Part shown: piece by piece, positions 1 through 64,000 of the stretch
Numbering within the stretch: the stretch's first letter is position 1
Layout of the letters: each line of letters starts with the position of its first letter
Source of the DNA: Lachnospiraceae bacterium
GTDB lineage: Bacteria; Bacillota; Clostridia; Lachnospirales; Lachnospiraceae
Reading direction: 5' to 3'
NCBI GenBank assembly: GCA_017620255.1
Contig: JAFZQU010000001.1
Location: 1-64,000 of the forward strand
Length of the DNA: 64,000 nt
Made by a program: the position numbers and the translations under genes
The notes under the pieces: model-generated
Seen by the model: the letters and a program-made list of their open reading frames with translations, nothing else
Databases searched by the model: none
Told to the model about the DNA's origin: nothing

Positions 1-305
1 AACAAACTATGTAATAGACGGGTCGAATTTACTTCTGCATAAAAGGTATCGAGTCGTCTGTTTGCCATGCAAATCTATATAACATACTGCATTCGGATGA
101 TGGAATTATAACACTTTTTGATAAGAAAAGCACCCTAAAAAGGTGCCTGGCGGACTCATAAACGAGTTTTATGTAATTAGGCGATATTTCAGTTAAGTAT
201 TAGTTTTTCATTCAAGGATTACAGGGTGTCCCGGATGCGGGAATCCGAGCGGATCGCGGGTACCCGGGAAGTCAGGGCAGAGTAGCAGAAAGTGGAGCAA
301 AGAGC
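1..305. other. Intergenic region upstream of addB
   Basis: No credible coding region was found here. The first 200 bases are AT-rich; the last 100 are GC-rich. A short hairpin (GCACC/GGTGC, 130-146) lies mid-region, with a T-run only on its minus-strand side. I found no convincing -35/-10 pair for addB; a TATAAC at 107-112 lacks a good -35. The addB ribosome site is GGAG at 293-296. Confidence 0.5.
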
Positions 306-3300
306 ATGGCACTGAAATGTTGGCTTGGAAATGCAGGCAGCGGAAAATCATACCGGTTATATGAGGAAGTGATCAAAGAGGCAAGAGAACACCCGGACAG
401 AACCTATCTGGTGATCGTGCCGGAACAGTTCACGCTGCAGACACAGCGGGATCTGGTCCGTCTTCATCCGGACGGCGGGATCCTGAATATAGACGTATTG
501 AGCTTTGCGAGGCTCTCTTACCGCGTTTTTGAGGAAGTGGGCTTTGCCAAGGCGCCGGGGCTTCTGATCGATGATATGGGAAAAAACCTGATCTTAAGAC
601 ACCTCGCATCGGAAATGGAGCCGGAACTGACAGTGATCGGGAAAAACCTGAAACGGTTGGGATATATTACGGAGGTAAAATCAGTCATCTCCGAGTTTAT
701 GCAATACGGCGTGGATGCGGATGCGATCGCACGGCTGCAGCAGGTGTGTGAGCAGAACAACAGGCACCTGCTTTCCGAGAAACTGGGAGACGTCTCCAAA
801 CTGTATACGGCATTCCGCAAATATATCGAGGAGAAATACACAACCAGCGAGGAACTCCTGATCCGAGTCAGCACGGCGTTGACCGGTTCGGAGAAACTTG
901 GCAGGTCCGTGATCGTTCTGGACGGTTTCACCGGATTCACGCCGGTCCAGTATGACCTGATCCGTGCGCTGCTTCAGAAGTGTATAGACGTGCACGTGAC
1001 CGTACTGCTGGATACGCGCGAAGGGCTTGACGGCCCCTATGATGAACAGGAACTGTTCTATCTGTCACACAAGACGATCCGGGAACTGAAGCATATTGCG
1101 GAGGAATGCAGCGTTCCGGTCTTGCCGGATCATGTGATCGCGGATGAGATCCCCTACCGTTTCCGTATCTCGGACGAAGACGGCGAAAAGAAGGAAGCGC
1201 CGCAGATGCTCATCCATCTCGAAAAGAATCTGTTCCGTGAAAAACAGGAACCCTTCGATAAAATATCAGATGATATCCAACTTATAACGGCAAGAAACCC
1301 GCTGGATGAGCTGCGTTACGTGGCAGTGCTGATCGAGCGGCTGGTCAGGGAAAAGCAGTACCGCTACAAAGATATAGCCGTTGTCACGGGTGAGCTGACC
1401 GACTATATGCATACAGTAACACGTGTTTTTAATAGTTACGGCATACCGTTCTTTGTCGATAAAAAACAGCCTATCCTCCAGAATCCGTTTATCGAGTATC
1501 TGCGTGCCATTATGCGGGTGCTGACGGAAGATTATTCGCATGACGGGATGTTTTCCTATCTGAAATCCTCCATGCTGGATCATTCCGATGATCAGATCAA
1601 TCTGCTGGAAAACTACTGTATTGCCTGCGGGATCCACGGGAAAAGGCAGTGGAACAGGCAATTTACGAGGAAACCGCGTTCCTTTACGCCGGAACAGCTG
1701 AAAGAACTGAATAAGATACGCGAAGAGGCCGTTAAGCCCTTCCTTGTTTTTGATAACGCAAAGACAGTACGGGACTACTGTACGGCACTCTTTCAGATGC
1801 TTGAGAGCGTGCAGACGCAACAGAAACTGCATGACAGGGCGGAAGCATTCCTGAAACAGGGCATGGATGTCAAAGCCAGGGAATATGAACAGATCCTGCA
1901 ATCCGTGCTCTCCCTTCTCGATAAACTGGTGGAACTGCTCGGAGAGGAAGCAATGGAAGCAGAGGAGTTCCTTGAGCTGCTGGATGCCGGCTTTGCGGAA
2001 CTGCGTGTAGGCGTGATCCCGAACCGGACAGACTATGTACAGGTCGGTGACCTTCTGCGGTCCCGCTTCCGCGATATCAAAGCCCTCTTCTTCGTGGGCG
2101 TGAACGACGGGATCATTCCGAAGAGTGCAGATACGGGCGGGCTTTTATCCGATCTGGACCGTGAATTCTTCCTGCAGAAATCAGCCGGCGTGGAACTGGC
2201 CCCTTCTGCAAAGATGCAGGCGTACACACAGCGGCTGTACCTCTATATGGTCATGACCAAACCGACAGAGCGCCTGTACCTGTCGTATGCCGGTGTGTCT
2301 ACAGGGGGAGAGTCCCTGATGCCGTCCTACCTGATCGATGAACTGAAGAGTATGTTCCCGGATCTTTTGACGACGCATTATGATACCCTGCCCGTACTCG
2401 AGAGAGTGTATACGGCGGGGACGGCGTTGAGTGAACTGGCGGGTGGTCTGCAGCCTTTTATCCGGGGAGAAACGCACGAAGAAGCAGCAAAATTGCTTAA
2501 ATATTTCGCACAAAAGACACAATTTGCAGATGTGCTGAAGAATATGATAAACAGTGCATTCCCGGACAAGAGAAACGGATTGACTGATTCGGTCGGAGCA
2601 GCAATAGCGCATGTTATCTATGGAGAAGCGATCACAGGCAGCGTGACACGTCTGGAGACCTATGCGAAGTGTGCCTATGAACATTTTCTGCGTTACGGAC
2701 TGAACCTGAAAAGACGTGAAGAGTTCTCTTTTGAAGTGCGTGATATGGGTTCCGTTTTCCATGCGGCACTGGAAGCATTTTCCGGGCAGCTGGAAGATGA
2801 GGGGCTGACATGGGCTGCCTTACCCGATGAGGCGGCGGACCGTATCTGCGATCTTTCCGTAAAGAAAGTGATCGCGGACTATGACTCGATCTATGCGTCT
2901 TTCCGTTCTTCTTACATGATCGAGCGGATCAGAAGGATCCTGAAAAAGACGGTCAGGGTGCTGCGTGCGCAGATACAGGCGGGTGATTTTGTCCCAAGCA
3001 GGTTTGAGTTCGATTTTGCGGGGCGCAGCGATCTTTCGTCGATCCATTTCAAACTGTCCGAATCGGAACGGATGGATTTTGCGGGCCGGATCGACCGTAT
3101 GGATGTTCTCGAGGAGGATAATAAGATCTACGTTAAGATCATCGATTATAAATCCGGTAAGCAGGACCTGGATCTGGCCGCGATCTATCGCGGCGAGCAG
3201 CTGCAGCTGGTCGTATATATGAATGCAGCGATGGAACTGGAAGCAAGCGAACATCCGGACAAGGAAGTGCTCCCGGCAGGCATTCTCTATTATCATCTGG

Positions 3301-3716
3301 ACGATCCGATGATCGAGGCAGATGCAGGAGAAGCCGATGAGGCTATCTGGGAGCGGATCCTTGCCACATTGAAGATGAAGGGTCTTGTGAACGCGGATGA
3401 GCAGATCTACAGCAGAATGGACCGTGATTTTTCCGGTTCCTCCAGTGTCATTCCCGTCACAAAGACAAAAGACGGCTTAAATGCGGAAAAATCAAGCATT
3501 GCCACAACGGAAGAGTTCAAGGTGATCTCTGACTATGTGAACAGGATCATCGCAGACATGGGACGTACCATGCTGGACGGAAACATCACGGCAACGGGAA
3601 GGAACTGCACATACTGTGAGTTTGCCGGCGTCTGCGGCAAGGCGGGGACCGGTAAGACAGAGCCTGCGGTAAATGCGGAAGAGATCATAGAAAAAATGCG
3701 TGAAAAACTGCAATAA
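306..3716 (+). CDS. addB: AddB, ATP-dependent helicase/nuclease subunit B
   Basis: This is the second subunit of the AddAB complex, the Gram-positive counterpart of RecBCD. It resects double-strand breaks in the cytoplasm and helps load RecA at Chi. The 1136-residue length is normal for AddB. A Walker A motif GNAGSGKS covers residues 8-15. The C-terminal RecB-type nuclease has D947-Y-K949. The four cysteines of the family's 4Fe-4S staple are present as C789, C1101, C1104 and C1110, so the nuclease looks active. The ATG start at 306 follows GGAG at 293-296 with a 9-base spacer. addA begins 26 bases after the stop, so the two are very probably co-transcribed. Nothing looks broken. Confidence 0.97.
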   Translation: MALKCWLGNAGSGKSYRLYEEVIKEAREHPDRTYLVIVPEQFTLQTQRDLVRLHPDGGILNIDVLSFARLSYRVFEEVGFAKAPGLLIDDMGKNLILRHLASEMEPELTVIGKNLKRLGYITEVKSVISEFMQYGVDADAIARLQQVCEQNNRHLLSEKLGDVSKLYTAFRKYIEEKYTTSEELLIRVSTALTGSEKLGRSVIVLDGFTGFTPVQYDLIRALLQKCIDVHVTVLLDTREGLDGPYDEQELFYLSHKTIRELKHIAEECSVPVLPDHVIADEIPYRFRISDEDGEKKEAPQMLIHLEKNLFREKQEPFDKISDDIQLITARNPLDELRYVAVLIERLVREKQYRYKDIAVVTGELTDYMHTVTRVFNSYGIPFFVDKKQPILQNPFIEYLRAIMRVLTEDYSHDGMFSYLKSSMLDHSDDQINLLENYCIACGIHGKRQWNRQFTRKPRSFTPEQLKELNKIREEAVKPFLVFDNAKTVRDYCTALFQMLESVQTQQKLHDRAEAFLKQGMDVKAREYEQILQSVLSLLDKLVELLGEEAMEAEEFLELLDAGFAELRVGVIPNRTDYVQVGDLLRSRFRDIKALFFVGVNDGIIPKSADTGGLLSDLDREFFLQKSAGVELAPSAKMQAYTQRLYLYMVMTKPTERLYLSYAGVSTGGESLMPSYLIDELKSMFPDLLTTHYDTLPVLERVYTAGTALSELAGGLQPFIRGETHEEAAKLLKYFAQKTQFADVLKNMINSAFPDKRNGLTDSVGAAIAHVIYGEAITGSVTRLETYAKCAYEHFLRYGLNLKRREEFSFEVRDMGSVFHAALEAFSGQLEDEGLTWAALPDEAADRICDLSVKKVIADYDSIYASFRSSYMIERIRRILKKTVRVLRAQIQAGDFVPSRFEFDFAGRSDLSSIHFKLSESERMDFAGRIDRMDVLEEDNKIYVKIIDYKSGKQDLDLAAIYRGEQLQLVVYMNAAMELEASEHPDKEVLPAGILYYHLDDPMIEADAGEADEAIWERILATLKMKGLVNADEQIYSRMDRDFSGSSSVIPVTKTKDGLNAEKSSIATTEEFKVISDYVNRIIADMGRTMLDGNITATGRNCTYCEFAGVCGKAGTGKTEPAVNAEEIIEKMREKLQ

Positions 3717-3742
3717 ACAGCAGATCAGGATGGAGATTGTTT

Positions 3743-6700
3743 ATGGGATTTACGAAGAATCAGGAAATGGCGATCAGGGAAAGCGGACAGAATATTCTGG
3801 TTTCGGCTGCGGCCGGATCCGGGAAAACTGCCGTGCTGGTGGAACGCATCATACGTTCCCTCGTGCGCAAAGAGGATCCGGCCGATATAGACAGGATCCT
3901 GGTCATGACGTTCACCAAAGCTGCTGCCGGAGAGATGCGGGACCGTATCCTGAAGGCGATCAACGCCTATCTGCGGGAGACGCCGGAAGGAAAGGCACAG
4001 ACGCAGAAAAACGGGAAGGCTGAAGGCGGAGAGAATGATATCGTGATCGATGATGACGCAAGAAACCGTCTGTACCGGCAGGCCACCCTGATCCACAATG
4101 CACATATTTCCACGATCCACGGCTTCTGCCTGGATGTGATCCGTGCGCATTTCCACAGGATCGACCTTTCACCTGATTTCCGCGCGATGGATGATACGGA
4201 AAGCAAACTGATGAAAGCGGATGTGCTGCAGGAGATCCTCGAAGAGGCCTACGAGACGGGAGATACCGCTTTTCTGCAGATGTGCGAGCACATCGCAACA
4301 GGAAAGAGCGACGATGAGGTGGAAGAAGCAGTGCTACGGCTCTTTAAGCTGGCGAACAGTCATCCGGATGTGGATGCGTGGCTTGATGCCTGCCTGCAAA
4401 TGTATGAGGGGATCACCGCAGAAGCGTTTGATGAACATCCGATCGTAAAAGAATGGATGCAGACTTTGCATGCAGTCACGGCAGGGCTGATGAACACTGC
4501 AAAAAAGGCGCTTGAGACAGCACAGAGACCGGATGGACCACAGTGCTACTGCAGTGCAATAACATCTGATATCGAAATGGTCGAACGCCTGCTGCAGTGT
4601 CAGTCTTTCACGGAATATGCAGCCTGTATCGAAACTTATCAGCCGGAGCGTCTGGCAAGCGTCCAGGCGTCCGATCCGGTGGATCAGGGCGTCAAGGTAC
4701 TCGTGCAGAACCTGAGAAACGAAGTGAAAAAAACGCTCTGTGGCCTAAGGGATAGCGATCTTAAGATAGATATTCCGGAGGCGGTTTTGCTGATGAAGTC
4801 CTGCCGCGGGGATGTTTCCGAACTGATCCGGCTGACACGTGCCTTCAGGGACAGGCTGTCCGAAAAGAAGCGCAGTAAGAATCTGATCGATTTCAACGAC
4901 ATGGAGCATTACTGCCTGCAGATACTTAAGGAGAATCCGGGGATTGCGGAAGAGTACCGCACGTATTTTAAGGAGATCTATGTGGATGAGTATCAGGACT
5001 CCAACCTTGTGCAGGAAACCATTGTCAATCTGATCGCCGACGGAAATGTATTTAATGTCGGGGACGTAAAGCAGAGTATCTACAAGTTTCGGCTTGCAAG
5101 ACCGGACCTTTTCCTGCATAAATACGATGCCTATGCGGCAGGTAATGGCGGCTTGAGGATCGACCTGCACGATAACTTCCGCAGCAGGCCGGAAGTGATC
5201 GATGCCGTGAACGAAGTTTTTGCATCGGTTATGTGCAAAGAACTGGGCGGGATCGACTACGATGAAAATGCGGCCTTAAAGTTCGGGGCACCCTGCTATA
5301 AAGACACACCTGTTATTGAAAGTGCGGAAAAGACACCCGGCGGTACGCCTGAGGAAAGCGCAGAGCAGACACAATGTGTCGCAAAAACTTCCGTAATAAA
5401 TGCTGATTACGGAAATGTTACACAGGAATCCGAAACAAGTAATTGCGTTGACCCGGATGGTCAGAACCAATATGTTGCGGAATATGTTGCGATCGTCGAA
5501 CAGGAGGACATGGATGCGAAGGAATTGGAAGCTTCCTATATCGCAACGCGCATTCATGAGCTGATCCGGTCCCAAATGCCGGTCTATGATAAGCGGATAT
5601 CCTCGTTTCGGCCGGTCCGTTATTCCGACATCGTGATCCTGTTGCGTACAACAAAGGGGTGGGATGAAAAATTCTGTTCCGTGATCACTTCCTACGGCAT
5701 CCCCATCCACTCCACATCCTCCACCGGATACTTTACGGCCAGGGAGATCGTGTGGCTTTTGTCTTTTTTACAGGTGGTTGATAATCCGCTACAGGATATT
5801 CCGTTGGCGGCGGTTCTGCTTTCGCCTCTTTGCGGCCTGTCGGATACCGATCTTGCACTGATCCGTGCCAGGCATCCGAAAATGCCTCTGTATCAGTCTT
5901 TACGGGCTTTTTGCGAAGAAATGACCGACCCGGACAACACGGATGTTATTGAAAAAACGGAGCGTTTTCTGTCTCGGCTGGAAGAATACAAACAGAAGGC
6001 GTCTTATCTGTCCGTCTATGAGATCCTCCAGGAGATCATTGACGGTGACTACGGCAGAGTGATCTTATCCTCTCCGGGCGGGCAGAAAGCCTATGCCAAC
6101 CTGAACATGCTCTTAAGCCGTGCGCTTGATTTTGAAAAAACCAGTTACCGTGGCCTGTTTCAGTTTGTACGCTACATCGAATATCTGAAAAAACATGATT
6201 TTGATTACGGGGAAGCGAATCTGACGGGTGAGAACGAAGATACGGTCAGGCTGATGAGTATCCATAAGAGCAAAGGCCTGGAATTTCCGGTCGTTTTCAT
6301 ACCGGCCATGCATAAGGGTATCAATTATACCGATGCCAATGCGGCGCTGGTACTGGATTCCGATCTTGGGATCGGACTGTTCGCGGTCAACAGTGAACGG
6401 AGGATCAAACAGAGAACATTTGGAAAGAACGTCATTTCCAAAAAACTCCGGCGCGAGAGTCTGGCCGAAGAGATCCGGGTCCTTTATGTGGGTATGACGC
6501 GTGCAAGAGAAAAACTGATCATGACCGGTATGACAGATAACGCCGATAAGCCGTTTGGGAAGGCCCCTGCCCTTATGAAAGCACAGTCTTACCGTGCATT
6601 ACTTGCCTATGCAAGCGGGGAGGAGATTTTTCATCATATAGAAGTAAAAACGGCTATGCTTGAACAGATCGTGGATACGCGGATGGAACAGGTGATCCGT

Positions 6701-7516
6701 AACGAAGACCTGCATCTTGGCATTTTGCGGTCGATCAGGGATCACGGCGCTTATCCGGAAGACAGTAAGGATAAGGAGAGCCCTGCCGCTGCCGATCCCG
6801 TGTACGATCTTCTGAAGGAGCGTCTTGCGTTCTCTTACCCTGTCGATGTGAACGATTCCTTCGGCAAGATCTCTGTAACGGAACTGAAAAAACGAAGCAT
6901 GCAGCTCGCCGATGCTGACGAATACGAGGATGGCGAGAAAACCGTCCACGGCACGACAGATGAGACGCCCCTGCGGCTCGTTCCCAAATTTCTTTCCAAA
7001 GAAGCACATGCGGTTTCCCCGACGGGACACGGAACCGCTTTTCACAGGATGTTAGAGATCTGGGATTACACGATCGATCCGGAACTTGCCAATGTGAAAG
7101 CGTTTTTTGAAAAGACGGCACAGACAAAGCGCATGGAAGAAGATCTGCTGGCCATGATCACACCGGAAGAGATCTTAACCTTTTTGCAGACGGATCTGGC
7201 AAAACGCATGCGGTCGGCAGCCCTCAGGAATGAACTGTACAGGGAACAGCCCTTCGTGATCGGCCTGGATACGAAGATGCTTGTTCAGGGGATCATCGAT
7301 GCCTTCTTTATAGAAGACGGGCAGATCGTTGTTGTGGATTACAAAACGGATCGTGTCCACAGTGCGCAGAAACTGATAGACAGTTATCATATACAGCTTG
7401 AATACTACGGGCAGGCCCTTTGGAAACTGATGAAACTGCCCGTGAAGGAGCTCCTGATCTACTCCGCACAGATGAACGCCACGATCCCGATCGAACGCTC
7501 CGTAGAAAAATCCTGA
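3743..7516 (+). CDS. addA: AddA, ATP-dependent helicase/nuclease subunit A
   Basis: This is the UvrD/Rep-type (SF1A) helicase and 3'-strand nuclease of AddAB. The Walker A motif AAAGSGKT holds K28, motif II reads DEYQDSN, and a QSIYKFR-type motif III and a VLYVGMTRAR-type motif VI follow. The C-terminal nuclease has D1199-Y-K1201 (VVDYKTD). An in-frame TTG lies at 3737, but GGAG at 3732-3735 is correctly spaced (7 bases) only for the ATG at 3743, giving 1257 residues, normal for AddA. Residues around 515-600, between helicase motifs, are low-complexity and polar, which may be a lineage-specific insert. The stop is followed by an 88-base gap with a new promoter, so the addBA unit may end here. 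No clear terminator was found. Confidence 0.97.
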   Translation: MGFTKNQEMAIRESGQNILVSAAAGSGKTAVLVERIIRSLVRKEDPADIDRILVMTFTKAAAGEMRDRILKAINAYLRETPEGKAQTQKNGKAEGGENDIVIDDDARNRLYRQATLIHNAHISTIHGFCLDVIRAHFHRIDLSPDFRAMDDTESKLMKADVLQEILEEAYETGDTAFLQMCEHIATGKSDDEVEEAVLRLFKLANSHPDVDAWLDACLQMYEGITAEAFDEHPIVKEWMQTLHAVTAGLMNTAKKALETAQRPDGPQCYCSAITSDIEMVERLLQCQSFTEYAACIETYQPERLASVQASDPVDQGVKVLVQNLRNEVKKTLCGLRDSDLKIDIPEAVLLMKSCRGDVSELIRLTRAFRDRLSEKKRSKNLIDFNDMEHYCLQILKENPGIAEEYRTYFKEIYVDEYQDSNLVQETIVNLIADGNVFNVGDVKQSIYKFRLARPDLFLHKYDAYAAGNGGLRIDLHDNFRSRPEVIDAVNEVFASVMCKELGGIDYDENAALKFGAPCYKDTPVIESAEKTPGGTPEESAEQTQCVAKTSVINADYGNVTQESETSNCVDPDGQNQYVAEYVAIVEQEDMDAKELEASYIATRIHELIRSQMPVYDKRISSFRPVRYSDIVILLRTTKGWDEKFCSVITSYGIPIHSTSSTGYFTAREIVWLLSFLQVVDNPLQDIPLAAVLLSPLCGLSDTDLALIRARHPKMPLYQSLRAFCEEMTDPDNTDVIEKTERFLSRLEEYKQKASYLSVYEILQEIIDGDYGRVILSSPGGQKAYANLNMLLSRALDFEKTSYRGLFQFVRYIEYLKKHDFDYGEANLTGENEDTVRLMSIHKSKGLEFPVVFIPAMHKGINYTDANAALVLDSDLGIGLFAVNSERRIKQRTFGKNVISKKLRRESLAEEIRVLYVGMTRAREKLIMTGMTDNADKPFGKAPALMKAQSYRALLAYASGEEIFHHIEVKTAMLEQIVDTRMEQVIRNEDLHLGILRSIRDHGAYPEDSKDKESPAAADPVYDLLKERLAFSYPVDVNDSFGKISVTELKKRSMQLADADEYEDGEKTVHGTTDETPLRLVPKFLSKEAHAVSPTGHGTAFHRMLEIWDYTIDPELANVKAFFEKTAQTKRMEEDLLAMITPEEILTFLQTDLAKRMRSAALRNELYREQPFVIGLDTKMLVQGIIDAFFIEDGQIVVVDYKTDRVHSAQKLIDSYHIQLEYYGQALWKLMKLPVKELLIYSAQMNATIPIERSVEKS

Positions 7517-7567
7517 CGGCACCCCGGCTCTTTTGCCGGATGCGCGAAACAAATCGTGTGGAAACGC

Positions 7568-7595
7568 TTGACCGCACTGCATACATGGTTATAAA
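7568..7595 (+). promoter_or_regulatory. Predicted sigma-A promoter, leaderless geometry
   Basis: TTGACC (7568-7573), a 16-base spacer and TATAAA (7590-7595). The next ATG (7605) is only 9 bases past the -10 and has no Shine-Dalgarno sequence, so the transcript would have almost no leader. The same layout recurs before 28075 and 21481. Confidence 0.5.
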
Positions 7596-7604
7596 ATAAC
7601 AGTT

Positions 7605-8180
7605 ATGAACTTTAAGTATAAACTCGGTACCGTGGAAGTGATCGCATCGATCATCGGGACGCTGTTATTTGTCCTGATCGGGATCCTTATGAAAAAATCA
7701 GAATTGCCGTATATTGCGGAAACCGCGGCGATCCTGATCGCGGCCGTGGCGGCTCTGTATGGACCTTCTGCCGCCGGCATCGCCGCCGTTGCGGCGTCCG
7801 TTCTGCTCTATGCCGTTTTCGGCGAAGAGATCGTCATCACGCATGTGGTCAGTTATCTTCTGATCGCAGTGGGGATCGGGCACTATGCCGGTGATTTTGG
7901 CGTGCGGGAAGGAAATTTCCGCTCCCGTGCGGTGAAAGAATTCATCGTGATCCACTTTCTGGTACAGGGATTTATATGGCTCATGTTCATTCCGTTTTCG
8001 TTTTTCATGCAAAAGCGGACCAATTTGTTTGAAATGCTTCAAAGCGGCGTTAAAAGCCTTTTATTCACCCTGCTTGCAGACCTGATCCTGGTACCTGCGT
8101 TCCTGATCATCAGTCTGCTGTGCGACAAGTGGCGGATCTACAGAAAAAATGCCTCAAAACGGGGGCTTAAGAATTACTGA
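7605..8180 (+). CDS. Small membrane protein, ECF-transporter S-component-like
   Basis: This is a 191-residue, very hydrophobic protein with about five or six predicted membrane segments, a Gly/Ala-rich central part and a basic cytoplasmic tail (KWRIYRKNASKR). Size, segment number and Ala/Gly pattern resemble substrate-binding S components of energy-coupling-factor vitamin transporters, but I see no motif that identifies a ligand, and the T/A components are not in the window. The ATG at 7605 has no ribosome site; a promoter ends 9 bases upstream, so leaderless translation is likely. The next gene starts one base after this stop, implying coupled translation. The S-component call is inference; a membrane protein of unknown function is the safe reading. 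Confidence 0.6.
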   Translation: MNFKYKLGTVEVIASIIGTLLFVLIGILMKKSELPYIAETAAILIAAVAALYGPSAAGIAAVAASVLLYAVFGEEIVITHVVSYLLIAVGIGHYAGDFGVREGNFRSRAVKEFIVIHFLVQGFIWLMFIPFSFFMQKRTNLFEMLQSGVKSLLFTLLADLILVPAFLIISLLCDKWRIYRKNASKRGLKNY

Positions 8181-8181
8181 T

Positions 8182-9198
8182 ATGGACTACAATCGTTATA
8201 ACAACAACAGAGATTACGGAAGAAATGCGGGAAGCAAGCGGAAAGTCCAGTCCGTGCAGGACATGATGGGACCATCCGGCAGCAGCATGAACAACCATTC
8301 ATCCAGGAACCGCAGCAGAAACCGCACCGGCAGTTATGAGCCGTCCGAGTTCACGGGCGGGATCGATTCGATCGCCGGCGTGGCTTTTGTCGTGCTTCTC
8401 GGCGTCTGTGTTCTTGCGAGCATTCTCTATTATATTGCCGGAGCGGGCGCGCGCGGCGGATACTATCCGCTGAACATCGTTACCATCAACGGCGTGATCA
8501 ATGACTCGTATGCCGGGTTACCGGGAGCGCCGGCTGTGGAAACGCCCATAGCGGATTCATTACCCGCACCGGGAACGCCGGAGGCCTCTGCACTGGCAGG
8601 AGCAAACAGCCAGACCACTCTTCCGGCCACGACAGCAGATGAGGCGGCCACGCCTGCCACAACGTCAAACGGCGCTGCGATGCTTCTTGATGCGGGCGCA
8701 GGTGTAGACGGTTATACGGAAGCAGGTTCCTATGCGGAACTGCTGACGCAGCTCGATACCGCGATGGCCGCGGGAGATATGAACTTTATCGGCAGCAAGA
8801 TCGGTTACACGGACGATTCGACGGGTAGCACACTGGGGTTCCCGCAATCGGTCGTGGAGCACTTTGCTTCGTTTATGGCTGCCAATCCGGATAAGCGGCA
8901 GGCCTTTCTGGATTCGATCCAGGATGCCGAGAAATATGCCGGCATGAGCGGAACGGCGCATATCGTGAATCTGCCGCTGATCCGCTACAAAGTCACAACG
9001 GACTACGACGATACAACATTCAGTTTCTCCGGTTTCTCGGAGCAGACGATCAACGCCAATCAGGAAGCGACGGTCGCACCGATGCTTCCCGGAATGTATA
9101 CGGTAACGGCAACCTGCCCGGCCTGGGCACAGCCGATCGAAGGACAGTTGGAAGCAACTTTCGGAGAAAACCTGGAAGTGAATTTCGGAACCAACTGA
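8182..9198 (+). CDS. Single-pass membrane protein with TcaA-like C-terminal domain
   Basis: This is a 338-residue protein with a polar Asn/Arg/Ser-rich cytoplasmic N-terminus (about 60 residues), one membrane helix (about 63-85), a Thr/Ala/Pro-rich linker to about 180, and a folded extracytoplasmic end. The final 75 residues (stretches such as PLIRYKV, ATVAPMLPGMYTV and LEVNF) resemble the beta-rich repeats of TcaA/YvbJ-type proteins, envelope proteins linked to teichoic acid and glycopeptide response in other Firmicutes. The N-terminal zinc ribbon of those proteins is missing. An upstream in-frame ATG at 8149 would overlap the previous gene by 32 bases; 8182, one base after its stop, is the more natural start. 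The function is unknown; a role in envelope sensing is inference. Confidence 0.65.
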   Translation: MDYNRYNNNRDYGRNAGSKRKVQSVQDMMGPSGSSMNNHSSRNRSRNRTGSYEPSEFTGGIDSIAGVAFVVLLGVCVLASILYYIAGAGARGGYYPLNIVTINGVINDSYAGLPGAPAVETPIADSLPAPGTPEASALAGANSQTTLPATTADEAATPATTSNGAAMLLDAGAGVDGYTEAGSYAELLTQLDTAMAAGDMNFIGSKIGYTDDSTGSTLGFPQSVVEHFASFMAANPDKRQAFLDSIQDAEKYAGMSGTAHIVNLPLIRYKVTTDYDDTTFSFSGFSEQTINANQEATVAPMLPGMYTVTATCPAWAQPIEGQLEATFGENLEVNFGTN

Positions 9199-9210
9199 CG
9201 GAACATAAAT

Positions 9211-9921
9211 ATGCTTAAAACGATCATTGTAATGCCCGTTGCCAATGAGGAGGGCTCGATCGGCGGGGTACTTGAGCAGATCATGAACCTGCCGTATGAC
9301 AATCTGTATGTATATCCGGTCATGGATGCGTTCTCGAAAGACGGAACGGAACGGATCATCCGGGAAATGGAAGAAAAGTATGACCGGATCAAACTGATCT
9401 TCCATAAAGAGTCGCGGGGCGTTGTGTCCTGCTATTTGTATGGCTTTGAGATGGCATTGCAGGACGGTGCGGAGCGGATCATCGAGATGGACGGAGGCGG
9501 TTCGCATCTGCCGGAGGAGATCCCGCAGTTCATCGAAAAACTGGAAGAAGGCTATGACTGTGTCTGGGGATCCAGATATGTTCCGGGCGGAGATATCAGC
9601 AATCATCCGCTTTACCGGAGAATGTTAAGTTCCGGCGGAACGATCCTTGCCAATCTGGTGCTTGGCACGAAACTGAAAGACATGACCAGCGGATTTGAGG
9701 CGTTTCAGCGCCCGGTCCTTGAGCATCTTGACCTGCATGCATTCCTTTCCACGGGACACATGTACCAGACGGAGATGCGGTTTTACTGCAGGGATCTGCA
9801 TACGGTTGAGGTCCCGATCCACTATATCGGTTCGGAATCCAGCCTGAAATTCAAATCGGTGAAAGAAGCGCTGCGCATTTTGTTCCGGCTGAAGAAGTAT
9901 GAACAAAACGTGAGGAAATAG
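9211..9921 (+). CDS. Family 2 glycosyltransferase, dolichyl-phosphate-mannose-synthase-like
   Basis: This 236-residue GT-A enzyme would transfer a sugar from a nucleotide donor, most likely to undecaprenyl phosphate on the cytoplasmic face. The N-terminus has the GT2 signature MPVANEEGSI, and the fold continues through a WGSRYVPGG stretch typical of DPM1 relatives. The usual metal-binding D-x-D is changed: D94-G95-G96 is followed by GSH, where DPM enzymes usually have D-A-D then xSH. The first acidic loop reads VMDAFSKDGT where VDDxSxDGT is common. There are no C-terminal membrane helices, unlike GtrB. It sits between a TcaA-like protein and an MBOAT protein, consistent with surface-polymer decoration. 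The ribosome site is weak. The family is firm; donor and acceptor are unknown. Confidence 0.88.
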   Translation: MLKTIIVMPVANEEGSIGGVLEQIMNLPYDNLYVYPVMDAFSKDGTERIIREMEEKYDRIKLIFHKESRGVVSCYLYGFEMALQDGAERIIEMDGGGSHLPEEIPQFIEKLEEGYDCVWGSRYVPGGDISNHPLYRRMLSSGGTILANLVLGTKLKDMTSGFEAFQRPVLEHLDLHAFLSTGHMYQTEMRFYCRDLHTVEVPIHYIGSESSLKFKSVKEALRILFRLKKYEQNVRK

Positions 9922-9932
9922 GAGAATACGCT

Positions 9933-11342
9933 ATGTCCTTTACCAGTCTGTTTTTTCTGTTTGTATTCCTGCCGGTTGCCCTGTTTGTATATTATGCAGC
10001 AAATGAAAAAGCCAGAGACTACGTTTTGGTAGTCTTTAGCTTGTTTTTTTACGCTTTTTGCAGTGCGCATTACCTGTTTCTCTTTCTTTTCTCCGCCGCA
10101 CTGACTGTTGTGACCGGCAGGGTTCTGAACAGAACGCAGGGTAAGCGCCTTAGGGTGTTCTGGCTCGTCTTCGGCATCCTTGCCAATCTCGGTATTCTTT
10201 TCTATTACAAATATGCAGGGTTCACCCTGTCAACGCTCAGCCGGATCTTCCCGGTCAGTCTGCAGATCGGGCAGCTGGCCCTTCCGGCCGGGATCTCGTT
10301 CTACACCTTTAAAGCGGTATCCTATCTGGCGGATGTATACAGCGGAAACGCAGATCTTTCCGGGAACGGGATGATCAAGGACATGCTTTATCTAACGGTC
10401 TTTACCCAGCTTCCGCAGGGACCGCTTAGCCGTTACAGGGACTTTTGCGGGGAATCCAAGCCCTTCTTTGATACAGCCCTGTTTTCGGGCGGTGTTTACC
10501 GGTTCATGATCGGATTCAACAAGAAGGTCATTCTGGCCAACATCCTGGCAAATATCACGGATGAAGTATATGCGACACCGGTTTCAAACTGCGCGACGGG
10601 CTTTGTCTGGCTGGGTTCGGTCTGCTATTCATTACAGCTGTTATTTGATTTTGCCGGATATTCCGATATGGCGGTCGGATTGTCTGAAATGTTCGGCTTG
10701 CGCTGCATGGAGAACTTCCGGTATCCCTATATGACCGAGTCGGTCTCTAAATTCTGGCGCAGGTGGCATATCTCCCTGGGCGCGTGGTTCAGGGACTATG
10801 TATATATTCCGATGGGCGGCAGCCGGACGAAAAAATGGAGGATCTATTTCAATCTGTTCGTCGTCTGGGCTTTGACGGGGATCTGGCATGGCGCCGCGTG
10901 GAATTTCATTGCATGGGGGCTCGGCTATTTTGTTGCGATCGCCTTCGAACGCGCAACCGGCCTGCCTGACAGGCTGAAGAGCAAAGCGGGACGGATCATA
11001 TACCGTATCCTTGCGCTTTTGTTCATCAACTTCCAGTGGGTGCTGTTCCGCGCGCCCTCGATCAGAACGGGCCTTGGCATGATCAAAAGGATGCTGATCC
11101 CATCCGGCGATCCGGTGACCGCAAGACGTGCACTGATCCTGCTTTCGGACAACGCAGCGATCATTCTGATCGCACTGCTGCTTTGTTTCCCGGTTGTTCC
11201 CCGGCTGCATGAGAAGTGCACGGGGCGGGGGCAGACGGTGCTTCGCATCGCGGAAACGGTACTGGTATTTGCCGTGTTCCTCTGGGCCGTTTCTTTTGTG
11301 GTGGCCGGGAACAACAATCCGTTCGCATATGCGAATTTCTGA
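9933..11342 (+). CDS. MBOAT-family O-acyltransferase (AlgI/DltB-like)
   Basis: This 469-residue multi-spanning membrane enzyme moves acyl groups across the membrane onto extracellular glycopolymers. The invariant MBOAT histidine is H319 in GIWHGAAW, and a second conserved histidine is H279 in RRWHISLG. The N-terminus (FTSLFFLFVFLPV) and PAGISFYTFK are typical of AlgI-type members. The ATG at 9933 has a good AGGAG ribosome site, 11 bases after the glycosyltransferase stop. AlgI-type enzymes normally have an AlgX/AlgJ or DHHW-type partner next to them. Here the neighbour is an AT-rich insert, and a GC-matched DHHW protein lies on its far side (17996). The probable donor is acetyl, by analogy with AlgI. 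Confidence 0.93.
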   Translation: MSFTSLFFLFVFLPVALFVYYAANEKARDYVLVVFSLFFYAFCSAHYLFLFLFSAALTVVTGRVLNRTQGKRLRVFWLVFGILANLGILFYYKYAGFTLSTLSRIFPVSLQIGQLALPAGISFYTFKAVSYLADVYSGNADLSGNGMIKDMLYLTVFTQLPQGPLSRYRDFCGESKPFFDTALFSGGVYRFMIGFNKKVILANILANITDEVYATPVSNCATGFVWLGSVCYSLQLLFDFAGYSDMAVGLSEMFGLRCMENFRYPYMTESVSKFWRRWHISLGAWFRDYVYIPMGGSRTKKWRIYFNLFVVWALTGIWHGAAWNFIAWGLGYFVAIAFERATGLPDRLKSKAGRIIYRILALLFINFQWVLFRAPSIRTGLGMIKRMLIPSGDPVTARRALILLSDNAAIILIALLLCFPVVPRLHEKCTGRGQTVLRIAETVLVFAVFLWAVSFVVAGNNNPFAYANF

Positions 11343-11396
11343 CAGACCGATAGGAAAGAATAAAAAGAATAATAACTGAAAACAGAAAACAAGCAT

Positions 11397-11434
11397 AAAA
11401 GCAGGTGCACAACAGGAATTCACGTTGCTTTTTT
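11397..11434 (+). terminator. Possible rho-independent terminator
   Basis: AAAAGCA pairs with TGCTTTT (7 bp), extended by GTG/CAC after a small internal loop, with a 13-base apical loop and a run of six T. It would end the operon that finishes with the first MBOAT gene. The internal loop makes it imperfect. Confidence 0.4.
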
Positions 11435-11546
11435 ACAATAGTAGCGTTAATATTTGCTATAAAAGGATTCTCGCCGGTTATTTTGAAATACGCAATCAAT
11501 TGAACAATCTTTAAAGGCGAATGTGTGGTTTGTGAGGTACAGTTAA

Positions 11547-13337
11547 GTGAGAGAACTAGAATATCCGTTTGATGCCGGATTTATTGTGACGCAGAAGAAA
11601 AAAATAAAGAGACGGTTGCTGGAGCAGATCAAAGATACGCATTCATCCTGTATTCCGACACGTGTGGCTGTTTTGGGTGGAGGAACTACAACGGATGTGA
11701 AAGATTGTATCGAACTGTTTCTGCTTCACTGCGGAATTGAACCGGTTTTCTATGAATCCGAGTATAACCGGTATTATCAAGATGCGGTTTTCTCGAATGA
11801 TGAATTAGACAGTTTTCATCCTGATTTTGTGTACATATGCACATCCAATCACAATATTACCGAGTACCCGGCTATCACGGATTCATCTGAATATATAGAT
11901 GGATTGGTATCGAATGAGATTTCTAAGTTTACGGCTATCTGGGATGCACTCTTTCAGCGGTTTCATTGTGTGATCATTCAGAATAATTTTGATATGCCAT
12001 ATCTGCGACCGCTTGGTAATCGTGAGGCCTGGGACATACATGGCGGAGTTCATTTTCTTTCCAGGATTAACATGGCATTTGCAGAATATGCGCAGACCCA
12101 TGAAGGTTTATATATTTGCGATCTAAATTGGATTTCTTCCGATTATGGTCTGAAAGAATGGGCAGACCCTTACTTTTGGTATATGTACAAGTATGCAATG
12201 GCATTGGAGGCGATTCCATATTTATCATACAATGTAGCAAATATTATAAAATCGTTACTCGGGAAGAACATGAAAGCCATTGTAACTGATCTTGATAATA
12301 CTCTTTGGGGAGGAGTGATAGGTGACGATGGAGTCGAAAATATCTCATTAGGCTCCGAAGGATCGAAAGATCAGGCTTATCAAGCCTTTCAACGCTATCT
12401 GAAAAGATTACAGACACAGGGGATACTGCTAAATATAGACTCAAAAAACGACTATGAAAATGCTTTGGCAGGGCTTGAGCATCCTGACAGCATATTGAAA
12501 AAAGATGATTTCATTGATATAAGAGCCAATTGGGACCCCAAAGATACGAATTTTTTGGAGATTGCAAAAACACTTAATCTCCTGCCGGAAAGTATGGTAT
12601 TTATTGACGACAATCCGGCAGAACGGCACATTGTCAGGGAACAGATTCCAGGCGCAAAGGTCCCTGAATTGACAGAGATCTCTTATTTTGCAGCCACAGT
12701 GGATCGATCCGGTTTCTTTGAGGTGACAAATTTTTCCGCAGACGATCTGGATCGCAATATCATGTATCAGGATAATGCTAAACGGGCCCGATTTGAAAAA
12801 ACATTCTCTGACTATGGAGAATATCTCCTTTCATTGGAAATGAAAGCAAAGATCCGCCCCTTTGAATCTCTGTATCTGGCTAGAATTGCGCAACTTACCA
12901 ACAAATCAAATCAGTTTAATCTTACCACGCGGCGATATACACGGGAAGAAATAGAAATCGTTTCCGAGGATCCTCAATATATAACATTATATGGAAAACT
13001 GGAGGACAGATTCGGTGATAATGGAGTGGTCAGTGTGCTTATTGCTCACTGCGGTGACGACAAGTGCCAGGTTGATCTGTGGCTGATGAGTTGCCGCGTC
13101 CTCAAGCGCGATATGGAATGTGCTATGATGGACGCATTGGTATCTGAGTGTAAAAAACGTAAAATAGGTGAAATCATCGGATTCTATTATCCCACAAAGA
13201 AAAACGGAATGGTCAGATTATTTTATGAAGAACGCGGTTTTACAAAGATTGAAGAGGATGAAAATGGTAATACCGTGTGGAAACTTGAGATCAATGAATC
13301 AGTAGAGAAGCAGAACAAATATATAGAGATCGTCTGA
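11547..13337 (+). CDS. FkbH-like glyceryl transferase/HAD-IIIC protein
   Basis: FkbH-type enzymes take the glyceryl group of 1,3-bisphosphoglycerate, dephosphorylate it, and load it onto an acyl carrier protein. In this 596-residue protein the N-terminal ~230 residues resemble the SGNH-like domain of the family. A HAD domain follows with nucleophile motif D248-L-D250-NTLWGG and the late acidic motif FIDDNPAER near residue 355. A GNAT-like domain occupies roughly 440-585. The GTG start at 11547 is supported by GAGGT at 11534-11538; the ATG codons nearby lack spacing. A carrier protein gene follows two genes downstream, as expected. AT-rich codon use sets it apart from 10 kb and 18 kb. The glyceryl donor role is known for the family and inferred here. 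Confidence 0.9.
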   Translation: MRELEYPFDAGFIVTQKKKIKRRLLEQIKDTHSSCIPTRVAVLGGGTTTDVKDCIELFLLHCGIEPVFYESEYNRYYQDAVFSNDELDSFHPDFVYICTSNHNITEYPAITDSSEYIDGLVSNEISKFTAIWDALFQRFHCVIIQNNFDMPYLRPLGNREAWDIHGGVHFLSRINMAFAEYAQTHEGLYICDLNWISSDYGLKEWADPYFWYMYKYAMALEAIPYLSYNVANIIKSLLGKNMKAIVTDLDNTLWGGVIGDDGVENISLGSEGSKDQAYQAFQRYLKRLQTQGILLNIDSKNDYENALAGLEHPDSILKKDDFIDIRANWDPKDTNFLEIAKTLNLLPESMVFIDDNPAERHIVREQIPGAKVPELTEISYFAATVDRSGFFEVTNFSADDLDRNIMYQDNAKRARFEKTFSDYGEYLLSLEMKAKIRPFESLYLARIAQLTNKSNQFNLTTRRYTREEIEIVSEDPQYITLYGKLEDRFGDNGVVSVLIAHCGDDKCQVDLWLMSCRVLKRDMECAMMDALVSECKKRKIGEIIGFYYPTKKNGMVRLFYEERGFTKIEEDENGNTVWKLEINESVEKQNKYIEIV

Positions 13338-13363
13338 AAACGGATAGTCGGAAGGGAGAAGAC

Positions 13364-14254
13364 ATGGACATTGTAAATCAACTGGTGCGCTATATAGGAG
13401 AAAGACATCCTATGCAGGAAAAATATCTTGAAAAGGGACTTGCCGCGCTGTCTGCAGAAGATCGTGAAGACCTTGAAAAGGTGATAGAGTTTTTCGCTGT
13501 GAAACATACTATTGAGGAGATGGGCGAAGCTTATCTTGTTTTTGTGAAAGATACGATCAACGAAACAAAATACTTCGTGGAAAATGATTATTCAAGATAT
13601 CGATATGCAACACTTTCAGAGGTGAATGGCAATGTTTACCAAAATGAAGCTTATATGTCACAATATATGCTGGGACTTCAGTTATCAGGCTATCTGTGGG
13701 ATAACCACAGACAGATTCTGCATTGGTTTAGGGAAGAGTTTTTAGGGTATGAGGGAAAAAACTATCTTGAAATAGGCCCCGGGCACGGACAATATTTTGC
13801 AGAAGCGATGAATCGCGGCAAATATGAAAACTATTACGCGATCGATCTGTCTAAGACGTCTCTCGATATGACAAAAGAGTATGTTCAAAGATTTGCAAAA
13901 GGGAGTCATTTTGAACTTGTTCATGAGAATTTTTATGATTATGATCCGAAATGCTTATTTGATGCTGTGTGTGTGAGTGAGGTTTTGGAGCATGTGGAAG
14001 ATCCGTATGTAATGATAAAGAAGATCGTTGAAATAACCGGCGAAGGTGCGCATATATACATAAATGTACCAGTCAACGCACCGGCCATCGATCATATATA
14101 TCTTTATCGAACAGTGGATGAAGTGAAGGACTTGGTGCAAAAAGCTGGTCTCAAAATCATAAAGGAGATAGCAGTAACCGGAAACGGATGGCCGATGGAA
14201 AAAGCGATCAAACATAAATCGGCGATAAATTATGCAGTGATTGCTGTAAAATAG
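13364..14254 (+). CDS. Class I SAM-dependent methyltransferase
   Basis: This 296-residue protein has an N-terminal helical part (about 1-125) and a Rossmann-fold methyltransferase domain. Motif I is LEIGPGHGQY (135-144), the acidic end of strand 2 is in YYAIDLS, and a post-motif FDAVCVSEVLEHVEDP stretch is typical of Methyltransf_11/12 enzymes. In the FkbH-MT-ACP order it could O-methylate a carrier-bound glyceryl group, as FkbG does in methoxymalonyl-ACP synthesis. I see no FkbG-specific motif, so the substrate is inference. The ATG follows GGGAG with correct spacing, 26 bases after fkbH. The next gene starts 30 bases downstream. Confidence 0.88.
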   Translation: MDIVNQLVRYIGERHPMQEKYLEKGLAALSAEDREDLEKVIEFFAVKHTIEEMGEAYLVFVKDTINETKYFVENDYSRYRYATLSEVNGNVYQNEAYMSQYMLGLQLSGYLWDNHRQILHWFREEFLGYEGKNYLEIGPGHGQYFAEAMNRGKYENYYAIDLSKTSLDMTKEYVQRFAKGSHFELVHENFYDYDPKCLFDAVCVSEVLEHVEDPYVMIKKIVEITGEGAHIYINVPVNAPAIDHIYLYRTVDEVKDLVQKAGLKIIKEIAVTGNGWPMEKAIKHKSAINYAVIAVK

Positions 14255-14284
14255 TAATAGTCAAAAGATAGGGAGGATCAAAAA

Positions 14285-14527
14285 ATGACGCGAGAAGAAG
14301 TTAACAAAACAATGGATGAGGTATTTCAGGATGTTTTTGATGATGAAGGGATTCACGTAACAGAAAGTACGACTGCCAAAGATATTGCCGACTGGGATTC
14401 CATGATGCACGTTACTCTGTGTGTGGCAATTGAGAGAAAATTCGGGATAAAATTTAATATGGATCAGGTAAACACAATGAAAAACGTAGGCGAGATGATG
14501 GATATTGTACTCTCGCAGGTTTCATGA
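14285..14527 (+). CDS. Acyl carrier protein
   Basis: This is an 80-residue, acidic, four-helix carrier protein. The 4'-phosphopantetheine attachment site is Ser39 in the motif DWDSM. Its length and the DSM/DSL-type motif fit stand-alone carriers dedicated to one pathway, not fatty-acid AcpP. It lies between a methyltransferase and a VOC protein, downstream of FkbH and upstream of an MBOAT, so it probably carries a glyceryl-derived thioester to the membrane acyltransferase. A GGAGG ribosome site precedes the ATG. Its stop overlaps the next start (ATGATG), which indicates translational coupling. A dedicated phosphopantetheinyl transferase is not in the window. Confidence 0.93.
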   Translation: MTREEVNKTMDEVFQDVFDDEGIHVTESTTAKDIADWDSMMHVTLCVAIERKFGIKFNMDQVNTMKNVGEMMDIVLSQVS

Positions 14528-14931
14528 TGCGGGTACACCACGTCGGTTGGCTGGTTAAGCGCATAGAAATAGCCGCGACGGATTTTGAAAAACTGGGTTT
14601 TTCACGGGATGGGGCGGTCTGCAGAGATACCATGCGAGGCATAGATGTACTGTTCATGTCTTGCGCTCATCAGAGAATTGAGCTTGTGAGTCCCTATTGT
14701 GAGAATTCAATTGTTGCTGATCTTATGAAGAGATATAAGAACTCACCGTATCATATGTGTCTGATCACGGATAATATTGAGCAGAGCATGAAAGATTTAG
14801 AAAAAAACGGGTTTGGAAGAATATCTGATATTGCTCCGGCACCTGCAATTGACGGTAAAAACGTAGTGTTTCTCATCAATTCGGAAATGGGGATGATCGA
14901 ATTGGTAGAGGAAACTGGAGATCGGATATGA
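14527..14931 (+). CDS. VOC-fold protein, methylmalonyl-CoA-epimerase-like
   Basis: This is a 134-residue vicinal-oxygen-chelate protein. The four metal ligands of methylmalonyl-CoA epimerase appear conserved: H5 in HHVGW, Q49 in HQRIELV, H76 in PYHMCL and E125 in GMIELVE. Such enzymes epimerise the alpha carbon of acyl thioesters, which suits a carrier-bound glyceryl or methoxy-acyl substrate and would set its stereochemistry. No methylmalonyl-CoA mutase or propionate gene is nearby, so the classical role is unlikely. There are two adjacent ATG codons (14524 and 14527); either could start, both overlapping the carrier gene stop. The stop overlaps the MBOAT start as ATGA. The epimerase assignment is family-based; the substrate is inferred. 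Confidence 0.75.
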   Translation: MRVHHVGWLVKRIEIAATDFEKLGFSRDGAVCRDTMRGIDVLFMSCAHQRIELVSPYCENSIVADLMKRYKNSPYHMCLITDNIEQSMKDLEKNGFGRISDIAPAPAIDGKNVVFLINSEMGMIELVEETGDRI

Positions 14932-16448
14932 CAATATTATCTTTTTCATTTTACCTGTTGGTAGGGATCAGTTTGGTGTTGTATTGGCTTTTCCCGAGAC
15001 AGTATCGTTGGGTGGTGCTCTTACTCTCAAATGGGGTAATAGCATGGCTACTTAATGACCGTTCATACGTGGCACTTGGCTTAATGTATGGTATGATCAT
15101 AGTAGCCTTTGCAGCGGGAAAACTGTTTGACTCTCTGGATGAAAAAAAAAGACTGAAAAAGTTCGTTCTGATAGCCTTTCTTCTTCTCGAGGCGGGAATT
15201 CTTCTTTTTTCCAAAGATTTTGTTTACTATCAAAACTTGCTCAGCATAAGTAGCATAAGCAGCCGTTTTGTCCCCCCGTTGGGGATATCTTACTTTACGT
15301 TGTCTCTTATAGGCTATGGATTAGACTGCTATTGGAATAAGAATCTGGTTGAAAAGAATCCTTTCAGATTCCTGTTATTTGGCAGTTATTATCCGATGCT
15401 CACTTCCGGACCGATCGTTCGATATAGAGAGGTTGGTAATGATTTGGTCAGTGTACACGCATTCTCATACGAGACGGTTTGTTTTGGATTACAGCGGATA
15501 CTCTGGGGAATGTTCAAGAAACTTGTTCTTGCAGAAAGGATCGGGATTATCGTAAATACGATTTATGGAGATCCAGCTACATATACAGGATGGTTTGTCT
15601 GGATTGCTATATTTGGCTTTCTGTTGCAGTTGTATGCGGATTTTACCGGGAGTATGGATATCATTTACGGAGTATCCGAACTATATGGGATAAAACTTCC
15701 GGAGAACTTTGACCTACCATTTATGGCAAGAAATCTGTCCGAGTTTTGGCGTAGATGGCATATAACATTAGGGGCTTGGCTGAAAAATTATATTTTCTAT
15801 CCGATCATTAAAACCGGCGCATTTCAGTCCTTTAGCCAGAAAACCATGGGTGCATTCGGAAAAAAGTGGGGACGTAAGATCCCGGTTTGGTGTGCGCTTT
15901 TCATCTCGTGGACAATCATGGGGTTTTGGCATGGCGGCACCCCGAAATTTCTGTTTGTGACACTTTGGTTCTGGTTCTGGATTGTAATCGGCGAAATGCT
16001 GGAACCATTATTTGAGAGGGTTGTCAATTCATTAAAGATCCGTACGGATTGCTTTAGTTGGCATTTGTTCCAGTCTTTAAGAACATTTGCTTTGGTATCT
16101 CTTTCCGCCGGTATTTTTAGAGCAGAATCTCTGCGTGGCGGATTGTCTATGTATAAGGGCGCCTTAATTTCAAAACAAAACCCGTGGATTCTTTTTGATT
16201 ATGATATGTGGAGCAGTTTTGGCGGCTTGACAATAGGAGATTGGTTTACTGTTCTGTTAGGGTTACTGATTCTTTGCGCGGCCGCAATAATAAGACTAAC
16301 AACGGGAAGATCAGTTAGGGAATGGGTTTTGAAACAGAATCTTGTCTTCAGATGGGGGCTTTGGTTTTTCCTGCTCTTTGCAGTGTTGATTTGGGGAAAA
16401 TACGGACCAGGATATAACACTGCGGACTTTATTTATAAAGGATTTTAA
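14928..16448 (+). CDS. MBOAT-family O-acyltransferase of the FkbH cassette
   Basis: This is a 506-residue membrane acyltransferase of the DltB/AlgI family. The catalytic histidine is H335 in GFWHGGTP, and the second conserved histidine is H278 in RRWHITLG. The N-terminus is a chain of membrane helices, and PPLGISYFTL matches the family. By analogy with DltB it would take an acyl group from the phosphopantetheine arm of the local carrier protein and pass it through the membrane to a polymer. Here the predicted cargo is glyceryl-type instead of D-alanyl. It overlaps the VOC gene by ATGA and the following SGNH-like gene by one base, so the genes are translated as a unit. Confidence 0.92.
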   Translation: MTILSFSFYLLVGISLVLYWLFPRQYRWVVLLLSNGVIAWLLNDRSYVALGLMYGMIIVAFAAGKLFDSLDEKKRLKKFVLIAFLLLEAGILLFSKDFVYYQNLLSISSISSRFVPPLGISYFTLSLIGYGLDCYWNKNLVEKNPFRFLLFGSYYPMLTSGPIVRYREVGNDLVSVHAFSYETVCFGLQRILWGMFKKLVLAERIGIIVNTIYGDPATYTGWFVWIAIFGFLLQLYADFTGSMDIIYGVSELYGIKLPENFDLPFMARNLSEFWRRWHITLGAWLKNYIFYPIIKTGAFQSFSQKTMGAFGKKWGRKIPVWCALFISWTIMGFWHGGTPKFLFVTLWFWFWIVIGEMLEPLFERVVNSLKIRTDCFSWHLFQSLRTFALVSLSAGIFRAESLRGGLSMYKGALISKQNPWILFDYDMWSSFGGLTIGDWFTVLLGLLILCAAAIIRLTTGRSVREWVLKQNLVFRWGLWFFLLFAVLIWGKYGPGYNTADFIYKGF

Positions 16449-17965
16449 TGATGCATAAACGTTTTTTTGCGAATGGTCGATGGAAAAAAGCATTGGGGGT
16501 TGTGGCATTTATCGGTGTTTTTGCGCTGATGTTCAACTATGCTACATGGATTTTTCGAACGAATGTAAACGACGATGTTGTGGGATTAGAAAACGAAGGG
16601 GATTTGGATGTCCTTTGGTTGGGCGGTTCTGTTGCCGCTCACTATTTTCAGCCGCTTCAGGCTTATCACGATTATGGATATTGTGCATATGATTTTGGCT
16701 CGAATGCATGCCGGACAGATTTTTATATAAATGAATTGGCTTATGCAAGGCGTATACAGGACTTTGATCTATACATTGTCGATCTAAGAACTTTGGCGTT
16801 ACTTTCCGAGGAAGTCAGAGATATTGAGATTGGTTCGTGGACGAGCCAACTGGGTGTATTTAGTTTTAACCGATTTGATTCCATGTACAGGTACTATTCG
16901 AAGAGGAGACTAGAGGATGGAATTGATTGGACATCAATTGTCTTTGACATAGCCAGAACACATTCGAACACGAAAGCGCTTGCCGATGAAAGACAATGGG
17001 ACATTTTATATGGAAAACGTCAAACTGAAACGAGAGGATTTGAGACCGCTATTCAACATACCGCATTTGAAAAGCCAAATGTCGCAACAACAGAAAGGAG
17101 AACGCTTACAGATCACCAACGCGAAGTGTTTACAGACCTTTTGGATTACTGCAAAAACAAAAAAATGCAGGTGCTTTTTATTGTAAATCCATATATTGTT
17201 TCTAAAGAAGAATGGGAGACCTATAATTCTGCAGCAGATCTCATAGATGTATATGGATTTGACTACTTAAATACAAACGAGTATGTGGATGAGATGGGGA
17301 TAGATTTTGAGACGGATTTTGAAAATATGAACCACGTTAATTATCTGGGGTCTGTCAAATTCCATAAATGGTTCTCCAAGTATCTGAAAGAGCATTATGA
17401 TTTGCCTGACCATAGGGTGGATCCGGAGTACTCGTTTTGGGAGGATGACTATGAGAGATTCAAAAAAAACCAAGAAGACCTGACGAGCCAGATCACGGAG
17501 TTGGTGGAGTCTCATTTAGAGGCAAAAGAAACAGGTTTAAGTCTATCTCAAATGGATGATACGACGGAATGGTTAAGTGCTATAAAAAATGATAATTATA
17601 CTATTGTGCTTGCTGCTTCCGACATCATAGATGATGATGGAATGCTAGATTTATTCAGCGATTGGGAAATACAGCCGGGTGAAAACTACGTTGGCGTTTG
17701 GGAAGGGAATAGTAAAATATATGTAGGGCAGTCTAATGAAACAGAAGAATATGAAGGACTATTTTCAGCTTCATCTCCTATACCGCAGCAATCATACGGA
17801 GCTTATGCCGGAGATGATGGAACTGCGATTTCAGTTAATGGAATTGTACAGGATCTTCCGCCTGGGCAGATAAAAGTGGTGGTTTTTGACGTTAATTACC
17901 AGAGGGTTTGGGATTCTGTTGCTTTGGTACAGGAAAACAACAGGGGATTTACCCTTTACAGATAG
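16448..17965 (+). CDS. SGNH/DltD-like membrane-anchored protein with C-terminal beta domain
   Basis: This is a 505-residue protein with one N-terminal membrane helix (about 14-33) and an extracytoplasmic SGNH-like domain. The first block is WLGGSVAAHYFQP near residue 60; the late block is NHVNYLGSVKF near residue 298. A segment LPDHRVDPEYSFW just after it is shared with the protein at 39214 (LTDHRNDPAYVKVW), so both belong to one MBOAT-partner family. Residues from about 370 to the end form an extra beta-rich domain (ISVNGIVQDLPPG, KVVVFDV) that recalls ILEI-type domains found on surface-glycan enzymes; that likeness is tentative. It probably accepts the acyl group from MBOAT and places it on the polymer. 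The stop ends the AT-rich cassette. Confidence 0.75.
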   Translation: MMHKRFFANGRWKKALGVVAFIGVFALMFNYATWIFRTNVNDDVVGLENEGDLDVLWLGGSVAAHYFQPLQAYHDYGYCAYDFGSNACRTDFYINELAYARRIQDFDLYIVDLRTLALLSEEVRDIEIGSWTSQLGVFSFNRFDSMYRYYSKRRLEDGIDWTSIVFDIARTHSNTKALADERQWDILYGKRQTETRGFETAIQHTAFEKPNVATTERRTLTDHQREVFTDLLDYCKNKKMQVLFIVNPYIVSKEEWETYNSAADLIDVYGFDYLNTNEYVDEMGIDFETDFENMNHVNYLGSVKFHKWFSKYLKEHYDLPDHRVDPEYSFWEDDYERFKKNQEDLTSQITELVESHLEAKETGLSLSQMDDTTEWLSAIKNDNYTIVLAASDIIDDDGMLDLFSDWEIQPGENYVGVWEGNSKIYVGQSNETEEYEGLFSASSPIPQQSYGAYAGDDGTAISVNGIVQDLPPGQIKVVVFDVNYQRVWDSVALVQENNRGFTLYR

Positions 17966-17995
17966 TCTGTGAGAGGTTATCCTTAGGGAGTTTGC

Positions 17996-19204
17996 ATGAG
18001 AAAAGAAGAGAAACAGGAATACGAAAGAAAAGAAAACAGGGCCCGGAAATACGCCGCGGTGTTCTTTGCGGTGTTTCTGGCTGCCGGACTGATCGGAAAC
18101 GGCACGTTGCAGCTCCCGGATCTGACAGGACCGGTCACTTTATCGGGGATCCAGTCGTCCTACAGCTTTACGCTCTGCGGCAAAAGGTTTACCACGGGCT
18201 TAAACGGCCTGATGGCAAAACTGCTGCACCTTCCCGGCCTCTTTGAGGATACCAATATCTACCTGACGGATGACGGGACGATCGTATCCTGCTATGACGA
18301 GACTTCCACGGATTATGAATTCGAACAGACCCTTTCCCTGTATGAATTCCTAAAGGAGCAGGGGACAGACCTGCTCTATGTCAGCGAACCGACCAAGTAT
18401 ACGGATGATCAGTGGTTTTATGAGCAGTTCGGAAAGGAATCCTATGTGAACCGGAATACGGACGTTTTTCTGGCAAGACTGACGGAAGCGGAGATTCCCT
18501 GCATGGACCTTCGCGAGCGGTTTGACATGCAAAATCGGAACGCGGGGGATCTTTTTTATCGTACCGATCATCACTGGACGACGGAGACGGGATTTCTGGC
18601 TGCGAAGGAGATCGCAGAGGAACTCAATGCGCGCTTCGGAATGCGGATCGATCTTTCCGTTTACGATGATCCGCGCTATGAGAAGACATATTACAAAGCT
18701 TGTTGGCTTGGCGAGCAGGGACGTAAAGTGGGGAGGACCTATGTCGGGCTGGATGATTTTTGCCAGATTAAACCTGCTTTTCAAACGGACATGACCCTGA
18801 CAAAATTTGACGGAACGCCGGTTGCGGCCGGTTCGTTTGCAGACGTCTTCATCAATGAGGATTTTATGCAGCAAAACAGCCCGTCGGACTTGTATGAAGG
18901 TCATAGCTGGCATTATTCCTATGATTATGAAGGTTTTAATGCAAAATGCGTAAATAACGAAGTCTCATCCGGAAAGATCCTGATCCTGGGCGATTCTTTT
19001 GACCATGTCATGCACCCGTTCCTTGCGCTCGGGGTCCATGAGGCGGATTTCATGATCCTTCGTTTTTTTGATGACGGATTCGACCTGCGCGGCCGCATCG
19101 CCGAAAACGGCTACGATGCTGTTGTGATCAGTTATGCGCAGTTCATGATCGGCGCCCATGATACCGAGGGTTCCAGTAATTACAGAATGTTCTGTTTTGA
19201 GTGA
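17996..19204 (+). CDS. DHHW-family AlgX/AlgJ-like SGNH protein
   Basis: This is a 402-residue protein with an N-terminal membrane anchor (about 20-40) and an extracytoplasmic SGNH-hydrolase-like domain. The DHHW motif is clear in YRTDHHWTTETG (near residue 190), and a GDS serine block ILGDSFDHV lies near residue 328. Such proteins finish polymer O-acetylation begun by an AlgI-type MBOAT. GC content and codon use match the MBOAT at 9933, not the adjacent AT-rich cassette, so the two were probably once neighbours. An AGGGAG ribosome site precedes the ATG. The gene ends shortly before the groESL promoter; no clear terminator lies between, though a T-run follows the stop. Confidence 0.88.
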   Translation: MRKEEKQEYERKENRARKYAAVFFAVFLAAGLIGNGTLQLPDLTGPVTLSGIQSSYSFTLCGKRFTTGLNGLMAKLLHLPGLFEDTNIYLTDDGTIVSCYDETSTDYEFEQTLSLYEFLKEQGTDLLYVSEPTKYTDDQWFYEQFGKESYVNRNTDVFLARLTEAEIPCMDLRERFDMQNRNAGDLFYRTDHHWTTETGFLAAKEIAEELNARFGMRIDLSVYDDPRYEKTYYKACWLGEQGRKVGRTYVGLDDFCQIKPAFQTDMTLTKFDGTPVAAGSFADVFINEDFMQQNSPSDLYEGHSWHYSYDYEGFNAKCVNNEVSSGKILILGDSFDHVMHPFLALGVHEADFMILRFFDDGFDLRGRIAENGYDAVVISYAQFMIGAHDTEGSSNYRMFCFE

Positions 19205-19231
19205 TTTTATTTTTTTTTAATACTTGCTGTC

Positions 19232-19260
19232 TTGACATTAACAGGGCAGAGATTTATGAT
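19232..19260 (+). promoter_or_regulatory. groESL sigma-A promoter
   Basis: TTGACA (19232-19237), a 17-base spacer, then TATGAT (19255-19260). The match to the vegetative consensus is near perfect. Transcription would start just before or within the CIRCE element. Confidence 0.92.
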
Positions 19261-19271
19261 GTATTCGTGCG

Positions 19272-19298
19272 TTAGCACTCAAAATGAAAGAGTGCTAA
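19272..19298 (+). promoter_or_regulatory. CIRCE operator (HrcA binding site)
   Basis: TTAGCACTC, nine bases, GAGTGCTAA: an exact match to the CIRCE consensus. HrcA repressor bound here would block groESL transcription until heat or misfolded protein titrates GroEL. hrcA itself is not in the window. Confidence 0.98.
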
Positions 19299-19327
19299 CA
19301 AGTACCATATAAAGGAGGCGTAACACT

Positions 19328-19612
19328 ATGAAATTAGTTCCACTTGGCGACCGAGTTGTATTGAAACAGCTGGTAGCTGAAGAAACAACAAAGTCCGGAA
19401 TCGTTTTACCGGGGAAGGAAAAAGAAAAACCCCAGCAGGCTGAGGTCATCGCAGTCGGACCCGGCGGCGTGATCGACGGCAAGGAAGTGAAGATGCAGGT
19501 AAGCGCCGGCCAGCAGGTCATCTACTCCAAATATGCAGGAACGGAAGTCAAGCTCGACGACGAAGAATACATCATCGTAAAGCAGAGTGACATACTCGCG
19601 GTAGTAGAATAA
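19328..19612 (+). CDS. groES: GroES co-chaperonin
   Basis: The 94-residue Hsp10 forms the heptameric lid of the GroEL chamber. The family start (KLVPLGDRVVLKQ), the mobile loop around residues 17-33 and the closing VKQSDILAVVE are all present. AAAGGAGG at 19311-19318 gives a strong ribosome site. groEL follows after 21 bases, so the two are one operon under the CIRCE-controlled promoter. Confidence 0.99.
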   Translation: MKLVPLGDRVVLKQLVAEETTKSGIVLPGKEKEKPQQAEVIAVGPGGVIDGKEVKMQVSAGQQVIYSKYAGTEVKLDDEEYIIVKQSDILAVVE

Positions 19613-21256
<1,644 letters not shown>

Positions 21257-21262
21257 TTTGCA

Positions 21263-21337
21263 CGGATTGCGCAGCAATCCGCGCAGCCCGAGTGGCGCCT
21301 GAGCGGTATTTGGCAAGATTGCGCAGCAATCGTGCCA
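21263..21337. repeat. Two REP-like palindromes sharing a GATTGC-GCA-GCAATC core
   Basis: Hairpin 1 (21263-21281) is an 8-bp stem around GCA. Hairpin 2 (21311-21337) has the same 6-bp core, extended to 11 bp around one mismatch. They are 29 bases apart in a GC-rich, non-coding stretch just after groEL. The shared core suggests a dispersed repetitive family. They could also stabilise the 3' end of the groESL message. Confidence 0.65.
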
Positions 21338-21380
21338 GGAGCATCGAAGTCATGACGTCTTTTGGCAGGATTTATAAAAA

Positions 21381-21404
21381 AGAGCGAGACCCCTCGCTCT
21401 TTTT
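21381..21404 (+). terminator. groESL rho-independent terminator
   Basis: AGAGCGAG and CTCGCTCT form a perfect 8-bp stem with an ACCC loop, followed by a T-run. The preceding A-run (21377-21380) can pair with the T-run, so it may act in both directions. Confidence 0.93.
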
Positions 21405-21445
21405 ATATACAATGTCACATCACCTATTCATGTGACGACATCCCC

Positions 21446-21474
21446 TTGAGCATGGAAACGAGTTGTGGTAGAAT
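21446..21474 (+). promoter_or_regulatory. Predicted promoter of the GGDEF gene
   Basis: TTGAGC (21446-21451), a 17-base spacer, TAGAAT (21469-21474). The ATG at 21481 is 6 bases past the -10, so transcription would begin at or next to the start codon, giving a leaderless message. Confidence 0.6.
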
Positions 21475-21480
21475 GAACGC

Positions 21481-22596
21481 ATGTATGATACATTCCTGCA
21501 GGAACTGATCCAGATCAACATGATACCCGTGTGTATCCTTCTGTTTCTGGTCATTTTTCTGCGTTTTAACGATCCGTATGAGCATAATATCTCCAAACTG
21601 TTTTATCCGATCCTGGTGCTCCTTCTCGTGCTGGTGATCGATGATAATCTGGATTATTATGCTTTTAATACATTTGACACCAGCCTGTTCCATGTCTGCA
21701 CGGCCGTGATCGGATACAATGTGCGCATTTTCATCATGCTTCTTCTGATCAGAGTCATGCTGCGCGGCAACAGGATCACAAAGAACAGCAGACGTCTGCT
21801 GATCCAGATCCTGCTCTGTGCCCCTGCTTTTGCATGCGTACTGATCACCTGCCTTGCGTTCTTCACAAAGCTTGTGTTCTGGTATGATGAAAGCGGTGCG
21901 ATCATGCGTGGACCCCTTGCCTACACGCCGCATGTGATCTGCGTCTACTACGCGCTCCTGATCTTCGCGTATGCGGTCTATCTCTGGAAGGTATACGGCA
22001 GGAAGAATGAAGCGATCATCGCCGGGCTTACAACGATCCTCGCACTGCTCGGAACCTTTGTGGAGATGCGCTTTGCCCTGCGTGGCATCCTGATCGGCGT
22101 GATCGCCATGACCGTTACGTTCTATTATCTGTGCATTCACATTGAATATTTCAAATACGATATCCTGACCGGTGTATGGAACCGGACCAGTTTCTATGCG
22201 GACCTGCAGCGGACTGCCTCCAGGACATGGGGAACCCTGATCCTGATCGATCTGAACGACCTTAAGCTGATCAACGACGAGAACGGCCACGCGGCAGGTG
22301 ACAAAGCACTGAAAACGCTTGTGGAAGTGATCGAGGCGCATTTGAGGGTCGGGTGCATGCTTTACAGGATCGGCGGCGATGAGTTTGCCGTTCTCTGCTA
22401 CCGTACCGAAGAGCGCGATGCGGCTGCCATGATGCGTGATATCGCGGAACACATGAAAGAAACAGCCTATTCTTTTGCAGAGGGACATGCCGGATGGGAG
22501 AGCGGCGCGGATTTTAAGAAAGTGATCGCCATGGCAGATTCCTATATGTATCTGAATAAACAGAAGATCAAATCAAACGAGAACACAAACGCATGA
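21481..22596 (+). CDS. Membrane GGDEF diguanylate cyclase
   Basis: This 371-residue protein has six or so N-terminal membrane helices (about 1-215) and a C-terminal GGDEF domain that makes c-di-GMP from GTP. The active motif is intact at G298-G-D-E-F302, with an upstream ILTGVWNR signature. The RxxD inhibitory site is absent: the equivalent tetrad reads RVGC, so product feedback at that site is unlikely. The membrane part matches no sensor domain I can name. The ATG has no ribosome site, and a promoter ends 6 bases upstream. The stop overlaps the start of the small transporter gene (ATGA), linking c-di-GMP synthesis to the surface-sugar genes that follow. Confidence 0.9.
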   Translation: MYDTFLQELIQINMIPVCILLFLVIFLRFNDPYEHNISKLFYPILVLLLVLVIDDNLDYYAFNTFDTSLFHVCTAVIGYNVRIFIMLLLIRVMLRGNRITKNSRRLLIQILLCAPAFACVLITCLAFFTKLVFWYDESGAIMRGPLAYTPHVICVYYALLIFAYAVYLWKVYGRKNEAIIAGLTTILALLGTFVEMRFALRGILIGVIAMTVTFYYLCIHIEYFKYDILTGVWNRTSFYADLQRTASRTWGTLILIDLNDLKLINDENGHAAGDKALKTLVEVIEAHLRVGCMLYRIGGDEFAVLCYRTEERDAAAMMRDIAEHMKETAYSFAEGHAGWESGADFKKVIAMADSYMYLNKQKIKSNENTNA

Positions 22597-23054
22597 ATCA
22601 GCAAACAGAACCCAAGCAAAAAAAGAGCAGTGTGATCATCTGGATCATTCTGCATATTCTGCTGGCCGTTTATACCTTAAGCGGCGTGTGCTCCAAACTG
22701 GCGGCACAGGAGGCGTTTCTATCCTTCCGGTTCTGCGCATATTACGGCGGCCTGCTTTTTCTGCTGGGTTTATATGCACTCGGCTGGCAGCAGATCATCA
22801 AACGGCTGCCGCTTACCGTTGCTTACGCCAATAAGGCGGTCAGCGTGATCTGGGCCTGCATTTACGGCGTTCTTTTTTTCGGAGAGAAGATCACGGCGGG
22901 CAAGATCATAGGCGGAGCGGTCACGATCGCCGGCGTTGTGCTCTACGCCCTGTCTGACAGGGCATCGGAGGCGAAAACGACCAGTACGGTCAATGAAGCA
23001 GATGCGGATAAAATAACACCCGACGTCAAATCCGGGGAAGAGGAGGGCGAATGA
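22593..23054 (+). CDS. Small EamA/SMR-like transporter subunit, pair 1 (first)
   Basis: This 153-residue protein has four predicted membrane helices and a charged 30-residue cytoplasmic tail. Sequences such as LPLTVAYANKAVSVIWA and GVLFFGEKIT are typical of half-size drug/metabolite-transporter proteins, including the ArnE/ArnF flippase of aminoarabinosyl-undecaprenyl phosphate. The second half follows after one base, so the two probably form a heterodimer. Nearby GT-C and GtrB-like genes favour flipping of an undecaprenyl-phosphate sugar over drug export; this is inference from context. It overlaps the GGDEF gene by ATGA. Confidence 0.8.
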   Translation: MNQQTEPKQKKSSVIIWIILHILLAVYTLSGVCSKLAAQEAFLSFRFCAYYGGLLFLLGLYALGWQQIIKRLPLTVAYANKAVSVIWACIYGVLFFGEKITAGKIIGGAVTIAGVVLYALSDRASEAKTTSTVNEADADKITPDVKSGEEEGE

Positions 23055-23055
23055 T

Positions 23056-23397
23056 ATGTGGAAATATGCCCTGATCCTCGTGACCGGTACTTTTATCAGC
23101 TCCATATCGCAGGTTCTCCTGAAGAAAGCCGCGATGAAGAAATACGATAATATCCTGCGCGAATACCTGAATGCGCCGGTGATCTTTGCCTATACCCTGT
23201 TTTTTGTATCCACCATGGCCTCTGTTCTTGCCTATAAAGGACTGCCCATATCGATGGGGCCCGTACTGGAGGGAACGGCGTACATTTTCGTAACATTTTT
23301 CGGCGTTACGATCTTCCATGAAAAGATCAATCCGATGCGCATCGTTTCCCTGGCGCTCATTCTGCTTGGGATCACCATTTATGCCCTTTGGGCGTGA
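23056..23397 (+). CDS. Small EamA/SMR-like transporter subunit, pair 1 (second)
   Basis: This 113-residue protein has four membrane helices. The opening SSISQVLLKKAAMKKYD and the closing FFGVTIFHEKINPMRI follow the ArnF/EmrE-like pattern. AGGAGGG at 23041-23047 serves as ribosome site. It pairs with the preceding gene, and the same two-gene arrangement recurs at 43785-44485. Likely role: half of a lipid-linked sugar flippase. A promoter for the next operon begins 11 bases past the stop. Confidence 0.8.
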   Translation: MWKYALILVTGTFISSISQVLLKKAAMKKYDNILREYLNAPVIFAYTLFFVSTMASVLAYKGLPISMGPVLEGTAYIFVTFFGVTIFHEKINPMRIVSLALILLGITIYALWA

Positions 23398-23407
23398 CCG
23401 CCTTTAT

Positions 23408-23436
23408 TTGCATTGTGCGCGGTTTCGTTTTATAAT
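23408..23436 (+). promoter_or_regulatory. Predicted sigma-A promoter
   Basis: TTGCAT (23408-23413), a 17-base spacer, TATAAT (23431-23436). It would drive the GT-C/YfhO genes from 23472 with a leader of about 30 bases. That leader has no strong Shine-Dalgarno sequence. Confidence 0.7.
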
Positions 23437-23471
23437 GGAACACGACAATCCCGTATAAAGAGTTATCGCCG

Positions 23472-25235
23472 ATGAATACTATTCTTGCAAAAATCAGAAA
23501 AATCACGGATCATCCGCTTCTTTTTGCACTTCTCATCAACGGAAGTGCACTTTTTATATCACTGTTTGTGTATAAACCCTTTTTCGAAGAGAGCGATGAT
23601 GCCTATCTGTCCCTGCTTGCGGAGGGTGCGTTCGGTAAAAGGACCATGTATCTGGAATGCTCCAGTACGCTCCTTGGCCGGATCTATCAGTGCCTTTACG
23701 CGGTCTGCCCTGTGGTCAGATGGCATACGGTCATCCAGTACCTGTTTCTGTTTACGGCCTATACCTGCCTGACTTATGTTTTCCTGCGTCTTGCCGGGCG
23801 AAAGGACAAAAAAGGCGTGCTTGCTGCGATCGTGCTCGTGGCCATGACTTTTTACCAGTCTTACGTATCGCTTCAGTATACAAAGACATCCACCATCGTA
23901 TGCACGGTGGGATATATCGCACTGCTGTATTCCATGCGCAGGGAGCGGGAAGACGGCGAAAACCGGGATAATGACCGGAACGGTCAACGTGGCCGGATCC
24001 TTTTAAGACTGCTTGGCTGGCTCTTTTTGATCTATGGGATCATGCTGAGGGCTTACGGCGCGGAGATGGCGACATTGTTCATGCTGCCGCCGGGCATTTA
24101 CGCGTTTGCAAAGATCGTGAAAACAAAAGATGGTAAGCGGATCCGGACCTTTATCCTGTCATTCGGGATTGTCGGTGTATTGTTCTGTGCCCTGGTAGGC
24201 GCTGACCGCATGACATACTACAGCAATGCGGAATGGAGTACTTACTTTACACACAGGATGACCCGTTACCGTCTGGTGGACAGAAGATATGATCTTCTTG
24301 ATTTTACAAAATACGCACAGAGACTGCAGGAAAAGGGGATCAGTGAAAACGATGCCAAGATGTTTTTGACCTGGCAGCTTGGCGATGACAGTGTCTTCTC
24401 CACGGAAAAGATAGCGGATATTTTACAGGACGCTCCGCAACGGAAATTCAATGCGGATCTTTTCAAGGCCATGGCCGAGCATATTTATGAAGATGTATTT
24501 GTCTGGGATCCGCTGGTGATCGGAGCGATGCTCGTTCTTCTCTATTCCCTGCTCCTGTTATGGGAAAAGAAAGACAGGAACGGGATCTGTCTGCTGTTTA
24601 CGGAGCTTGCCATCCTGATCTGTGTACTGGTGTACTATCAGTATAGCGGCAGATGGAGTCATCGTGTGGTCTATTCCGCGATGCTGATCTTCCCTGTGAT
24701 CCTTCTGTATTATCTGCTGACGGGGCGTGCACATGAGACGGTACCCTGCCGTGATCACTATTGTGCCCTGGCAATTCTTGCCGTTGCCTGCGCAGTGGTG
24801 TTCCTTGGCAACCGTTTTACCTATAATGACCATAAGCGGGACGAACTGGATCATGCGCAGTTTTATGAAGAGATCGCCCGGCATAAGGACACGCTTTATG
24901 TGGCGGATTCCTTTACATTCATGAACGCTTTCCGTTATGAGGTTTTCCACCCGGTAGAGGAAGGCAGCATGGACAATTACGTGAACACGGGGAGCTGGTT
25001 CCTGAATTCCCCGACCACCAAGGAACTTACGCGCGGATACGGGTATGACAATCCCATTCACGCACTGGCCGGCATTACGGTTGACGGCGCAGATAAAGGA
25101 TCGGACGTGATCCTGGTTGACAACAAATTCCTGGACGAGAAGCTCTGCTTCCTGGAAGAGCACTACGGAACATATGAGGCGCAGGAACTGCCGCAGCAAT
25201 TCGGCTTTCATATGTACCGGATCATAAAGAGATGA
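23472..25235 (+). CDS. Multi-spanning GT-C-like membrane protein
   Basis: This 587-residue protein has about eleven predicted membrane helices and a ~130-residue soluble C-terminal part. An acidic pair D42-D43 in EESDDAY follows the first helix, where GT-C glycosyltransferases keep their catalytic acidic residue in the first outer loop. The overall layout resembles GtrII/PMT-type enzymes, which use undecaprenyl-phosphate sugars on the outer face, but I cannot name the family. A transporter pair precedes it, and a YfhO protein overlaps its stop (ATGA). A role in surface-polymer glycosylation is inferred. Confidence 0.65.
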   Translation: MNTILAKIRKITDHPLLFALLINGSALFISLFVYKPFFEESDDAYLSLLAEGAFGKRTMYLECSSTLLGRIYQCLYAVCPVVRWHTVIQYLFLFTAYTCLTYVFLRLAGRKDKKGVLAAIVLVAMTFYQSYVSLQYTKTSTIVCTVGYIALLYSMRREREDGENRDNDRNGQRGRILLRLLGWLFLIYGIMLRAYGAEMATLFMLPPGIYAFAKIVKTKDGKRIRTFILSFGIVGVLFCALVGADRMTYYSNAEWSTYFTHRMTRYRLVDRRYDLLDFTKYAQRLQEKGISENDAKMFLTWQLGDDSVFSTEKIADILQDAPQRKFNADLFKAMAEHIYEDVFVWDPLVIGAMLVLLYSLLLLWEKKDRNGICLLFTELAILICVLVYYQYSGRWSHRVVYSAMLIFPVILLYYLLTGRAHETVPCRDHYCALAILAVACAVVFLGNRFTYNDHKRDELDHAQFYEEIARHKDTLYVADSFTFMNAFRYEVFHPVEEGSMDNYVNTGSWFLNSPTTKELTRGYGYDNPIHALAGITVDGADKGSDVILVDNKFLDEKLCFLEEHYGTYEAQELPQQFGFHMYRIIKR

Positions 25236-28036
25236 AAAAACACTATCCGTACATTTTTGTGCCGGTGATCACCTGCGTGCTGTATGGCGTGATCCTGGCT
25301 ATAAAAGGGATCTATCCTTTCGGATCCGCGACGATCGATTATTATGACATGGCGCAGCAGCTTGCGGCATTTTATTACCATATCTACGACGCCCTGCACG
25401 GCAGTAAGAACCTGTTTTTTGACTGGTATACGGGACTTGGCGTCAACATCATCGCGAGCGGTATCAGTCTTTCCCCCTTCAATCTGTTTTTCCTGCTGAT
25501 CAGACGGGAGCTGCTTCTCCAGTCTCTTTCCGTGTTCATGGGGCTCAAGATGATCTGCATGAGCCTTGCCATGTATTTTTACCTGGATAAAAGATTCACC
25601 GGATCGCCTGCCATGATCCGGTGCGCCGTCGCGGTCGGATATGCGTTTGGCGGGTTTGTTCTGATGCATTATACGCTCAATACCTGGCTGGATATCGCGG
25701 CCATGTTCCCGGTCCTGATGTATTTCTATGACAGACTGCTGCAGGAGCGGAAACTGCGTGGTTATGTCGTCATGCTGACGATGATCCTGGTCTCGTCCTA
25801 TTATCTCGGCTTTATGATCCTTCTGTTCCTGTTCCTCTACACCGGTGTGCAGATCGTGGCAAAGAGACTGTTTGAAAAAGACAGTACGGAAGCGATCCCC
25901 GTGATACAGCTGGGCCTTGGAACAGCTTCCGGTATCGGACTCTCAGCCTTTGTCCTGATCCCGCAGTTTGCGCAGATGTTTGCTTCGGCGCGGTTCCAGA
26001 GCGGCAGTGATACGGAGTCGGGACTTCTGCAAACGTATCTTTCACTGCTTGGTAACGTGAAAGGCGAATATACGACACGCTGGTGGACCATGCTGGGTCT
26101 TTCCTTTGCGTGCGCCATGATCTTCCTTGGGATCATACGATGCCGCAGAAACCGCAAGGCAGTCTTCATGAGTGTATCCGTGATCCTGCTTGTCGTAGCG
26201 GAACTGTTTTTTGAGAATATCAATCTGCTGATGCATTTCGGGTCCTATGTACACTATCCGATCCGGAACGGATTTATCATCTATTTTGTGTTTGCCCAGT
26301 ATCTCTGCTATTTTGCGGGAGAACTGTTTGGCGATATGCAGACGGGAAAAAAGGACCTGCGGCAGGTTCTGCTCATGCTGCCGGTTGCACTTATAGGCTT
26401 TGCGGCGTTTGTGCTGTGGTATAACAGGCATCCGGATCTTCCGCTTCGCACCGTATTCCTGCTGACCTGCGGGATGATGGCAGGGATGTTTGTACTTTAT
26501 CTGCTCCTGTTAGGTCTTTCCGGCTCCGGTGCCATCCGCAGGATAGCCGTAAACGGGTGCCTTATCCTGCTTTCGTTCGAAGTGCTCTGCTATGCGTATC
26601 TGATGATCGGAAAGCCGGCTTTTCAGCTCGATTATGCGCAGGGCCCGGAACAGAGTGCGGCCTACATCGCAAGATGTGATCAGATCAGTAAAGCGTTTGA
26701 CCTGCAGCCGGAACGCATAGAACGTATCAAGAACCCGGATGAAAGTCTCAACGCCAATTACGGTTTCGTGCTAAGGCAGCCGGCGCTGTCCAGCTGGACG
26801 ACGATGCTTTCAAGGGATGTGCGCATCGGTGCGAAGAATCTGGGATACAGTTTCCAGTACACAAGGCTGTTAGATGCCGGCGGCACTGTCTTTTCGGACG
26901 CACTGCTCGGGATCCGGCGTGTGATCAGCTGCGTTCCGATGGATGCACGCTTTTACGAACCGGTCTCTCAAACACAGGTAAAAGATGCCGGCGGGGATCA
27001 GACAGAATATACGCTTTATGAGACAAAATACAGCCTGCCGTTTGGCGTTGTTGCGGATGTGAAGGCTATGGACGCGGCAGAGCAGGCTGAGGACATCGTT
27101 TCACTGCATAATGCCCTGTATCGCGCGCTCCTTCCCGCAAAAACCACGCAGGACGGGAAGATACAAGACACAGAAGAGCTTGCCGCATGGATCGTCCGTG
27201 AGGATAAAGCCGCAGATCCGGATCTCTGCACATCCTGTACGATGATGGAAGATGCCGGAAGCAGGGAACTTGTGGCGGAACTTACGGTTACGGATCCAAA
27301 AGTTCTCTATCTGCTCGGCGCTGGCGGTGACAAAGATGATGAAAATACGGTCATTACGCTTCTTGCAGCTGACGGAACGGAGTCTGTGATCCAGGTACCG
27401 ACGATCGGGAACCCGGACAATACAGGCTATCCGGCTTATTTTAACAACAATGCCCTGTATCTTGGCACGTTTCAAAATGAATCTGTAAAGATCAGGATCA
27501 AAACGGATCCCGGCAGCGGCCCGGCATATCCGATCTCGATCTTTGCCCTTGATCTTGCGGCAATGGATCAGCTTGGCAGTGAGTGCAGGGGCCCCGCGGA
27601 CGGGGATGTCACAGCAGGAAAAACAACGGTTTCCTGCAGGGTTCAAAATGACAGTGACGACGCGATCCTGCTGCTTCCCGTTGTAAGCGACGCGGGATTT
27701 AAGGCAACCGTGAATGGTGAAGAAGTAACCGTGCAGCCTCTGTGCGGTCTGTTCACGGGGATCCCGCTTTATAAGGGCGGTAATGAGGTCCTGCTTAAGT
27801 TTGTTCCAAAAGGCCTGTATACCGGCTGTGTGCTCACTGCCCTGACATTCCTTTTGCTGCTGCTTGCATATGTTTGCGGAAAGATCCTGAGAAAGCGGGA
27901 GAATGCAGCGGGATTTCCGGGGAGAAAACTGCCGGTTGCGGCATCGTTTGTCTATTCCGTTCTGTTTCTTGCCGCCATCCTGTTCCTGTATGTGATCCCG
28001 GTGGTTTACGGCATAGGCATGCTGCTTGCGAACTGA
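25232..28036 (+). CDS. YfhO-family GT-C membrane glycosyltransferase
   Basis: This 934-residue membrane protein matches the YfhO layout: an outer loop with D36 and D39 (TIDYYDMAQQ), the WYTGLGVNI stretch, then about twelve helices, a large extracytoplasmic domain (about 480-870) and a last helix. YfhO relatives in Bacillus and Listeria glycosylate lipoteichoic or wall teichoic acid with undecaprenyl-phosphate sugars made by a GtrB/CsbB-type GT2. Such a GT2 gene follows immediately (28093), and a possible flippase pair lies upstream, so a full three-component system is present. The sugar and polymer are unknown. It overlaps the previous gene by four bases. Confidence 0.88.
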   Translation: MKKHYPYIFVPVITCVLYGVILAIKGIYPFGSATIDYYDMAQQLAAFYYHIYDALHGSKNLFFDWYTGLGVNIIASGISLSPFNLFFLLIRRELLLQSLSVFMGLKMICMSLAMYFYLDKRFTGSPAMIRCAVAVGYAFGGFVLMHYTLNTWLDIAAMFPVLMYFYDRLLQERKLRGYVVMLTMILVSSYYLGFMILLFLFLYTGVQIVAKRLFEKDSTEAIPVIQLGLGTASGIGLSAFVLIPQFAQMFASARFQSGSDTESGLLQTYLSLLGNVKGEYTTRWWTMLGLSFACAMIFLGIIRCRRNRKAVFMSVSVILLVVAELFFENINLLMHFGSYVHYPIRNGFIIYFVFAQYLCYFAGELFGDMQTGKKDLRQVLLMLPVALIGFAAFVLWYNRHPDLPLRTVFLLTCGMMAGMFVLYLLLLGLSGSGAIRRIAVNGCLILLSFEVLCYAYLMIGKPAFQLDYAQGPEQSAAYIARCDQISKAFDLQPERIERIKNPDESLNANYGFVLRQPALSSWTTMLSRDVRIGAKNLGYSFQYTRLLDAGGTVFSDALLGIRRVISCVPMDARFYEPVSQTQVKDAGGDQTEYTLYETKYSLPFGVVADVKAMDAAEQAEDIVSLHNALYRALLPAKTTQDGKIQDTEELAAWIVREDKAADPDLCTSCTMMEDAGSRELVAELTVTDPKVLYLLGAGGDKDDENTVITLLAADGTESVIQVPTIGNPDNTGYPAYFNNNALYLGTFQNESVKIRIKTDPGSGPAYPISIFALDLAAMDQLGSECRGPADGDVTAGKTTVSCRVQNDSDDAILLLPVVSDAGFKATVNGEEVTVQPLCGLFTGIPLYKGGNEVLLKFVPKGLYTGCVLTALTFLLLLLAYVCGKILRKRENAAGFPGRKLPVAASFVYSVLFLAAILFLYVIPVVYGIGMLLAN

Positions 28037-28065
28037 TTGCACGCAGGGGGCAGAAATGCTATAAT
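28037..28065 (+). promoter_or_regulatory. Predicted sigma-A promoter upstream of GT2
   Basis: TTGCAC (28037-28042), a 17-base spacer, perfect TATAAT (28060-28065). It begins right after the YfhO stop. An in-frame ATG at 28075 sits 9 bases beyond the -10, as at 7605, so leaderless initiation there is possible. Confidence 0.65.
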
Positions 28066-28092
28066 TTTACACATATGAACGCGTGGGAGGCC

Positions 28093-29034
28093 ATGAGGTT
28101 GGATATATCTGTTGTTATTCCCGTATACGGTTGCAAAAAAGCATTGGAAGAGCTCTACCGCAGACTGACGGATACGCTCTCATCCCTTACGGATGCATAT
28201 GAGATCATTCTGGTGGACGATCACTGCCCGCAGGGGTCCTGGGAGATCATCGAACAGCTCTGCCGGAAGGACCGGAAGGTGACCGGGATCCGTTTATCGC
28301 GTAATTTCGGCCAGATCCGTGCGATCACGGCGGGACTGGACCAGAGCATGGGCGAATGGGTGGTCGTGATGGACTGCGATCTGCAGGATCGGCCTGAACA
28401 TATCCGCCTGCTCTACGAGAAGGCGCAGGAAGGCTATGACGTCGTATTCGGGCGCAGAATGGACCGCAAGGACACCTTCTTGAAGAAGGCTGTTTCCGGA
28501 CTGTTCTATAAGATCTATAACTATTTTACCGACGGAAACTTTGACAACAATATCTGTAATTACAGTATCATCCACAGGAAAGTCGCGGATCAGTACTGCA
28601 GCATGCGTGAGCAGAACAGGGCCTATACGCTTTTTATCAAATGGCTCGGCTTTCGCGAGGCGGTCATCGATCTGGAGGCGGATGAAAGATTTGAAGGGAA
28701 GTCCTCATATAATTTCAAGCGCAGGATCAGATTTGCATTGGAACTGATCACGGCCCAGTCCAACAAACCCCTTCTGTTTGCGGTAAAACTCGGATTCTTC
28801 ATTTCCTTTGCCGCACTGCTTTACATCATCTATGTGGTGATCCTGTTCTTTACCGCGAACCGGATCGTCGAAGGCTGGACGACGATCGTTGCATCGGTAT
28901 ATCTGATGGGCGGATTTATCTTAAGCACCATCGGTATTGTCGGCATCTATGTCGGAAACATTTTTAACGAGACCAAAGGCAGACCGATCTATGTGGTCGG
29001 CGAGTGCATGAACGATCACAAAAAAGCAGACTGA
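28093..29034 (+). CDS. GtrB/ArnC/CsbB-like undecaprenyl-phosphate glycosyltransferase
   Basis: This GT2 enzyme with two C-terminal membrane helices (about 235-260 and 270-295) would attach a sugar to undecaprenyl phosphate. The N-terminus VVIPVYG, the nucleotide-binding ILVDDHCP, the metal motif MDCDLQD and LSRNFGQIRAI are classic GtrB/ArnC features. The start is uncertain. ATG 28075 would be leaderless from the promoter just upstream; ATG 28093 has GGAGG only 2 bases away; TTG 28099 has that GGAGG at an ideal 8 bases. All are in frame and keep the core. It partners naturally with YfhO upstream. The operon continues with nucleotide-sugar-type genes. Confidence 0.92.
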   Translation: MRLDISVVIPVYGCKKALEELYRRLTDTLSSLTDAYEIILVDDHCPQGSWEIIEQLCRKDRKVTGIRLSRNFGQIRAITAGLDQSMGEWVVVMDCDLQDRPEHIRLLYEKAQEGYDVVFGRRMDRKDTFLKKAVSGLFYKIYNYFTDGNFDNNICNYSIIHRKVADQYCSMREQNRAYTLFIKWLGFREAVIDLEADERFEGKSSYNFKRRIRFALELITAQSNKPLLFAVKLGFFISFAALLYIIYVVILFFTANRIVEGWTTIVASVYLMGGFILSTIGIVGIYVGNIFNETKGRPIYVVGECMNDHKKAD

Positions 29035-29058
29035 TACTGCATTGATGGAGGAAAGATC

Positions 29059-30057
29059 ATGATTCTGGTTGTGGGTGCGACCGGTTATGTGGGCAGATAT
29101 CTCTGCCCGTATCTGGTGAAACAGGGATACGAAGTCGTAGGGCTCGGAAGAGCAAAGAAGCAGAAAGCGTTTCTGGAAGAAAGGGGTGTAAAAGTTCTCC
29201 CGTTTGACTTGACGGAGGAAGACCCTTTCCGTGATGTGCCGCATGAAGGCGTGGAAGCCGTTATCAATCTGGCAGCGTGTCTGGCGGAACTGGAAACGCC
29301 GGTAGAGCAGTTCTTTCAGGTCAATACCATCGGTGTATACAAAACGCTGGAGTTTGCCAGACAAAACGGGATCAAAAAAGTCATTGTGACTTCTTCTCAT
29401 AAAGTTTATAACGAGATCATCAAAGACGTGATCTCGGAAGAAGATACACCTGCTTTCGGCGGGGATCATACGCCATACATCATTTCCAAGATCGCGGCGG
29501 AACACTTTGTGGAATACTATAACAAGAGTTTCGGCCTGCAGGGTATTATCCTCAGGCTGTCGGGCGTGCACGGCTACGGTGAGATCCTGGGGCATCTGAT
29601 GCAGGACGGATCCTACAAAAAAAGCACATTTGAGATCTTTTTCGAAAAAGCGCTGGCAGGTGATCCCATTGAGGTATGGGGTGACCAGAGCGTTAAGCGG
29701 GACCATGTCTATATCAAGGATGTGATCGCTGCCATTGAAGCAGCCATCCGCGCGAAAGAAGCAAAAGGGATCTACAATATCGCGTCCGGGATCGGCTATT
29801 CCCAGTACGAAGAAGCCTGCGTGCTGGCAAAAGTCTTCAGTACCGGCAAAGTGTCGGAAGTGACGCAAAGACCCGACAAGCCGGGACTTAAGAAGGGCTA
29901 CGTCTACAGCATTGCCAAAGCGGAAAAAGAGCTTGGCTGGAAGCCTGCATACAGCGATCTGACCGCATTCCTGACAGATTACAAGAAGGAATGGATCAGC
30001 AAGGAATACCACAATTACCACGTATTCAAAGAGGGAGAGGGTCCTGCCATCCTATGA
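29059..30057 (+). CDS. Extended SDR, NAD-dependent sugar epimerase/dehydratase
   Basis: This 332-residue Rossmann enzyme starts with VVGATGYVG (G6 to G12, GxxGxxG) and has the catalytic Y140-x-x-x-K144 in YIISK. The family converts nucleotide sugars (4-epimerisation, dehydration or reduction). The upstream catalytic Ser/Thr is in VTSSHKVY. A DegT aminotransferase overlaps its stop, and an ATP-grasp ligase follows, suggesting a route to an amino or amidated sugar for the neighbouring GT2. The exact reaction cannot be read from sequence. A GGAGG ribosome site precedes the ATG. Confidence 0.88.
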   Translation: MILVVGATGYVGRYLCPYLVKQGYEVVGLGRAKKQKAFLEERGVKVLPFDLTEEDPFRDVPHEGVEAVINLAACLAELETPVEQFFQVNTIGVYKTLEFARQNGIKKVIVTSSHKVYNEIIKDVISEEDTPAFGGDHTPYIISKIAAEHFVEYYNKSFGLQGIILRLSGVHGYGEILGHLMQDGSYKKSTFEIFFEKALAGDPIEVWGDQSVKRDHVYIKDVIAAIEAAIRAKEAKGIYNIASGIGYSQYEEACVLAKVFSTGKVSEVTQRPDKPGLKKGYVYSIAKAEKELGWKPAYSDLTAFLTDYKKEWISKEYHNYHVFKEGEGPAIL

Positions 30058-31076
30058 TCCTTAGTATCAAGAAAAACTGCCTATACACCGGAAGAGCGGC
30101 AACGGCCATTTATTTGGTGCTCCGGGAACGCATCGGAGCGGGATCCGGCGTGCTCTTTCCCGTAAATATCTGTTATGCAGCGGTCTTTCCGGCGCTCTAT
30201 GCCGGGTGCAGGCCCGTTTTTTGTGATGTGGATCCGTTAAGCGGCAATATCGACCCTGATGCGTTCCGTAAGAAACTTCCGGACGTGCAGGCGGCTGTGA
30301 TCCCGCATATGTACGGGAATCCTGTTTCAGATATCGGAAAGATCGCAGAGGAATGTGCCAAACAGGGTGTAGTTCTGATCGAGGACTGTGCCTCGGCCAT
30401 GGGGGCTGTGGCAGACGGGAAACCGTGCGGTTCCTATGGTGACTATGCTGTATTCAGCACGGGATATGCCAAGACCATAGATATCGGCGGGGGCGGTATC
30501 CTGCTTTCAGACCATTCCCTGGACGGGATCCGGGCTCTCTACGGGGAACTGCCTGAGATCACGCAGCAGGATGAAGAGAATGAGGCGTTTTTATCGAAAC
30601 TCTACCGCCTGATCCGGAACAACCCCGCACAGTCGCTGGAACACGGCATCTGGAAGGGCATGGCGGAAGAACTGAGACCTGTTTTTCTGCACCGGGACCC
30701 TGAAAGAGAAGAAAAGATCGGGGAAGCGCTTGAAAAGCTGCCTGCGATCGTAAAAGAACGAAGAGAGGGCGCTGAGACCTATGCGCGCCTGTTAGCAGAC
30801 GTATCCCCGGTAAGGCCCTATACATGGAACGAAGGCGCCGTACCGTGGCGGTTCAATCTGTTTGTGAAGAAGGAGATCCGGAAGGACCTGATCGCTTATC
30901 TCCTTGCGCATGAAGTGCCGGTCAGCGACTGGTATCCGAGCGTCGCGCCTGCTTTTGAAACGGGTACGCATTACGAAAACGCGGAACGGATGGGAGAAGA
31001 GATCTTAAACTTCCCGCTTCCGATGCCGCAGGAAGAAATAGAAAAGATCTGCAGGATCTTGAAGGAGTATAGATGA
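30054..31076 (+). CDS. DegT/DnrJ/EryC1-family PLP aminotransferase
   Basis: This 340-residue, PLP-dependent protein resembles sugar aminotransferases. The PLP lysine is K140 in GYAKTIDIGGGG, and the aspartate that contacts the pyridine nitrogen is in LIEDCASAMGA. The typical SFHxTKN wording around the lysine is replaced by STGYAKT, so this is a divergent branch, shorter than WecE-type enzymes. The ATG at 30054 overlaps the SDR stop (ATGA); an in-frame upstream ATG would run far into the SDR gene. The likely product is an amino sugar or aminated precursor for the local glycosyltransferase. Confidence 0.85.
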   Translation: MILSIKKNCLYTGRAATAIYLVLRERIGAGSGVLFPVNICYAAVFPALYAGCRPVFCDVDPLSGNIDPDAFRKKLPDVQAAVIPHMYGNPVSDIGKIAEECAKQGVVLIEDCASAMGAVADGKPCGSYGDYAVFSTGYAKTIDIGGGGILLSDHSLDGIRALYGELPEITQQDEENEAFLSKLYRLIRNNPAQSLEHGIWKGMAEELRPVFLHRDPEREEKIGEALEKLPAIVKERREGAETYARLLADVSPVRPYTWNEGAVPWRFNLFVKKEIRKDLIAYLLAHEVPVSDWYPSVAPAFETGTHYENAERMGEEILNFPLPMPQEEIEKICRILKEYR

Positions 31077-32170
31077 AGAAACTGGCTATTATCGGTGCAT
31101 CTTATCTGCAACTGCCGCTGATCGAAACGGCAAAGAGCATGGGGATCGAAACGCATGTTTTTGCCTGGGCGGCAAATGATGTCGGCGAAACGGCAGCGGA
31201 CCATTTTTATCCGATCAGCATCGTGGAAAAGGAACAGATCCTTGACAAGTGCAGGGAGATCGGCGTGGACGGTATCTGCAGCATCGCATCCGATCTCGCC
31301 GCGATCACCGTCAATTATGTGGCGGCAAAGATGGGGCTGACCGGCAATTCCGTCAGATCCTCGGAGATCGCGACCAATAAATTCGAAATGCGCTGCGCTT
31401 TTGCAGAAAACGGCGATCCCTGTCCCCGCTTTTTCTGCGTGGATGATGTGCACCGTGATTTTGACCTGCCCTTCCCCGTGATCGTAAAGCCGGTCGACCG
31501 GAGCGGCAGCAGGGGTGTGACAAAGGTGTGCAGGGCAGAGGAGATCGATCCTGCCATTGACAAGGCGCTTGCCGAGAGTTTCGAGAAAAAAGCCATGATC
31601 GAGGAATTCGTTGATGGCAGGGAATACAGTGTGGAATGCATCTCTTACAGGGGAGAACACCATCTTTTGGCCGTGACGGAGAAACACACGACCGGTGCGC
31701 CGAGCTTTATCGAAACGGGGCATATGGAGCCGGCTCCGCTCACGGATGAGACAGCAGCACAGGTAAAGGACGTGGTCTTTCATGCGCTGGATACGCTGGA
31801 GGTTAAAAACGGCGCGTCCCATTCGGAGATCAAGATCGACGGAAGCGAGATCAAGATCATTGAAATCGGTGCCCGTATGGGCGGGGACCTGATCGGCAGT
31901 GATCTGGTACGTTATTCAACGGGGATCGATTTTGTCCGGGCGGTCATTGAGATCGCACTCGGAAATGCACCGGACTTAACGCCCCATGGCGAGACCTGCA
32001 GCGTGATGTGCAAATATCTGCTGACCCGTGAGGATGTTGAGATGTACAGGAAAATGCAGGAAACAGAGCCTGACCGTATCCTGAAAACGGTGAATTTTAA
32101 TCCGGACGGGATCGGCGCATTTTCCGACAGTTCACAGCGTAACGGAGGCGTGTTCGTTTTCAGAGTATGA
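31073..32170 (+). CDS. ATP-grasp ligase
   Basis: This 365-residue cytoplasmic ATP-grasp protein has an N-terminal Rossmann-like domain (IIGASYLQLPL), then ATP-grasp blocks FPVIVKPVDRSGSRGV and EEFVDGREYSVE, and the metal-binding EIGARMGGDLIG. These enzymes join a carboxylate to an amine or thiol through an acyl phosphate. Next to an SDR and a DegT aminotransferase it could couple an amino acid to an amino sugar; that is inference. It overlaps the genes on both sides by four bases, so it is part of the same translation unit. Confidence 0.88.
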   Translation: MKKLAIIGASYLQLPLIETAKSMGIETHVFAWAANDVGETAADHFYPISIVEKEQILDKCREIGVDGICSIASDLAAITVNYVAAKMGLTGNSVRSSEIATNKFEMRCAFAENGDPCPRFFCVDDVHRDFDLPFPVIVKPVDRSGSRGVTKVCRAEEIDPAIDKALAESFEKKAMIEEFVDGREYSVECISYRGEHHLLAVTEKHTTGAPSFIETGHMEPAPLTDETAAQVKDVVFHALDTLEVKNGASHSEIKIDGSEIKIIEIGARMGGDLIGSDLVRYSTGIDFVRAVIEIALGNAPDLTPHGETCSVMCKYLLTREDVEMYRKMQETEPDRILKTVNFNPDGIGAFSDSSQRNGGVFVFRV

Positions 32171-32886
32171 TGAAGCACCTTTTGATCCTTTTGACCGGAA
32201 TGGCAGCGCTGTTCCTGCTCCTTTGGAAAAACAAATACAAAACGTGGATCCTGCCGGCCATCCTGCTTCTTTTTGCAGGTGCAAACCTGTACCTGTCCGT
32301 GCGGGACCTGCCGGGTACGCTCCCGCTTACAGACAGCACCAATCAGTTGCTCTACCAGCCGGGATATCCGGAGGAGGGCGCATATCCGGACGCGGTCCTG
32401 CCGCTTATGGTAAAAAACAAGACAGTTCATACGCGTAATGATATCGAGCATTTTGAGTTTGACATGAACATTCCCGGGCGCAACCCGTGGGAAGTAAAAC
32501 TCAAAGAGATCTATCACGGCATGAACGCCGCAAATCTTTTATCGGTCATGGGCGCCGATGTGGTCATGGAAGATGCACTCAATGATGTTGTTCTTTCCGC
32601 GGACGTGAAGCGGAAGTTCACGGATCTCGGGATCTCCAATGACATGTACCGGTTTTCCAATGCAGCCAACGACATTCCCGAACTGTACGGGAATTATTTT
32701 CATTATTACTATGTTTACACGGTCCGGGGAGAAGAGATGCATGTCTATCTCTATGCGGACGATCCTGCCGTCTTTACGCCGGAAGGCACCGGAGAACTGG
32801 TGGCGCTCTGGGAAGACAAGGAAGGGTACGGGGAAGACCTCTACCTGATGAGCAAAGACTTCTATGACAGGGAGGTGGCACCGTGA
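32167..32886 (+). CDS. Unknown membrane-anchored protein
   Basis: This is a 239-residue protein with two N-terminal membrane helices (about 3-19 and 25-43) and a ~190-residue domain that would lie outside if the first helix starts inside. The domain has many Tyr/His near NYFHYYYVYTV and an acidic end. I recognise no family. Tandem ATG codons open the gene and overlap the ATP-grasp stop. The next gene begins with GTG overlapping this stop, so it is co-translated with a polytopic protein. Function unknown. Confidence 0.7.
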   Translation: MMKHLLILLTGMAALFLLLWKNKYKTWILPAILLLFAGANLYLSVRDLPGTLPLTDSTNQLLYQPGYPEEGAYPDAVLPLMVKNKTVHTRNDIEHFEFDMNIPGRNPWEVKLKEIYHGMNAANLLSVMGADVVMEDALNDVVLSADVKRKFTDLGISNDMYRFSNAANDIPELYGNYFHYYYVYTVRGEEMHVYLYADDPAVFTPEGTGELVALWEDKEGYGEDLYLMSKDFYDREVAP

Positions 32887-34406
32887 ATCTTTCTGTCCTG
32901 ACCGATCTGATCGTATCCCAGGTTTCCGCATGGGCCTATTGCAGACAGGTGCTTACCGTCCTTGCCGTCTTTTTGTACGGCTATGTCTGCGTCAGCTTTT
33001 TGTGTCCTTCCTGCAAGATCATCCGCAGGGCTGTTCTGGCTTTTCCTGCAGGCCTTGGCCTCTTTTCGGTCAGCGCCTTCCTGCTTCTGGTCTTATCTGT
33101 TCCCTACAATGTCATCAGCGTTGTGACCATGTGCGTCCTTGCGGAAGCAGGGATCGTATTTTGCGCGGTCCGTTTTGGGAAAACAGATAAAAAAGCATAT
33201 ATCGCACCAGATCAGGATCTGAAAAAGATGCTTCTGCTACTTGCGGTCGTGGTCCTTGCGGCGGCGTTTGCCTGCTCCGGTGTATTGAAGATCTCCCTGT
33301 CCAACGACTCGGTCTATAACTATTCTTTCTATCCGCGGCTACTTGTATATTTCGGGAAACTGCGGGTGAATTATGATGTGTTTTTAACGGATGTCGGTCA
33401 GGGAACCGCGCTGATCAACACGCTTCCGTTCCTGTTCGGGTTTGAGGAAAGCTTCGGCCTGCAGCACATGCTGAATTTCTCGTTTCTTGCCGCGTTCTGG
33501 ATGGCGCTGTACGAGAGGACGGATACGGAGAAAAAAGCACTGCGTATCCTGTTGCCGTGTGCCGGCGTGCTGTTGTTGCTCTCTGCTCTGCCCTATCTGA
33601 TCCTTTCCAAATGGATCCTTGCAAACGACTATTTTGCCGTATTCATGTTCCTTTGTACCGTTTTGATCGATGATGTAAGATACCGGGACGGGGTGCAGGA
33701 GAATACGGATATGCACGAGGAACTGCGTCTTCTCTGGATCCTTGTGCCGGCGCTTTCCCTGCTTAGAATTGAAGGCGGCGTATTTGTTGCTTTTTTTGTC
33801 CTGTGCGCATCCACGCAGCGGCTTGGCAGCAGGGATCTGGTCTTTGGCATGCTGGTCCCGTCCATGATCCTGCAGGGTCTGTATACGTTCAGGATCTTCT
33901 GTACCATGGAGATCACCGCACCCTATGCTTTTCTTACCCCGAAAAAAGCAGGGATGATGCTGCTTCTCATGGCGTTTGTCCTTCTGTATCTGCTGTTTGT
34001 CAGAAACCGCCGGTTCTTAAAGATCCAGTCCCATCTGGGCCTCCTGATCATTGCGGCGTTATGTCTTATCAATCTGCTGCTTCTCATCAGGGATCCGGGA
34101 GCATATTTCGGAAATCTCAAAGCCTTTTTGGACAATCTTCTGTACCGCGGAGGCTGGGGACTTCTGCCGGCAACGGTTGTAGCGCTGTATCTGGTTTCGA
34201 TCCGCCGATCCTTCCGGTTCGGATATACGGATCTGATGGCTTTTGGCTATTTTCTCTATGTTCTGGCAGTCAGCTTTATGCGGGAAGGAGATCTGCATCC
34301 GGGCGTTGGGGATTCCGGCAACAGAGTGCTGCTGCAGGTGGTTCCGCTTCTCTTATTTGCCGCGCTCTCGCATGTCCTGCCGCTCATAAAGGAGCAGGAT
34401 AGATGA
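32883..34406 (+). CDS. Polytopic membrane protein, possible GT-C fold
   Basis: This is a 507-residue protein with about eleven or twelve predicted membrane helices. Outer-loop stretches such as LSNDSVYNYSFYPR and FLTDVGQGTALI resemble the first loops of GT-C-type enzymes, but there is no motif I can tie to a family. The GTG start at 32883 has GGAGG at 32871-32875 with a 7-base spacer. It closes the operon, and the dgt promoter begins six bases after its stop. Glycosyltransferase or polymer-processing roles are guesses from context. Confidence 0.6.
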   Translation: MNLSVLTDLIVSQVSAWAYCRQVLTVLAVFLYGYVCVSFLCPSCKIIRRAVLAFPAGLGLFSVSAFLLLVLSVPYNVISVVTMCVLAEAGIVFCAVRFGKTDKKAYIAPDQDLKKMLLLLAVVVLAAAFACSGVLKISLSNDSVYNYSFYPRLLVYFGKLRVNYDVFLTDVGQGTALINTLPFLFGFEESFGLQHMLNFSFLAAFWMALYERTDTEKKALRILLPCAGVLLLLSALPYLILSKWILANDYFAVFMFLCTVLIDDVRYRDGVQENTDMHEELRLLWILVPALSLLRIEGGVFVAFFVLCASTQRLGSRDLVFGMLVPSMILQGLYTFRIFCTMEITAPYAFLTPKKAGMMLLLMAFVLLYLLFVRNRRFLKIQSHLGLLIIAALCLINLLLLIRDPGAYFGNLKAFLDNLLYRGGWGLLPATVVALYLVSIRRSFRFGYTDLMAFGYFLYVLAVSFMREGDLHPGVGDSGNRVLLQVVPLLLFAALSHVLPLIKEQDR

Positions 34407-34411
34407 GAAAG

Positions 34412-34441
34412 TATACAGGGAACACGGTTATATGGTATGAT
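34412..34441 (+). promoter_or_regulatory. Possible dgt promoter
   Basis: TATACA (34412-34417), an 18-base spacer, TATGAT (34436-34441). The -10 is good; the -35 is weak. dgt has its own ribosome site AAGGTG at 34447-34452. Confidence 0.45.
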
Positions 34442-34459
34442 ATCTCAAGGTGTGAATAA

Positions 34460-35884
34460 ATGAATTGGAAACAGTTGATGTGCGCCGACAGGCCGCAGAG
34501 CAAAACACATAAACAAAGCGACAGGGATCTTCGGACGGAGTTCGAGAGAGACTATCACAGGATCATATCTTCCGCCGCATTCCGCAGGCTCCAGGATAAG
34601 ACACAGGTATTCCCGCTCGATCAGAACGATTACATCCGTACGAGGCTGACGCACTCCCTGGAGGTTTCCTCGTTTGCCAAATCCTTAGGGCAGAGTGTCG
34701 GACAGAGGATCATCGATGAAAAGAGGGATCCAGATTTTACCCTGCAGACACAGATGGATATCGCAGATGTCCTGCAGTGCGCAGGGCTTTTGCATGATAT
34801 CGGGAATCCGCCGTTTGGTCATTTCGGTGAGAATGCGATCCAGGACTGGTTCATGGCCAACCTGCACCGGCTCACCTATGACGGAACGCCTATTTCTTCT
34901 CTCTTAAATGCCCAGATGCAGGGGGATCTGACACATTTTGAAGGGAATACCCAGGCGCTGCGCGTCGTGTCGAAACTCCATTTTCTCGTGGATGAGCGCG
35001 GCATGAACCTGACAAAGGCACTGCTTGGTACCCTGATCAAGTATCCGGGTTCTTCTCTTGAGATCGATTACGATAAGAACGATCCAAACCGCGATATATG
35101 CCGTAAGAAAATGGGGTATTTCTATGCGGAAAAAGATCTGTTCCTGGATGTGCAGGAAGCGACCGGCACCCATGGCCGCAGGCATCCGCTGGCTTTCTTA
35201 CTGGAAGCTGCCGATGATATTGCCTATACAACGGCAGACATAGAAGATGCGATCAAGAAAGGACTTCTGGATTACGGAATACTGCTGGAAGAACTCAGGA
35301 TCCGCTGTCTGCAGCGCGATACGGATGAATCCGTGAAGACACTGATCGGGCGTCTTGAAAAGCTGTACCGGCGCGCGTATGATAGGGGATATGAAAATAT
35401 GACGCTCTATGCCGTACAGAACTGGGTCATTTCTGTACAGGGAGTCCTGCTCGGGGCGGCAATAGACGGCTTTATGCAGCATTATGATGAGATCATGAAC
35501 GGCACCTACCGTTTCGCACTGCTTGATGACACGCCCGTGTCCATTCTGGTCGATGCCATGCAGGATATCGCCTACAGACATGCGTTTATCAGCAAGCCGA
35601 TCCTGAAACTGGAAGTCAAAGCGGACAGTGTGTTTGATTTTCTCCTGGACCGTTTCGTAAAGAGCATGCTCTATTACGATACGCCGCTCTGGAAGGAAAA
35701 TCACACGGCTGTGGACGAGAAGATCGTCATGCTGATGAGCGAGGATTATATGCGCATCTACCGGATCTTCTCGAAAGACAAGGACGATGCGGAGAAACTG
35801 TATCTGCGCATGCTGATGGTAACGGACTATATCTCGGGCATGACGGATGGATTTGCAACACGGATGTATGAGGAACTGAGATGA
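34460..35884 (+). CDS. dgt: dGTP triphosphohydrolase (dGTPase)
   Basis: This HD-domain hydrolase splits dGTP to deoxyguanosine and tripolyphosphate in the cytoplasm. At 474 residues it fits the Dgt family. Metal ligands are H65 in RLTHSLEV and H112-D113 in LLHDIGNPPFGH; the family opening RRLQDKTQVFPL is present. A housekeeping-type gene is unusual here, but its stop overlaps the start of the adenylation gene (ATGA), so it leads the dlt-like operon. No metabolic link to that operon is evident. Confidence 0.95.
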   Translation: MNWKQLMCADRPQSKTHKQSDRDLRTEFERDYHRIISSAAFRRLQDKTQVFPLDQNDYIRTRLTHSLEVSSFAKSLGQSVGQRIIDEKRDPDFTLQTQMDIADVLQCAGLLHDIGNPPFGHFGENAIQDWFMANLHRLTYDGTPISSLLNAQMQGDLTHFEGNTQALRVVSKLHFLVDERGMNLTKALLGTLIKYPGSSLEIDYDKNDPNRDICRKKMGYFYAEKDLFLDVQEATGTHGRRHPLAFLLEAADDIAYTTADIEDAIKKGLLDYGILLEELRIRCLQRDTDESVKTLIGRLEKLYRRAYDRGYENMTLYAVQNWVISVQGVLLGAAIDGFMQHYDEIMNGTYRFALLDDTPVSILVDAMQDIAYRHAFISKPILKLEVKADSVFDFLLDRFVKSMLYYDTPLWKENHTAVDEKIVMLMSEDYMRIYRIFSKDKDDAEKLYLRMLMVTDYISGMTDGFATRMYEELR

Positions 35885-37386
35885 TACAGAGAACGATAAT
35901 CGATTATTTACGGAAGGCGGCAGAAGAGTGCCCCGATAAATGTGCCTATTTTGACGATTCCCTGAAACTGTCCTACGGACGGCTTAATACACTTGCCAGA
36001 GGGATCGCGACGAGGCTGATCGGAAAACTGCAGGTCACCTGCAGACCCGTGGCGGTCTATATGGACAAATCGCCCATGATGATCGCGGCATTCTTCGGGA
36101 CGGTCTATTCCGGGAATTTCTATGCACCGATCGATACTTCCATGCCGGATTACCGGCTGAAACTGGTCATGGAAAACTTAAAACCCGTGGGCATCATTAC
36201 GGATGCTTCCCACTATGATGTGGCAAGGGCCTACTGCAGTAACGTGTTCCTGATCGAGGAATTCGGAGATGAGACGATCGACGATGCACTGATCGAGACG
36301 CAGTTATCCCACGTGCTGGATACGGATCCGCTTTATGTGCTCTACACATCGGGCTCCACCGGCGTTCCCAAGGGTGTTGTGGTATCCCATGCGGCGCTGA
36401 TCGACTATATTGATGAATTCTGTGCGGCGATCCCGATCGGTCCGGATGACATCGTGGCCAACCAGGCCCCGTTCTACTTCGATGCATCCCTGATCGACAT
36501 CTACTGCACCCTGCACGAGGGTGCGACCATGGGGATCGTTCCGCTTTCTTCTTTCTCGGTACCCGTAAAACTGCTCACCTATCTGGAAGAGAACAAGATC
36601 ACGTTTATCCGCTGGGTGCCCTCGGCGCTGAAAATGATCTCCACGCTCAAAGGCTTCAAGACGCTGAAACCTTCCCACTTAAAGACGGTGGTGTTCGGTG
36701 CGGAGGCCATGCCGGTCAAGTGCTACAACTACTGGTACGAAAATCTGCCGGATGTACAGTTCATCCAGATCTACGGACCTACCGAGATCACCGGCGTGTG
36801 CACCTACTATTTCTGTGACCGCGCCTATGAAGAGAGCGAGACCATTCCGATCGGCAAAGCGTTCCACAATACGTCCGTATTTCTGCTGGATGAGGACAAC
36901 AAGCGCATCAGCCGTAAGGATGTTGCGGGAGAGATCTGTGTCAAAGGGACCTGTCTGGCGCTCGGCTATTACAATGCACCGGAAAAGACCGCTGAATTCT
37001 TTGTACAGAATCCCTTAAACCCCTACTTCCCGGAGCGGATCTACAGGACCGGGGATCTGGCAAAATACAATGAAAACGGCGACCTTGTGTTCATCAGCCG
37101 GAAGGATTATCAGATCAAACATATGGGGCACAGGATCGAACTCGGGGAGATCGAGGCAACGGCCGCTTTCCTGCCCGGGATCCGGAATGCTTACTGCATT
37201 CATGATCCGGTGAAAGACAAGATCATCATGTTCTACGAATCGGACACCTATGACGACAAGAGCCTTACGGAAGACCTCAAAAAAAGACTCGTGCGTTACA
37301 TGGTACCGAATGAAGTCAGAAAGCTTGATCATATGCCGATGCTGAAAAACGGCAAAGTAGACAGAATGAAACTGAAGGAGATGTAA
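35881..37386 (+). CDS. DltA-like amino-acid adenylation enzyme, altered specificity pocket
   Basis: This 501-residue ANL-superfamily enzyme would activate an amino acid with ATP and load it onto the carrier protein encoded next. Core motifs: TSGSTGVPKG near 156-165, YGPTE at 298-302, YRTGD at 388-392, and catalytic K492 in NGKVDR. Asp201 in YFDASLID corresponds to the DltA aspartate that holds the substrate amino group, so an amino acid is likely. The cysteine that shapes the D-alanine pocket in DltA (FCGE) is Gly273 here (FGAE), so D-alanine is doubtful. Downstream are carrier protein, MBOAT and SGNH genes in dltABCD style, then a glutamate 2,3-aminomutase-like gene. Adenylation is firm; the substrate is inferred. 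Confidence 0.9.
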   Translation: MIQRTIIDYLRKAAEECPDKCAYFDDSLKLSYGRLNTLARGIATRLIGKLQVTCRPVAVYMDKSPMMIAAFFGTVYSGNFYAPIDTSMPDYRLKLVMENLKPVGIITDASHYDVARAYCSNVFLIEEFGDETIDDALIETQLSHVLDTDPLYVLYTSGSTGVPKGVVVSHAALIDYIDEFCAAIPIGPDDIVANQAPFYFDASLIDIYCTLHEGATMGIVPLSSFSVPVKLLTYLEENKITFIRWVPSALKMISTLKGFKTLKPSHLKTVVFGAEAMPVKCYNYWYENLPDVQFIQIYGPTEITGVCTYYFCDRAYEESETIPIGKAFHNTSVFLLDEDNKRISRKDVAGEICVKGTCLALGYYNAPEKTAEFFVQNPLNPYFPERIYRTGDLAKYNENGDLVFISRKDYQIKHMGHRIELGEIEATAAFLPGIRNAYCIHDPVKDKIIMFYESDTYDDKSLTEDLKKRLVRYMVPNEVRKLDHMPMLKNGKVDRMKLKEM

Positions 37387-37389
37387 AGA

Positions 37390-37617
37390 ATGGAAGAATT
37401 ACGTGAGATTTTGGAAGGCATTCATCCGGAAGTCGACTATGACTCGGAAACCGGCCTGATCGACCGCAGGATCTTTGATTCGTTCGATGTGATCACACTG
37501 GTCGGCGAACTCATGGACCATTTTGACGTGGAGATCACCGCGGAGCAGATGGTGCCCGATCACTTTAATTCCATGCAGGCCATCTGGAGTCTGCTGGAAG
37601 AACTGATGGAAGAATAA
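37390..37617 (+). CDS. DltC-like carrier protein
   Basis: This 75-residue acidic carrier protein has its phosphopantetheine serine at Ser31 in IFDSFDVI. The D-S-F wording, with EITAEQMVPDHFNSM after it, is very close to DltC. GGAG at 37377-37380 is spaced 9 bases from the ATG. It starts three bases after the ligase stop and overlaps the MBOAT start by one base. It would hand an aminoacyl thioester to the membrane acyltransferase. Confidence 0.93.
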   Translation: MEELREILEGIHPEVDYDSETGLIDRRIFDSFDVITLVGELMDHFDVEITAEQMVPDHFNSMQAIWSLLEELMEE

Positions 37618-39212
37618 TGTCGCTCATATCCATAGAATTTTTGTGTTTCTGCCTGGTGCTTGTCCTTCTGTTCTATCTGATAAAGGGACCTTATCAGTGG
37701 ATCATCCTGCTGGTCGCAAGCATTGCGTTCTATTGCTTCTGCGGACCGAAATACATCGTCTATATCCTTGTGACGGCTACGACGGTCTATTTTACGGCGC
37801 GCGGGATCGAGGGATTTTCAAAAAAACGGGACGCTTATCTTGCAGACCATAAGGAAACGCTTGGCAGAGAAGAGAAAAAAGCATATAAAGCTGACATCAA
37901 GAGCAGACAGAAGCGGCTCTTGTTTTTGTGTATCCTTTTGAATGTCGGGATCCTTGCGACGCTTAAATATCTGGATTTCGGGATCGCATATTTTAACTAT
38001 TACCGGCTGATGCTGACGGGAAATACGAACCTTGTGCTCCAGCCCATGCTGATCCTGCCGCTCGGGATCTCGTTTTACACGTTTCAGAGCCTCGGCTACG
38101 TGATCGATGTCTATTACGGGAAAGTGAAGGCAGAGCGGCAGTATTTCCGTTTCCTGCTGTTTGTCAGTTTTTTCCCGCAGATCATACAGGGACCGATCTC
38201 CCGTTTTGCGGATCTGGAACCCCAGCTGTTTACGCCGAAGCGTTTTGAAACGGAACGGATCAAATCGGGGCTTTATCGGATCCTGTTCGGTCTGTTCAAG
38301 AAACTGGTGATCGCGGACAGGCTGTCCGCCTATGTGACAAGGACCGCGGCGTTTCGGGAAGATTACAAAGGGATCTATCTCCTGCTCTGTATCTTCTTTT
38401 ATGCGTTCCAGATCTACGGTGATTTTTCCGGCGGGATCGATGTGGCGATCGGTACCGCGGAACTGTTCGGGATCCGGCTGACGGATAACTTCGAGCGGCC
38501 GTTCTTTTCAAAGAGTATCGCCGAATACTGGAGAAGATGGCATATCACGCTCGGGACATGGTTCCGGGATTATATCTTTTATCCCCTGTCCGTGAACAAA
38601 CGTGTCCTGAACCTCGGAAAGTGGTGCAGAAGCCATCTTGGCGAAGGGGTCGGTAAACGCGTGCCCATCTATCTGCCGATGATCGCCGTGTGGGCACTGA
38701 CCGGAATGTGGCACGGTTCGGAGAGCAAATATATCGTCTGGGGACTCTGCAACTGTTTTTTCCTGATCCTCGGAACGGAAGCAGAGCCGTTTTCCGCGCG
38801 GATCATGGAAAAACTGCATCTTCGTAACGACATGTTTGTAATGAAGTGTTACCGGATCTTCAAGACGTTCTGGCTGATGTCTTTCCTGCGCGTGTTTGAT
38901 TTTGTCAAAACCCCGCGGGACGGATTCTGCATGATCCGTGACGCGTTTATAAAGTGGGATACCTTTGACTGGCATGAAGTATACACGACGCTGCTGTTCC
39001 CCAAAGAAGAGGTGATCGTGGCGTTTGTTGCGATCATACTGCTGACGGTGGTGTCCCTGATCCAAAGGAAAGGCCGGATCGCGGACCGTCTGCTGAAAAA
39101 ATCACCCTGGATACAGTATTCCACGCTTGCTGCCTTTGCACTGCTCATTCTGATCTTTGGCAGTTACGGACTCGGATATGACGCACAGAGCTTTATTTAT
39201 ATGAATTTCTGA
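37617..39212 (+). CDS. MBOAT acyltransferase of the dlt-like operon (DltB-like)
   Basis: This is a 531-residue polytopic MBOAT. The catalytic histidine is H366 in GMWHGSESK; the second conserved histidine is H309 in RRWHITLGTW. The family block PLGISFYTFQSLGYVIDVYYGK is complete. It has a charged cytoplasmic loop at about 70-105 that DltB usually lacks. It sits directly after the carrier gene and before an SGNH partner, as in dltABCD. Expected role: pass the carrier-bound aminoacyl group outward to a surface polymer. Confidence 0.93.
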   Translation: MSLISIEFLCFCLVLVLLFYLIKGPYQWIILLVASIAFYCFCGPKYIVYILVTATTVYFTARGIEGFSKKRDAYLADHKETLGREEKKAYKADIKSRQKRLLFLCILLNVGILATLKYLDFGIAYFNYYRLMLTGNTNLVLQPMLILPLGISFYTFQSLGYVIDVYYGKVKAERQYFRFLLFVSFFPQIIQGPISRFADLEPQLFTPKRFETERIKSGLYRILFGLFKKLVIADRLSAYVTRTAAFREDYKGIYLLLCIFFYAFQIYGDFSGGIDVAIGTAELFGIRLTDNFERPFFSKSIAEYWRRWHITLGTWFRDYIFYPLSVNKRVLNLGKWCRSHLGEGVGKRVPIYLPMIAVWALTGMWHGSESKYIVWGLCNCFFLILGTEAEPFSARIMEKLHLRNDMFVMKCYRIFKTFWLMSFLRVFDFVKTPRDGFCMIRDAFIKWDTFDWHEVYTTLLFPKEEVIVAFVAIILLTVVSLIQRKGRIADRLLKKSPWIQYSTLAAFALLILIFGSYGLGYDAQSFIYMNF

Positions 39213-39213
39213 T

Positions 39214-40233
39214 ATGAAACCAAAAACAAAACGCATTCTGCGGATCGTCTGCATGCTGGCGCTGACCGTTTTCCTGTTTTGGACCGTGAACCTTCTGTTC
39301 ATGCCCAAATACATCGAAAAGGACCCGGACGGCAGGATCACCGCGGAATTCTACCGGGAAAAACTGAATAACGATGTGATCTTTACCGGATCTTCCACGG
39401 TCTATGCGGGGATCAATCCGATCACGCTCTGGAAAGAATACGGACTGACCTCTTATGACCGTTCCAATTCTTCCCAGACGGCCTGGATCGCCTATTATAT
39501 GATCAAGGATGCCATCGCGGTCGCAAAGCCGAAACTGGTGGTGCTCGATGTCGGGTTCTTTTATGTAGCGGATGACTATGCGGAAGAAGCGGAAAACCGC
39601 AAAACACTGGATGACATGCGGATCGGCAGGGAGAAATTCCAGTGTATGAAAACGGTCATGACGGAAGATGAAACCGTGAAAGATTACCTGTTTCCGATCT
39701 TGCGGTTCCATACGCGCTGGAAATATCTGACGGCGGAGGATTTCAAATACCTGTATTACAAGCCGAGTGTCACGTATAACGGTTATATCCGTTCCGACCT
39801 CGTGGAGCCGGCTGCTGCAGAGAAGAAAGAAGAGAACCTGCAGGACGTGCGCTTATCCAATCGGAACGGGCTGTTCCTTGAGAATATCCTGCAACTGTGC
39901 CGGGATGAACAGATACCGGTGCTGCTCATCAAAACGCCTTCTCACGATCCCAAGTGGGGTGATGAGTTTGAAGCGGACCTTAAGTTTGTTGCAGATCCGT
40001 ACGGTGTGGACTATATTAATTTTGATGACTATACGGATGAGATCGGCCTTGATTATTCCAAAGATACGCCGGATGGCGGCGGACATCTGAACGCAAGCGG
40101 AGCGGAAAAGTTCTCGAAATATCTGGGTGCATACCTGACAGAGCATTTTACGCTTACAGATCATAGAAATGATCCTGCCTATGTGAAAGTATGGCAGGAA
40201 AAATGTGAGAGATACGACAATGGACAACAATAA
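39214..40233 (+). CDS. SGNH/DltD-like partner protein
   Basis: This is a 339-residue protein with one N-terminal membrane helix (about 9-29) and an extracytoplasmic SGNH-like domain. The nucleophile block is IFTGSSTVYAGINP (serine near residue 59), and the D-x-x-H block is DGGGHLNASGAEKF. The tail LTDHRNDPAYVKVW is shared with the partner at 16448. By analogy with DltD it helps move the acyl group from MBOAT to the polymer. Its 3' end overlaps the aminomutase gene by 14 bases. Its own ribosome site is weak, suggesting coupling to the MBOAT gene. Confidence 0.87.
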   Translation: MKPKTKRILRIVCMLALTVFLFWTVNLLFMPKYIEKDPDGRITAEFYREKLNNDVIFTGSSTVYAGINPITLWKEYGLTSYDRSNSSQTAWIAYYMIKDAIAVAKPKLVVLDVGFFYVADDYAEEAENRKTLDDMRIGREKFQCMKTVMTEDETVKDYLFPILRFHTRWKYLTAEDFKYLYYKPSVTYNGYIRSDLVEPAAAEKKEENLQDVRLSNRNGLFLENILQLCRDEQIPVLLIKTPSHDPKWGDEFEADLKFVADPYGVDYINFDDYTDEIGLDYSKDTPDGGGHLNASGAEKFSKYLGAYLTEHFTLTDHRNDPAYVKVWQEKCERYDNGQQ

Positions 40234-41446
40234 GAGAGAGATATCCCTGAAACGTGCGGAAGAACTGCATGAGGAGATCAGGGATTACCTGACATTTAAA
40301 AACGAATATCTGATGGATATGAGCATGCGCAGGGACGTCATGAGCCTGCAGCATAAAAAGGATCTGCTGGATTATTTCGGCGCAAGCGAAGAGGACTGGA
40401 ATGACTGGCACTGGCAGTTAAAGAACCGGATCGGTTCCGCGGATGTGCTGAAACACTTTATGCACTTAAGTCCTGCGCAGGTGGATCTTCTGAATGAGAT
40501 CTCCGCGAAATACCGCTGGGCCACCACACCCTATTACCTGTCGCTCATGGATTACGAGAACCTCGCATATCCGATCGACCGTATGGCGATCCCGAGCGCG
40601 GAGGAACTGGATGAGAGCGGGGAACTCGACCCCATGCATGAGGAATACACAAACCCGGCAGCCTGCATCACACGCAGATATCCGAACCGGCTCATCATCA
40701 ACGTGACCAGCTCCTGTGCGATGTTCTGCAGACACTGTCAGCGGCGCAGAAGGATCGGGGAATGCGATAAGATCGAACCGGATCACCGTATCCAGGAAGC
40801 GATCGATTATATCAAGGCCACGCCGGAGATCAGGGACGTACTGATCACGGGCGGGGATCCGCTGATGCTGCCCGATGAGATCCTGGAATCCATCATCGCC
40901 AGAGTCCGTGCGATCGAACATGTGGAGATCATCCGGATCGGAACGAGGCTTCCCGTGACGATGCCGCAGCGCATCACGAAGGAACTTGTGCAGATGCTCT
41001 CCAAGTATCATCCGCTGTTTATCAACACGCAGTTCAACCATCCGGGCGAGATCACGAAAGATGCCGCAAGAGCCTGCAACATGCTCGCAGACGCCGGCAT
41101 TCCGCTTGGCAACCAGATGGTATTCCTGAAAGGCATCAATAACGATAAATACATCGTGCAGCTCTTAAATGAGCAGCTTTTGAAGGTCAGAGTCAGACCG
41201 TATTACATCTTCCATCCAAAGCAGGTTAAGGGAACGGGACATTTTGCGATCCGTGTCGAGGAAGGACTTGCGATCATGAAATACCTGCGCGGCCATACCT
41301 CGGGACTTGCGATCCCGCAATATATCCTGAACGCACCGGGCGGTCTCGGAAAGATCCCGCTCCTGCCGCAGTACATTGAAGAGATGGACGATGCGCATGT
41401 GGTCATGCATACGTGGGAAGACAAAGAAGTGGAGATCATATACTAG
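40220..41446 (+). CDS. eam: Glutamate 2,3-aminomutase-like radical SAM enzyme
   Basis: This 408-residue KamA-family enzyme has C166-x3-C170-x2-C173 for the 4Fe-4S/SAM cluster and K378 in GGLGKIP for PLP. Lysine 2,3-aminomutase binds the substrate side chain with two aspartates (293 and 330 in the clostridial enzyme). Here these are K334 (HPKQVKG) and N371 (LNAPGG), the pair reported for clostridial glutamate 2,3-aminomutase, with the same 37-residue spacing. The product would be beta-glutamate. The ATG at 40220 has GAGAG eight bases upstream; an in-frame GTG at 40205 is less likely. It overlaps the dlt-like operon, so beta-glutamate may be the acyl cargo; otherwise it may serve as osmolyte. 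Confidence 0.88.
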   Translation: MDNNKREISLKRAEELHEEIRDYLTFKNEYLMDMSMRRDVMSLQHKKDLLDYFGASEEDWNDWHWQLKNRIGSADVLKHFMHLSPAQVDLLNEISAKYRWATTPYYLSLMDYENLAYPIDRMAIPSAEELDESGELDPMHEEYTNPAACITRRYPNRLIINVTSSCAMFCRHCQRRRRIGECDKIEPDHRIQEAIDYIKATPEIRDVLITGGDPLMLPDEILESIIARVRAIEHVEIIRIGTRLPVTMPQRITKELVQMLSKYHPLFINTQFNHPGEITKDAARACNMLADAGIPLGNQMVFLKGINNDKYIVQLLNEQLLKVRVRPYYIFHPKQVKGTGHFAIRVEEGLAIMKYLRGHTSGLAIPQYILNAPGGLGKIPLLPQYIEEMDDAHVVMHTWEDKEVEIIY

Positions 41447-42157
41447 ATGGACAGTTTGTATGTTGTAATGCCTGCCTACAATGAGGAGGCCAATATTGAA
41501 CAGGTTGTCAGACAGTGGTATCCTGTGCTTCTCGGCAAAGATGAACGGTCACGGATCGTGATCGCGGATGCCGGGTCCACGGACAGTACACATGCGATCT
41601 TAACGCGTCTTACACAGGAGTTCCCGCAGCTTGAGATCCTCACGGAAAGCGACAGGCAGCATGGACCGAAGCTGATCGCACTCTATAAAAAAGCGATCGA
41701 AGATCAGATCGATTATGTGTTCCAGACCGATTCCGACGGGCAGACGGATCCCGTGGAATTCAACGCCTTCTGGGATGAACGGATGCTCTATGACGGGATC
41801 TTCGGAAACAGAACGGTAAGAGGCGACGGGAAGTCGCGTGCGTTTGTGGAGAAGGTGGTATGCATGTTGCTGCGCCTGTATTTTAAGGTGCGCGTGCCGG
41901 ACGCCAACGCACCCTTCAGGCTCATGAAAGTCTCCACACTGGCCAAATACATGGACAGGCTGCCGGATGACTACAATATCCCGAATATCATGCTCACCAC
42001 GTTTTTTGTGCGCTATCATGAGAAATGCAGTTTTAAGGTGATCTCATTCAAACCGAGACAGGGCGGGAAAAACTCCATCAACATCCGCAAGATCATCGGG
42101 ATCGGATGGAAGGCACTGAAAGACTTCAGAGGTTTCAAAAAAGGAATGAAGGCGTGA
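41447..42157 (+). CDS. Family 2 glycosyltransferase, polyprenyl-phosphate type
   Basis: This is a 236-residue GT-A enzyme. MPAYNEEANI and IADAGSTDST form the nucleotide site, and TDSDGQTDP carries the D-x-D metal motif. It lacks C-terminal membrane helices, like DPM1-type enzymes. It begins directly after the aminomutase stop (TAGATG) and overlaps the next, GT-C-like gene (GTGA). Together with the small transporter pair downstream this makes a complete charge-flip-transfer set. Donor sugar unknown. Confidence 0.9.
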   Translation: MDSLYVVMPAYNEEANIEQVVRQWYPVLLGKDERSRIVIADAGSTDSTHAILTRLTQEFPQLEILTESDRQHGPKLIALYKKAIEDQIDYVFQTDSDGQTDPVEFNAFWDERMLYDGIFGNRTVRGDGKSRAFVEKVVCMLLRLYFKVRVPDANAPFRLMKVSTLAKYMDRLPDDYNIPNIMLTTFFVRYHEKCSFKVISFKPRQGGKNSINIRKIIGIGWKALKDFRGFKKGMKA

Positions 42158-43770
42158 AAGCACTGAAGACCTATGTGGATCTGTTTAAAAAAGAGAACAT
42201 CGTACTGAAACTGTTTACGGTTCTGTTGCTTTTGTTCACCGTCTATTTTCTTGTGTGGGTCATGCAAGGATTTATCCTGGGGCTTTCCTATCCGAAGGAA
42301 CGGTATGAACTGGTCAATCTGAACCTGGCAGAAGCATTTTTAAACGGTCAAAACCCGTATCTGCTCGAAAGTCTTTCCGGCGACAGCACCCATACGCCGG
42401 TTGTTTATCTGTATCCGTTTGTCAACAGTCTGCTCGCGGGCGGACTTTCTTTTCTCTTTGGCGGAAATGTCCTGCTTTCCCTTTACATTGTAAGTTTCCT
42501 TGCCATGATCTTAAGCGGGTTACTTGCTTTCCTGCTTGTTTTACGATACAGCCGTACGACGGTAGGGCCTGCGCTCGCCTTTCTGCTCGTGATGTTCTGT
42601 CACTGGCGCTACGGCTATACCAGTGCCGCGCCCGACGCGCTCGGGATCTTCGTGACGCTTCTGACGCTGTATCTTGCCGTACATCCGACGCTGAAACATA
42701 AACCGCTCTGGTGTTCGCTTGGTATCGTGCTCACGTTTTACATCAAGTTATATTTTGTCGGGATCTGTATCAGCATCTTCCTGTATATGTGGTTCAGGTC
42801 CAAACGGGATGCACTGAAACTGTTTTTATACTGCGTGTTCTTTACCGGCGTCAGTGTGGCGCTGATCGCCGTTTTTTGGCCGCTTTACTGGGACTATACG
42901 GTCATGACGATGTTCTACGGATCCAATGCGACAGGAACCGGCACGCAGTCGCAGACCGGCGGGATCGCTTATTTCTTTGAGCAGTTTCTCTATTTAAGCC
43001 GCATCTTTGCGGGATTTTACCTGATGATCGCGGCAGCGTTTGTATGGGACCTGATCCGGAAAAAAAGAGGCGGGAAAGCTGAGCGGATCGGAGATGAGAT
43101 ACTGCTCTTTGGTATACAGATCCCGGTACAGCTTCTGATGCTGCTCTTTTTTGCCAGACATGACGGGGCTTATCTCACCTATTTCCTGCAGTTACTCTTT
43201 CCGTCGCTCATCATCTACGCACTGATCCGGACGGAACAGATCGAAATACAGGGGCATGAAAAGATCTATATGGCCTGTTATGTGGCACTCTCTGTTTTTA
43301 CCGTGTATTTCGGGTTCAGGAAACTGCCGATGCATCTTTTGAACGATACGGAGATCGCAACCTGGGAGAGTGCATATACGCTGATGGATGAATACAGGGA
43401 ACAGGGAGAAGTCCTGAATTATTATCCGACGGCTTTCGAAGGGGTACAGAACGGGGACACGATCTTTGCGACGGGGCATGACAATGCAGCCATGGATGAT
43501 AACAGACAGGAGCAGTGGGAGAGCGATCCACTCGGGCAGACGTTGTTTCCGGATGCCGGACTGCTCTTTGAGACTTTTGACCGTTACGAAGAGGATGCAC
43601 TGAATAAGATCGAGGAACAGGAATACGCACTTGTTACCTGCCCGGTTGACGGGGAATGGTTTGTGGACGGAGAACTTCTGTCTTCGTACGGTTATACAGA
43701 GGTGGCCGAATATGACCTGCAGGTCGGAAACATGGTTTATCCTACGGAATTCTGGGGTGCAGTTCAATAG
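42154..43770 (+). CDS. GT-C-like polytopic glycosyltransferase
   Basis: This is a 538-residue protein with about ten to twelve membrane helices and a ~110-residue soluble tail. The first outer loop (LVNLNLAEAFLNGQNPY) resembles GT87/ArnT-like enzymes. I place the start at GTG 42154, overlapping the previous stop, with AAGGA at 42141-42145; an upstream in-frame ATG at 42106 lies inside the GT2 gene. It would use an undecaprenyl-phosphate sugar outside the cell. Acceptor unknown. Confidence 0.75.
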   Translation: MKALKTYVDLFKKENIVLKLFTVLLLLFTVYFLVWVMQGFILGLSYPKERYELVNLNLAEAFLNGQNPYLLESLSGDSTHTPVVYLYPFVNSLLAGGLSFLFGGNVLLSLYIVSFLAMILSGLLAFLLVLRYSRTTVGPALAFLLVMFCHWRYGYTSAAPDALGIFVTLLTLYLAVHPTLKHKPLWCSLGIVLTFYIKLYFVGICISIFLYMWFRSKRDALKLFLYCVFFTGVSVALIAVFWPLYWDYTVMTMFYGSNATGTGTQSQTGGIAYFFEQFLYLSRIFAGFYLMIAAAFVWDLIRKKRGGKAERIGDEILLFGIQIPVQLLMLLFFARHDGAYLTYFLQLLFPSLIIYALIRTEQIEIQGHEKIYMACYVALSVFTVYFGFRKLPMHLLNDTEIATWESAYTLMDEYREQGEVLNYYPTAFEGVQNGDTIFATGHDNAAMDDNRQEQWESDPLGQTLFPDAGLLFETFDRYEEDALNKIEEQEYALVTCPVDGEWFVDGELLSSYGYTEVAEYDLQVGNMVYPTEFWGAVQ

Positions 43771-43784
43771 GTGAGAGGATACAT

Positions 43785-44141
43785 ATGAAAGAAAAAAGCA
43801 GCCGGATCGGCATTTTTATCATACTGCAGATCATGAACGTACTGTATTCCATCAACAGCGTTCTGATCAAGGTCGTTTCCACGCGGTGGGAATCGCAGGG
43901 GCTTTTTAAGCCCGTGACACTGCTACTGCTGTTTGCGGCGGTTGCGGTGCTGGGAGTGTATGCGATCCTATGGCAGAAGATCCTGACTAAAGTGGATCTG
44001 ACGGTTGCGTATATGTGTAAAGGCATGATCATTTTCTGGGGAATGTTGTGGGCTTTCCTGATCTTCGGGGAACAGATCACGGCATGGAACCTTGCAGGAA
44101 CGGTCATTATATTTGCAGGAACGTATCTGGTGACATCATGA
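43785..44141 (+). CDS. Small EamA/SMR-like transporter subunit, pair 2 (first)
   Basis: This 118-residue, four-helix protein is related to the subunit at 22593: compare VDLTVAYMCKGMIIFWG with LPLTVAYANKAVSVIWA. A GAGAGGAT ribosome site lies before the ATG. It overlaps its partner by ATGA. Placed after a GT2 and a GT-C gene, it fits an ArnE/F-like flippase half. Confidence 0.82.
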   Translation: MKEKSSRIGIFIILQIMNVLYSINSVLIKVVSTRWESQGLFKPVTLLLLFAAVAVLGVYAILWQKILTKVDLTVAYMCKGMIIFWGMLWAFLIFGEQITAWNLAGTVIIFAGTYLVTS

Positions 44142-44485
44142 ACATTTATATCGCGATAGGTATTTATACGGTCAGCGGCCTGGTGGCTGCGCTCTCACAA
44201 CTGATCCTGAAATTCGCGGCCATGAAGCCAAATGGCAGACAGGGACTGATGCAGTATCTGGATTACAGGATCATCTTATCTTACGGGATGCTGTTTGCAA
44301 CGATCTTTTTCAATATGATCGCCATGCGCTACATGCCGTATAAGTATGCGCCCGTACTTGCCTCACTCTCTTATGTGTTCGTGCTGATCCTCGGAAGATT
44401 CGTGTTACACGAAGAGATCGGCAAAAAGAGGATGATCGGGATCATTCTTATCTTTCTCGGGATGTTTGTTTTCCAGATCGGTTAG
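44138..44485 (+). CDS. Small EamA/SMR-like transporter subunit, pair 2 (second)
   Basis: This is a 115-residue, four-helix protein. ALSQLILKFAAMK and the closing RFVLHEEIGKKRMIG match the subunit at 23056 in layout. The ATG at 44138 overlaps the previous stop; a longer in-frame opening at 44048 lies wholly within the previous gene. Its last 38 bases overlap the 3' end of a gene on the other strand, with no terminator between. Confidence 0.82.
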   Translation: MNIYIAIGIYTVSGLVAALSQLILKFAAMKPNGRQGLMQYLDYRIILSYGMLFATIFFNMIAMRYMPYKYAPVLASLSYVFVLILGRFVLHEEIGKKRMIGIILIFLGMFVFQIG

Positions 44486-46697
44486 TATAAAAGATGTATC
44501 CGTAAAGTGCAGCAGTTCCAAGCAGTGAGATCAGAGCGCTGACATAGAACAGAGGATGCATTGTAAACCGGATATCGATCACCTGAGGGCTTTCGCTCTG
44601 TGTCAGGGCCAGCATGATCCGGTTATGCTCACTGTTTATGATGGGCAGTTCCACGCCCTCTGCATTATAGGCATGATATCCCTTGTAATAGAACAGGGGG
44701 AATTCCATATAATTATCCGCACTCTTACAGATGTATTCATAGTGGACCGAGGTTCCGTTCTTTAAGTACACCAGATTTTCCACACTATCCCAATCCCCGC
44801 AATTCGGAAGAGAAGACTCATAGAAAGAAATATCCGTTCCGGCAGGAAGGTAACCGGCCTGCTTGTAATAGATATTGCCGGTCATACGGTCATGTACGCA
44901 GGTATCACAATTTGCGATCTGCCGGCAGCTTGTGAGCGTCCCGAGGAAGACGGCAACGAGAAGAAGCGCAGTCATGCCGGTACAAAGCCGTTTCTTCGGT
45001 GCATCCTCTGCCGCGCGGATGATGCCTGCGACAAAGATGGCAAATCCAAGCGAGATCGCAGATGTGCCCGCAAGCATAAAGCGTTCCGCAAACTGGAAGG
45101 ACTGCAGGGCACTGTATATGGGACCCAGATAGGAAACCGGTTTCCACGGGAACAGGGCCGTAGACATCCAGAACAGGATAAAGCCGGCTATGAGCAGATA
45201 TATACAGAAGACACTCTGCCTCGGCTCCCATGCGGTATTGATCCTTTTTTTCAGGATGCATGCAGCCAGGATGATCACGAGTACAAGCAGGAGCAGATGG
45301 TAGGCGCCGCTTTCAGACAGAAAACTGACAGACAGCGGCTGCAGGGTGTTTAAAAACTCGAGTTTCATCGTCCCGACAGAGAGCCCCCAGCTGTAATAAT
45401 ATACAAACGGAACGATCGTGGAAAGACCGGTAACAAGAAAGACACCTACCGCCTTTAACAGAGACAGAAAGATCTTTCCGATCTTTGCTTTTAGGTTCTG
45501 TTTTCTCCAAAGAATAAGCAGGGCAAAGAGCAAAGTGATCACGCTTAGGACAATGCCCAGAACAAAAGAGAGGATATGCGAACACAGTTGTCCCGCCACC
45601 GCAATGGTGAGCAGATACCAGTGTTTACCATCCTTAAAGAAGATGTCGTAAAGGGCTGTGAACAATAAGGGGAAAAACATGAGTGCGATCCCCATGCCGA
45701 GCGCCTGTCCGCCCCCGTACATCACATACATGCGGTACGGAAAGAAGGTAAAGAGAATGGCGGAGATCAGGGCAGCCATGGCTGAACCGGACATGTATTT
45801 TGCGCAGAAATAAACGATCAGAAGCGAGGCAAGATTGATCAGGAACAGGATCGTTCCAAGGGATGCTACCATGGAAACACCGCGGTTACGCAGGAGGCCG
45901 GGAAGGTAGAGAAACTTGTCCGGATAAATACAGCTGATCTCTCCGTAATCGTTGCAGTAATTCGGATAAATGACCGTCGGAAGCCTGTGCTCGGAGAGCG
46001 CATAACTCACGCCGTCCATACGCATCAGATGCGGTCTGGTATCCGTCCCCATCCAGAGCCGTCCCAAAAAGACCGGAAAACTTACGATGAAAGCCGCCAG
46101 TGTAAGGAGTCCGGCGGTAAGCCACTGCTGTTTGGTAAAATGCAGCTTTTTCCACATAAACCATATGCAGACAGGAAGCAGCAGACCGGTCAGAACGGTC
46201 AGGATCATAAAGTACTCATAATCCGTATAGAGCGGCGCGGACGATGTGATCGTGATATCACGGACAGAAAGCGTTCCGCTGCCGTCATAGACCAGCCACG
46301 CATGGAAATGATCGGAAGCGGGCCAGACCGAAAAGGTTTCGCTGACCTGCGTTTCGGAAGCAGGCAGGGGGATATAGCGGTCCAGATTGCTGTTTGGAGA
46401 AATGTGCAGTTTGTTGTCTCCGGTGCTTTCATAGGTGATCGTGATCGTGTAATCGCCGCTCCTTAAATGTGCCGCAGGCGGATCCGCAAACACCCCGTTA
46501 AATCCGGAAGTCTCATCCACTGTCAGTACGCCCTCCGCATCCACGTGACCGGCGTTCAGTGAAAAGGTATTCAGGTCATAGGAATATGCATATTCCGTGC
46601 TGCGCATGCGGTTAAAGTAAAATAACAGCAACAGCAGCAGGATCGCGTACGCAGTCAGGATCAGCGCGTGATTTTTATGCAGGGTTGTTTTTTTCAT
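44448..46697 (-). CDS. Large YfhO-like GT-C protein with N-terminal beta domain
   Basis: This 749-residue membrane protein is a paralogue of those at 51303 and 55061. Order: one helix (about 10-27), an extracytoplasmic beta-rich domain (about 40-155; blocks SGDYTITITYE and GSGTLSVRDITI), about eleven helices, a soluble C-terminal domain with FPLFYYKGYHAYN, and a final helix. The acidic outer-loop motif is GTDTRPHLMRMDG, comparable with YDGFFHCSR in the paralogue. It is the last gene of a three-gene minus-strand operon, overlapping the fusion gene by 23 bases. Likely a surface glycosyltransferase; donor unknown. Confidence 0.75.
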   Translation of the reverse strand: MKKTTLHKNHALILTAYAILLLLLLFYFNRMRSTEYAYSYDLNTFSLNAGHVDAEGVLTVDETSGFNGVFADPPAAHLRSGDYTITITYESTGDNKLHISPNSNLDRYIPLPASETQVSETFSVWPASDHFHAWLVYDGSGTLSVRDITITSSAPLYTDYEYFMILTVLTGLLLPVCIWFMWKKLHFTKQQWLTAGLLTLAAFIVSFPVFLGRLWMGTDTRPHLMRMDGVSYALSEHRLPTVIYPNYCNDYGEISCIYPDKFLYLPGLLRNRGVSMVASLGTILFLINLASLLIVYFCAKYMSGSAMAALISAILFTFFPYRMYVMYGGGQALGMGIALMFFPLLFTALYDIFFKDGKHWYLLTIAVAGQLCSHILSFVLGIVLSVITLLFALLILWRKQNLKAKIGKIFLSLLKAVGVFLVTGLSTIVPFVYYYSWGLSVGTMKLEFLNTLQPLSVSFLSESGAYHLLLLVLVIILAACILKKRINTAWEPRQSVFCIYLLIAGFILFWMSTALFPWKPVSYLGPIYSALQSFQFAERFMLAGTSAISLGFAIFVAGIIRAAEDAPKKRLCTGMTALLLVAVFLGTLTSCRQIANCDTCVHDRMTGNIYYKQAGYLPAGTDISFYESSLPNCGDWDSVENLVYLKNGTSVHYEYICKSADNYMEFPLFYYKGYHAYNAEGVELPIINSEHNRIMLALTQSESPQVIDIRFTMHPLFYVSALISLLGTAALYGYIFYTNRSGKQTSRER

Positions 46698-48363
46698 CTT
46701 TTTTCTTCTTAAATCCTTTCGTGCTGTACGCCCAGAATTTGTTGAGCAGGTAATTGACCGGCACTGTGAAGAGCAGGTTCAGGAAGGGCGAGAGATATTT
46801 GGAAACGCCGAGCCCCCTGATCCAGAGGGTGCCGAGCAGATTGTTCAGAATGATCCCCGAAAAACCGTAAGAGAGATAGGTTTTCAAAAGCGTTTTCGGA
46901 GCAGACCGCTTTTCGCCGGGCTTCACGGAAAAAACAAGCCGGCTGTTCAGATTATAGGACCAGAGCACACTGATCAGAAAGCCCATGGTATTGCCTGCCA
47001 TGTAATCATAATTCCAATGCAGCGGTTTCAGAAGGAACAGACAGGTCAGATAGACCGTATAGGACACGCAGGCATTGGACACGCCAATCATGGCGAATTT
47101 GACAAAACGGAAGAATTCTTCCCAGTTTTTTTCATCCCATTTCGGATAGATCCGTGTCAGGATGGGAGACAAAACGAGGCGTGCCGTTTTTTCCAGAAGG
47201 CTCCAGATCATACGCATGCCGCGGCAAAACGCCCAGAAGAAGGCAGAGAGATATTTTCGTTTAGCTGTCTGAAATCCTCTGTTTTGCAGGGTGTTGAAAA
47301 ACTTGTTTCTGGAAAAGTGCGGTACGGCCGACCGGAACAGGCTCTGATTTCTGCGCAATGCTTTTTGGAAAGGGACCTCCCCGCACACCATGTTTTCCTT
47401 TACGGCCTCAAAGGCTTTTCTTCCTTTTTCGGAATGGATGAGAAGAAGCGAAGTGCCTTTTCCGTCGTTCAGGGCAGGAGCCACTTTGTCGATGCCCCAG
47501 AAATCGGCGATCGTGATGTCCGCCGTCAGTTTCGGGATCTTCTTAAAAGCGCAGGCGTGGCAGGCAGGCCGCAGACAGAGGTCTGAGAGAAAGCCGTTCA
47601 TGAACGGATCGTGAAAGGCAGGATAGTTTCTATCGGTATGGCCGTCAGCGTAGGAAACGGCTGTGCCAAGCTGCAGGCCGGATGCATTCCACCCCTTGTC
47701 TTTGTTGCGGAAACGGAAAGACACGACCTTTGATCCGGCGTTTTCTTCCAGATAGCGGATATAGCTTTCAAATACGCTTGGAGAGGGGACGCCGTGACAG
47801 ATAAAATCAACCAGCAGAAGGTTCTCATATTCCTTACCGAGAAAACTCTTCAGGCCGGCGCACTGGCACGGGGTGCCGACAAACAGCACGGGCCTTGCAG
47901 CTGAAAGATGATCCCTGATCTGTGTATATACGGTGTTCAGATCGCTTTGGACATATTTGGAGCCCTGCAGGGCGTTCAGACCGGACGCGTGATCAACACA
48001 GACATGGACGGCCTTCATCTGATCATCCAGTCTGCATCCGCAGACAATACCGCCTCTTTTGAGATGATCATCGGCAAACAGTGTGAAGATGCCGCCGGAG
48101 GAACTCTGTTCACGGATGCCGTCATCCGTATGATAACCGCCGTAGGAAACAGGAGATGCAAGAGAATCCGTATCGGAAAACGGATAGCGCAGGGGGCAGA
48201 CCTGTTCGCATTTCCCGCACTGCAGGCAGTCCTGCATGGAAACCACGGGATACAGGAAGCCTTCGGCATCGCTTTGCATGGTGATGCAATGCGCGGGGCA
48301 TGCCTGCATACAGGCGCCGCAGCCGACGCACTCTGTTTTGTTGTCGTCACGGATCGTTATCAC
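46675..48363 (-). CDS. Ferredoxin/F420-dehydrogenase-beta-like protein fused to GtrA
   Basis: This is a 562-residue fusion. Residues 1-60 hold two 4Fe-4S sites: C12, C15, C18, C22 and C46, C49, C52, C56. Residues to about 360 match the coenzyme F420 hydrogenase/dehydrogenase beta domains (VGTPCQCAGLK, DFICHGVPS), which in many polysaccharide loci sit beside a pyruvyltransferase, as here. After a basic linker, residues about 410-550 form a four-helix GtrA domain (FFRFVKFAMIGVSNA), the presumed flippase for undecaprenyl-phosphate sugars. The GTG start overlaps the previous stop (GTGA), with GGGAG eight bases upstream. Both halves look intact. The role is unclear. Confidence 0.85.
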   Translation of the reverse strand: MITIRDDNKTECVGCGACMQACPAHCITMQSDAEGFLYPVVSMQDCLQCGKCEQVCPLRYPFSDTDSLASPVSYGGYHTDDGIREQSSSGGIFTLFADDHLKRGGIVCGCRLDDQMKAVHVCVDHASGLNALQGSKYVQSDLNTVYTQIRDHLSAARPVLFVGTPCQCAGLKSFLGKEYENLLLVDFICHGVPSPSVFESYIRYLEENAGSKVVSFRFRNKDKGWNASGLQLGTAVSYADGHTDRNYPAFHDPFMNGFLSDLCLRPACHACAFKKIPKLTADITIADFWGIDKVAPALNDGKGTSLLLIHSEKGRKAFEAVKENMVCGEVPFQKALRRNQSLFRSAVPHFSRNKFFNTLQNRGFQTAKRKYLSAFFWAFCRGMRMIWSLLEKTARLVLSPILTRIYPKWDEKNWEEFFRFVKFAMIGVSNACVSYTVYLTCLFLLKPLHWNYDYMAGNTMGFLISVLWSYNLNSRLVFSVKPGEKRSAPKTLLKTYLSYGFSGIILNNLLGTLWIRGLGVSKYLSPFLNLLFTVPVNYLLNKFWAYSTKGFKKKKDEKNNPA

Positions 48364-49454
48364 TTTGATACTCCCAGATTTTTCCGAAGATAATTCATGG
48401 ATTTTTCTTTTTCGACAGCGAGTGTCTCACGGATCCGTTCCCTGTCATAGTGCACATCCAGAGCAAGATCGTTCACATCGCTGCCCTGTTCGATCTGAAA
48501 CAGTTCCGTCAGGCTGTCGATGCGTGACTTGAAACGTTTGCAGGGAATGATACAGATCTTTTTGGAGAACAGGATCGAGAATAATATGCCATGATAGGAA
48601 TTCGTGCAAACATGCGTGGCATTCCTGAACAGCCAGACAAATTCAAGCGGTCCCAGATCAACGATACAGCGGTCCACAAAAGAAGCCTTGTAACCGTAGC
48701 GGCCGATCTCCACGACCGGGATATTGTATTTTTCCTTTAACCGTCCGGCGTATTCATAGACCGTATCGTCTTTCTGCATAATGTAAACGAGAATGAATTC
48801 TTTGTAAGGGATCCTGATCTTAGCGGATTCAGCAAGCGCTTCCCATTGCGAAACAGGGATCAGAAGCGTCGGGTCGATCAGCTGCAGGGCATCCCTGCCC
48901 GTCAGTTTTTTCACCGTACCGATCGCCTCTTTTTCACGTACGGAAATATCACCGAGTTCGTTCAGATATTCCCGGATCCTTTTCAGATATCTTACGGGGA
49001 CCGTGGAACTCCCGAAACTCGGGGCGTAGGAAAATTTCTTCTGCGGATCCTTTTCAAATGCCAGGTAGTAGGGGGATTCGATCCCGCAGGTGATGAACGT
49101 GTTCCAGATCTGGTCGCTTCCGCAGATGTATTTGTCATAGGCAGGCGGATCGTTGAACAGCGCTTTTGCACTATAGTATGTCCTGCTCATGGACAGATAG
49201 CGTTCCCGAAAGGCGGCAAAGCGTTTTTTGCGGCGGACACGTGCGTGCATCGTACGCAATCCGGCAAAAATGACTTTCGGATTTTTAACGACCGGAAACA
49301 TGCGGACCATATCGGTGAAACGGATAAACCACTGCCTGTAATCGATCAGATGCGCTTCGACGCCGCATTCCTCGCATGCGCTTTTCAGTGCATAGGCCTG
49401 CAGCGCACCGCCGAAATTATTCACAAAATGAAATGTGATGATACCAGTTTTCAA
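48360..49454 (-). CDS. Polysaccharide pyruvyltransferase family protein
   Basis: This is a 364-residue GT-B-like protein of the CsaB/WcaK family. Opening: FHFVNNFGGALQAYAL; later YICGSDQIWN, FSYAPSFGSS and CTNSYHGILFSILF are hallmark blocks. Members add pyruvyl ketals to sugars from PEP, though many in this branch are unproven. The start is TTG at 49454, supported by GAGG eight bases upstream; no ATG fits. It leads the minus-strand operon from its own promoter. The paired F420-dehydrogenase-like gene is typical of this branch. Confidence 0.9.
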   Translation of the reverse strand: MKTGIITFHFVNNFGGALQAYALKSACEECGVEAHLIDYRQWFIRFTDMVRMFPVVKNPKVIFAGLRTMHARVRRKKRFAAFRERYLSMSRTYYSAKALFNDPPAYDKYICGSDQIWNTFITCGIESPYYLAFEKDPQKKFSYAPSFGSSTVPVRYLKRIREYLNELGDISVREKEAIGTVKKLTGRDALQLIDPTLLIPVSQWEALAESAKIRIPYKEFILVYIMQKDDTVYEYAGRLKEKYNIPVVEIGRYGYKASFVDRCIVDLGPLEFVWLFRNATHVCTNSYHGILFSILFSKKICIIPCKRFKSRIDSLTELFQIEQGSDVNDLALDVHYDRERIRETLAVEKEKSMNYLRKNLGVSK

Positions 49455-49481
49455 CGAAAAAACCTCATTTGATTTTTCTAT

Positions 49482-49510
49482 ATTTTATCAAAACGCGCCC
49501 GATACCACAA
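49482..49510 (-). promoter_or_regulatory. Predicted promoter, minus-strand operon
   Basis: On the minus strand: TTGTGG (49510-49505), a 17-base spacer, TAAAAT (49487-49482). It lies back to back with the plus-strand promoter; the two -35 boxes are seven bases apart. Confidence 0.55.
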
Positions 49511-49517
49511 CTGATTA

Positions 49518-49546
49518 TTGCCGAGGCGGCAAAATCATAATATAAT
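49518..49546 (+). promoter_or_regulatory. Predicted promoter, plus-strand GT-C/acyltransferase operon
   Basis: TTGCCG (49518-49523), a 17-base spacer, perfect TATAAT (49541-49546). It probably drives the run of genes from 49570 to about 61536. Confidence 0.7.
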
Positions 49547-49569
49547 CTGATATATGCGAGGAAAGAAAG

Positions 49570-51285
49570 ATGTTTTATGAGGTTCTGATCGGATCACTGG
49601 CCGTATTTACACTGGTCACGGTGATCCTGACACTGGTTTTTCGGAAAAAAGATTCAGAAGGATCTGTTTTGGAGAAGTTTTCCTCCGGTCTGATCCTGTT
49701 TCTTGACAGATTCCATATTCTCTTCACGATACTCATTTTTCTGGTGTTTCTGTTTACCAGACTCTATTATCTGGGACTGATCCCTGCCGGCATTCATGTG
49801 GATGAACTCGGTATGGCGTATGATGCTTTTTCCTTATCCCGCTACGGCATGGACAGGCATCATGTGCATTTTCCCGTCTATCTGGAAAATTACGGTGGCG
49901 GACAGTCGGTCATGTATGCGTATCTGACAGCCATGCTGCTGAAAGTATTTCCCTATTCCGTTAAGATCATCCGCCTGCCGGCAGTGCTTTGCGGATGCAT
50001 GGCTTTTATCGCTTCGTTCTTTCTGGTCAAAGACATCGCGCACGGATATTTTACGGACACAAAGAGTGAGAAGGCACCGGAGAGGGCAGTTGCACTGCTT
50101 GGGCCGCTGCTTGTGACCGTTATGCCGTATTACCTGACTTCGGAGCGCTGGGGGCTTGATTGCAACCTGTTCCTGAGTTTTGCAACGGTCGCACTGTTTC
50201 TCACGGTCAGAGCCGTTTTGTCCGGAAAACGGCCGTTCTATGTGCTGGCAGGACTTGTCTGGGGCCTTGCCCTTTATACCTATGCGGTCTCTTACCTGAT
50301 CATTCCGCTTTTTGTCCTGTTTCTGGCGGTATATCTGGTCTGCCTGCGGCGGGAAAAGAAAACGGTCCTTGATCTCGTTTCTTTTCTGATCCCGCTGATC
50401 TTACTCGGCATTCCGCTGGTGCTCTTCCAGATGGTCAACATGGGATTACTGGATGCCTTTACGCTTGGTCTGTCCGATTTCAGACCGCTTAAATTCTACA
50501 GGGCTTCCGAATTCAGCTTCCATAATGCGTTCAAAAATCTGCCCTGTGTCTTCATGGCGATGTTTGCAAGTGACGGCCTGCTCTATGATGCACTGCCCGT
50601 GTTCGGGCCGGTATACCCCTGCATGATCCCGCTCCTTCTGTATGGTGCGGTCCTGGCAATTTATGATACGGTGAGTTCCATCAGACGCAGGAGCGTTTCC
50701 CTGATCGCGGTCATCGTGCTGTTTTTCGTGGCATCCTGGCTTGTGTTCCCGCTTCTGACAGATCCGGGGCTTGGAAACATGAACGTGATCTATGTATGCT
50801 TTCTGGTCTTTATCGTCTACGGCATTGTTTCGCTTGGCAGGATCTTTAAGCGGAGCGTGATGGTCTGTCTGCTCTGTATGGGCCTGTCGTTTCTCCTGTT
50901 TGTGAACTTCTACTTCAGGGAACAGAATGAAGTATACGGATTGCATACGCTCTTTTATACCACGAAACCCGGAGATGTGATCGCTTATGCCAGACAGCAG
51001 TATGATCCGCAGCATCAGAAAAAACTGTATGTGTGCCTGGATTACAGCGATATCGATCTGCAGAATCTGTTCGCGGGACTCTACGATCAGGTGCCGGCAG
51101 AGATGTGGACACCGGATGGAGAGGACTACGGAAATATCCGGCTGAACCTTCCGGAGGAGTTCGATCCGGAAGAGGATGCGGTCTATATCATCGGCGAAGA
51201 CTGGGGCGGGGTGATCTCTTATCTGCTCTCGCTCGGTTTTCATGATGACGTGACATTTGATAAAGAGATCATATTATACCGGTAA
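49570..51285 (+). CDS. PMT/ArnT-like GT-C glycosyltransferase, copy 1
   Basis: This is a 571-residue polytopic protein. The first outer loop reads IPAGIHVDELGMAYDA, with the acidic D-E pair typical of ArnT/PMT-type (GT39/GT83) enzymes; LENYGGGQSVMYAYLT and TSERWGLDCNLFLS follow. A ~130-residue extracytoplasmic tail ends in DWGGVISYLLSLGF. A close paralogue lies at 59878, at the other end of this operon. GAGGAAAG precedes the ATG. Expected to transfer a lipid-linked sugar outside the cell. Confidence 0.85.
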   Translation: MFYEVLIGSLAVFTLVTVILTLVFRKKDSEGSVLEKFSSGLILFLDRFHILFTILIFLVFLFTRLYYLGLIPAGIHVDELGMAYDAFSLSRYGMDRHHVHFPVYLENYGGGQSVMYAYLTAMLLKVFPYSVKIIRLPAVLCGCMAFIASFFLVKDIAHGYFTDTKSEKAPERAVALLGPLLVTVMPYYLTSERWGLDCNLFLSFATVALFLTVRAVLSGKRPFYVLAGLVWGLALYTYAVSYLIIPLFVLFLAVYLVCLRREKKTVLDLVSFLIPLILLGIPLVLFQMVNMGLLDAFTLGLSDFRPLKFYRASEFSFHNAFKNLPCVFMAMFASDGLLYDALPVFGPVYPCMIPLLLYGAVLAIYDTVSSIRRRSVSLIAVIVLFFVASWLVFPLLTDPGLGNMNVIYVCFLVFIVYGIVSLGRIFKRSVMVCLLCMGLSFLLFVNFYFREQNEVYGLHTLFYTTKPGDVIAYARQQYDPQHQKKLYVCLDYSDIDLQNLFAGLYDQVPAEMWTPDGEDYGNIRLNLPEEFDPEEDAVYIIGEDWGGVISYLLSLGFHDDVTFDKEIILYR

Positions 51286-51302
51286 ATGGTGGAATGCCGA
51301 AC

Positions 51303-53465
51303 ATGAAATGGTTAGATGAGATCAAACAACATCCGAAACGCCTTCTGCTCTTTCTATTGCTTAGCGTATTGTCTTTGGCAGGATGTCTGTTCTATGAACA
51401 TATGCTCTCCAAGGAATACACGGGAGAGATCGGTCTATCCGTGAAAGTGATCACGGAAAGCCAGCCGGTCGCCCTGTCCGCAGGAGACTATCAGATCGCT
51501 TTTCAGTATACCGCAGGATCAGACCATGCCTTTTCCATTGTAACGCGTGATGGAGATATTCTGTACGAAACCGTTTTACCGGCGGGGCAGGATCTTTCCC
51601 ATCAGGCGGCTTTCACCGTTCCCGAAGAAGACTGCAGGATCACGCTGGACGCTTCCGTACAGGAAGACCCTGTTGACTGTTCAAAGATCACGCTGTTTTC
51701 CGAAAAGGAGATCTATCATGATTCCGCCGTCAAGGCAGGACTTTTGTTTCTCTGCTGCATGGCCCTGCTTTTGTTTGCTTTCACTTCTCATTTCCGGGCG
51801 GCATCCGGCATGCAAAAGGGACTCTGGGGGCTGTTAGCCTTATCTGTGATCGTGCGTACCCTTCCGTTCTGGATGAATCATTATAAGTGCGGTTATGACG
51901 GCTTCTTTCACTGCTCGCGGATCGCGGGGATCGCGGATGCGCTTGTTGACGGCCAGTTTCCGGCGACGATCTATCCCTACTGCTATAACGGGTTCGGCGT
52001 ATTGGGCAGAATGTATCCGCAGCTGTTCCTGTATCCGGTTTCCCTGTTGCGCTTTCTGCCGGTATCGGTACTTGGCTGCTACCAGATCCTGTTTATCCTG
52101 ACAGGCATCTTCTCGGCCGCTATCATGTACTACAGCGTCAGATCCGTAACAAAGTCCGAGCTCTCCGCAACGCTTGCTTCTCTTTTTTACAGTGTCAGTA
52201 TCTATCACCTGCAGGATGTGTTCTACAGGAACGCCCTGGGGGAAGTCATTGCGATGGGCTTTATGCCCCTGCTCATAGCCGGCATCATGCATATCCTGAA
52301 AAAGGACAGGAAAAGAGGGATCCTCGAATTCGTCATTGCCTGTACGGGGATCGCGCAGAGCCATGTCATAGGCGTCATCCTGGCAGCCCTGCTGATCTTT
52401 GTCCTGCTCTTGCTGCATGTACGGAAAGTATTTACGCAAAAGATCTGGTGTGATCTGCTGATCGCAGGAGCACTGACCGTAGCGGTCAACATGGGCCTGC
52501 TCCTTCCCCTGGTCACATATATGCGCGCCGGATTGAACACGGAAATACTGAAGCCGGAGGTATTTGGCTTTGGCGGTACCGTTCTGACGATCTTCGGATT
52601 TGATTACAATCACGTTCCGCCGCTTGGCATCTCAGGCCTGGCTTTTTTCCTGATCATGGCCGTTGCATTGTTTGCCGGATATAAGAGTGATAAAAATGAT
52701 GAACAGTCTGCCGGATGGACCGGAAAGTTCCTGATCGTGAGCCTTCTCTTTGCAATTCTTTCCCTGCGTCACCTTCCCTGGGCAAAGATCGCGCAGATGG
52801 GCGCAGTCGGAACTGCGGCTACTTATATCCAGTTCCCGTACAGATTCCTGACGATCTCAACCGTGACACTGGCCTTTGGAGCGGGGATCGCGCTTCCGGA
52901 TCTTGCCGGCCGCATTAAAAACCATGTATATGAGACGATAACATACGTTCTTGTTTCGATATTTGTCATTCTTGCCGGTTTCCATTCCTCTCTGAACTGG
53001 ATGCCTGTAAAAGGGCACGCCGACAGACTTTACGGAGGGCTGGATCTGATGCTCGTGCAGGAATATCTTCCGCGTGAGACAGGTCCCGGATGCGCTGTGC
53101 ATGACGATCTCTTCACGTCCAACCCGAATATCAGCGTGACGCTCTATGAGAAAGAAGGGACCCACATCGTCTGCCAGTTCTTCGTGTCAGAGGAATATAA
53201 TCATATTGATTTTCCCCTGTTTTATTATCCGGGATATGAGGCGTCTTACTATGTGCCTTCACACATGGAGGGGATCAGCCTGCCTGTGGAGCGTGGGGAT
53301 GAGGGAAGGATCCGGGTCGTTCTGCCGAACACACCGGAAGTGGCGGCGCTTGATATTCAGTATAAGGGAATGTGGTATTATAAGATCGGATACGCGGTAT
53401 CGGTCCTGACAGGAGCTGTGCTGATCCTCTGGATGATCCCGTTCCGTAAGAAACTAAAACAATAG
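51303..53465 (+). CDS. YfhO-like GT-C protein with N-terminal beta domain, copy 1
   Basis: This is a 720-residue protein: a short cytoplasmic start, one helix, an extracytoplasmic beta-rich domain (about 35-140; LSAGDYQIAFQYT), then about eleven helices and a soluble tail with FPLFYYPGYEASYY. The outer-loop acidic motif is Y-D199-GFFHCSR. It is a close paralogue of 55061 and a more distant one of 44448. An in-frame ATG at 51294 abuts GGTGGA; the ATG at 51303 is nine bases from it and preferred. It forms a pair with the acyltransferase that follows. Confidence 0.82.
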   Translation: MKWLDEIKQHPKRLLLFLLLSVLSLAGCLFYEHMLSKEYTGEIGLSVKVITESQPVALSAGDYQIAFQYTAGSDHAFSIVTRDGDILYETVLPAGQDLSHQAAFTVPEEDCRITLDASVQEDPVDCSKITLFSEKEIYHDSAVKAGLLFLCCMALLLFAFTSHFRAASGMQKGLWGLLALSVIVRTLPFWMNHYKCGYDGFFHCSRIAGIADALVDGQFPATIYPYCYNGFGVLGRMYPQLFLYPVSLLRFLPVSVLGCYQILFILTGIFSAAIMYYSVRSVTKSELSATLASLFYSVSIYHLQDVFYRNALGEVIAMGFMPLLIAGIMHILKKDRKRGILEFVIACTGIAQSHVIGVILAALLIFVLLLLHVRKVFTQKIWCDLLIAGALTVAVNMGLLLPLVTYMRAGLNTEILKPEVFGFGGTVLTIFGFDYNHVPPLGISGLAFFLIMAVALFAGYKSDKNDEQSAGWTGKFLIVSLLFAILSLRHLPWAKIAQMGAVGTAATYIQFPYRFLTISTVTLAFGAGIALPDLAGRIKNHVYETITYVLVSIFVILAGFHSSLNWMPVKGHADRLYGGLDLMLVQEYLPRETGPGCAVHDDLFTSNPNISVTLYEKEGTHIVCQFFVSEEYNHIDFPLFYYPGYEASYYVPSHMEGISLPVERGDEGRIRVVLPNTPEVAALDIQYKGMWYYKIGYAVSVLTGAVLILWMIPFRKKLKQ

Positions 53466-53478
53466 TTGAGGCTTTGAA

Positions 53479-55041
53479 ATGTCGGTCAAAAAGTTTATTA
53501 TCCTATTTCTGGCAGAGATCCTTATGATCGGGGCAGTGGGCGCTCTTTTATTTACGCATAACAGGGAGCAGGCCGTTCTGAATCCGGATCTTTCGGCATG
53601 GGAATCAAGGATCACCACCTATACGGACGGGAAATGGCATGCGGATGAAGCGCTCTATCCGGACGATGCAGAAGAAGGCAGCGAGACTGATCTGATCTAC
53701 GGGCCGTTTTTTGCACTTCCTGCCGGATGCTACAGCGTTTCGGTCGACTACAGCTGTGATGCGGATCAGACGTTTGCCGTCTATTCCTTCCGGAACGGCA
53801 ACAGGATCCTGCGGCATGAACCGGAGATCCTGCCCGCGGGCGGTGAACAGGTCACTTATCACTTTACGCTGCTTGGAAGCGTGGACGATCTTGAGATCCG
53901 GATGCACTATAACGGTACGGGAAATCTGGACATCCGGAACATTAACGTCGTTCCCAGTGCGTTCCTGCTTAGGGAAACATTTATCGTGCTCGTACTGGTC
54001 TGCTTTATCCTGAACATATGTCTGCTGATCATATATAAAAAGCGTACGGAGGAAGCGGAGAGTTCGCGTGAAATATGGATCGATCTGTGCCGCGGGTCCG
54101 GCATGCTGCTTGTCCTGCTCGGACACACGGAGTTCCCGTTTGTCTGGCTGATCTTCGGATTCCATATGCCGTTGTTCTTTATCCTTTCCGGGTACCTCTA
54201 CACGGATAAGACGGATGGTGCGGCCTATATCCGCAAACTGTTCAGGAGATACATGATCCCGTATTTCCTGCTCTGCGGGATCAATCTGGTGATCACGCTG
54301 GTCAAGACCGCCATCGATACAAGGATCTCAATCCCTATGATCTTAGGATATCTGAGAGAGATCGTGTATGCGGGAAAAGAACTGCCGGATTGTCTGCCGT
54401 TATGGTTTCTTCCGGCACTGTTCCTGACCATGACAGGGATGTATTTTCTGCACAGGATCGGTTCGAAAGCGCTCCGCGCCGGGATTGTTCTGTTATGCGC
54501 AGTCACGGTTGCACTCATGGCACATTTCGAATGTCCCGATCTGCCATGGACTCTGGGTCCGGCCTTGATAGGACTTGTATTTGCGGAGACCGGATATCTG
54601 ATCAGACAATACGACCTGATCCGGAAGATAGACGGTATCAGGCTTCGCGACAAAATACCGTTGCTGCTTGTGATCCTGGTCTGCGGGATCCACGTTGTAA
54701 AACTGAATGGCAGCGTCAGCGTACGCTCCATGAAATACGGCCATTTCCCGCTCTGGATCTGCGGGGCGGTGCTGCTGTCCGTGTTTGTGATGGCAGTGTC
54801 CTGCGGCCTATGCAGGAAACGGGCGTTAACGGCGTTTCTGCCGGTGATCGCACTTGGCCGGAACACCCTGCTGTTTTTCGCGTTTGATTTTTGCATGTGG
54901 CATTTTTCGAATGATATCCTGCAGGCGCTTCTACATTATCATGCATGGTATCATGTATTCCTGCTGAAGCTGACCCTGCTGATCCTTGTGCAGTTTGCGT
55001 GGTACTACGGCAGAAGGATGATCTGCCGCAGAAAACAATAA
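53479..55041 (+). CDS. Acyltransferase-3 protein with extracytoplasmic beta domain, copy 1 (fucose-4-O-acetylase type)
   Basis: This 520-residue protein has a first helix (about 5-24), an extracytoplasmic beta-rich domain (about 30-165; FALPAGCYSVSVDY, YNGTGNLDIRNI), a helix, then a ten-helix acyltransferase-3 domain. The R-x10-H motif is intact in CRGSGMLLVLLGH; MPLFFILSGYLY and RRYMIPYFLL place it nearest the COG3594 fucose/NodX-like branch. It should O-acylate a surface sugar. An N-terminal beta domain is not standard for this family. GAGG is seven bases upstream of the ATG. Confidence 0.87.
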   Translation: MSVKKFIILFLAEILMIGAVGALLFTHNREQAVLNPDLSAWESRITTYTDGKWHADEALYPDDAEEGSETDLIYGPFFALPAGCYSVSVDYSCDADQTFAVYSFRNGNRILRHEPEILPAGGEQVTYHFTLLGSVDDLEIRMHYNGTGNLDIRNINVVPSAFLLRETFIVLVLVCFILNICLLIIYKKRTEEAESSREIWIDLCRGSGMLLVLLGHTEFPFVWLIFGFHMPLFFILSGYLYTDKTDGAAYIRKLFRRYMIPYFLLCGINLVITLVKTAIDTRISIPMILGYLREIVYAGKELPDCLPLWFLPALFLTMTGMYFLHRIGSKALRAGIVLLCAVTVALMAHFECPDLPWTLGPALIGLVFAETGYLIRQYDLIRKIDGIRLRDKIPLLLVILVCGIHVVKLNGSVSVRSMKYGHFPLWICGAVLLSVFVMAVSCGLCRKRALTAFLPVIALGRNTLLFFAFDFCMWHFSNDILQALLHYHAWYHVFLLKLTLLILVQFAWYYGRRMICRRKQ

Positions 55042-55060
55042 ATATACACCGGTGACAAAC

Positions 55061-57229
55061 ATGAAGATACCGAAACTGGAACCCAAAAGAATCATATTGT
55101 CCGCGGCTGCACTCCTTTTATCTGCAGGAGTCTGCCTTGTGTATTACATGAGCATGGTACGCTCTTTTACCGGAGAGATGGAGGTCAGATCCTCCGTGAT
55201 CGAAAAAGAACTGCCCAAGGACAGACTGGCTCTTCCGGCCGGACATTATGAGGTCCGGTTTACTTATTCGTCTGATATGGACCGTGAACTGACGGTGGAG
55301 GACGGGACCGGAAACATGCTTTGTTCCATAGGGCTGGCTGCAGGAGAGGAAAGAACGCCCGTGGTCGCGTTTGATAATCCGGCAGACAATGCCAGGATCC
55401 TGTTCAGTGTGTCCTCTCTGGATACGGGAACCTTCACCTGTCATGACGTTGTTCTGTATTCGGAACGGGAGGTGTATCATGATTCTGTCTGCAAGGCGCT
55501 TTTGCTGTTCTGTTTATTTGCGGCGGCCGTGGTCTTTGTGAATACGCCTGTATTCCTGAAAGCAGGACTCTATCAGAAATGCTTATGGGGGATCCTCGGC
55601 GTTGCATTCCTGATCCAAAGCCTGCCATGCTGGGGATTTTATGTACGCAGAGGACACGACCTCGGATTTCACTGGACCCGGATCGAGGGAATGACGGAGG
55701 CGATGGCGGAAGGACAGTTCCCTGCTTCCATTTATCCGTACTGTTATAAAGGGTTTGGAATGCTGGGAAGGATATATCCGCAATGTTTCCTGTATCCGAT
55801 CACGTTCCTGCGTTCCCACCATGTATCTGTGGTCGGGTGCTATCAGCTCCTGCTCATCTTCATCGGGATCGCGTCTGCGGCCGGGATGTATTACGGCGTA
55901 CGTTCCGTCACGAAAAACGATACGGATGCGACCGTCTCTGCGATCTTATTCCTGCTTTTCCCCTACCGGATGGCAGATGTTTTACTGAGAAGCGCGATCG
56001 GCGAAGTGATCGCCCTGCTGTTTTTCCCTGTTGTGATCGCAGGGTTCTATCACCTGATGCATTCCGACGATGACAGGAAAGGGATCCTTCCGCTTGTCAT
56101 CGGATTTACGGGGATCATCTGCAGTCATATACTGTCCTGTGTGATGGTTTCCATGTTTTCAGCCTTCCTGCTGCTGACATACATAAACAGATTCACCCTG
56201 AAAAAGATAAAAAAGCTGGCGGTTGTAGCGCTGCTTACCCTTCTTTTGAACGCCATGAACCTAATCCCGATACTCACCTATATGAAGGCGGGCCTGAGTG
56301 TTGCGGCTGCAAAAGACACGTTTCAGGCGTACGGCGGGAAGCTGTGGCACACCCTGAGCAAGATCGGAAGCACTTCCTCTCTGGGACCGGTTTCCATCCC
56401 GTTATTCCTGCTTTTATTTGCCGCGGCATTTTTCTATCTGCGAAAGAAAGACAGTCCGGAGACGGGGCTTATGTTGCGCCTGTTTGTGATCGGCATCCTG
56501 ACGGTGGTACTCAACATGAAATGGATGCCCTGGGAACTCCTTGAGCGCATCCCGCTGATCCGGGAACTCAACGGGTATTTCCAGTTCCCTTCGAGATATC
56601 TGGCCGTGTGTACGGTGTGTCTGACTTTTGGAGCACCCATTGCACTGCGTGCTGTTTTCGGGGGAGAGAAAAAGAAGATCGGAAACGGGATCGTTTTGGG
56701 ATGCATCCTGTTTGCACTCATATGCGGTGTCACTTATGTATCAACGTTTTTCACTGACATCGGGGAGGACGATTATACCCGTATCTACGGACGTTTTTAC
56801 GATGTTCCCGAATATATGCCCCGCGATTGCAGTGACGCATGCATACGAAACGATCAGTTATTCACATCCAATCCGAACATCAATGTGACGCTCTATGAAA
56901 AGAGAGGTACGCATATCCTCTGTCAGTTCTATGTTACTGAGGATTACAACCACATTGATTTTCCGCTGTTCTATTATCCGGGCTATCAGGCCACCTATTA
57001 TGTGCCATCCAACATGGCAGGCGTGAAATTGCCGGTCACAAGGGGGGATGAAGGAAGGATCCGTGTTGTGTTCCCCAAAAGCAATGAGATCGGGGCGCTC
57101 GAGATCTGTTATACAGGTCCCTGGACATTTAAACTCGGATACGTGATATCGTTACTGACGCTTGCTGCATCGATCGCATATTTCGTATGGCAGTATCGCA
57201 GGAGTAAACGGGGAGCAGACCCAGAATGA
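55061..57229 (+). CDS. YfhO-like GT-C protein with N-terminal beta domain, copy 2
   Basis: This is a 722-residue paralogue of 51303 along its full length: LPAGHYEVRFTYS in the beta domain, GHDLGFHWTRIEG (D200) in the outer loop, IYPYCYKGFGMLGRIYPQ, and FPLFYYPGYQATYY in the tail. A GTG at 55052 is in frame but lacks a ribosome site; ATG 55061 has GGTGA five bases away. Its stop overlaps the second acyltransferase (ATGA). Divergence between the copies is broad, so the duplication is old or the copies have different substrates. Confidence 0.82.
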   Translation: MKIPKLEPKRIILSAAALLLSAGVCLVYYMSMVRSFTGEMEVRSSVIEKELPKDRLALPAGHYEVRFTYSSDMDRELTVEDGTGNMLCSIGLAAGEERTPVVAFDNPADNARILFSVSSLDTGTFTCHDVVLYSEREVYHDSVCKALLLFCLFAAAVVFVNTPVFLKAGLYQKCLWGILGVAFLIQSLPCWGFYVRRGHDLGFHWTRIEGMTEAMAEGQFPASIYPYCYKGFGMLGRIYPQCFLYPITFLRSHHVSVVGCYQLLLIFIGIASAAGMYYGVRSVTKNDTDATVSAILFLLFPYRMADVLLRSAIGEVIALLFFPVVIAGFYHLMHSDDDRKGILPLVIGFTGIICSHILSCVMVSMFSAFLLLTYINRFTLKKIKKLAVVALLTLLLNAMNLIPILTYMKAGLSVAAAKDTFQAYGGKLWHTLSKIGSTSSLGPVSIPLFLLLFAAAFFYLRKKDSPETGLMLRLFVIGILTVVLNMKWMPWELLERIPLIRELNGYFQFPSRYLAVCTVCLTFGAPIALRAVFGGEKKKIGNGIVLGCILFALICGVTYVSTFFTDIGEDDYTRIYGRFYDVPEYMPRDCSDACIRNDQLFTSNPNINVTLYEKRGTHILCQFYVTEDYNHIDFPLFYYPGYQATYYVPSNMAGVKLPVTRGDEGRIRVVFPKSNEIGALEICYTGPWTFKLGYVISLLTLAASIAYFVWQYRRSKRGADPE

Positions 57230-58827
57230 GCAAACAGAAGCTTTCTATCGGAATCGTTTTTTTGGCGGAAATACTTGTGCTTGGCATGCTTCTTGCAATG
57301 ATCTTTAAGGGAAGCAGGACAGTACAGGTTCTGTCGCCTTCGGTCGCGGAATGGGAATCCCGTTATACCTCCTTTGACGGAAATGCATGGAACGGAACGC
57401 CGGAACTGATCACGGAAGATCTTCCGGAAAAAGATGATCTTGCGCTGATTTACGGACCCTTTCTGCCGCTTCCGCGAGGAATGTATGATGTCTGCGTGGA
57501 ATATACCTGTGACACGGATCAGACCGTCAGCATATATTCCGCTGAAAACAGTGACCGTATTCATCTTTTGGGAACGGACAGCCTGCCTGCAAAAAAACAG
57601 GTATGTACGTACCATTTCTATACGACACGGGATATTCCGGATCTGGAAGTGCGCATGAAATACAATGGCATAGGGAATCTGTCCATCCGCAATATCCTGA
57701 TCACAACATCCGTATTTTTCTATAAACCGGCTTTCATCTTTCTCGCTGCAGTTTTTGTGCTGACCGATCTGCTGATCTTTAAGAGAAAGAGTAAGAGCAG
57801 CGGAAAAGCCGTGGAGCTTATGCGCTTTCGGAGCATATGGATGGCCTTTGCCATGCTCTATGTCATGCTTTACCACAGCGGGATCCGTTTTGACAGGCAT
57901 GTCGTGGATGCGGTACTTGATTCCGGTTACGGCGGCGTGGATATTTTCTTCTTTGCGACCGGGATCGGCTGTTATCTGTCCTATATCAAAGATTCGGATG
58001 CGGGTGCTTTTCTGAAACGGAGGATGTTAAGGCTCCTGCCGGCGTACTTCTGCTTCATGATACCCTGGTGTGCATATAAGATCATTGTTGATCATATGCC
58101 GTTTTCTTCCCTGATCGGTAATCTTTTCAGCATAGAAGGGATCAAGGGAACGGGATTCGCATTTAACTGGTATGTGTCTGCGGTCTGGATCTTCTATATC
58201 CTGACTCCGTTTTTAGCCACGTTTATCTGCAAAAGGATCACTTCTTTTTACCGGTGTCTCCTGCTCATCGGAGCAGCGCTGCTTTTGTCAGCCGCTTTCT
58301 GGGATTATTCGGTATGGATCATCATCGTGACCAGACTGCCGGTCATGATCTTAGGGATGTATGCCGCAAAGCGCTATACGGAAAAGACGCTCACGTTTTG
58401 CCTGTCTGATCACATCCTGCTTGGAATCTGCAGTGTGTGCGGGATCGGTCTGCTTGTTTTCTTTAACCGTTTTTATCCGGATCTCATGTGGGGCAAGGGG
58501 CTCTACTGGTATCCCTTCCTTTTGATCGTTCCGGGTGTCTGTGATCTGCTGTCATACCTGGCAGGTCTTCTGGCCGGATCCGGAATGGGGAAACAGATCC
58601 TGCGTCCCCTGGAATGGTTTGGAAGTACAACATGGGAACTCTATCTGGCGCATATCGCGCTTTTCAGGCTGTATGATTCCCTTTGCGAAAAAGATGTGCT
58701 CCCAAAGAGCAACATATACAGGCTCCTGACGCTCGCCGTCGCTGTTGCCGTTGCCGCCCTGCTTAAATTTGCGGCTAAAAATGTGAGCCGTCTTGTGATA
58801 AAGGTTGTAAATAAGTCCGGGATTTGA
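57226..58827 (+). CDS. Acyltransferase-3 protein with extracytoplasmic beta domain, copy 2 (OafA-like branch)
   Basis: This is a 533-residue protein with the same architecture as 53479. The beta domain is clearly homologous (LPRGMYDVCVEYT, YNGIGNLSIRNI), but the acyltransferase half is of another branch: VDIFFFATGIGCYLS and RRMLRLLPAYF are OafA-like. The arginine of R-x10-H is replaced by Met (IWMAFAMLYVMLYH), although the histidine remains. Activity may be altered. Two enzymes with one docking domain but different catalytic halves suggest two acylation sites on one polymer. Confidence 0.85.
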   Translation: MSKQKLSIGIVFLAEILVLGMLLAMIFKGSRTVQVLSPSVAEWESRYTSFDGNAWNGTPELITEDLPEKDDLALIYGPFLPLPRGMYDVCVEYTCDTDQTVSIYSAENSDRIHLLGTDSLPAKKQVCTYHFYTTRDIPDLEVRMKYNGIGNLSIRNILITTSVFFYKPAFIFLAAVFVLTDLLIFKRKSKSSGKAVELMRFRSIWMAFAMLYVMLYHSGIRFDRHVVDAVLDSGYGGVDIFFFATGIGCYLSYIKDSDAGAFLKRRMLRLLPAYFCFMIPWCAYKIIVDHMPFSSLIGNLFSIEGIKGTGFAFNWYVSAVWIFYILTPFLATFICKRITSFYRCLLLIGAALLLSAAFWDYSVWIIIVTRLPVMILGMYAAKRYTEKTLTFCLSDHILLGICSVCGIGLLVFFNRFYPDLMWGKGLYWYPFLLIVPGVCDLLSYLAGLLAGSGMGKQILRPLEWFGSTTWELYLAHIALFRLYDSLCEKDVLPKSNIYRLLTLAVAVAVAALLKFAAKNVSRLVIKVVNKSGI

Positions 58828-58872
58828 TTAAATACATGTATGGAATAGACAAATACATCGGGAGGAAAAAAC

Positions 58873-59847
58873 ATGATCATTGCACGAAGCCCGCTTAGAA
58901 TATCGCTTGGAGGCGGTGGAACGGATCTGCCGTCCTATTATGAATCGAGAGAAGGATTTCTGATCTCGGCTGCCATTGACAAATATGTCTACCTGACACT
59001 GCATCAGACGTTTGATACGGGATATTTTCTGAAGTATTCCAAATTTGAACGTGTGCAGTCCATTGATGAGATCCAGCATCCGATCATCCGGGAAGCGCTG
59101 AAAATGCTTGACTGGAAAAACGATCACATCGAGATCTGCTCCATGGCCGATATTCCGGCAGGCACGGGACTTGGTTCTTCTTCCAGTTTCACGACAGCCC
59201 TGCTTCGTGCCCTGCATACAATGCAGGGAAATATCGTCAGCACCAGAACGCTGGCTGAGGAAGCCTGTGAGATCGAGATGAACCGGCTGCACGAGCCGAT
59301 CGGCAAGCAGGATCAGTACATTGCGGCCTACGGCGGCATCACCTGCATGAATTTTCATAAAGACGGATACGTATGGGTGGATCCGCTCAACATCACCAAG
59401 GAGACGCTCTATAACCTGGAAGATAATCTCTGCCTGTATTTTACCGGATTTTCCCGCTCGGCCGGCTCGATCCTGAAAGAGCAGGACGACAAGAGCAAGG
59501 ATAAAAATCAGGATATGATCAAGAACCTTGATTTTGTCAAAGATCTCGGATACCAGAGCAAGGCAGCATTTGAAAAAGGTGATCTGGACACGTTTGCGGA
59601 TATCATGAACGTGCATTGGGAATATAAGAAAAAACGCTCCGGCGGCATGTCCAACCCGCAGATCGACGAATGGTATGAACTGGCCATGAAAAACGGCGCG
59701 ATGGGCGGTAAGATGATCGGTGCCGGCGGCGGCGGATTCCTGCTGTTCTACACGAAGGATAAAATGCGTCTGCGTGAAGCGCTGAAAGATACGGGGATGA
59801 GTGAAGTACGATTCCGTTTTGAAATGGAAGGCGCTAAGGTCCTGTAA
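58873..59847 (+). CDS. hddA: GHMP kinase, D-glycero-D-manno-heptose 7-phosphate kinase-like
   Basis: This 324-residue cytoplasmic kinase has ARSPLRISLGGGGTDLPSYY at the start, the ATP loop PAGTGLGSSSSF (95-106) and KMIGAGGGGFLLFY near the end. The wording is that of HddA, which phosphorylates heptose 7-phosphate on the way to GDP-heptose; GDP-fucose-pathway kinases are relatives. The partner genes gmhA, gmhB and hddC are not in the window. GGGAGG lies seven bases before the ATG. It suggests a heptose-like donor for the flanking GT-C enzymes. The precise sugar is uncertain. Confidence 0.85.
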   Translation: MIIARSPLRISLGGGGTDLPSYYESREGFLISAAIDKYVYLTLHQTFDTGYFLKYSKFERVQSIDEIQHPIIREALKMLDWKNDHIEICSMADIPAGTGLGSSSSFTTALLRALHTMQGNIVSTRTLAEEACEIEMNRLHEPIGKQDQYIAAYGGITCMNFHKDGYVWVDPLNITKETLYNLEDNLCLYFTGFSRSAGSILKEQDDKSKDKNQDMIKNLDFVKDLGYQSKAAFEKGDLDTFADIMNVHWEYKKKRSGGMSNPQIDEWYELAMKNGAMGGKMIGAGGGGFLLFYTKDKMRLREALKDTGMSEVRFRFEMEGAKVL

Positions 59848-59862
59848 TAAAAATCTTACAGG
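59841..59862 (+). promoter_or_regulatory. Hairpin spanning the kinase stop codon
   Basis: CCTGTAA and TTACAGG form a perfect 7-bp stem with an 8-base AT-rich loop. The stem contains the TAA stop of the kinase gene and abuts the strong ribosome site of the next gene. There is no T-run, so it is not a terminator. It may affect coupling or message stability. Confidence 0.4.
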
Positions 59863-59877
59863 ACGGGGGAGGAGAGT

Positions 59878-61536
59878 ATGTTTTACACGATCGTTACAGG
59901 GGCTTTGGCATGCCTTGTTCTGCTGCTTGTGATCCTGGCGCTCACGAAGCATCCGGTCAGGGGATGCAACGGCATCACGGAAAAGATATTTGCTATTCTG
60001 GATAAATATCATCTTGTTTTTTTCTTCCTGTTGCTCTTACTGTTCGCATTTACAAGACTGTATTATCTGGGGATCATTCCCGCAGGCATCCATGTGGATG
60101 AGATCGGGATGGCCTACGATGCGGACTGCCTTGCCAAATACGGCATGGACAGGCACCTCACGCGCTATCCGGTCTACCTGCAAAACTACGGCAGCGGCCA
60201 GTCAGCGCTTTATGCGTATCTGACCATGCTGCTGCTGAAGGTCTTTCCCTATTCCGTGAGACTGATCCGGATCCCCGCAGTCGTATGCGGTTTCTTTTGT
60301 TTCCTTTCTTCTTTTTTCCTGATCGATGATATCACGGAACATAAAAGCATGGCACTGCTTGGCCCGCTTTTTGTGACGGTGACGCCCTATTTCATGACAT
60401 CCGAGAGATGGGCGCTTGACTGCAACCTGTTCTTAAGTCTCGCCACTGTCAGCCTGTGTCTGACGGTCAGGGCATGCCGGAAGGCAAAATCATGGATATA
60501 CGTTCTTGCGGGACTTGGCTGGGGGATCACTTTATATACTTATGCGATCTCGTATCTGGTCATCCCGCTGTTTCTGGTTTTGCTGATCCTGTATCTGCTT
60601 CGTGTCAAAAAAGAGTGGAAATGCCTGTATATGCTGATCCCGGTCGTTCTTCTCGGCATTCCGCTTCTGATATTCCAGATGGTCAATATGAGACTGATCG
60701 GCAGTTTCTCGCTCGGATTCACGGATTTTGTGCCCATAGATAATTTCAGGGGAGGAGAGATCAGACCCGGCAATGTTTTACGCAACCTGCCCAATATCAT
60801 TACCAACCTGTACGGCGGGGACGGGCTGACCTATAACGCGTTTCCCGAATTCGGGCCGGTTTATCTGTGCATGATCCCGCTGATCCTGTACGGTGCCGTT
60901 ATGGCTGTTAAGGATACGGTCCGTTCCGTGAAAAACAAAGAACTGCAGGCTATATCCGTGGTCGTTCTCTTCTTTGCTTCTTCCTGGCTTGTTATGCTGC
61001 TGGTATCTGCCAATAATTTCAACAAAGCAAATCACTTTTATATCTCATATATTGTTTTTGCGGTTTACGGGCTGATCTGTCTTGAGAAGACGAGCAGGCA
61101 GACCGTGATCCTCCAGGTATTGTGTGTCGCGCTCTCGTTCCTTCTGTTTGCAAACTTCTATTTCAGGGAACAGAATGAGAAATACGGGTTTCATTACCTT
61201 TTCATGAACACGAAACCGGGAGATGTGATCGCATATGCGGAGCAGCATTACGATCCGGCGGATGAGAAAAAACTGTACGTATGCCTGAATTATGATGATC
61301 TTGCAGGTTATATCCCGATGTTTGTCTGTCTGTACGGGAATGTGCATCCCAAATACGGCACGCAAAAGCAGACGGATTTCGGAAAGATCTATCTGAATCT
61401 GCCCGAAGAGTTCGACGAGCGGGAAGATGCGGTATACATCATCGGAAATGACTGGGGCGGCGTTATTTCGTACATGATCTCGGTCGGTTTTTCGACGGAC
61501 AGTTATTTTGACGGAACAACGATATTGTACAGATAG
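59878..61536 (+). CDS. PMT/ArnT-like GT-C glycosyltransferase, copy 2
   Basis: This 552-residue paralogue of 49570 keeps each landmark: IPAGIHVDEIGMAYDA in the first outer loop, LQNYGSGQSALYAYLT, TSERWALDCNLFLS and the terminal DWGGVISYMISVGF. GGGGGAGGAG gives a strong ribosome site. With its twin it brackets the duplicated GT-C/acyltransferase pairs. Probably transfers a lipid-linked sugar, perhaps heptose-derived given the adjacent kinase; that link is inference. Confidence 0.85.
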   Translation: MFYTIVTGALACLVLLLVILALTKHPVRGCNGITEKIFAILDKYHLVFFFLLLLLFAFTRLYYLGIIPAGIHVDEIGMAYDADCLAKYGMDRHLTRYPVYLQNYGSGQSALYAYLTMLLLKVFPYSVRLIRIPAVVCGFFCFLSSFFLIDDITEHKSMALLGPLFVTVTPYFMTSERWALDCNLFLSLATVSLCLTVRACRKAKSWIYVLAGLGWGITLYTYAISYLVIPLFLVLLILYLLRVKKEWKCLYMLIPVVLLGIPLLIFQMVNMRLIGSFSLGFTDFVPIDNFRGGEIRPGNVLRNLPNIITNLYGGDGLTYNAFPEFGPVYLCMIPLILYGAVMAVKDTVRSVKNKELQAISVVVLFFASSWLVMLLVSANNFNKANHFYISYIVFAVYGLICLEKTSRQTVILQVLCVALSFLLFANFYFREQNEKYGFHYLFMNTKPGDVIAYAEQHYDPADEKKLYVCLNYDDLAGYIPMFVCLYGNVHPKYGTQKQTDFGKIYLNLPEEFDEREDAVYIIGNDWGGVISYMISVGFSTDSYFDGTTILYR

Positions 61537-61563
61537 GGCTATGCTTGTAATATTTGTAATAAT

Positions 61564-61592
61564 TTGGTAAAGTATGATACGGGAAGTATAAT
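61564..61592 (+). promoter_or_regulatory. Predicted sigma-A promoter
   Basis: TTGGTA (61564-61569), a 17-base spacer, perfect TATAAT (61587-61592). It would drive the SH3 protein, the WecE-like gene and the following GT2. Confidence 0.65.
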
Positions 61593-61613
61593 AAATTTAG
61601 GGAGGATAAGGCA

Positions 61614-62675
61614 TTGAAACGAAGAAAAAAGAAACAACTGCAAATGATGGCGATCTTACTTGCTTTTCTGGTCGTTATTGTATTGCTGATCGCATTCGGG
61701 ATTTCTGCACTGGTCAAGAGCGGACTGTTTGGGAAAAAGCTCGAATCCATTGCGCTGACGCCTGAATTTACCGAAACAGAACTGGATGTGAATCAGGATT
61801 ACACCTTTACGATCAAGGGGAACCCCGAAAAAGCAAAATTAAAGGATCTGGATTATATCACGGATGCCTCCAATGTGAGTTTTGAAGAGTCCGGAGACGG
61901 GACGGCCGTTATGCATACCTATGGCGAGGGCGTTGTAACGGTCTGCGTCAGGATGAAGGATGTGGAGAGTAACTACCTTACCTTCAATGTAGTCGACCGG
62001 GCAGCGGCAGAGGCGGCGAAGGCTGCGGAAGAGGCAGCAGCGGCACAGGCGGCTGCGGAAGCGGCAGCGCAGGCAGAAGCGGCGGCACAGTCTCTGGAAG
62101 CCAAAAAAGAAGCCTATGTGCGTACGAATGATAAAGTCCGTATCCGTAAGAGTCCTTCCACGGATTCCAATGACAATATCATCACTACCTGCGAGATCGG
62201 GGAAGTGTACTTAAGATTGGAAGAAGTGGATGACTGGAGCCGTATCGTTTATGACGAGGGCGAAGCCTATATCAAGACAGAATTTCTGGATGTACTTTCC
62301 GATGAAGAAGCACAGGCAGCGCTGGAAGACCAGAAGAACAAGAGCGTGGAAGACGCCCTGAAGAAAGCAGAGGATCAGGCACAGAAAGCAAATGCGGCGG
62401 ATCCGGTTGCGGCAGCAGCGGCGGAAGCAGCGAAAGCGCAGGATGATGCAGCCAAGGCGGCAGCAGATGCAGCGGCAGCGGAAGCAGCAGCGGCGGCAGC
62501 GGCAGCAGCATCGGGAACAACCGTGGTCTGCAAAGACGGAACTGCAACCTTTACAGCAAATCAGGTAAATTACTTCCATGGCCTGTGGGATTATACGGGA
62601 CAGTATGAGGAGATGGTCAGCCATCATACGATCGGAGAATTGAGACAACTCTGTGAGAATGCCGGAGTAAACTGA
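61614..62675 (+). CDS. Membrane-anchored Ala-rich protein with SH3b domain
   Basis: This is a 353-residue protein. A basic start and one helix (about 10-33) anchor it; a small beta domain resembling bacterial Ig-like folds follows (about 40-125), then an Ala/Glu helix (about 127-163), a bacterial SH3 domain (about 165-225; VRIRKSPSTDSND, EAYIKTEFL), a second Ala-rich helix (about 230-300) and a ~50-residue end. The start is TTG at 61614, with GGGAGGA seven bases before it. SH3b domains often bind peptidoglycan. The wecE gene overlaps its stop by one base. Function unknown; a wall-linked scaffold is a reasonable guess. Confidence 0.8.
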   Translation: MKRRKKKQLQMMAILLAFLVVIVLLIAFGISALVKSGLFGKKLESIALTPEFTETELDVNQDYTFTIKGNPEKAKLKDLDYITDASNVSFEESGDGTAVMHTYGEGVVTVCVRMKDVESNYLTFNVVDRAAAEAAKAAEEAAAAQAAAEAAAQAEAAAQSLEAKKEAYVRTNDKVRIRKSPSTDSNDNIITTCEIGEVYLRLEEVDDWSRIVYDEGEAYIKTEFLDVLSDEEAQAALEDQKNKSVEDALKKAEDQAQKANAADPVAAAAAEAAKAQDDAAKAAADAAAAEAAAAAAAAASGTTVVCKDGTATFTANQVNYFHGLWDYTGQYEEMVSHHTIGELRQLCENAGVN

Positions 62676-63802
62676 TGATACCATTTAATGTGCCTCCCTA
62701 TGTGGGGACCGAAAGTAAATACATTACGGAGGCGATCGAAAGCCATAAGATCTGCGGCGACGGCGCCTTCACAAAAAAATGCAATGCTTGGATCGAACAG
62801 ACGTCAGGGGTGCAGAAAGCACTCCTGACGACGTCATGTACGCATGCCCTTGAAATGGCTGCGATCCTTGCCGGGATAGAGGAAGGCGATGAGGTGATCA
62901 TGCCTTCCTATACGTTTGTTTCGACTGCCAATGCGTTCGTGCTCCGCGGTGCGAGGATCAGGTTTGTGGATATCCGTCCGGATACGATGAACCTGGATGA
63001 GACGCTGATCGAAGATGCGATCACGGACCGCACGAAAGTCATTGCGCCTGTGCACTATGCAGGCGTCGGTTGCGAGATGGATACGATCATGGAGATCGCA
63101 AAGCGGCATGATCTGCTCGTGATCGAGGATGCCGCACAGGCACTGCAGGCGACCTATAAGGGTAAAGCGCTTGGAACATTCGGAAACTACGGCTGTTACA
63201 GTTTCCATGAGACCAAAAACTTAAGCATGGGCGAGGGCGGCGCGCTCCTGCTCCGCGATGAGAAGGATAATGACGAGGCCGAGATCATCCGTGAAAAAGG
63301 TACAAACCGGAGTAAGTTCTTCCGTGGCCAGATCGATAAATATACCTGGGTAAATGTTGGGTCTTCCTATCTGCCGAGCGAACTGAACGCGGCTTATCTG
63401 TATGCGCAGATGGAGAGTGCGGACCGGATCTATGAGGACCGCATGAACACATGGAATCTGTATTATGAGGGCCTGTCGCATCTGAAAGACCGGATCGGAC
63501 TGCCTTACATTCCGGATGAATGCGTGCACAATGCCCATATGTTTTATATTAAAACGAAAGACCTTGCGGAACGCACGGAGTTATCCTCCTTCCTGAAAGA
63601 AAACGAAGTCAGTTCCGTATTTCACTATATTCCGCTGCACAGTTCTCCTGCAGGCAGGAAATGTGCGGAGTTTGTCGGTGAAGACCGCTACACGACAAGG
63701 GAGAGCGAGAGACTGTTAAGGCTTCCCCTGCATTACGGACTGAAGCGTGAGGATACCGAAAAAGTCATTGCCCTGATCGATCGTTTTTATCAGGCAAAAT
63801 AG
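62675..63802 (+). CDS. wecE: dTDP-4-amino-4,6-dideoxygalactose transaminase (WecE/RffA-like)
   Basis: This 375-residue PLP aminotransferase closely follows Escherichia coli WecE block by block: CGDGAFTKKC, EVIMPSYTFVSTANAFVLRG, PVHYAGVGCEMDTIM, EDAAQAL, and SFHETKNLSMGEGGA, in which K181 is the PLP lysine. WecE turns dTDP-4-keto-6-deoxyglucose into dTDP-fucosamine using glutamate. rmlA/rmlB and an acetyltransferase are not in the window. A GT2 gene starts nine bases later. Such close likeness to a proteobacterial enzyme is known in Firmicutes polysaccharide loci. Confidence 0.93.
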   Translation: MIPFNVPPYVGTESKYITEAIESHKICGDGAFTKKCNAWIEQTSGVQKALLTTSCTHALEMAAILAGIEEGDEVIMPSYTFVSTANAFVLRGARIRFVDIRPDTMNLDETLIEDAITDRTKVIAPVHYAGVGCEMDTIMEIAKRHDLLVIEDAAQALQATYKGKALGTFGNYGCYSFHETKNLSMGEGGALLLRDEKDNDEAEIIREKGTNRSKFFRGQIDKYTWVNVGSSYLPSELNAAYLYAQMESADRIYEDRMNTWNLYYEGLSHLKDRIGLPYIPDECVHNAHMFYIKTKDLAERTELSSFLKENEVSSVFHYIPLHSSPAGRKCAEFVGEDRYTTRESERLLRLPLHYGLKREDTEKVIALIDRFYQAK

Positions 63803-63811
63803 GAACCGTTT

Positions 63812-64000
63812 ATGAATAAACTTTCATTTGTCATTCCCTGCTATAACTCGTCCGCTTCGATCCGCCAGGTGGTGGATTCGATCAGGGATATCTGCAGGGA
63901 GAACACATATCCGTATCAGATCATCCTGTCAAACGACGGATCAAAAGACAATGTCTGGGAAGTGATCTCATCTCTTTGCAAAGAAGATAAAAACATTACA
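63812..64000 (+). CDS. Family 2 glycosyltransferase, 5' part only
   Basis: The open frame starts at ATG 63812 and runs off the window after 63 codons. The start FVIPCYNSSASI and the nucleotide-binding ILSNDGSKDN are GT2 signatures. The pattern resembles GtrB/ArnC-type enzymes, so it may use the WecE-derived sugar. Length and C-terminal helices cannot be seen. Confidence 0.85.
   Translation, partial: MNKLSFVIPCYNSSASIRQVVDSIRDICRENTYPYQIILSNDGSKDNVWEVISSLCKEDKNIT

Follow-up and report, generated by a model that had tools for sequence, protein, structure and literature searches.

A Dlt-like surface aminoacylation cassette with a putative glutamate 2,3-aminomutase in Lachnospiraceae

Which amino acid does a Dlt-like operon put on the cell surface when it carries a putative glutamate 2,3-aminomutase of its own? 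In many Gram-positive bacteria, the charge of the wall and its resistance to cationic peptides of the host are set by D-alanylation. The question is raised by five plus-strand genes at positions 35881–41446 of the window, the whole 64,000-nucleotide stretch of Lachnospiraceae DNA that was analyzed. Our computational analysis shows the parts of the cassette, their conserved linkage, a ligase pocket that is not the D-alanine pocket, the change of this pocket in species lacking the aminomutase, and the sequence motifs. We consider it probable that rumen and gut Lachnospiraceae have here a Dlt-like system for surface aminoacylation that makes its own substrate, with β-glutamate being loaded and put on a surface polymer.

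Composition of the cassette and conservation of its linkage

All five genes proposed by the initial annotation were found in place. A stand-alone A-domain of 501 amino acids, a DltA-like amino acid-adenylating ligase (35881–37386), is followed by a DltC-like carrier protein (37390–37617, 75 amino acids), a DltB-like MBOAT acyltransferase (37617–39212, 531 amino acids), a membrane-anchored DltD-like SGNH protein (39214–40233, 339 amino acids), and a KamA-family radical SAM/PLP enzyme assigned as glutamate 2,3-aminomutase (40205–41446). The aminomutase gene overlaps the SGNH gene, as had been noted; its product has 413 residues from a GTG or 408 from the ATG at 40220, which is probably the better start. 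A family-2 glycosyltransferase gene lies 3′ of the cassette (41447–42157, plus strand). Because, in the set of loci compared, it has this place only in the close relatives G010 (81%) and G031 (79%), we regard it as context and not as core.

The last enzyme resembles glutamate 2,3-aminomutase in its profile score (600.5 bits with TIGR04368, 178 bits above the next family, with lysine 2,3-aminomutase at 422), in its radical-SAM cysteine motif (CAMFCRHC, 40715–40738), and in the position of the PLP lysine, found by alignment to 2a5h. The claimed side-chain pair is also present, namely a Lys (codon 41219–41221; K339 from the GTG, K334 from the ATG) and an Asn (codon 41330–41332; N376 or N371, respectively), where aligned lysine-type enzymes have Asp and Asp. 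We take this replacement of two Asp to be the mark of glutamate 2,3-aminomutase; it occurs in 106 of the 114 rows of the alignment (repeats counted) and is common to stand-alone glutamate-type relatives. The cassette enzyme differs in scoring below the curated cut-off of 650 bits, which no genome reached among 100 from the family and 14 controls, and in belonging to a Lachnospiraceae group that is tied to surface genes rather than standing alone. Judged by sequence, it presumably turns L-glutamate into β-glutamate. A lysine-type aminomutase was ruled out by the profile score and the Lys/Asn residues.

The carrier has a likely phosphopantetheine site, judged by motif, at Ser31 in FDSFD, and scored 23.9 bits with the DltC equivalog (cut-off 68). 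The MBOAT protein scored 149.6 bits with the DltB equivalog (cut-off 375). Its WHG catalytic-His motif was found in 57 of 57 aligned rows, and its C terminus reads FIYMNF (39192–39209), an acyl-shuttle FXYXXF motif found in 54 of the 57 (repeats included in both counts). The adjoining SGNH protein carries GSST near residue 60 and D287/H291; it had no NCBIfam match, and the best PDB match of its predicted model was DltD (3bma) at an E value of 3.2e-4 with a TM score of only 0.38. With its catalytic His, C-terminal FXYXXF, and adjoining SGNH protein, the MBOAT protein has the features of an MBOAT-SGNH acyltransferase pair.

Within the genus, the aminomutase was found in 29 of 37 genomes (at least 68% identity), all of which also have cassette genes, and the ligase in 31 of 37 (at least 59% identity, near full length); 27 genomes have both. 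Two genomes with the aminomutase and without a full ligase (G022 and G027) keep the carrier, MBOAT, SGNH, and aminomutase genes together, and in G027 the ligase is not beside the carrier, just a 94-residue piece of it being found on another contig. In G008, which has a ligase with the DAIR code, no aminomutase was found, and the contig stops within the MBOAT gene. Among the best 80 named relatives of the aminomutase, compared with up to 8 kb on each side, cassette genes adjoin 29 of the 31 with at least 62% identity; of the two exceptions, one is on a 4.4-kb contig and the other at a contig start. A ligase together with a carrier was near none of the 49 relatives with at most 57% identity. The recurrence exceeds chance: in a separate count, the ligase, MBOAT, and SGNH genes were present at all 27 loci compared, the aminomutase at 24, and the next commonest neighbor at 16; carriers are too short for this count and were seen in separate locus comparisons. 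The full cassette also occurs outside the genus, in G112, G300, and G332. Four family-level KamA relatives (in G148, G142, G084, and G114) have Asp/Asp, and the flanking DNA examined gave no hit to the window ligase. The initial annotation had named adjacency in this genome only, with a role solely in osmolyte synthesis, as one result that would speak against its reading. The reading came through this check, because the genes stay adjacent throughout the genus and in other genera of the family. The ligase-aminomutase pairing is not local. An osmolyte-only aminomutase is disfavored by the linkage to the cassette.

The ligase pocket and its change in species lacking the aminomutase

The model nearest to the ligase was that for amino acid adenylation (344 bits); the DltA equivalog TIGR01734 came second at 274.9 bits, far under its cut-off of 560. 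We read the pocket at the positions that we take to define it (PheA 235, 236, 239, 278, 299, 301, 322, 330, 331, and 517), where the window ligase has D201, A202, I205, R244, V271, G273, I297, G305, V306, and K492. The resulting code is DAIRVGIGVK, whereas a canonical DltA has DLMTLCTVAK. Retention of Asp201 and Gly273 in place of the pocket Cys of DltA, both previously proposed, were borne out; the canonical DltA L208 has Cys at this position (301). The pocket of the window ligase differs from the D-alanine pocket. The code DAIR[VI]GIG[VI]K was read in all 32 ligases examined from genomes with the aminomutase, and Arg244 (codon 36610–36612, position 278) was present in every cassette ligase read and in none of the other code classes read.

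Arg278 and Gly301 resemble the aspartate codes DLTKVGHI and DLTKVGHVGK, the Arg sitting where aspartate-activating domains have Lys. β-Glutamate is β-homo-aspartate. The Asp at position 235, which canonically binds the α-amino group, is retained, and this counts against loading of β-glutamate; in VinN-type A-domains for β-amino acids this Asp is reportedly shifted.

Three species have no aminomutase gene in its place between the SGNH gene and a 6S RNA and keep the four-gene set; the 6S RNA lies directly 3′ of the SGNH gene in these species and 3′ of the aminomutase gene in relatives. Their ligases have the code DAVRIGNGVK, with exchanges at two pocket positions that do not vary elsewhere, I205V (codon 36493–36495, position 239) and I297N (codon 36769–36771, position 322), of which I205V is a mild exchange and I297N alone is drastic. 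Three of the 144 columns that are invariant in 31 aminomutase-paired ligases differ in all three of these ligases, and two of the three are pocket positions, giving a hypergeometric P of 0.008 that rests on one branch because loss of the gene and change of the code are one evolutionary event. The three ligases form a nested clade with support of 100/100. G026 has another KamA protein of 40% identity, which is lysine-like with Asp/Asp and is therefore not a hidden replacement; another KamA protein in G032 also has 40% identity.

A candidate β-glutamate route and its alternatives

In the route that we propose, the aminomutase would convert L-glutamate to β-glutamate (3-aminoglutarate), which the ligase would adenylate and load on the 75-residue carrier as a thioester. 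The MBOAT protein would then carry it through the membrane onto the tyrosine in the FIYMNF motif at its own C terminus, from which the SGNH protein would transfer it to a surface polymer or glycan, presumably as an ester. The polymer would thereby bear a zwitterionic group in place of the cationic D-alanine ester. We infer that β-glutamate is what the ligase loads, that the route runs in this direction, that the residue ends in an ester bond, and that a polymer receives it. The earlier suggestion of β-glutamate or another residue that is not D-alanine gains support from the linkage, the pocket, and the pocket change without the aminomutase. The aspartate-like Arg278 and Gly301, the FXYXXF tail, and the partner enzymes of sister ligase classes also speak for the proposed route. 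The group on the wall had been called acidic or zwitterionic; of these, zwitterionic is the better term, because a β-glutamate ester would have one positive and one negative charge.

The ligase could instead load an ordinary acidic α-amino acid (L-Asp or L-Glu), and the β-glutamate made by the aminomutase could serve independently, as an osmolyte or in some other step. We think this unlikely, although the retained Asp at position 235, the aspartate-like Arg278 and Gly301, and the three species that keep four genes without the aminomutase all agree with it. An osmolyte role would also suit some stand-alone relatives: L165 lies ∼280 bases behind a c-di-AMP riboswitch, and a paper on Na+ riboswitches lists eam (β-glutamate) with osmoprotectant genes. 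However, an Rfam scan of positions 28000–46000 of the window gave no match, and no riboswitch was found in eight named cassette loci scanned; this contrast with stand-alone loci is weak because only one of the nine scanned has a c-di-AMP riboswitch just upstream. An α-amino acid also leaves unexplained why the aminomutase clade occurs with ligase genes and why species without the aminomutase have an altered pocket. That the aminomutase acts on another acidic substrate or on a carrier-bound residue, giving a different β-amino acid or a mixture on the polymer, has a low probability. Its score under the curated glutamate cut-off would agree with this, as would the incednine enzyme IdnL4, of the same assigned reaction, whose activity was reportedly not seen in vitro; yet the Lys/Asn pair is common to stand-alone glutamate-type relatives. 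A point against our own reading is that an older review, writing of methanogen solutes, mentions early NMR evidence against an aminomutase route to β-glutamate.

Ordinary D-alanylation by a diverged DltA, with the aminomutase as a passenger, would account for the identical logic of ligase, carrier, MBOAT, and SGNH proteins and for the structural neighbors of the SGNH and ligase models, which include DltD (3bma) and DltA (3e7w), respectively. It is highly improbable given the difference between the two codes, the scores of the ligase, carrier, and MBOAT proteins below curated Dlt cut-offs, the SGNH protein without an NCBIfam match, and the conserved linkage to the aminomutase. The MBOAT-SGNH pair might also move the carrier-bound residue to a lipid or to some small molecule that is secreted, rather than to a polymer; this reading is compatible with β-glutamate, and we give it a slim chance. 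In its favor, the organism's own genome has no match to PF00884 (LtaS-type) and therefore no obvious type I lipoteichoic acid; this family does not define the target, because it is absent here and present in 20 of the 37 genus genomes. Against a non-polymer acceptor, envelope polymers are the targets of known MBOAT-SGNH pairs that have an FXYXXF tail. Several genes for glycosyltransferases and surface sugars also lie in the window, and the genome has two matches to CDP-glycerol glycerophosphotransferase (PF04464).

Relation to known systems and implications

The cassette is best read as a variant of the Dlt type. Like DltXABCD, it places an adenylating ligase, a small carrier, an MBOAT protein, and an SGNH protein in one operon for the same chemistry. 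Unlike Dlt, it has a ligase pocket that is not that of DltA, a presumed substrate-making aminomutase within the operon, and an FXYXXF acyl shuttle fused to the MBOAT protein, where the canonical system has it on DltX. No DltX is found beside the ligase among open reading frames of at least 60 amino acids, and directly upstream there is no room for one because the preceding dGTPase gene (34460–35884) ends within the first bases of the ligase gene. PatAB and other MBOAT-SGNH acyltransferases share the C-terminal FXYXXF and the SGNH partner; PatA, however, uses acetyl-CoA, whereas the cassette MBOAT protein presumably receives its substrate from an aminoacyl carrier. We know of no substrate-making enzyme in the Alm system of Vibrio cholerae. 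Alm also activates an amino acid other than D-alanine for the surface in a Dlt-like manner, but it places glycine on lipopolysaccharide in a Gram-negative organism with an unrelated final transferase. In the incednine starter unit (IdnL4, IdnL3, and IdnL1), a cluster-borne assigned glutamate 2,3-aminomutase likewise feeds an adenylation enzyme and a carrier, but the β-glutamate is first decarboxylated and enters a polyketide, not a surface polymer. Our search of the open-licence literature returned no report of β-glutamate on teichoic acid, and no title on a Dlt-like system with an aminomutase or aspartate racemase, on β-glutamate in wall polysaccharide, or on a Lachnospiraceae dlt operon of this kind.

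Sister ligase classes also have partner enzymes: one (DAKC code) is paired with a racemase in 27 of 35 cases and another (DVK code) with a PLP decarboxylase in 21 of 29, statistics that are not independent because the code classes are clades. The chances seem to us even that Lachnospiraceae have a modular family of Dlt-like aminoacylation systems, each with its own pocket and a dedicated amino acid maker (glutamate 2,3-aminomutase for β-glutamate, an Asp/Glu/cysteate-type racemase yielding an acidic D-amino acid, or a PLP decarboxylase of the LysA type). Their surface would then bear many custom amino acids beyond D-alanine, with specificity switched by pocket mutation combined with gain or loss of the enzyme.

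If the β-glutamate route is correct, a zwitterionic β-amino acid on the surface of rumen and gut bacteria would alter the polymer's charge, its recognition by the host, and its susceptibility to degradation. β-Glutamate would gain a structural role besides those in which the sources consulted describe it, an osmolyte and the precursor for an antibiotic starter unit. The pairing of code and partner enzyme suggests substrates for whole classes of uncharacterized ligases.

A five-gene cassette resembling the Dlt operon

The genome bearing the window is 2.93 Mb and 99.8% complete, with the window in contig 23. Gene calls placed at 35881–41446 (+) a head-to-tail set of five genes encoding an adenylating ligase (35881–37386), a carrier protein (37390–37617), an MBOAT (37617–39212), an SGNH protein (39214–40233) and a KamA-family radical SAM enzyme (40205–41446), so that all members of the Dlt-like set proposed in the initial annotation, together with the KamA-family gene, are present. 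In profile comparison the ligase scored 344 bits to the amino-acid adenylation model and 275 bits to the DltA equivalog, far short of its cut-off of 560; the carrier and MBOAT matched the DltC and DltB models, both below cut-off. The PDB matches of the predicted ligase structure (pLDDT 80.6) were NRPS adenylation domains and DltA. The SGNH protein had no match among NCBIfam models and a Pfam match only below cut-off, and the best PDB match of its predicted structure (mean pLDDT 88.7) was Streptococcus pneumoniae DltD (E 3.2e-4), whose TM score was low (0.38). The last gene scored 600 bits to the glutamate 2,3-aminomutase model (cut-off 650) compared with 422 bits to the lysine 2,3-aminomutase model, and alignment placed Lys and Asn at its two lysine-side-chain positions; these results bear out its annotation as glutamate-type and not lysine-type. 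A stand-alone aminomutase at another locus (L141) has Lys/Ser at these positions instead.

Linkage of ligase and aminomutase

Confinement of the ligase-aminomutase adjacency to this genome, with the aminomutase acting solely in osmolyte synthesis, had been set beforehand as a refuting test; the cassette was found in the genus and, in full, in three genomes outside it (G112, G300 and G332). With the window proteins as references, we compared 37 genomes of the genus. The ligase, carrier, MBOAT and SGNH genes occurred together in congeners, usually with the aminomutase, in differing surroundings. Settings of the set included a tyrS site, the surface-sugar island of the window and, at three loci from other genera, a site that by eye is greA-like. 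Some congeners had trpS or other genes interposed; trpS lies between the SGNH and aminomutase genes in several (L051, L052, L055, L064), and putative lipoprotein genes (by eye) separate ligase from carrier in L051, L052 and L055. Clustering of neighbors at 27 loci, three of them picked for lacking the aminomutase and with proteins under 80 residues, hence the carrier, outside the count, recovered the ligase, MBOAT and SGNH protein at 27/27 each and the aminomutase at 24/27, followed by a tyrosyl-tRNA synthetase (named by eye) at 16/27.

The aminomutase was present at ≥68% identity in 29 of the 37 genomes, the ligase at ≥59% identity in 31, and both in 27, on separate contigs in G018 and G036. 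The two genomes with the aminomutase and no full ligase (G022, G027) each retain clustered carrier, MBOAT, SGNH and aminomutase genes; the G022 contig starts at the carrier gene, and in G027 the carrier has no adjoining ligase and a 94-residue ligase piece lies on a separate contig. Four genomes had the ligase and no aminomutase (G008, G011, G026, G032), and four had neither (G005, G028, G029, G030).

Among 397 genomes drawn from the family, Lachnospiraceae, five, including that of the window, had the aminomutase at E below 1e-120. Besides G112, G300 and G332 with the full cassette, G424 has the carrier, MBOAT, SGNH and aminomutase genes on one contig and a matching ligase fragment on another. 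In the named collection, we compared the best 80 of 412 aminomutase relatives. Of these, 31 showed at least 62% identity: in the flanking DNA compared, 20 had the ligase together with all other cassette genes, nine had part of the cassette and two, on a 4.4-kb contig and at a contig start, had none. Ligase plus carrier was found beside 0 of the 49 at ≤57% identity (up to 8 kb a side, less on short contigs); six had only a 21–26% ligase match and two an MBOAT (L146, L152). A Treponema bin (L146:8001–13001) carries a glutamate-type aminomutase within what by eye is a dTDP-rhamnose cluster; an MBOAT and an SGNH-like protein accompany it, no match to the ligase does, and beta-glutamate may reach a surface glycan there by a different route. 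A c-di-AMP riboswitch (L165:7502–7720) lies close upstream of one stand-alone aminomutase, consistent with that enzyme having an osmolyte role.

Pocket codes and partner enzymes

The PheA pocket positions were mapped by motif and gave the window ligase the code DAIRVGIGVK. The form DAIR[VI]GIG[VI]K occurred in all 32 ligases examined from genomes having the aminomutase (27 of the genus, G112, G300, G332, a fragment in G424, and locus L124); a canonical DltA in G594 (701 bits) reads DLMTLCTVAK. Beta-glutamate is aspartate with one CH2 added next to the activated carboxyl, so the spacing between its amino group and its distal carboxylate is that of aspartate. Published codes are DLTKVGHI and DLTKVGHVGK for Asp, and DAKDLGVV and DAQDLGVVDK for the Glu type (PMC3207962, PMC10548584, PMC12283262). 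The combination of Arg at 278 and Gly at 301 in the cassette pocket thus resembles the Asp class, and on chemical grounds we infer a tie between such a pocket and beta-glutamate. Two further DltA-like ligases in the window's genome, at L069:4841–9160 (contig 39) and L070:1286–2797 (contig 12), have the codes DAKDMLLGDK and, with an unsure alignment, VMLDTAGYTK, neither with Cys at 301, unlike DltA.

Three genomes (G011, G026, G032) keep the ligase, carrier, MBOAT and SGNH genes at the same tyrS-to-pheS site (names by eye), and no glutamate-type aminomutase was found in G011 and G026 (99% complete) or G032 (70% complete). A 6S RNA gene directly follows their SGNH gene; in L054, L059 and L060, the three aminomutase-bearing relatives checked, it comes after the aminomutase. 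The cassette ligases formed one clade (100/100) in a tree of 68 ligases. Loss of the aminomutase in place is the simplest account, since the three ligases nest within this clade (100/100). Their code is DAVRIGNGVK. Among 144 columns invariant in 31 aminomutase-associated ligases, E98D, I205V and I297N alone differ in all three, and two of these changes hit pocket positions, of which eight are invariant (hypergeometric P = 0.008), which is strong evidence, not independent because it reflects one evolutionary event. Eight control clades showed no pocket change beyond V/I swaps at 299 or 331; I205V is similarly mild, and I297N is not. G008 has the DAIR code and no aminomutase found, its contig ending inside the MBOAT gene.

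Counting those of the cassette, ligases at E below 1e-125 occurred in 104 of the 397 family genomes, the majority with 40–49% identity. Partner enzymes were sought within 6.5 kb, some loci falling short of this on one or both sides, of 81 distinct ligases, comprising part of that list (mostly better-scoring) together with paralogs from the genus and a small number of cassette ligases. Because the code classes are clades, the Fisher values are descriptive: an amino-acid racemase adjoined 27/35 DAKC-code ligases (several in L189–L261) compared with 0/46 others (1e-14), and a LysA-like PLP decarboxylase lay near 21/29 DVK-code ligases compared with 1/52 others (6e-12). One DAKC-code ligase had a decarboxylase in place of the racemase. 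The aminomutase lay near 7/8 DAIR-code ligases compared with 0/73 others, the eighth being at a contig end. Both racemases scanned exceeded the TIGR00035 cut-off, one also that for cysteate racemase; two decarboxylases scanned resembled LysA and the exosortase-associated decarboxylase below cut-off, and the remaining partners were assigned to these by blastp. Formyltransferase-like genes near four DVK and two other ligases showed no clear association (P = 0.18). Such genes (Fmt/ArnA type, below cut-offs) beside Dlt-like ligases at L214, L219 and L097 perhaps give an N-formylated amino acid.

Proposed transfer to the surface

We found no published system of this kind in the open-licence literature. 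The incednine route, in which an aminomutase feeds adenylation, is a precedent for the cassette; IdnL4 is assigned there as a glutamate 2,3-aminomutase, its activity not seen in vitro (PMC11284099). The window also holds a second envelope-acylation set (9933–19204) with an MBOAT, an FkbH-like protein and another MBOAT, to which inspection by eye adds a small acyl carrier (14285–14527), SGNH-like proteins and a glyoxalase-like protein; the set may be fed by a glyceryl or lactyl carrier. Consecutive genes at 29059–32170 for an epimerase, a DegT-type aminotransferase and an ATP-grasp ligase may supply a surface glycan with an aminoacylated sugar. The genome has no match to PF00884 (LtaS-type domain) and two to CDP-glycerol glycerophosphotransferase.

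In the Dlt pathway, DltB takes D-Ala off the carrier and places it on a Tyr within the DltX motif FXYXXF, from which DltD hands it on to the polymer; MBOATs that lack a DltX carry this motif at their own C terminus, PatA using acetyl-CoA (PMC12148441). The cassette MBOAT ends in FIYMNF, and the motif is kept in 54 of 57 rows of the alignment (counting repeats), so the enzyme appears to be an MBOAT that is fed by a carrier and brings its own shuttle.
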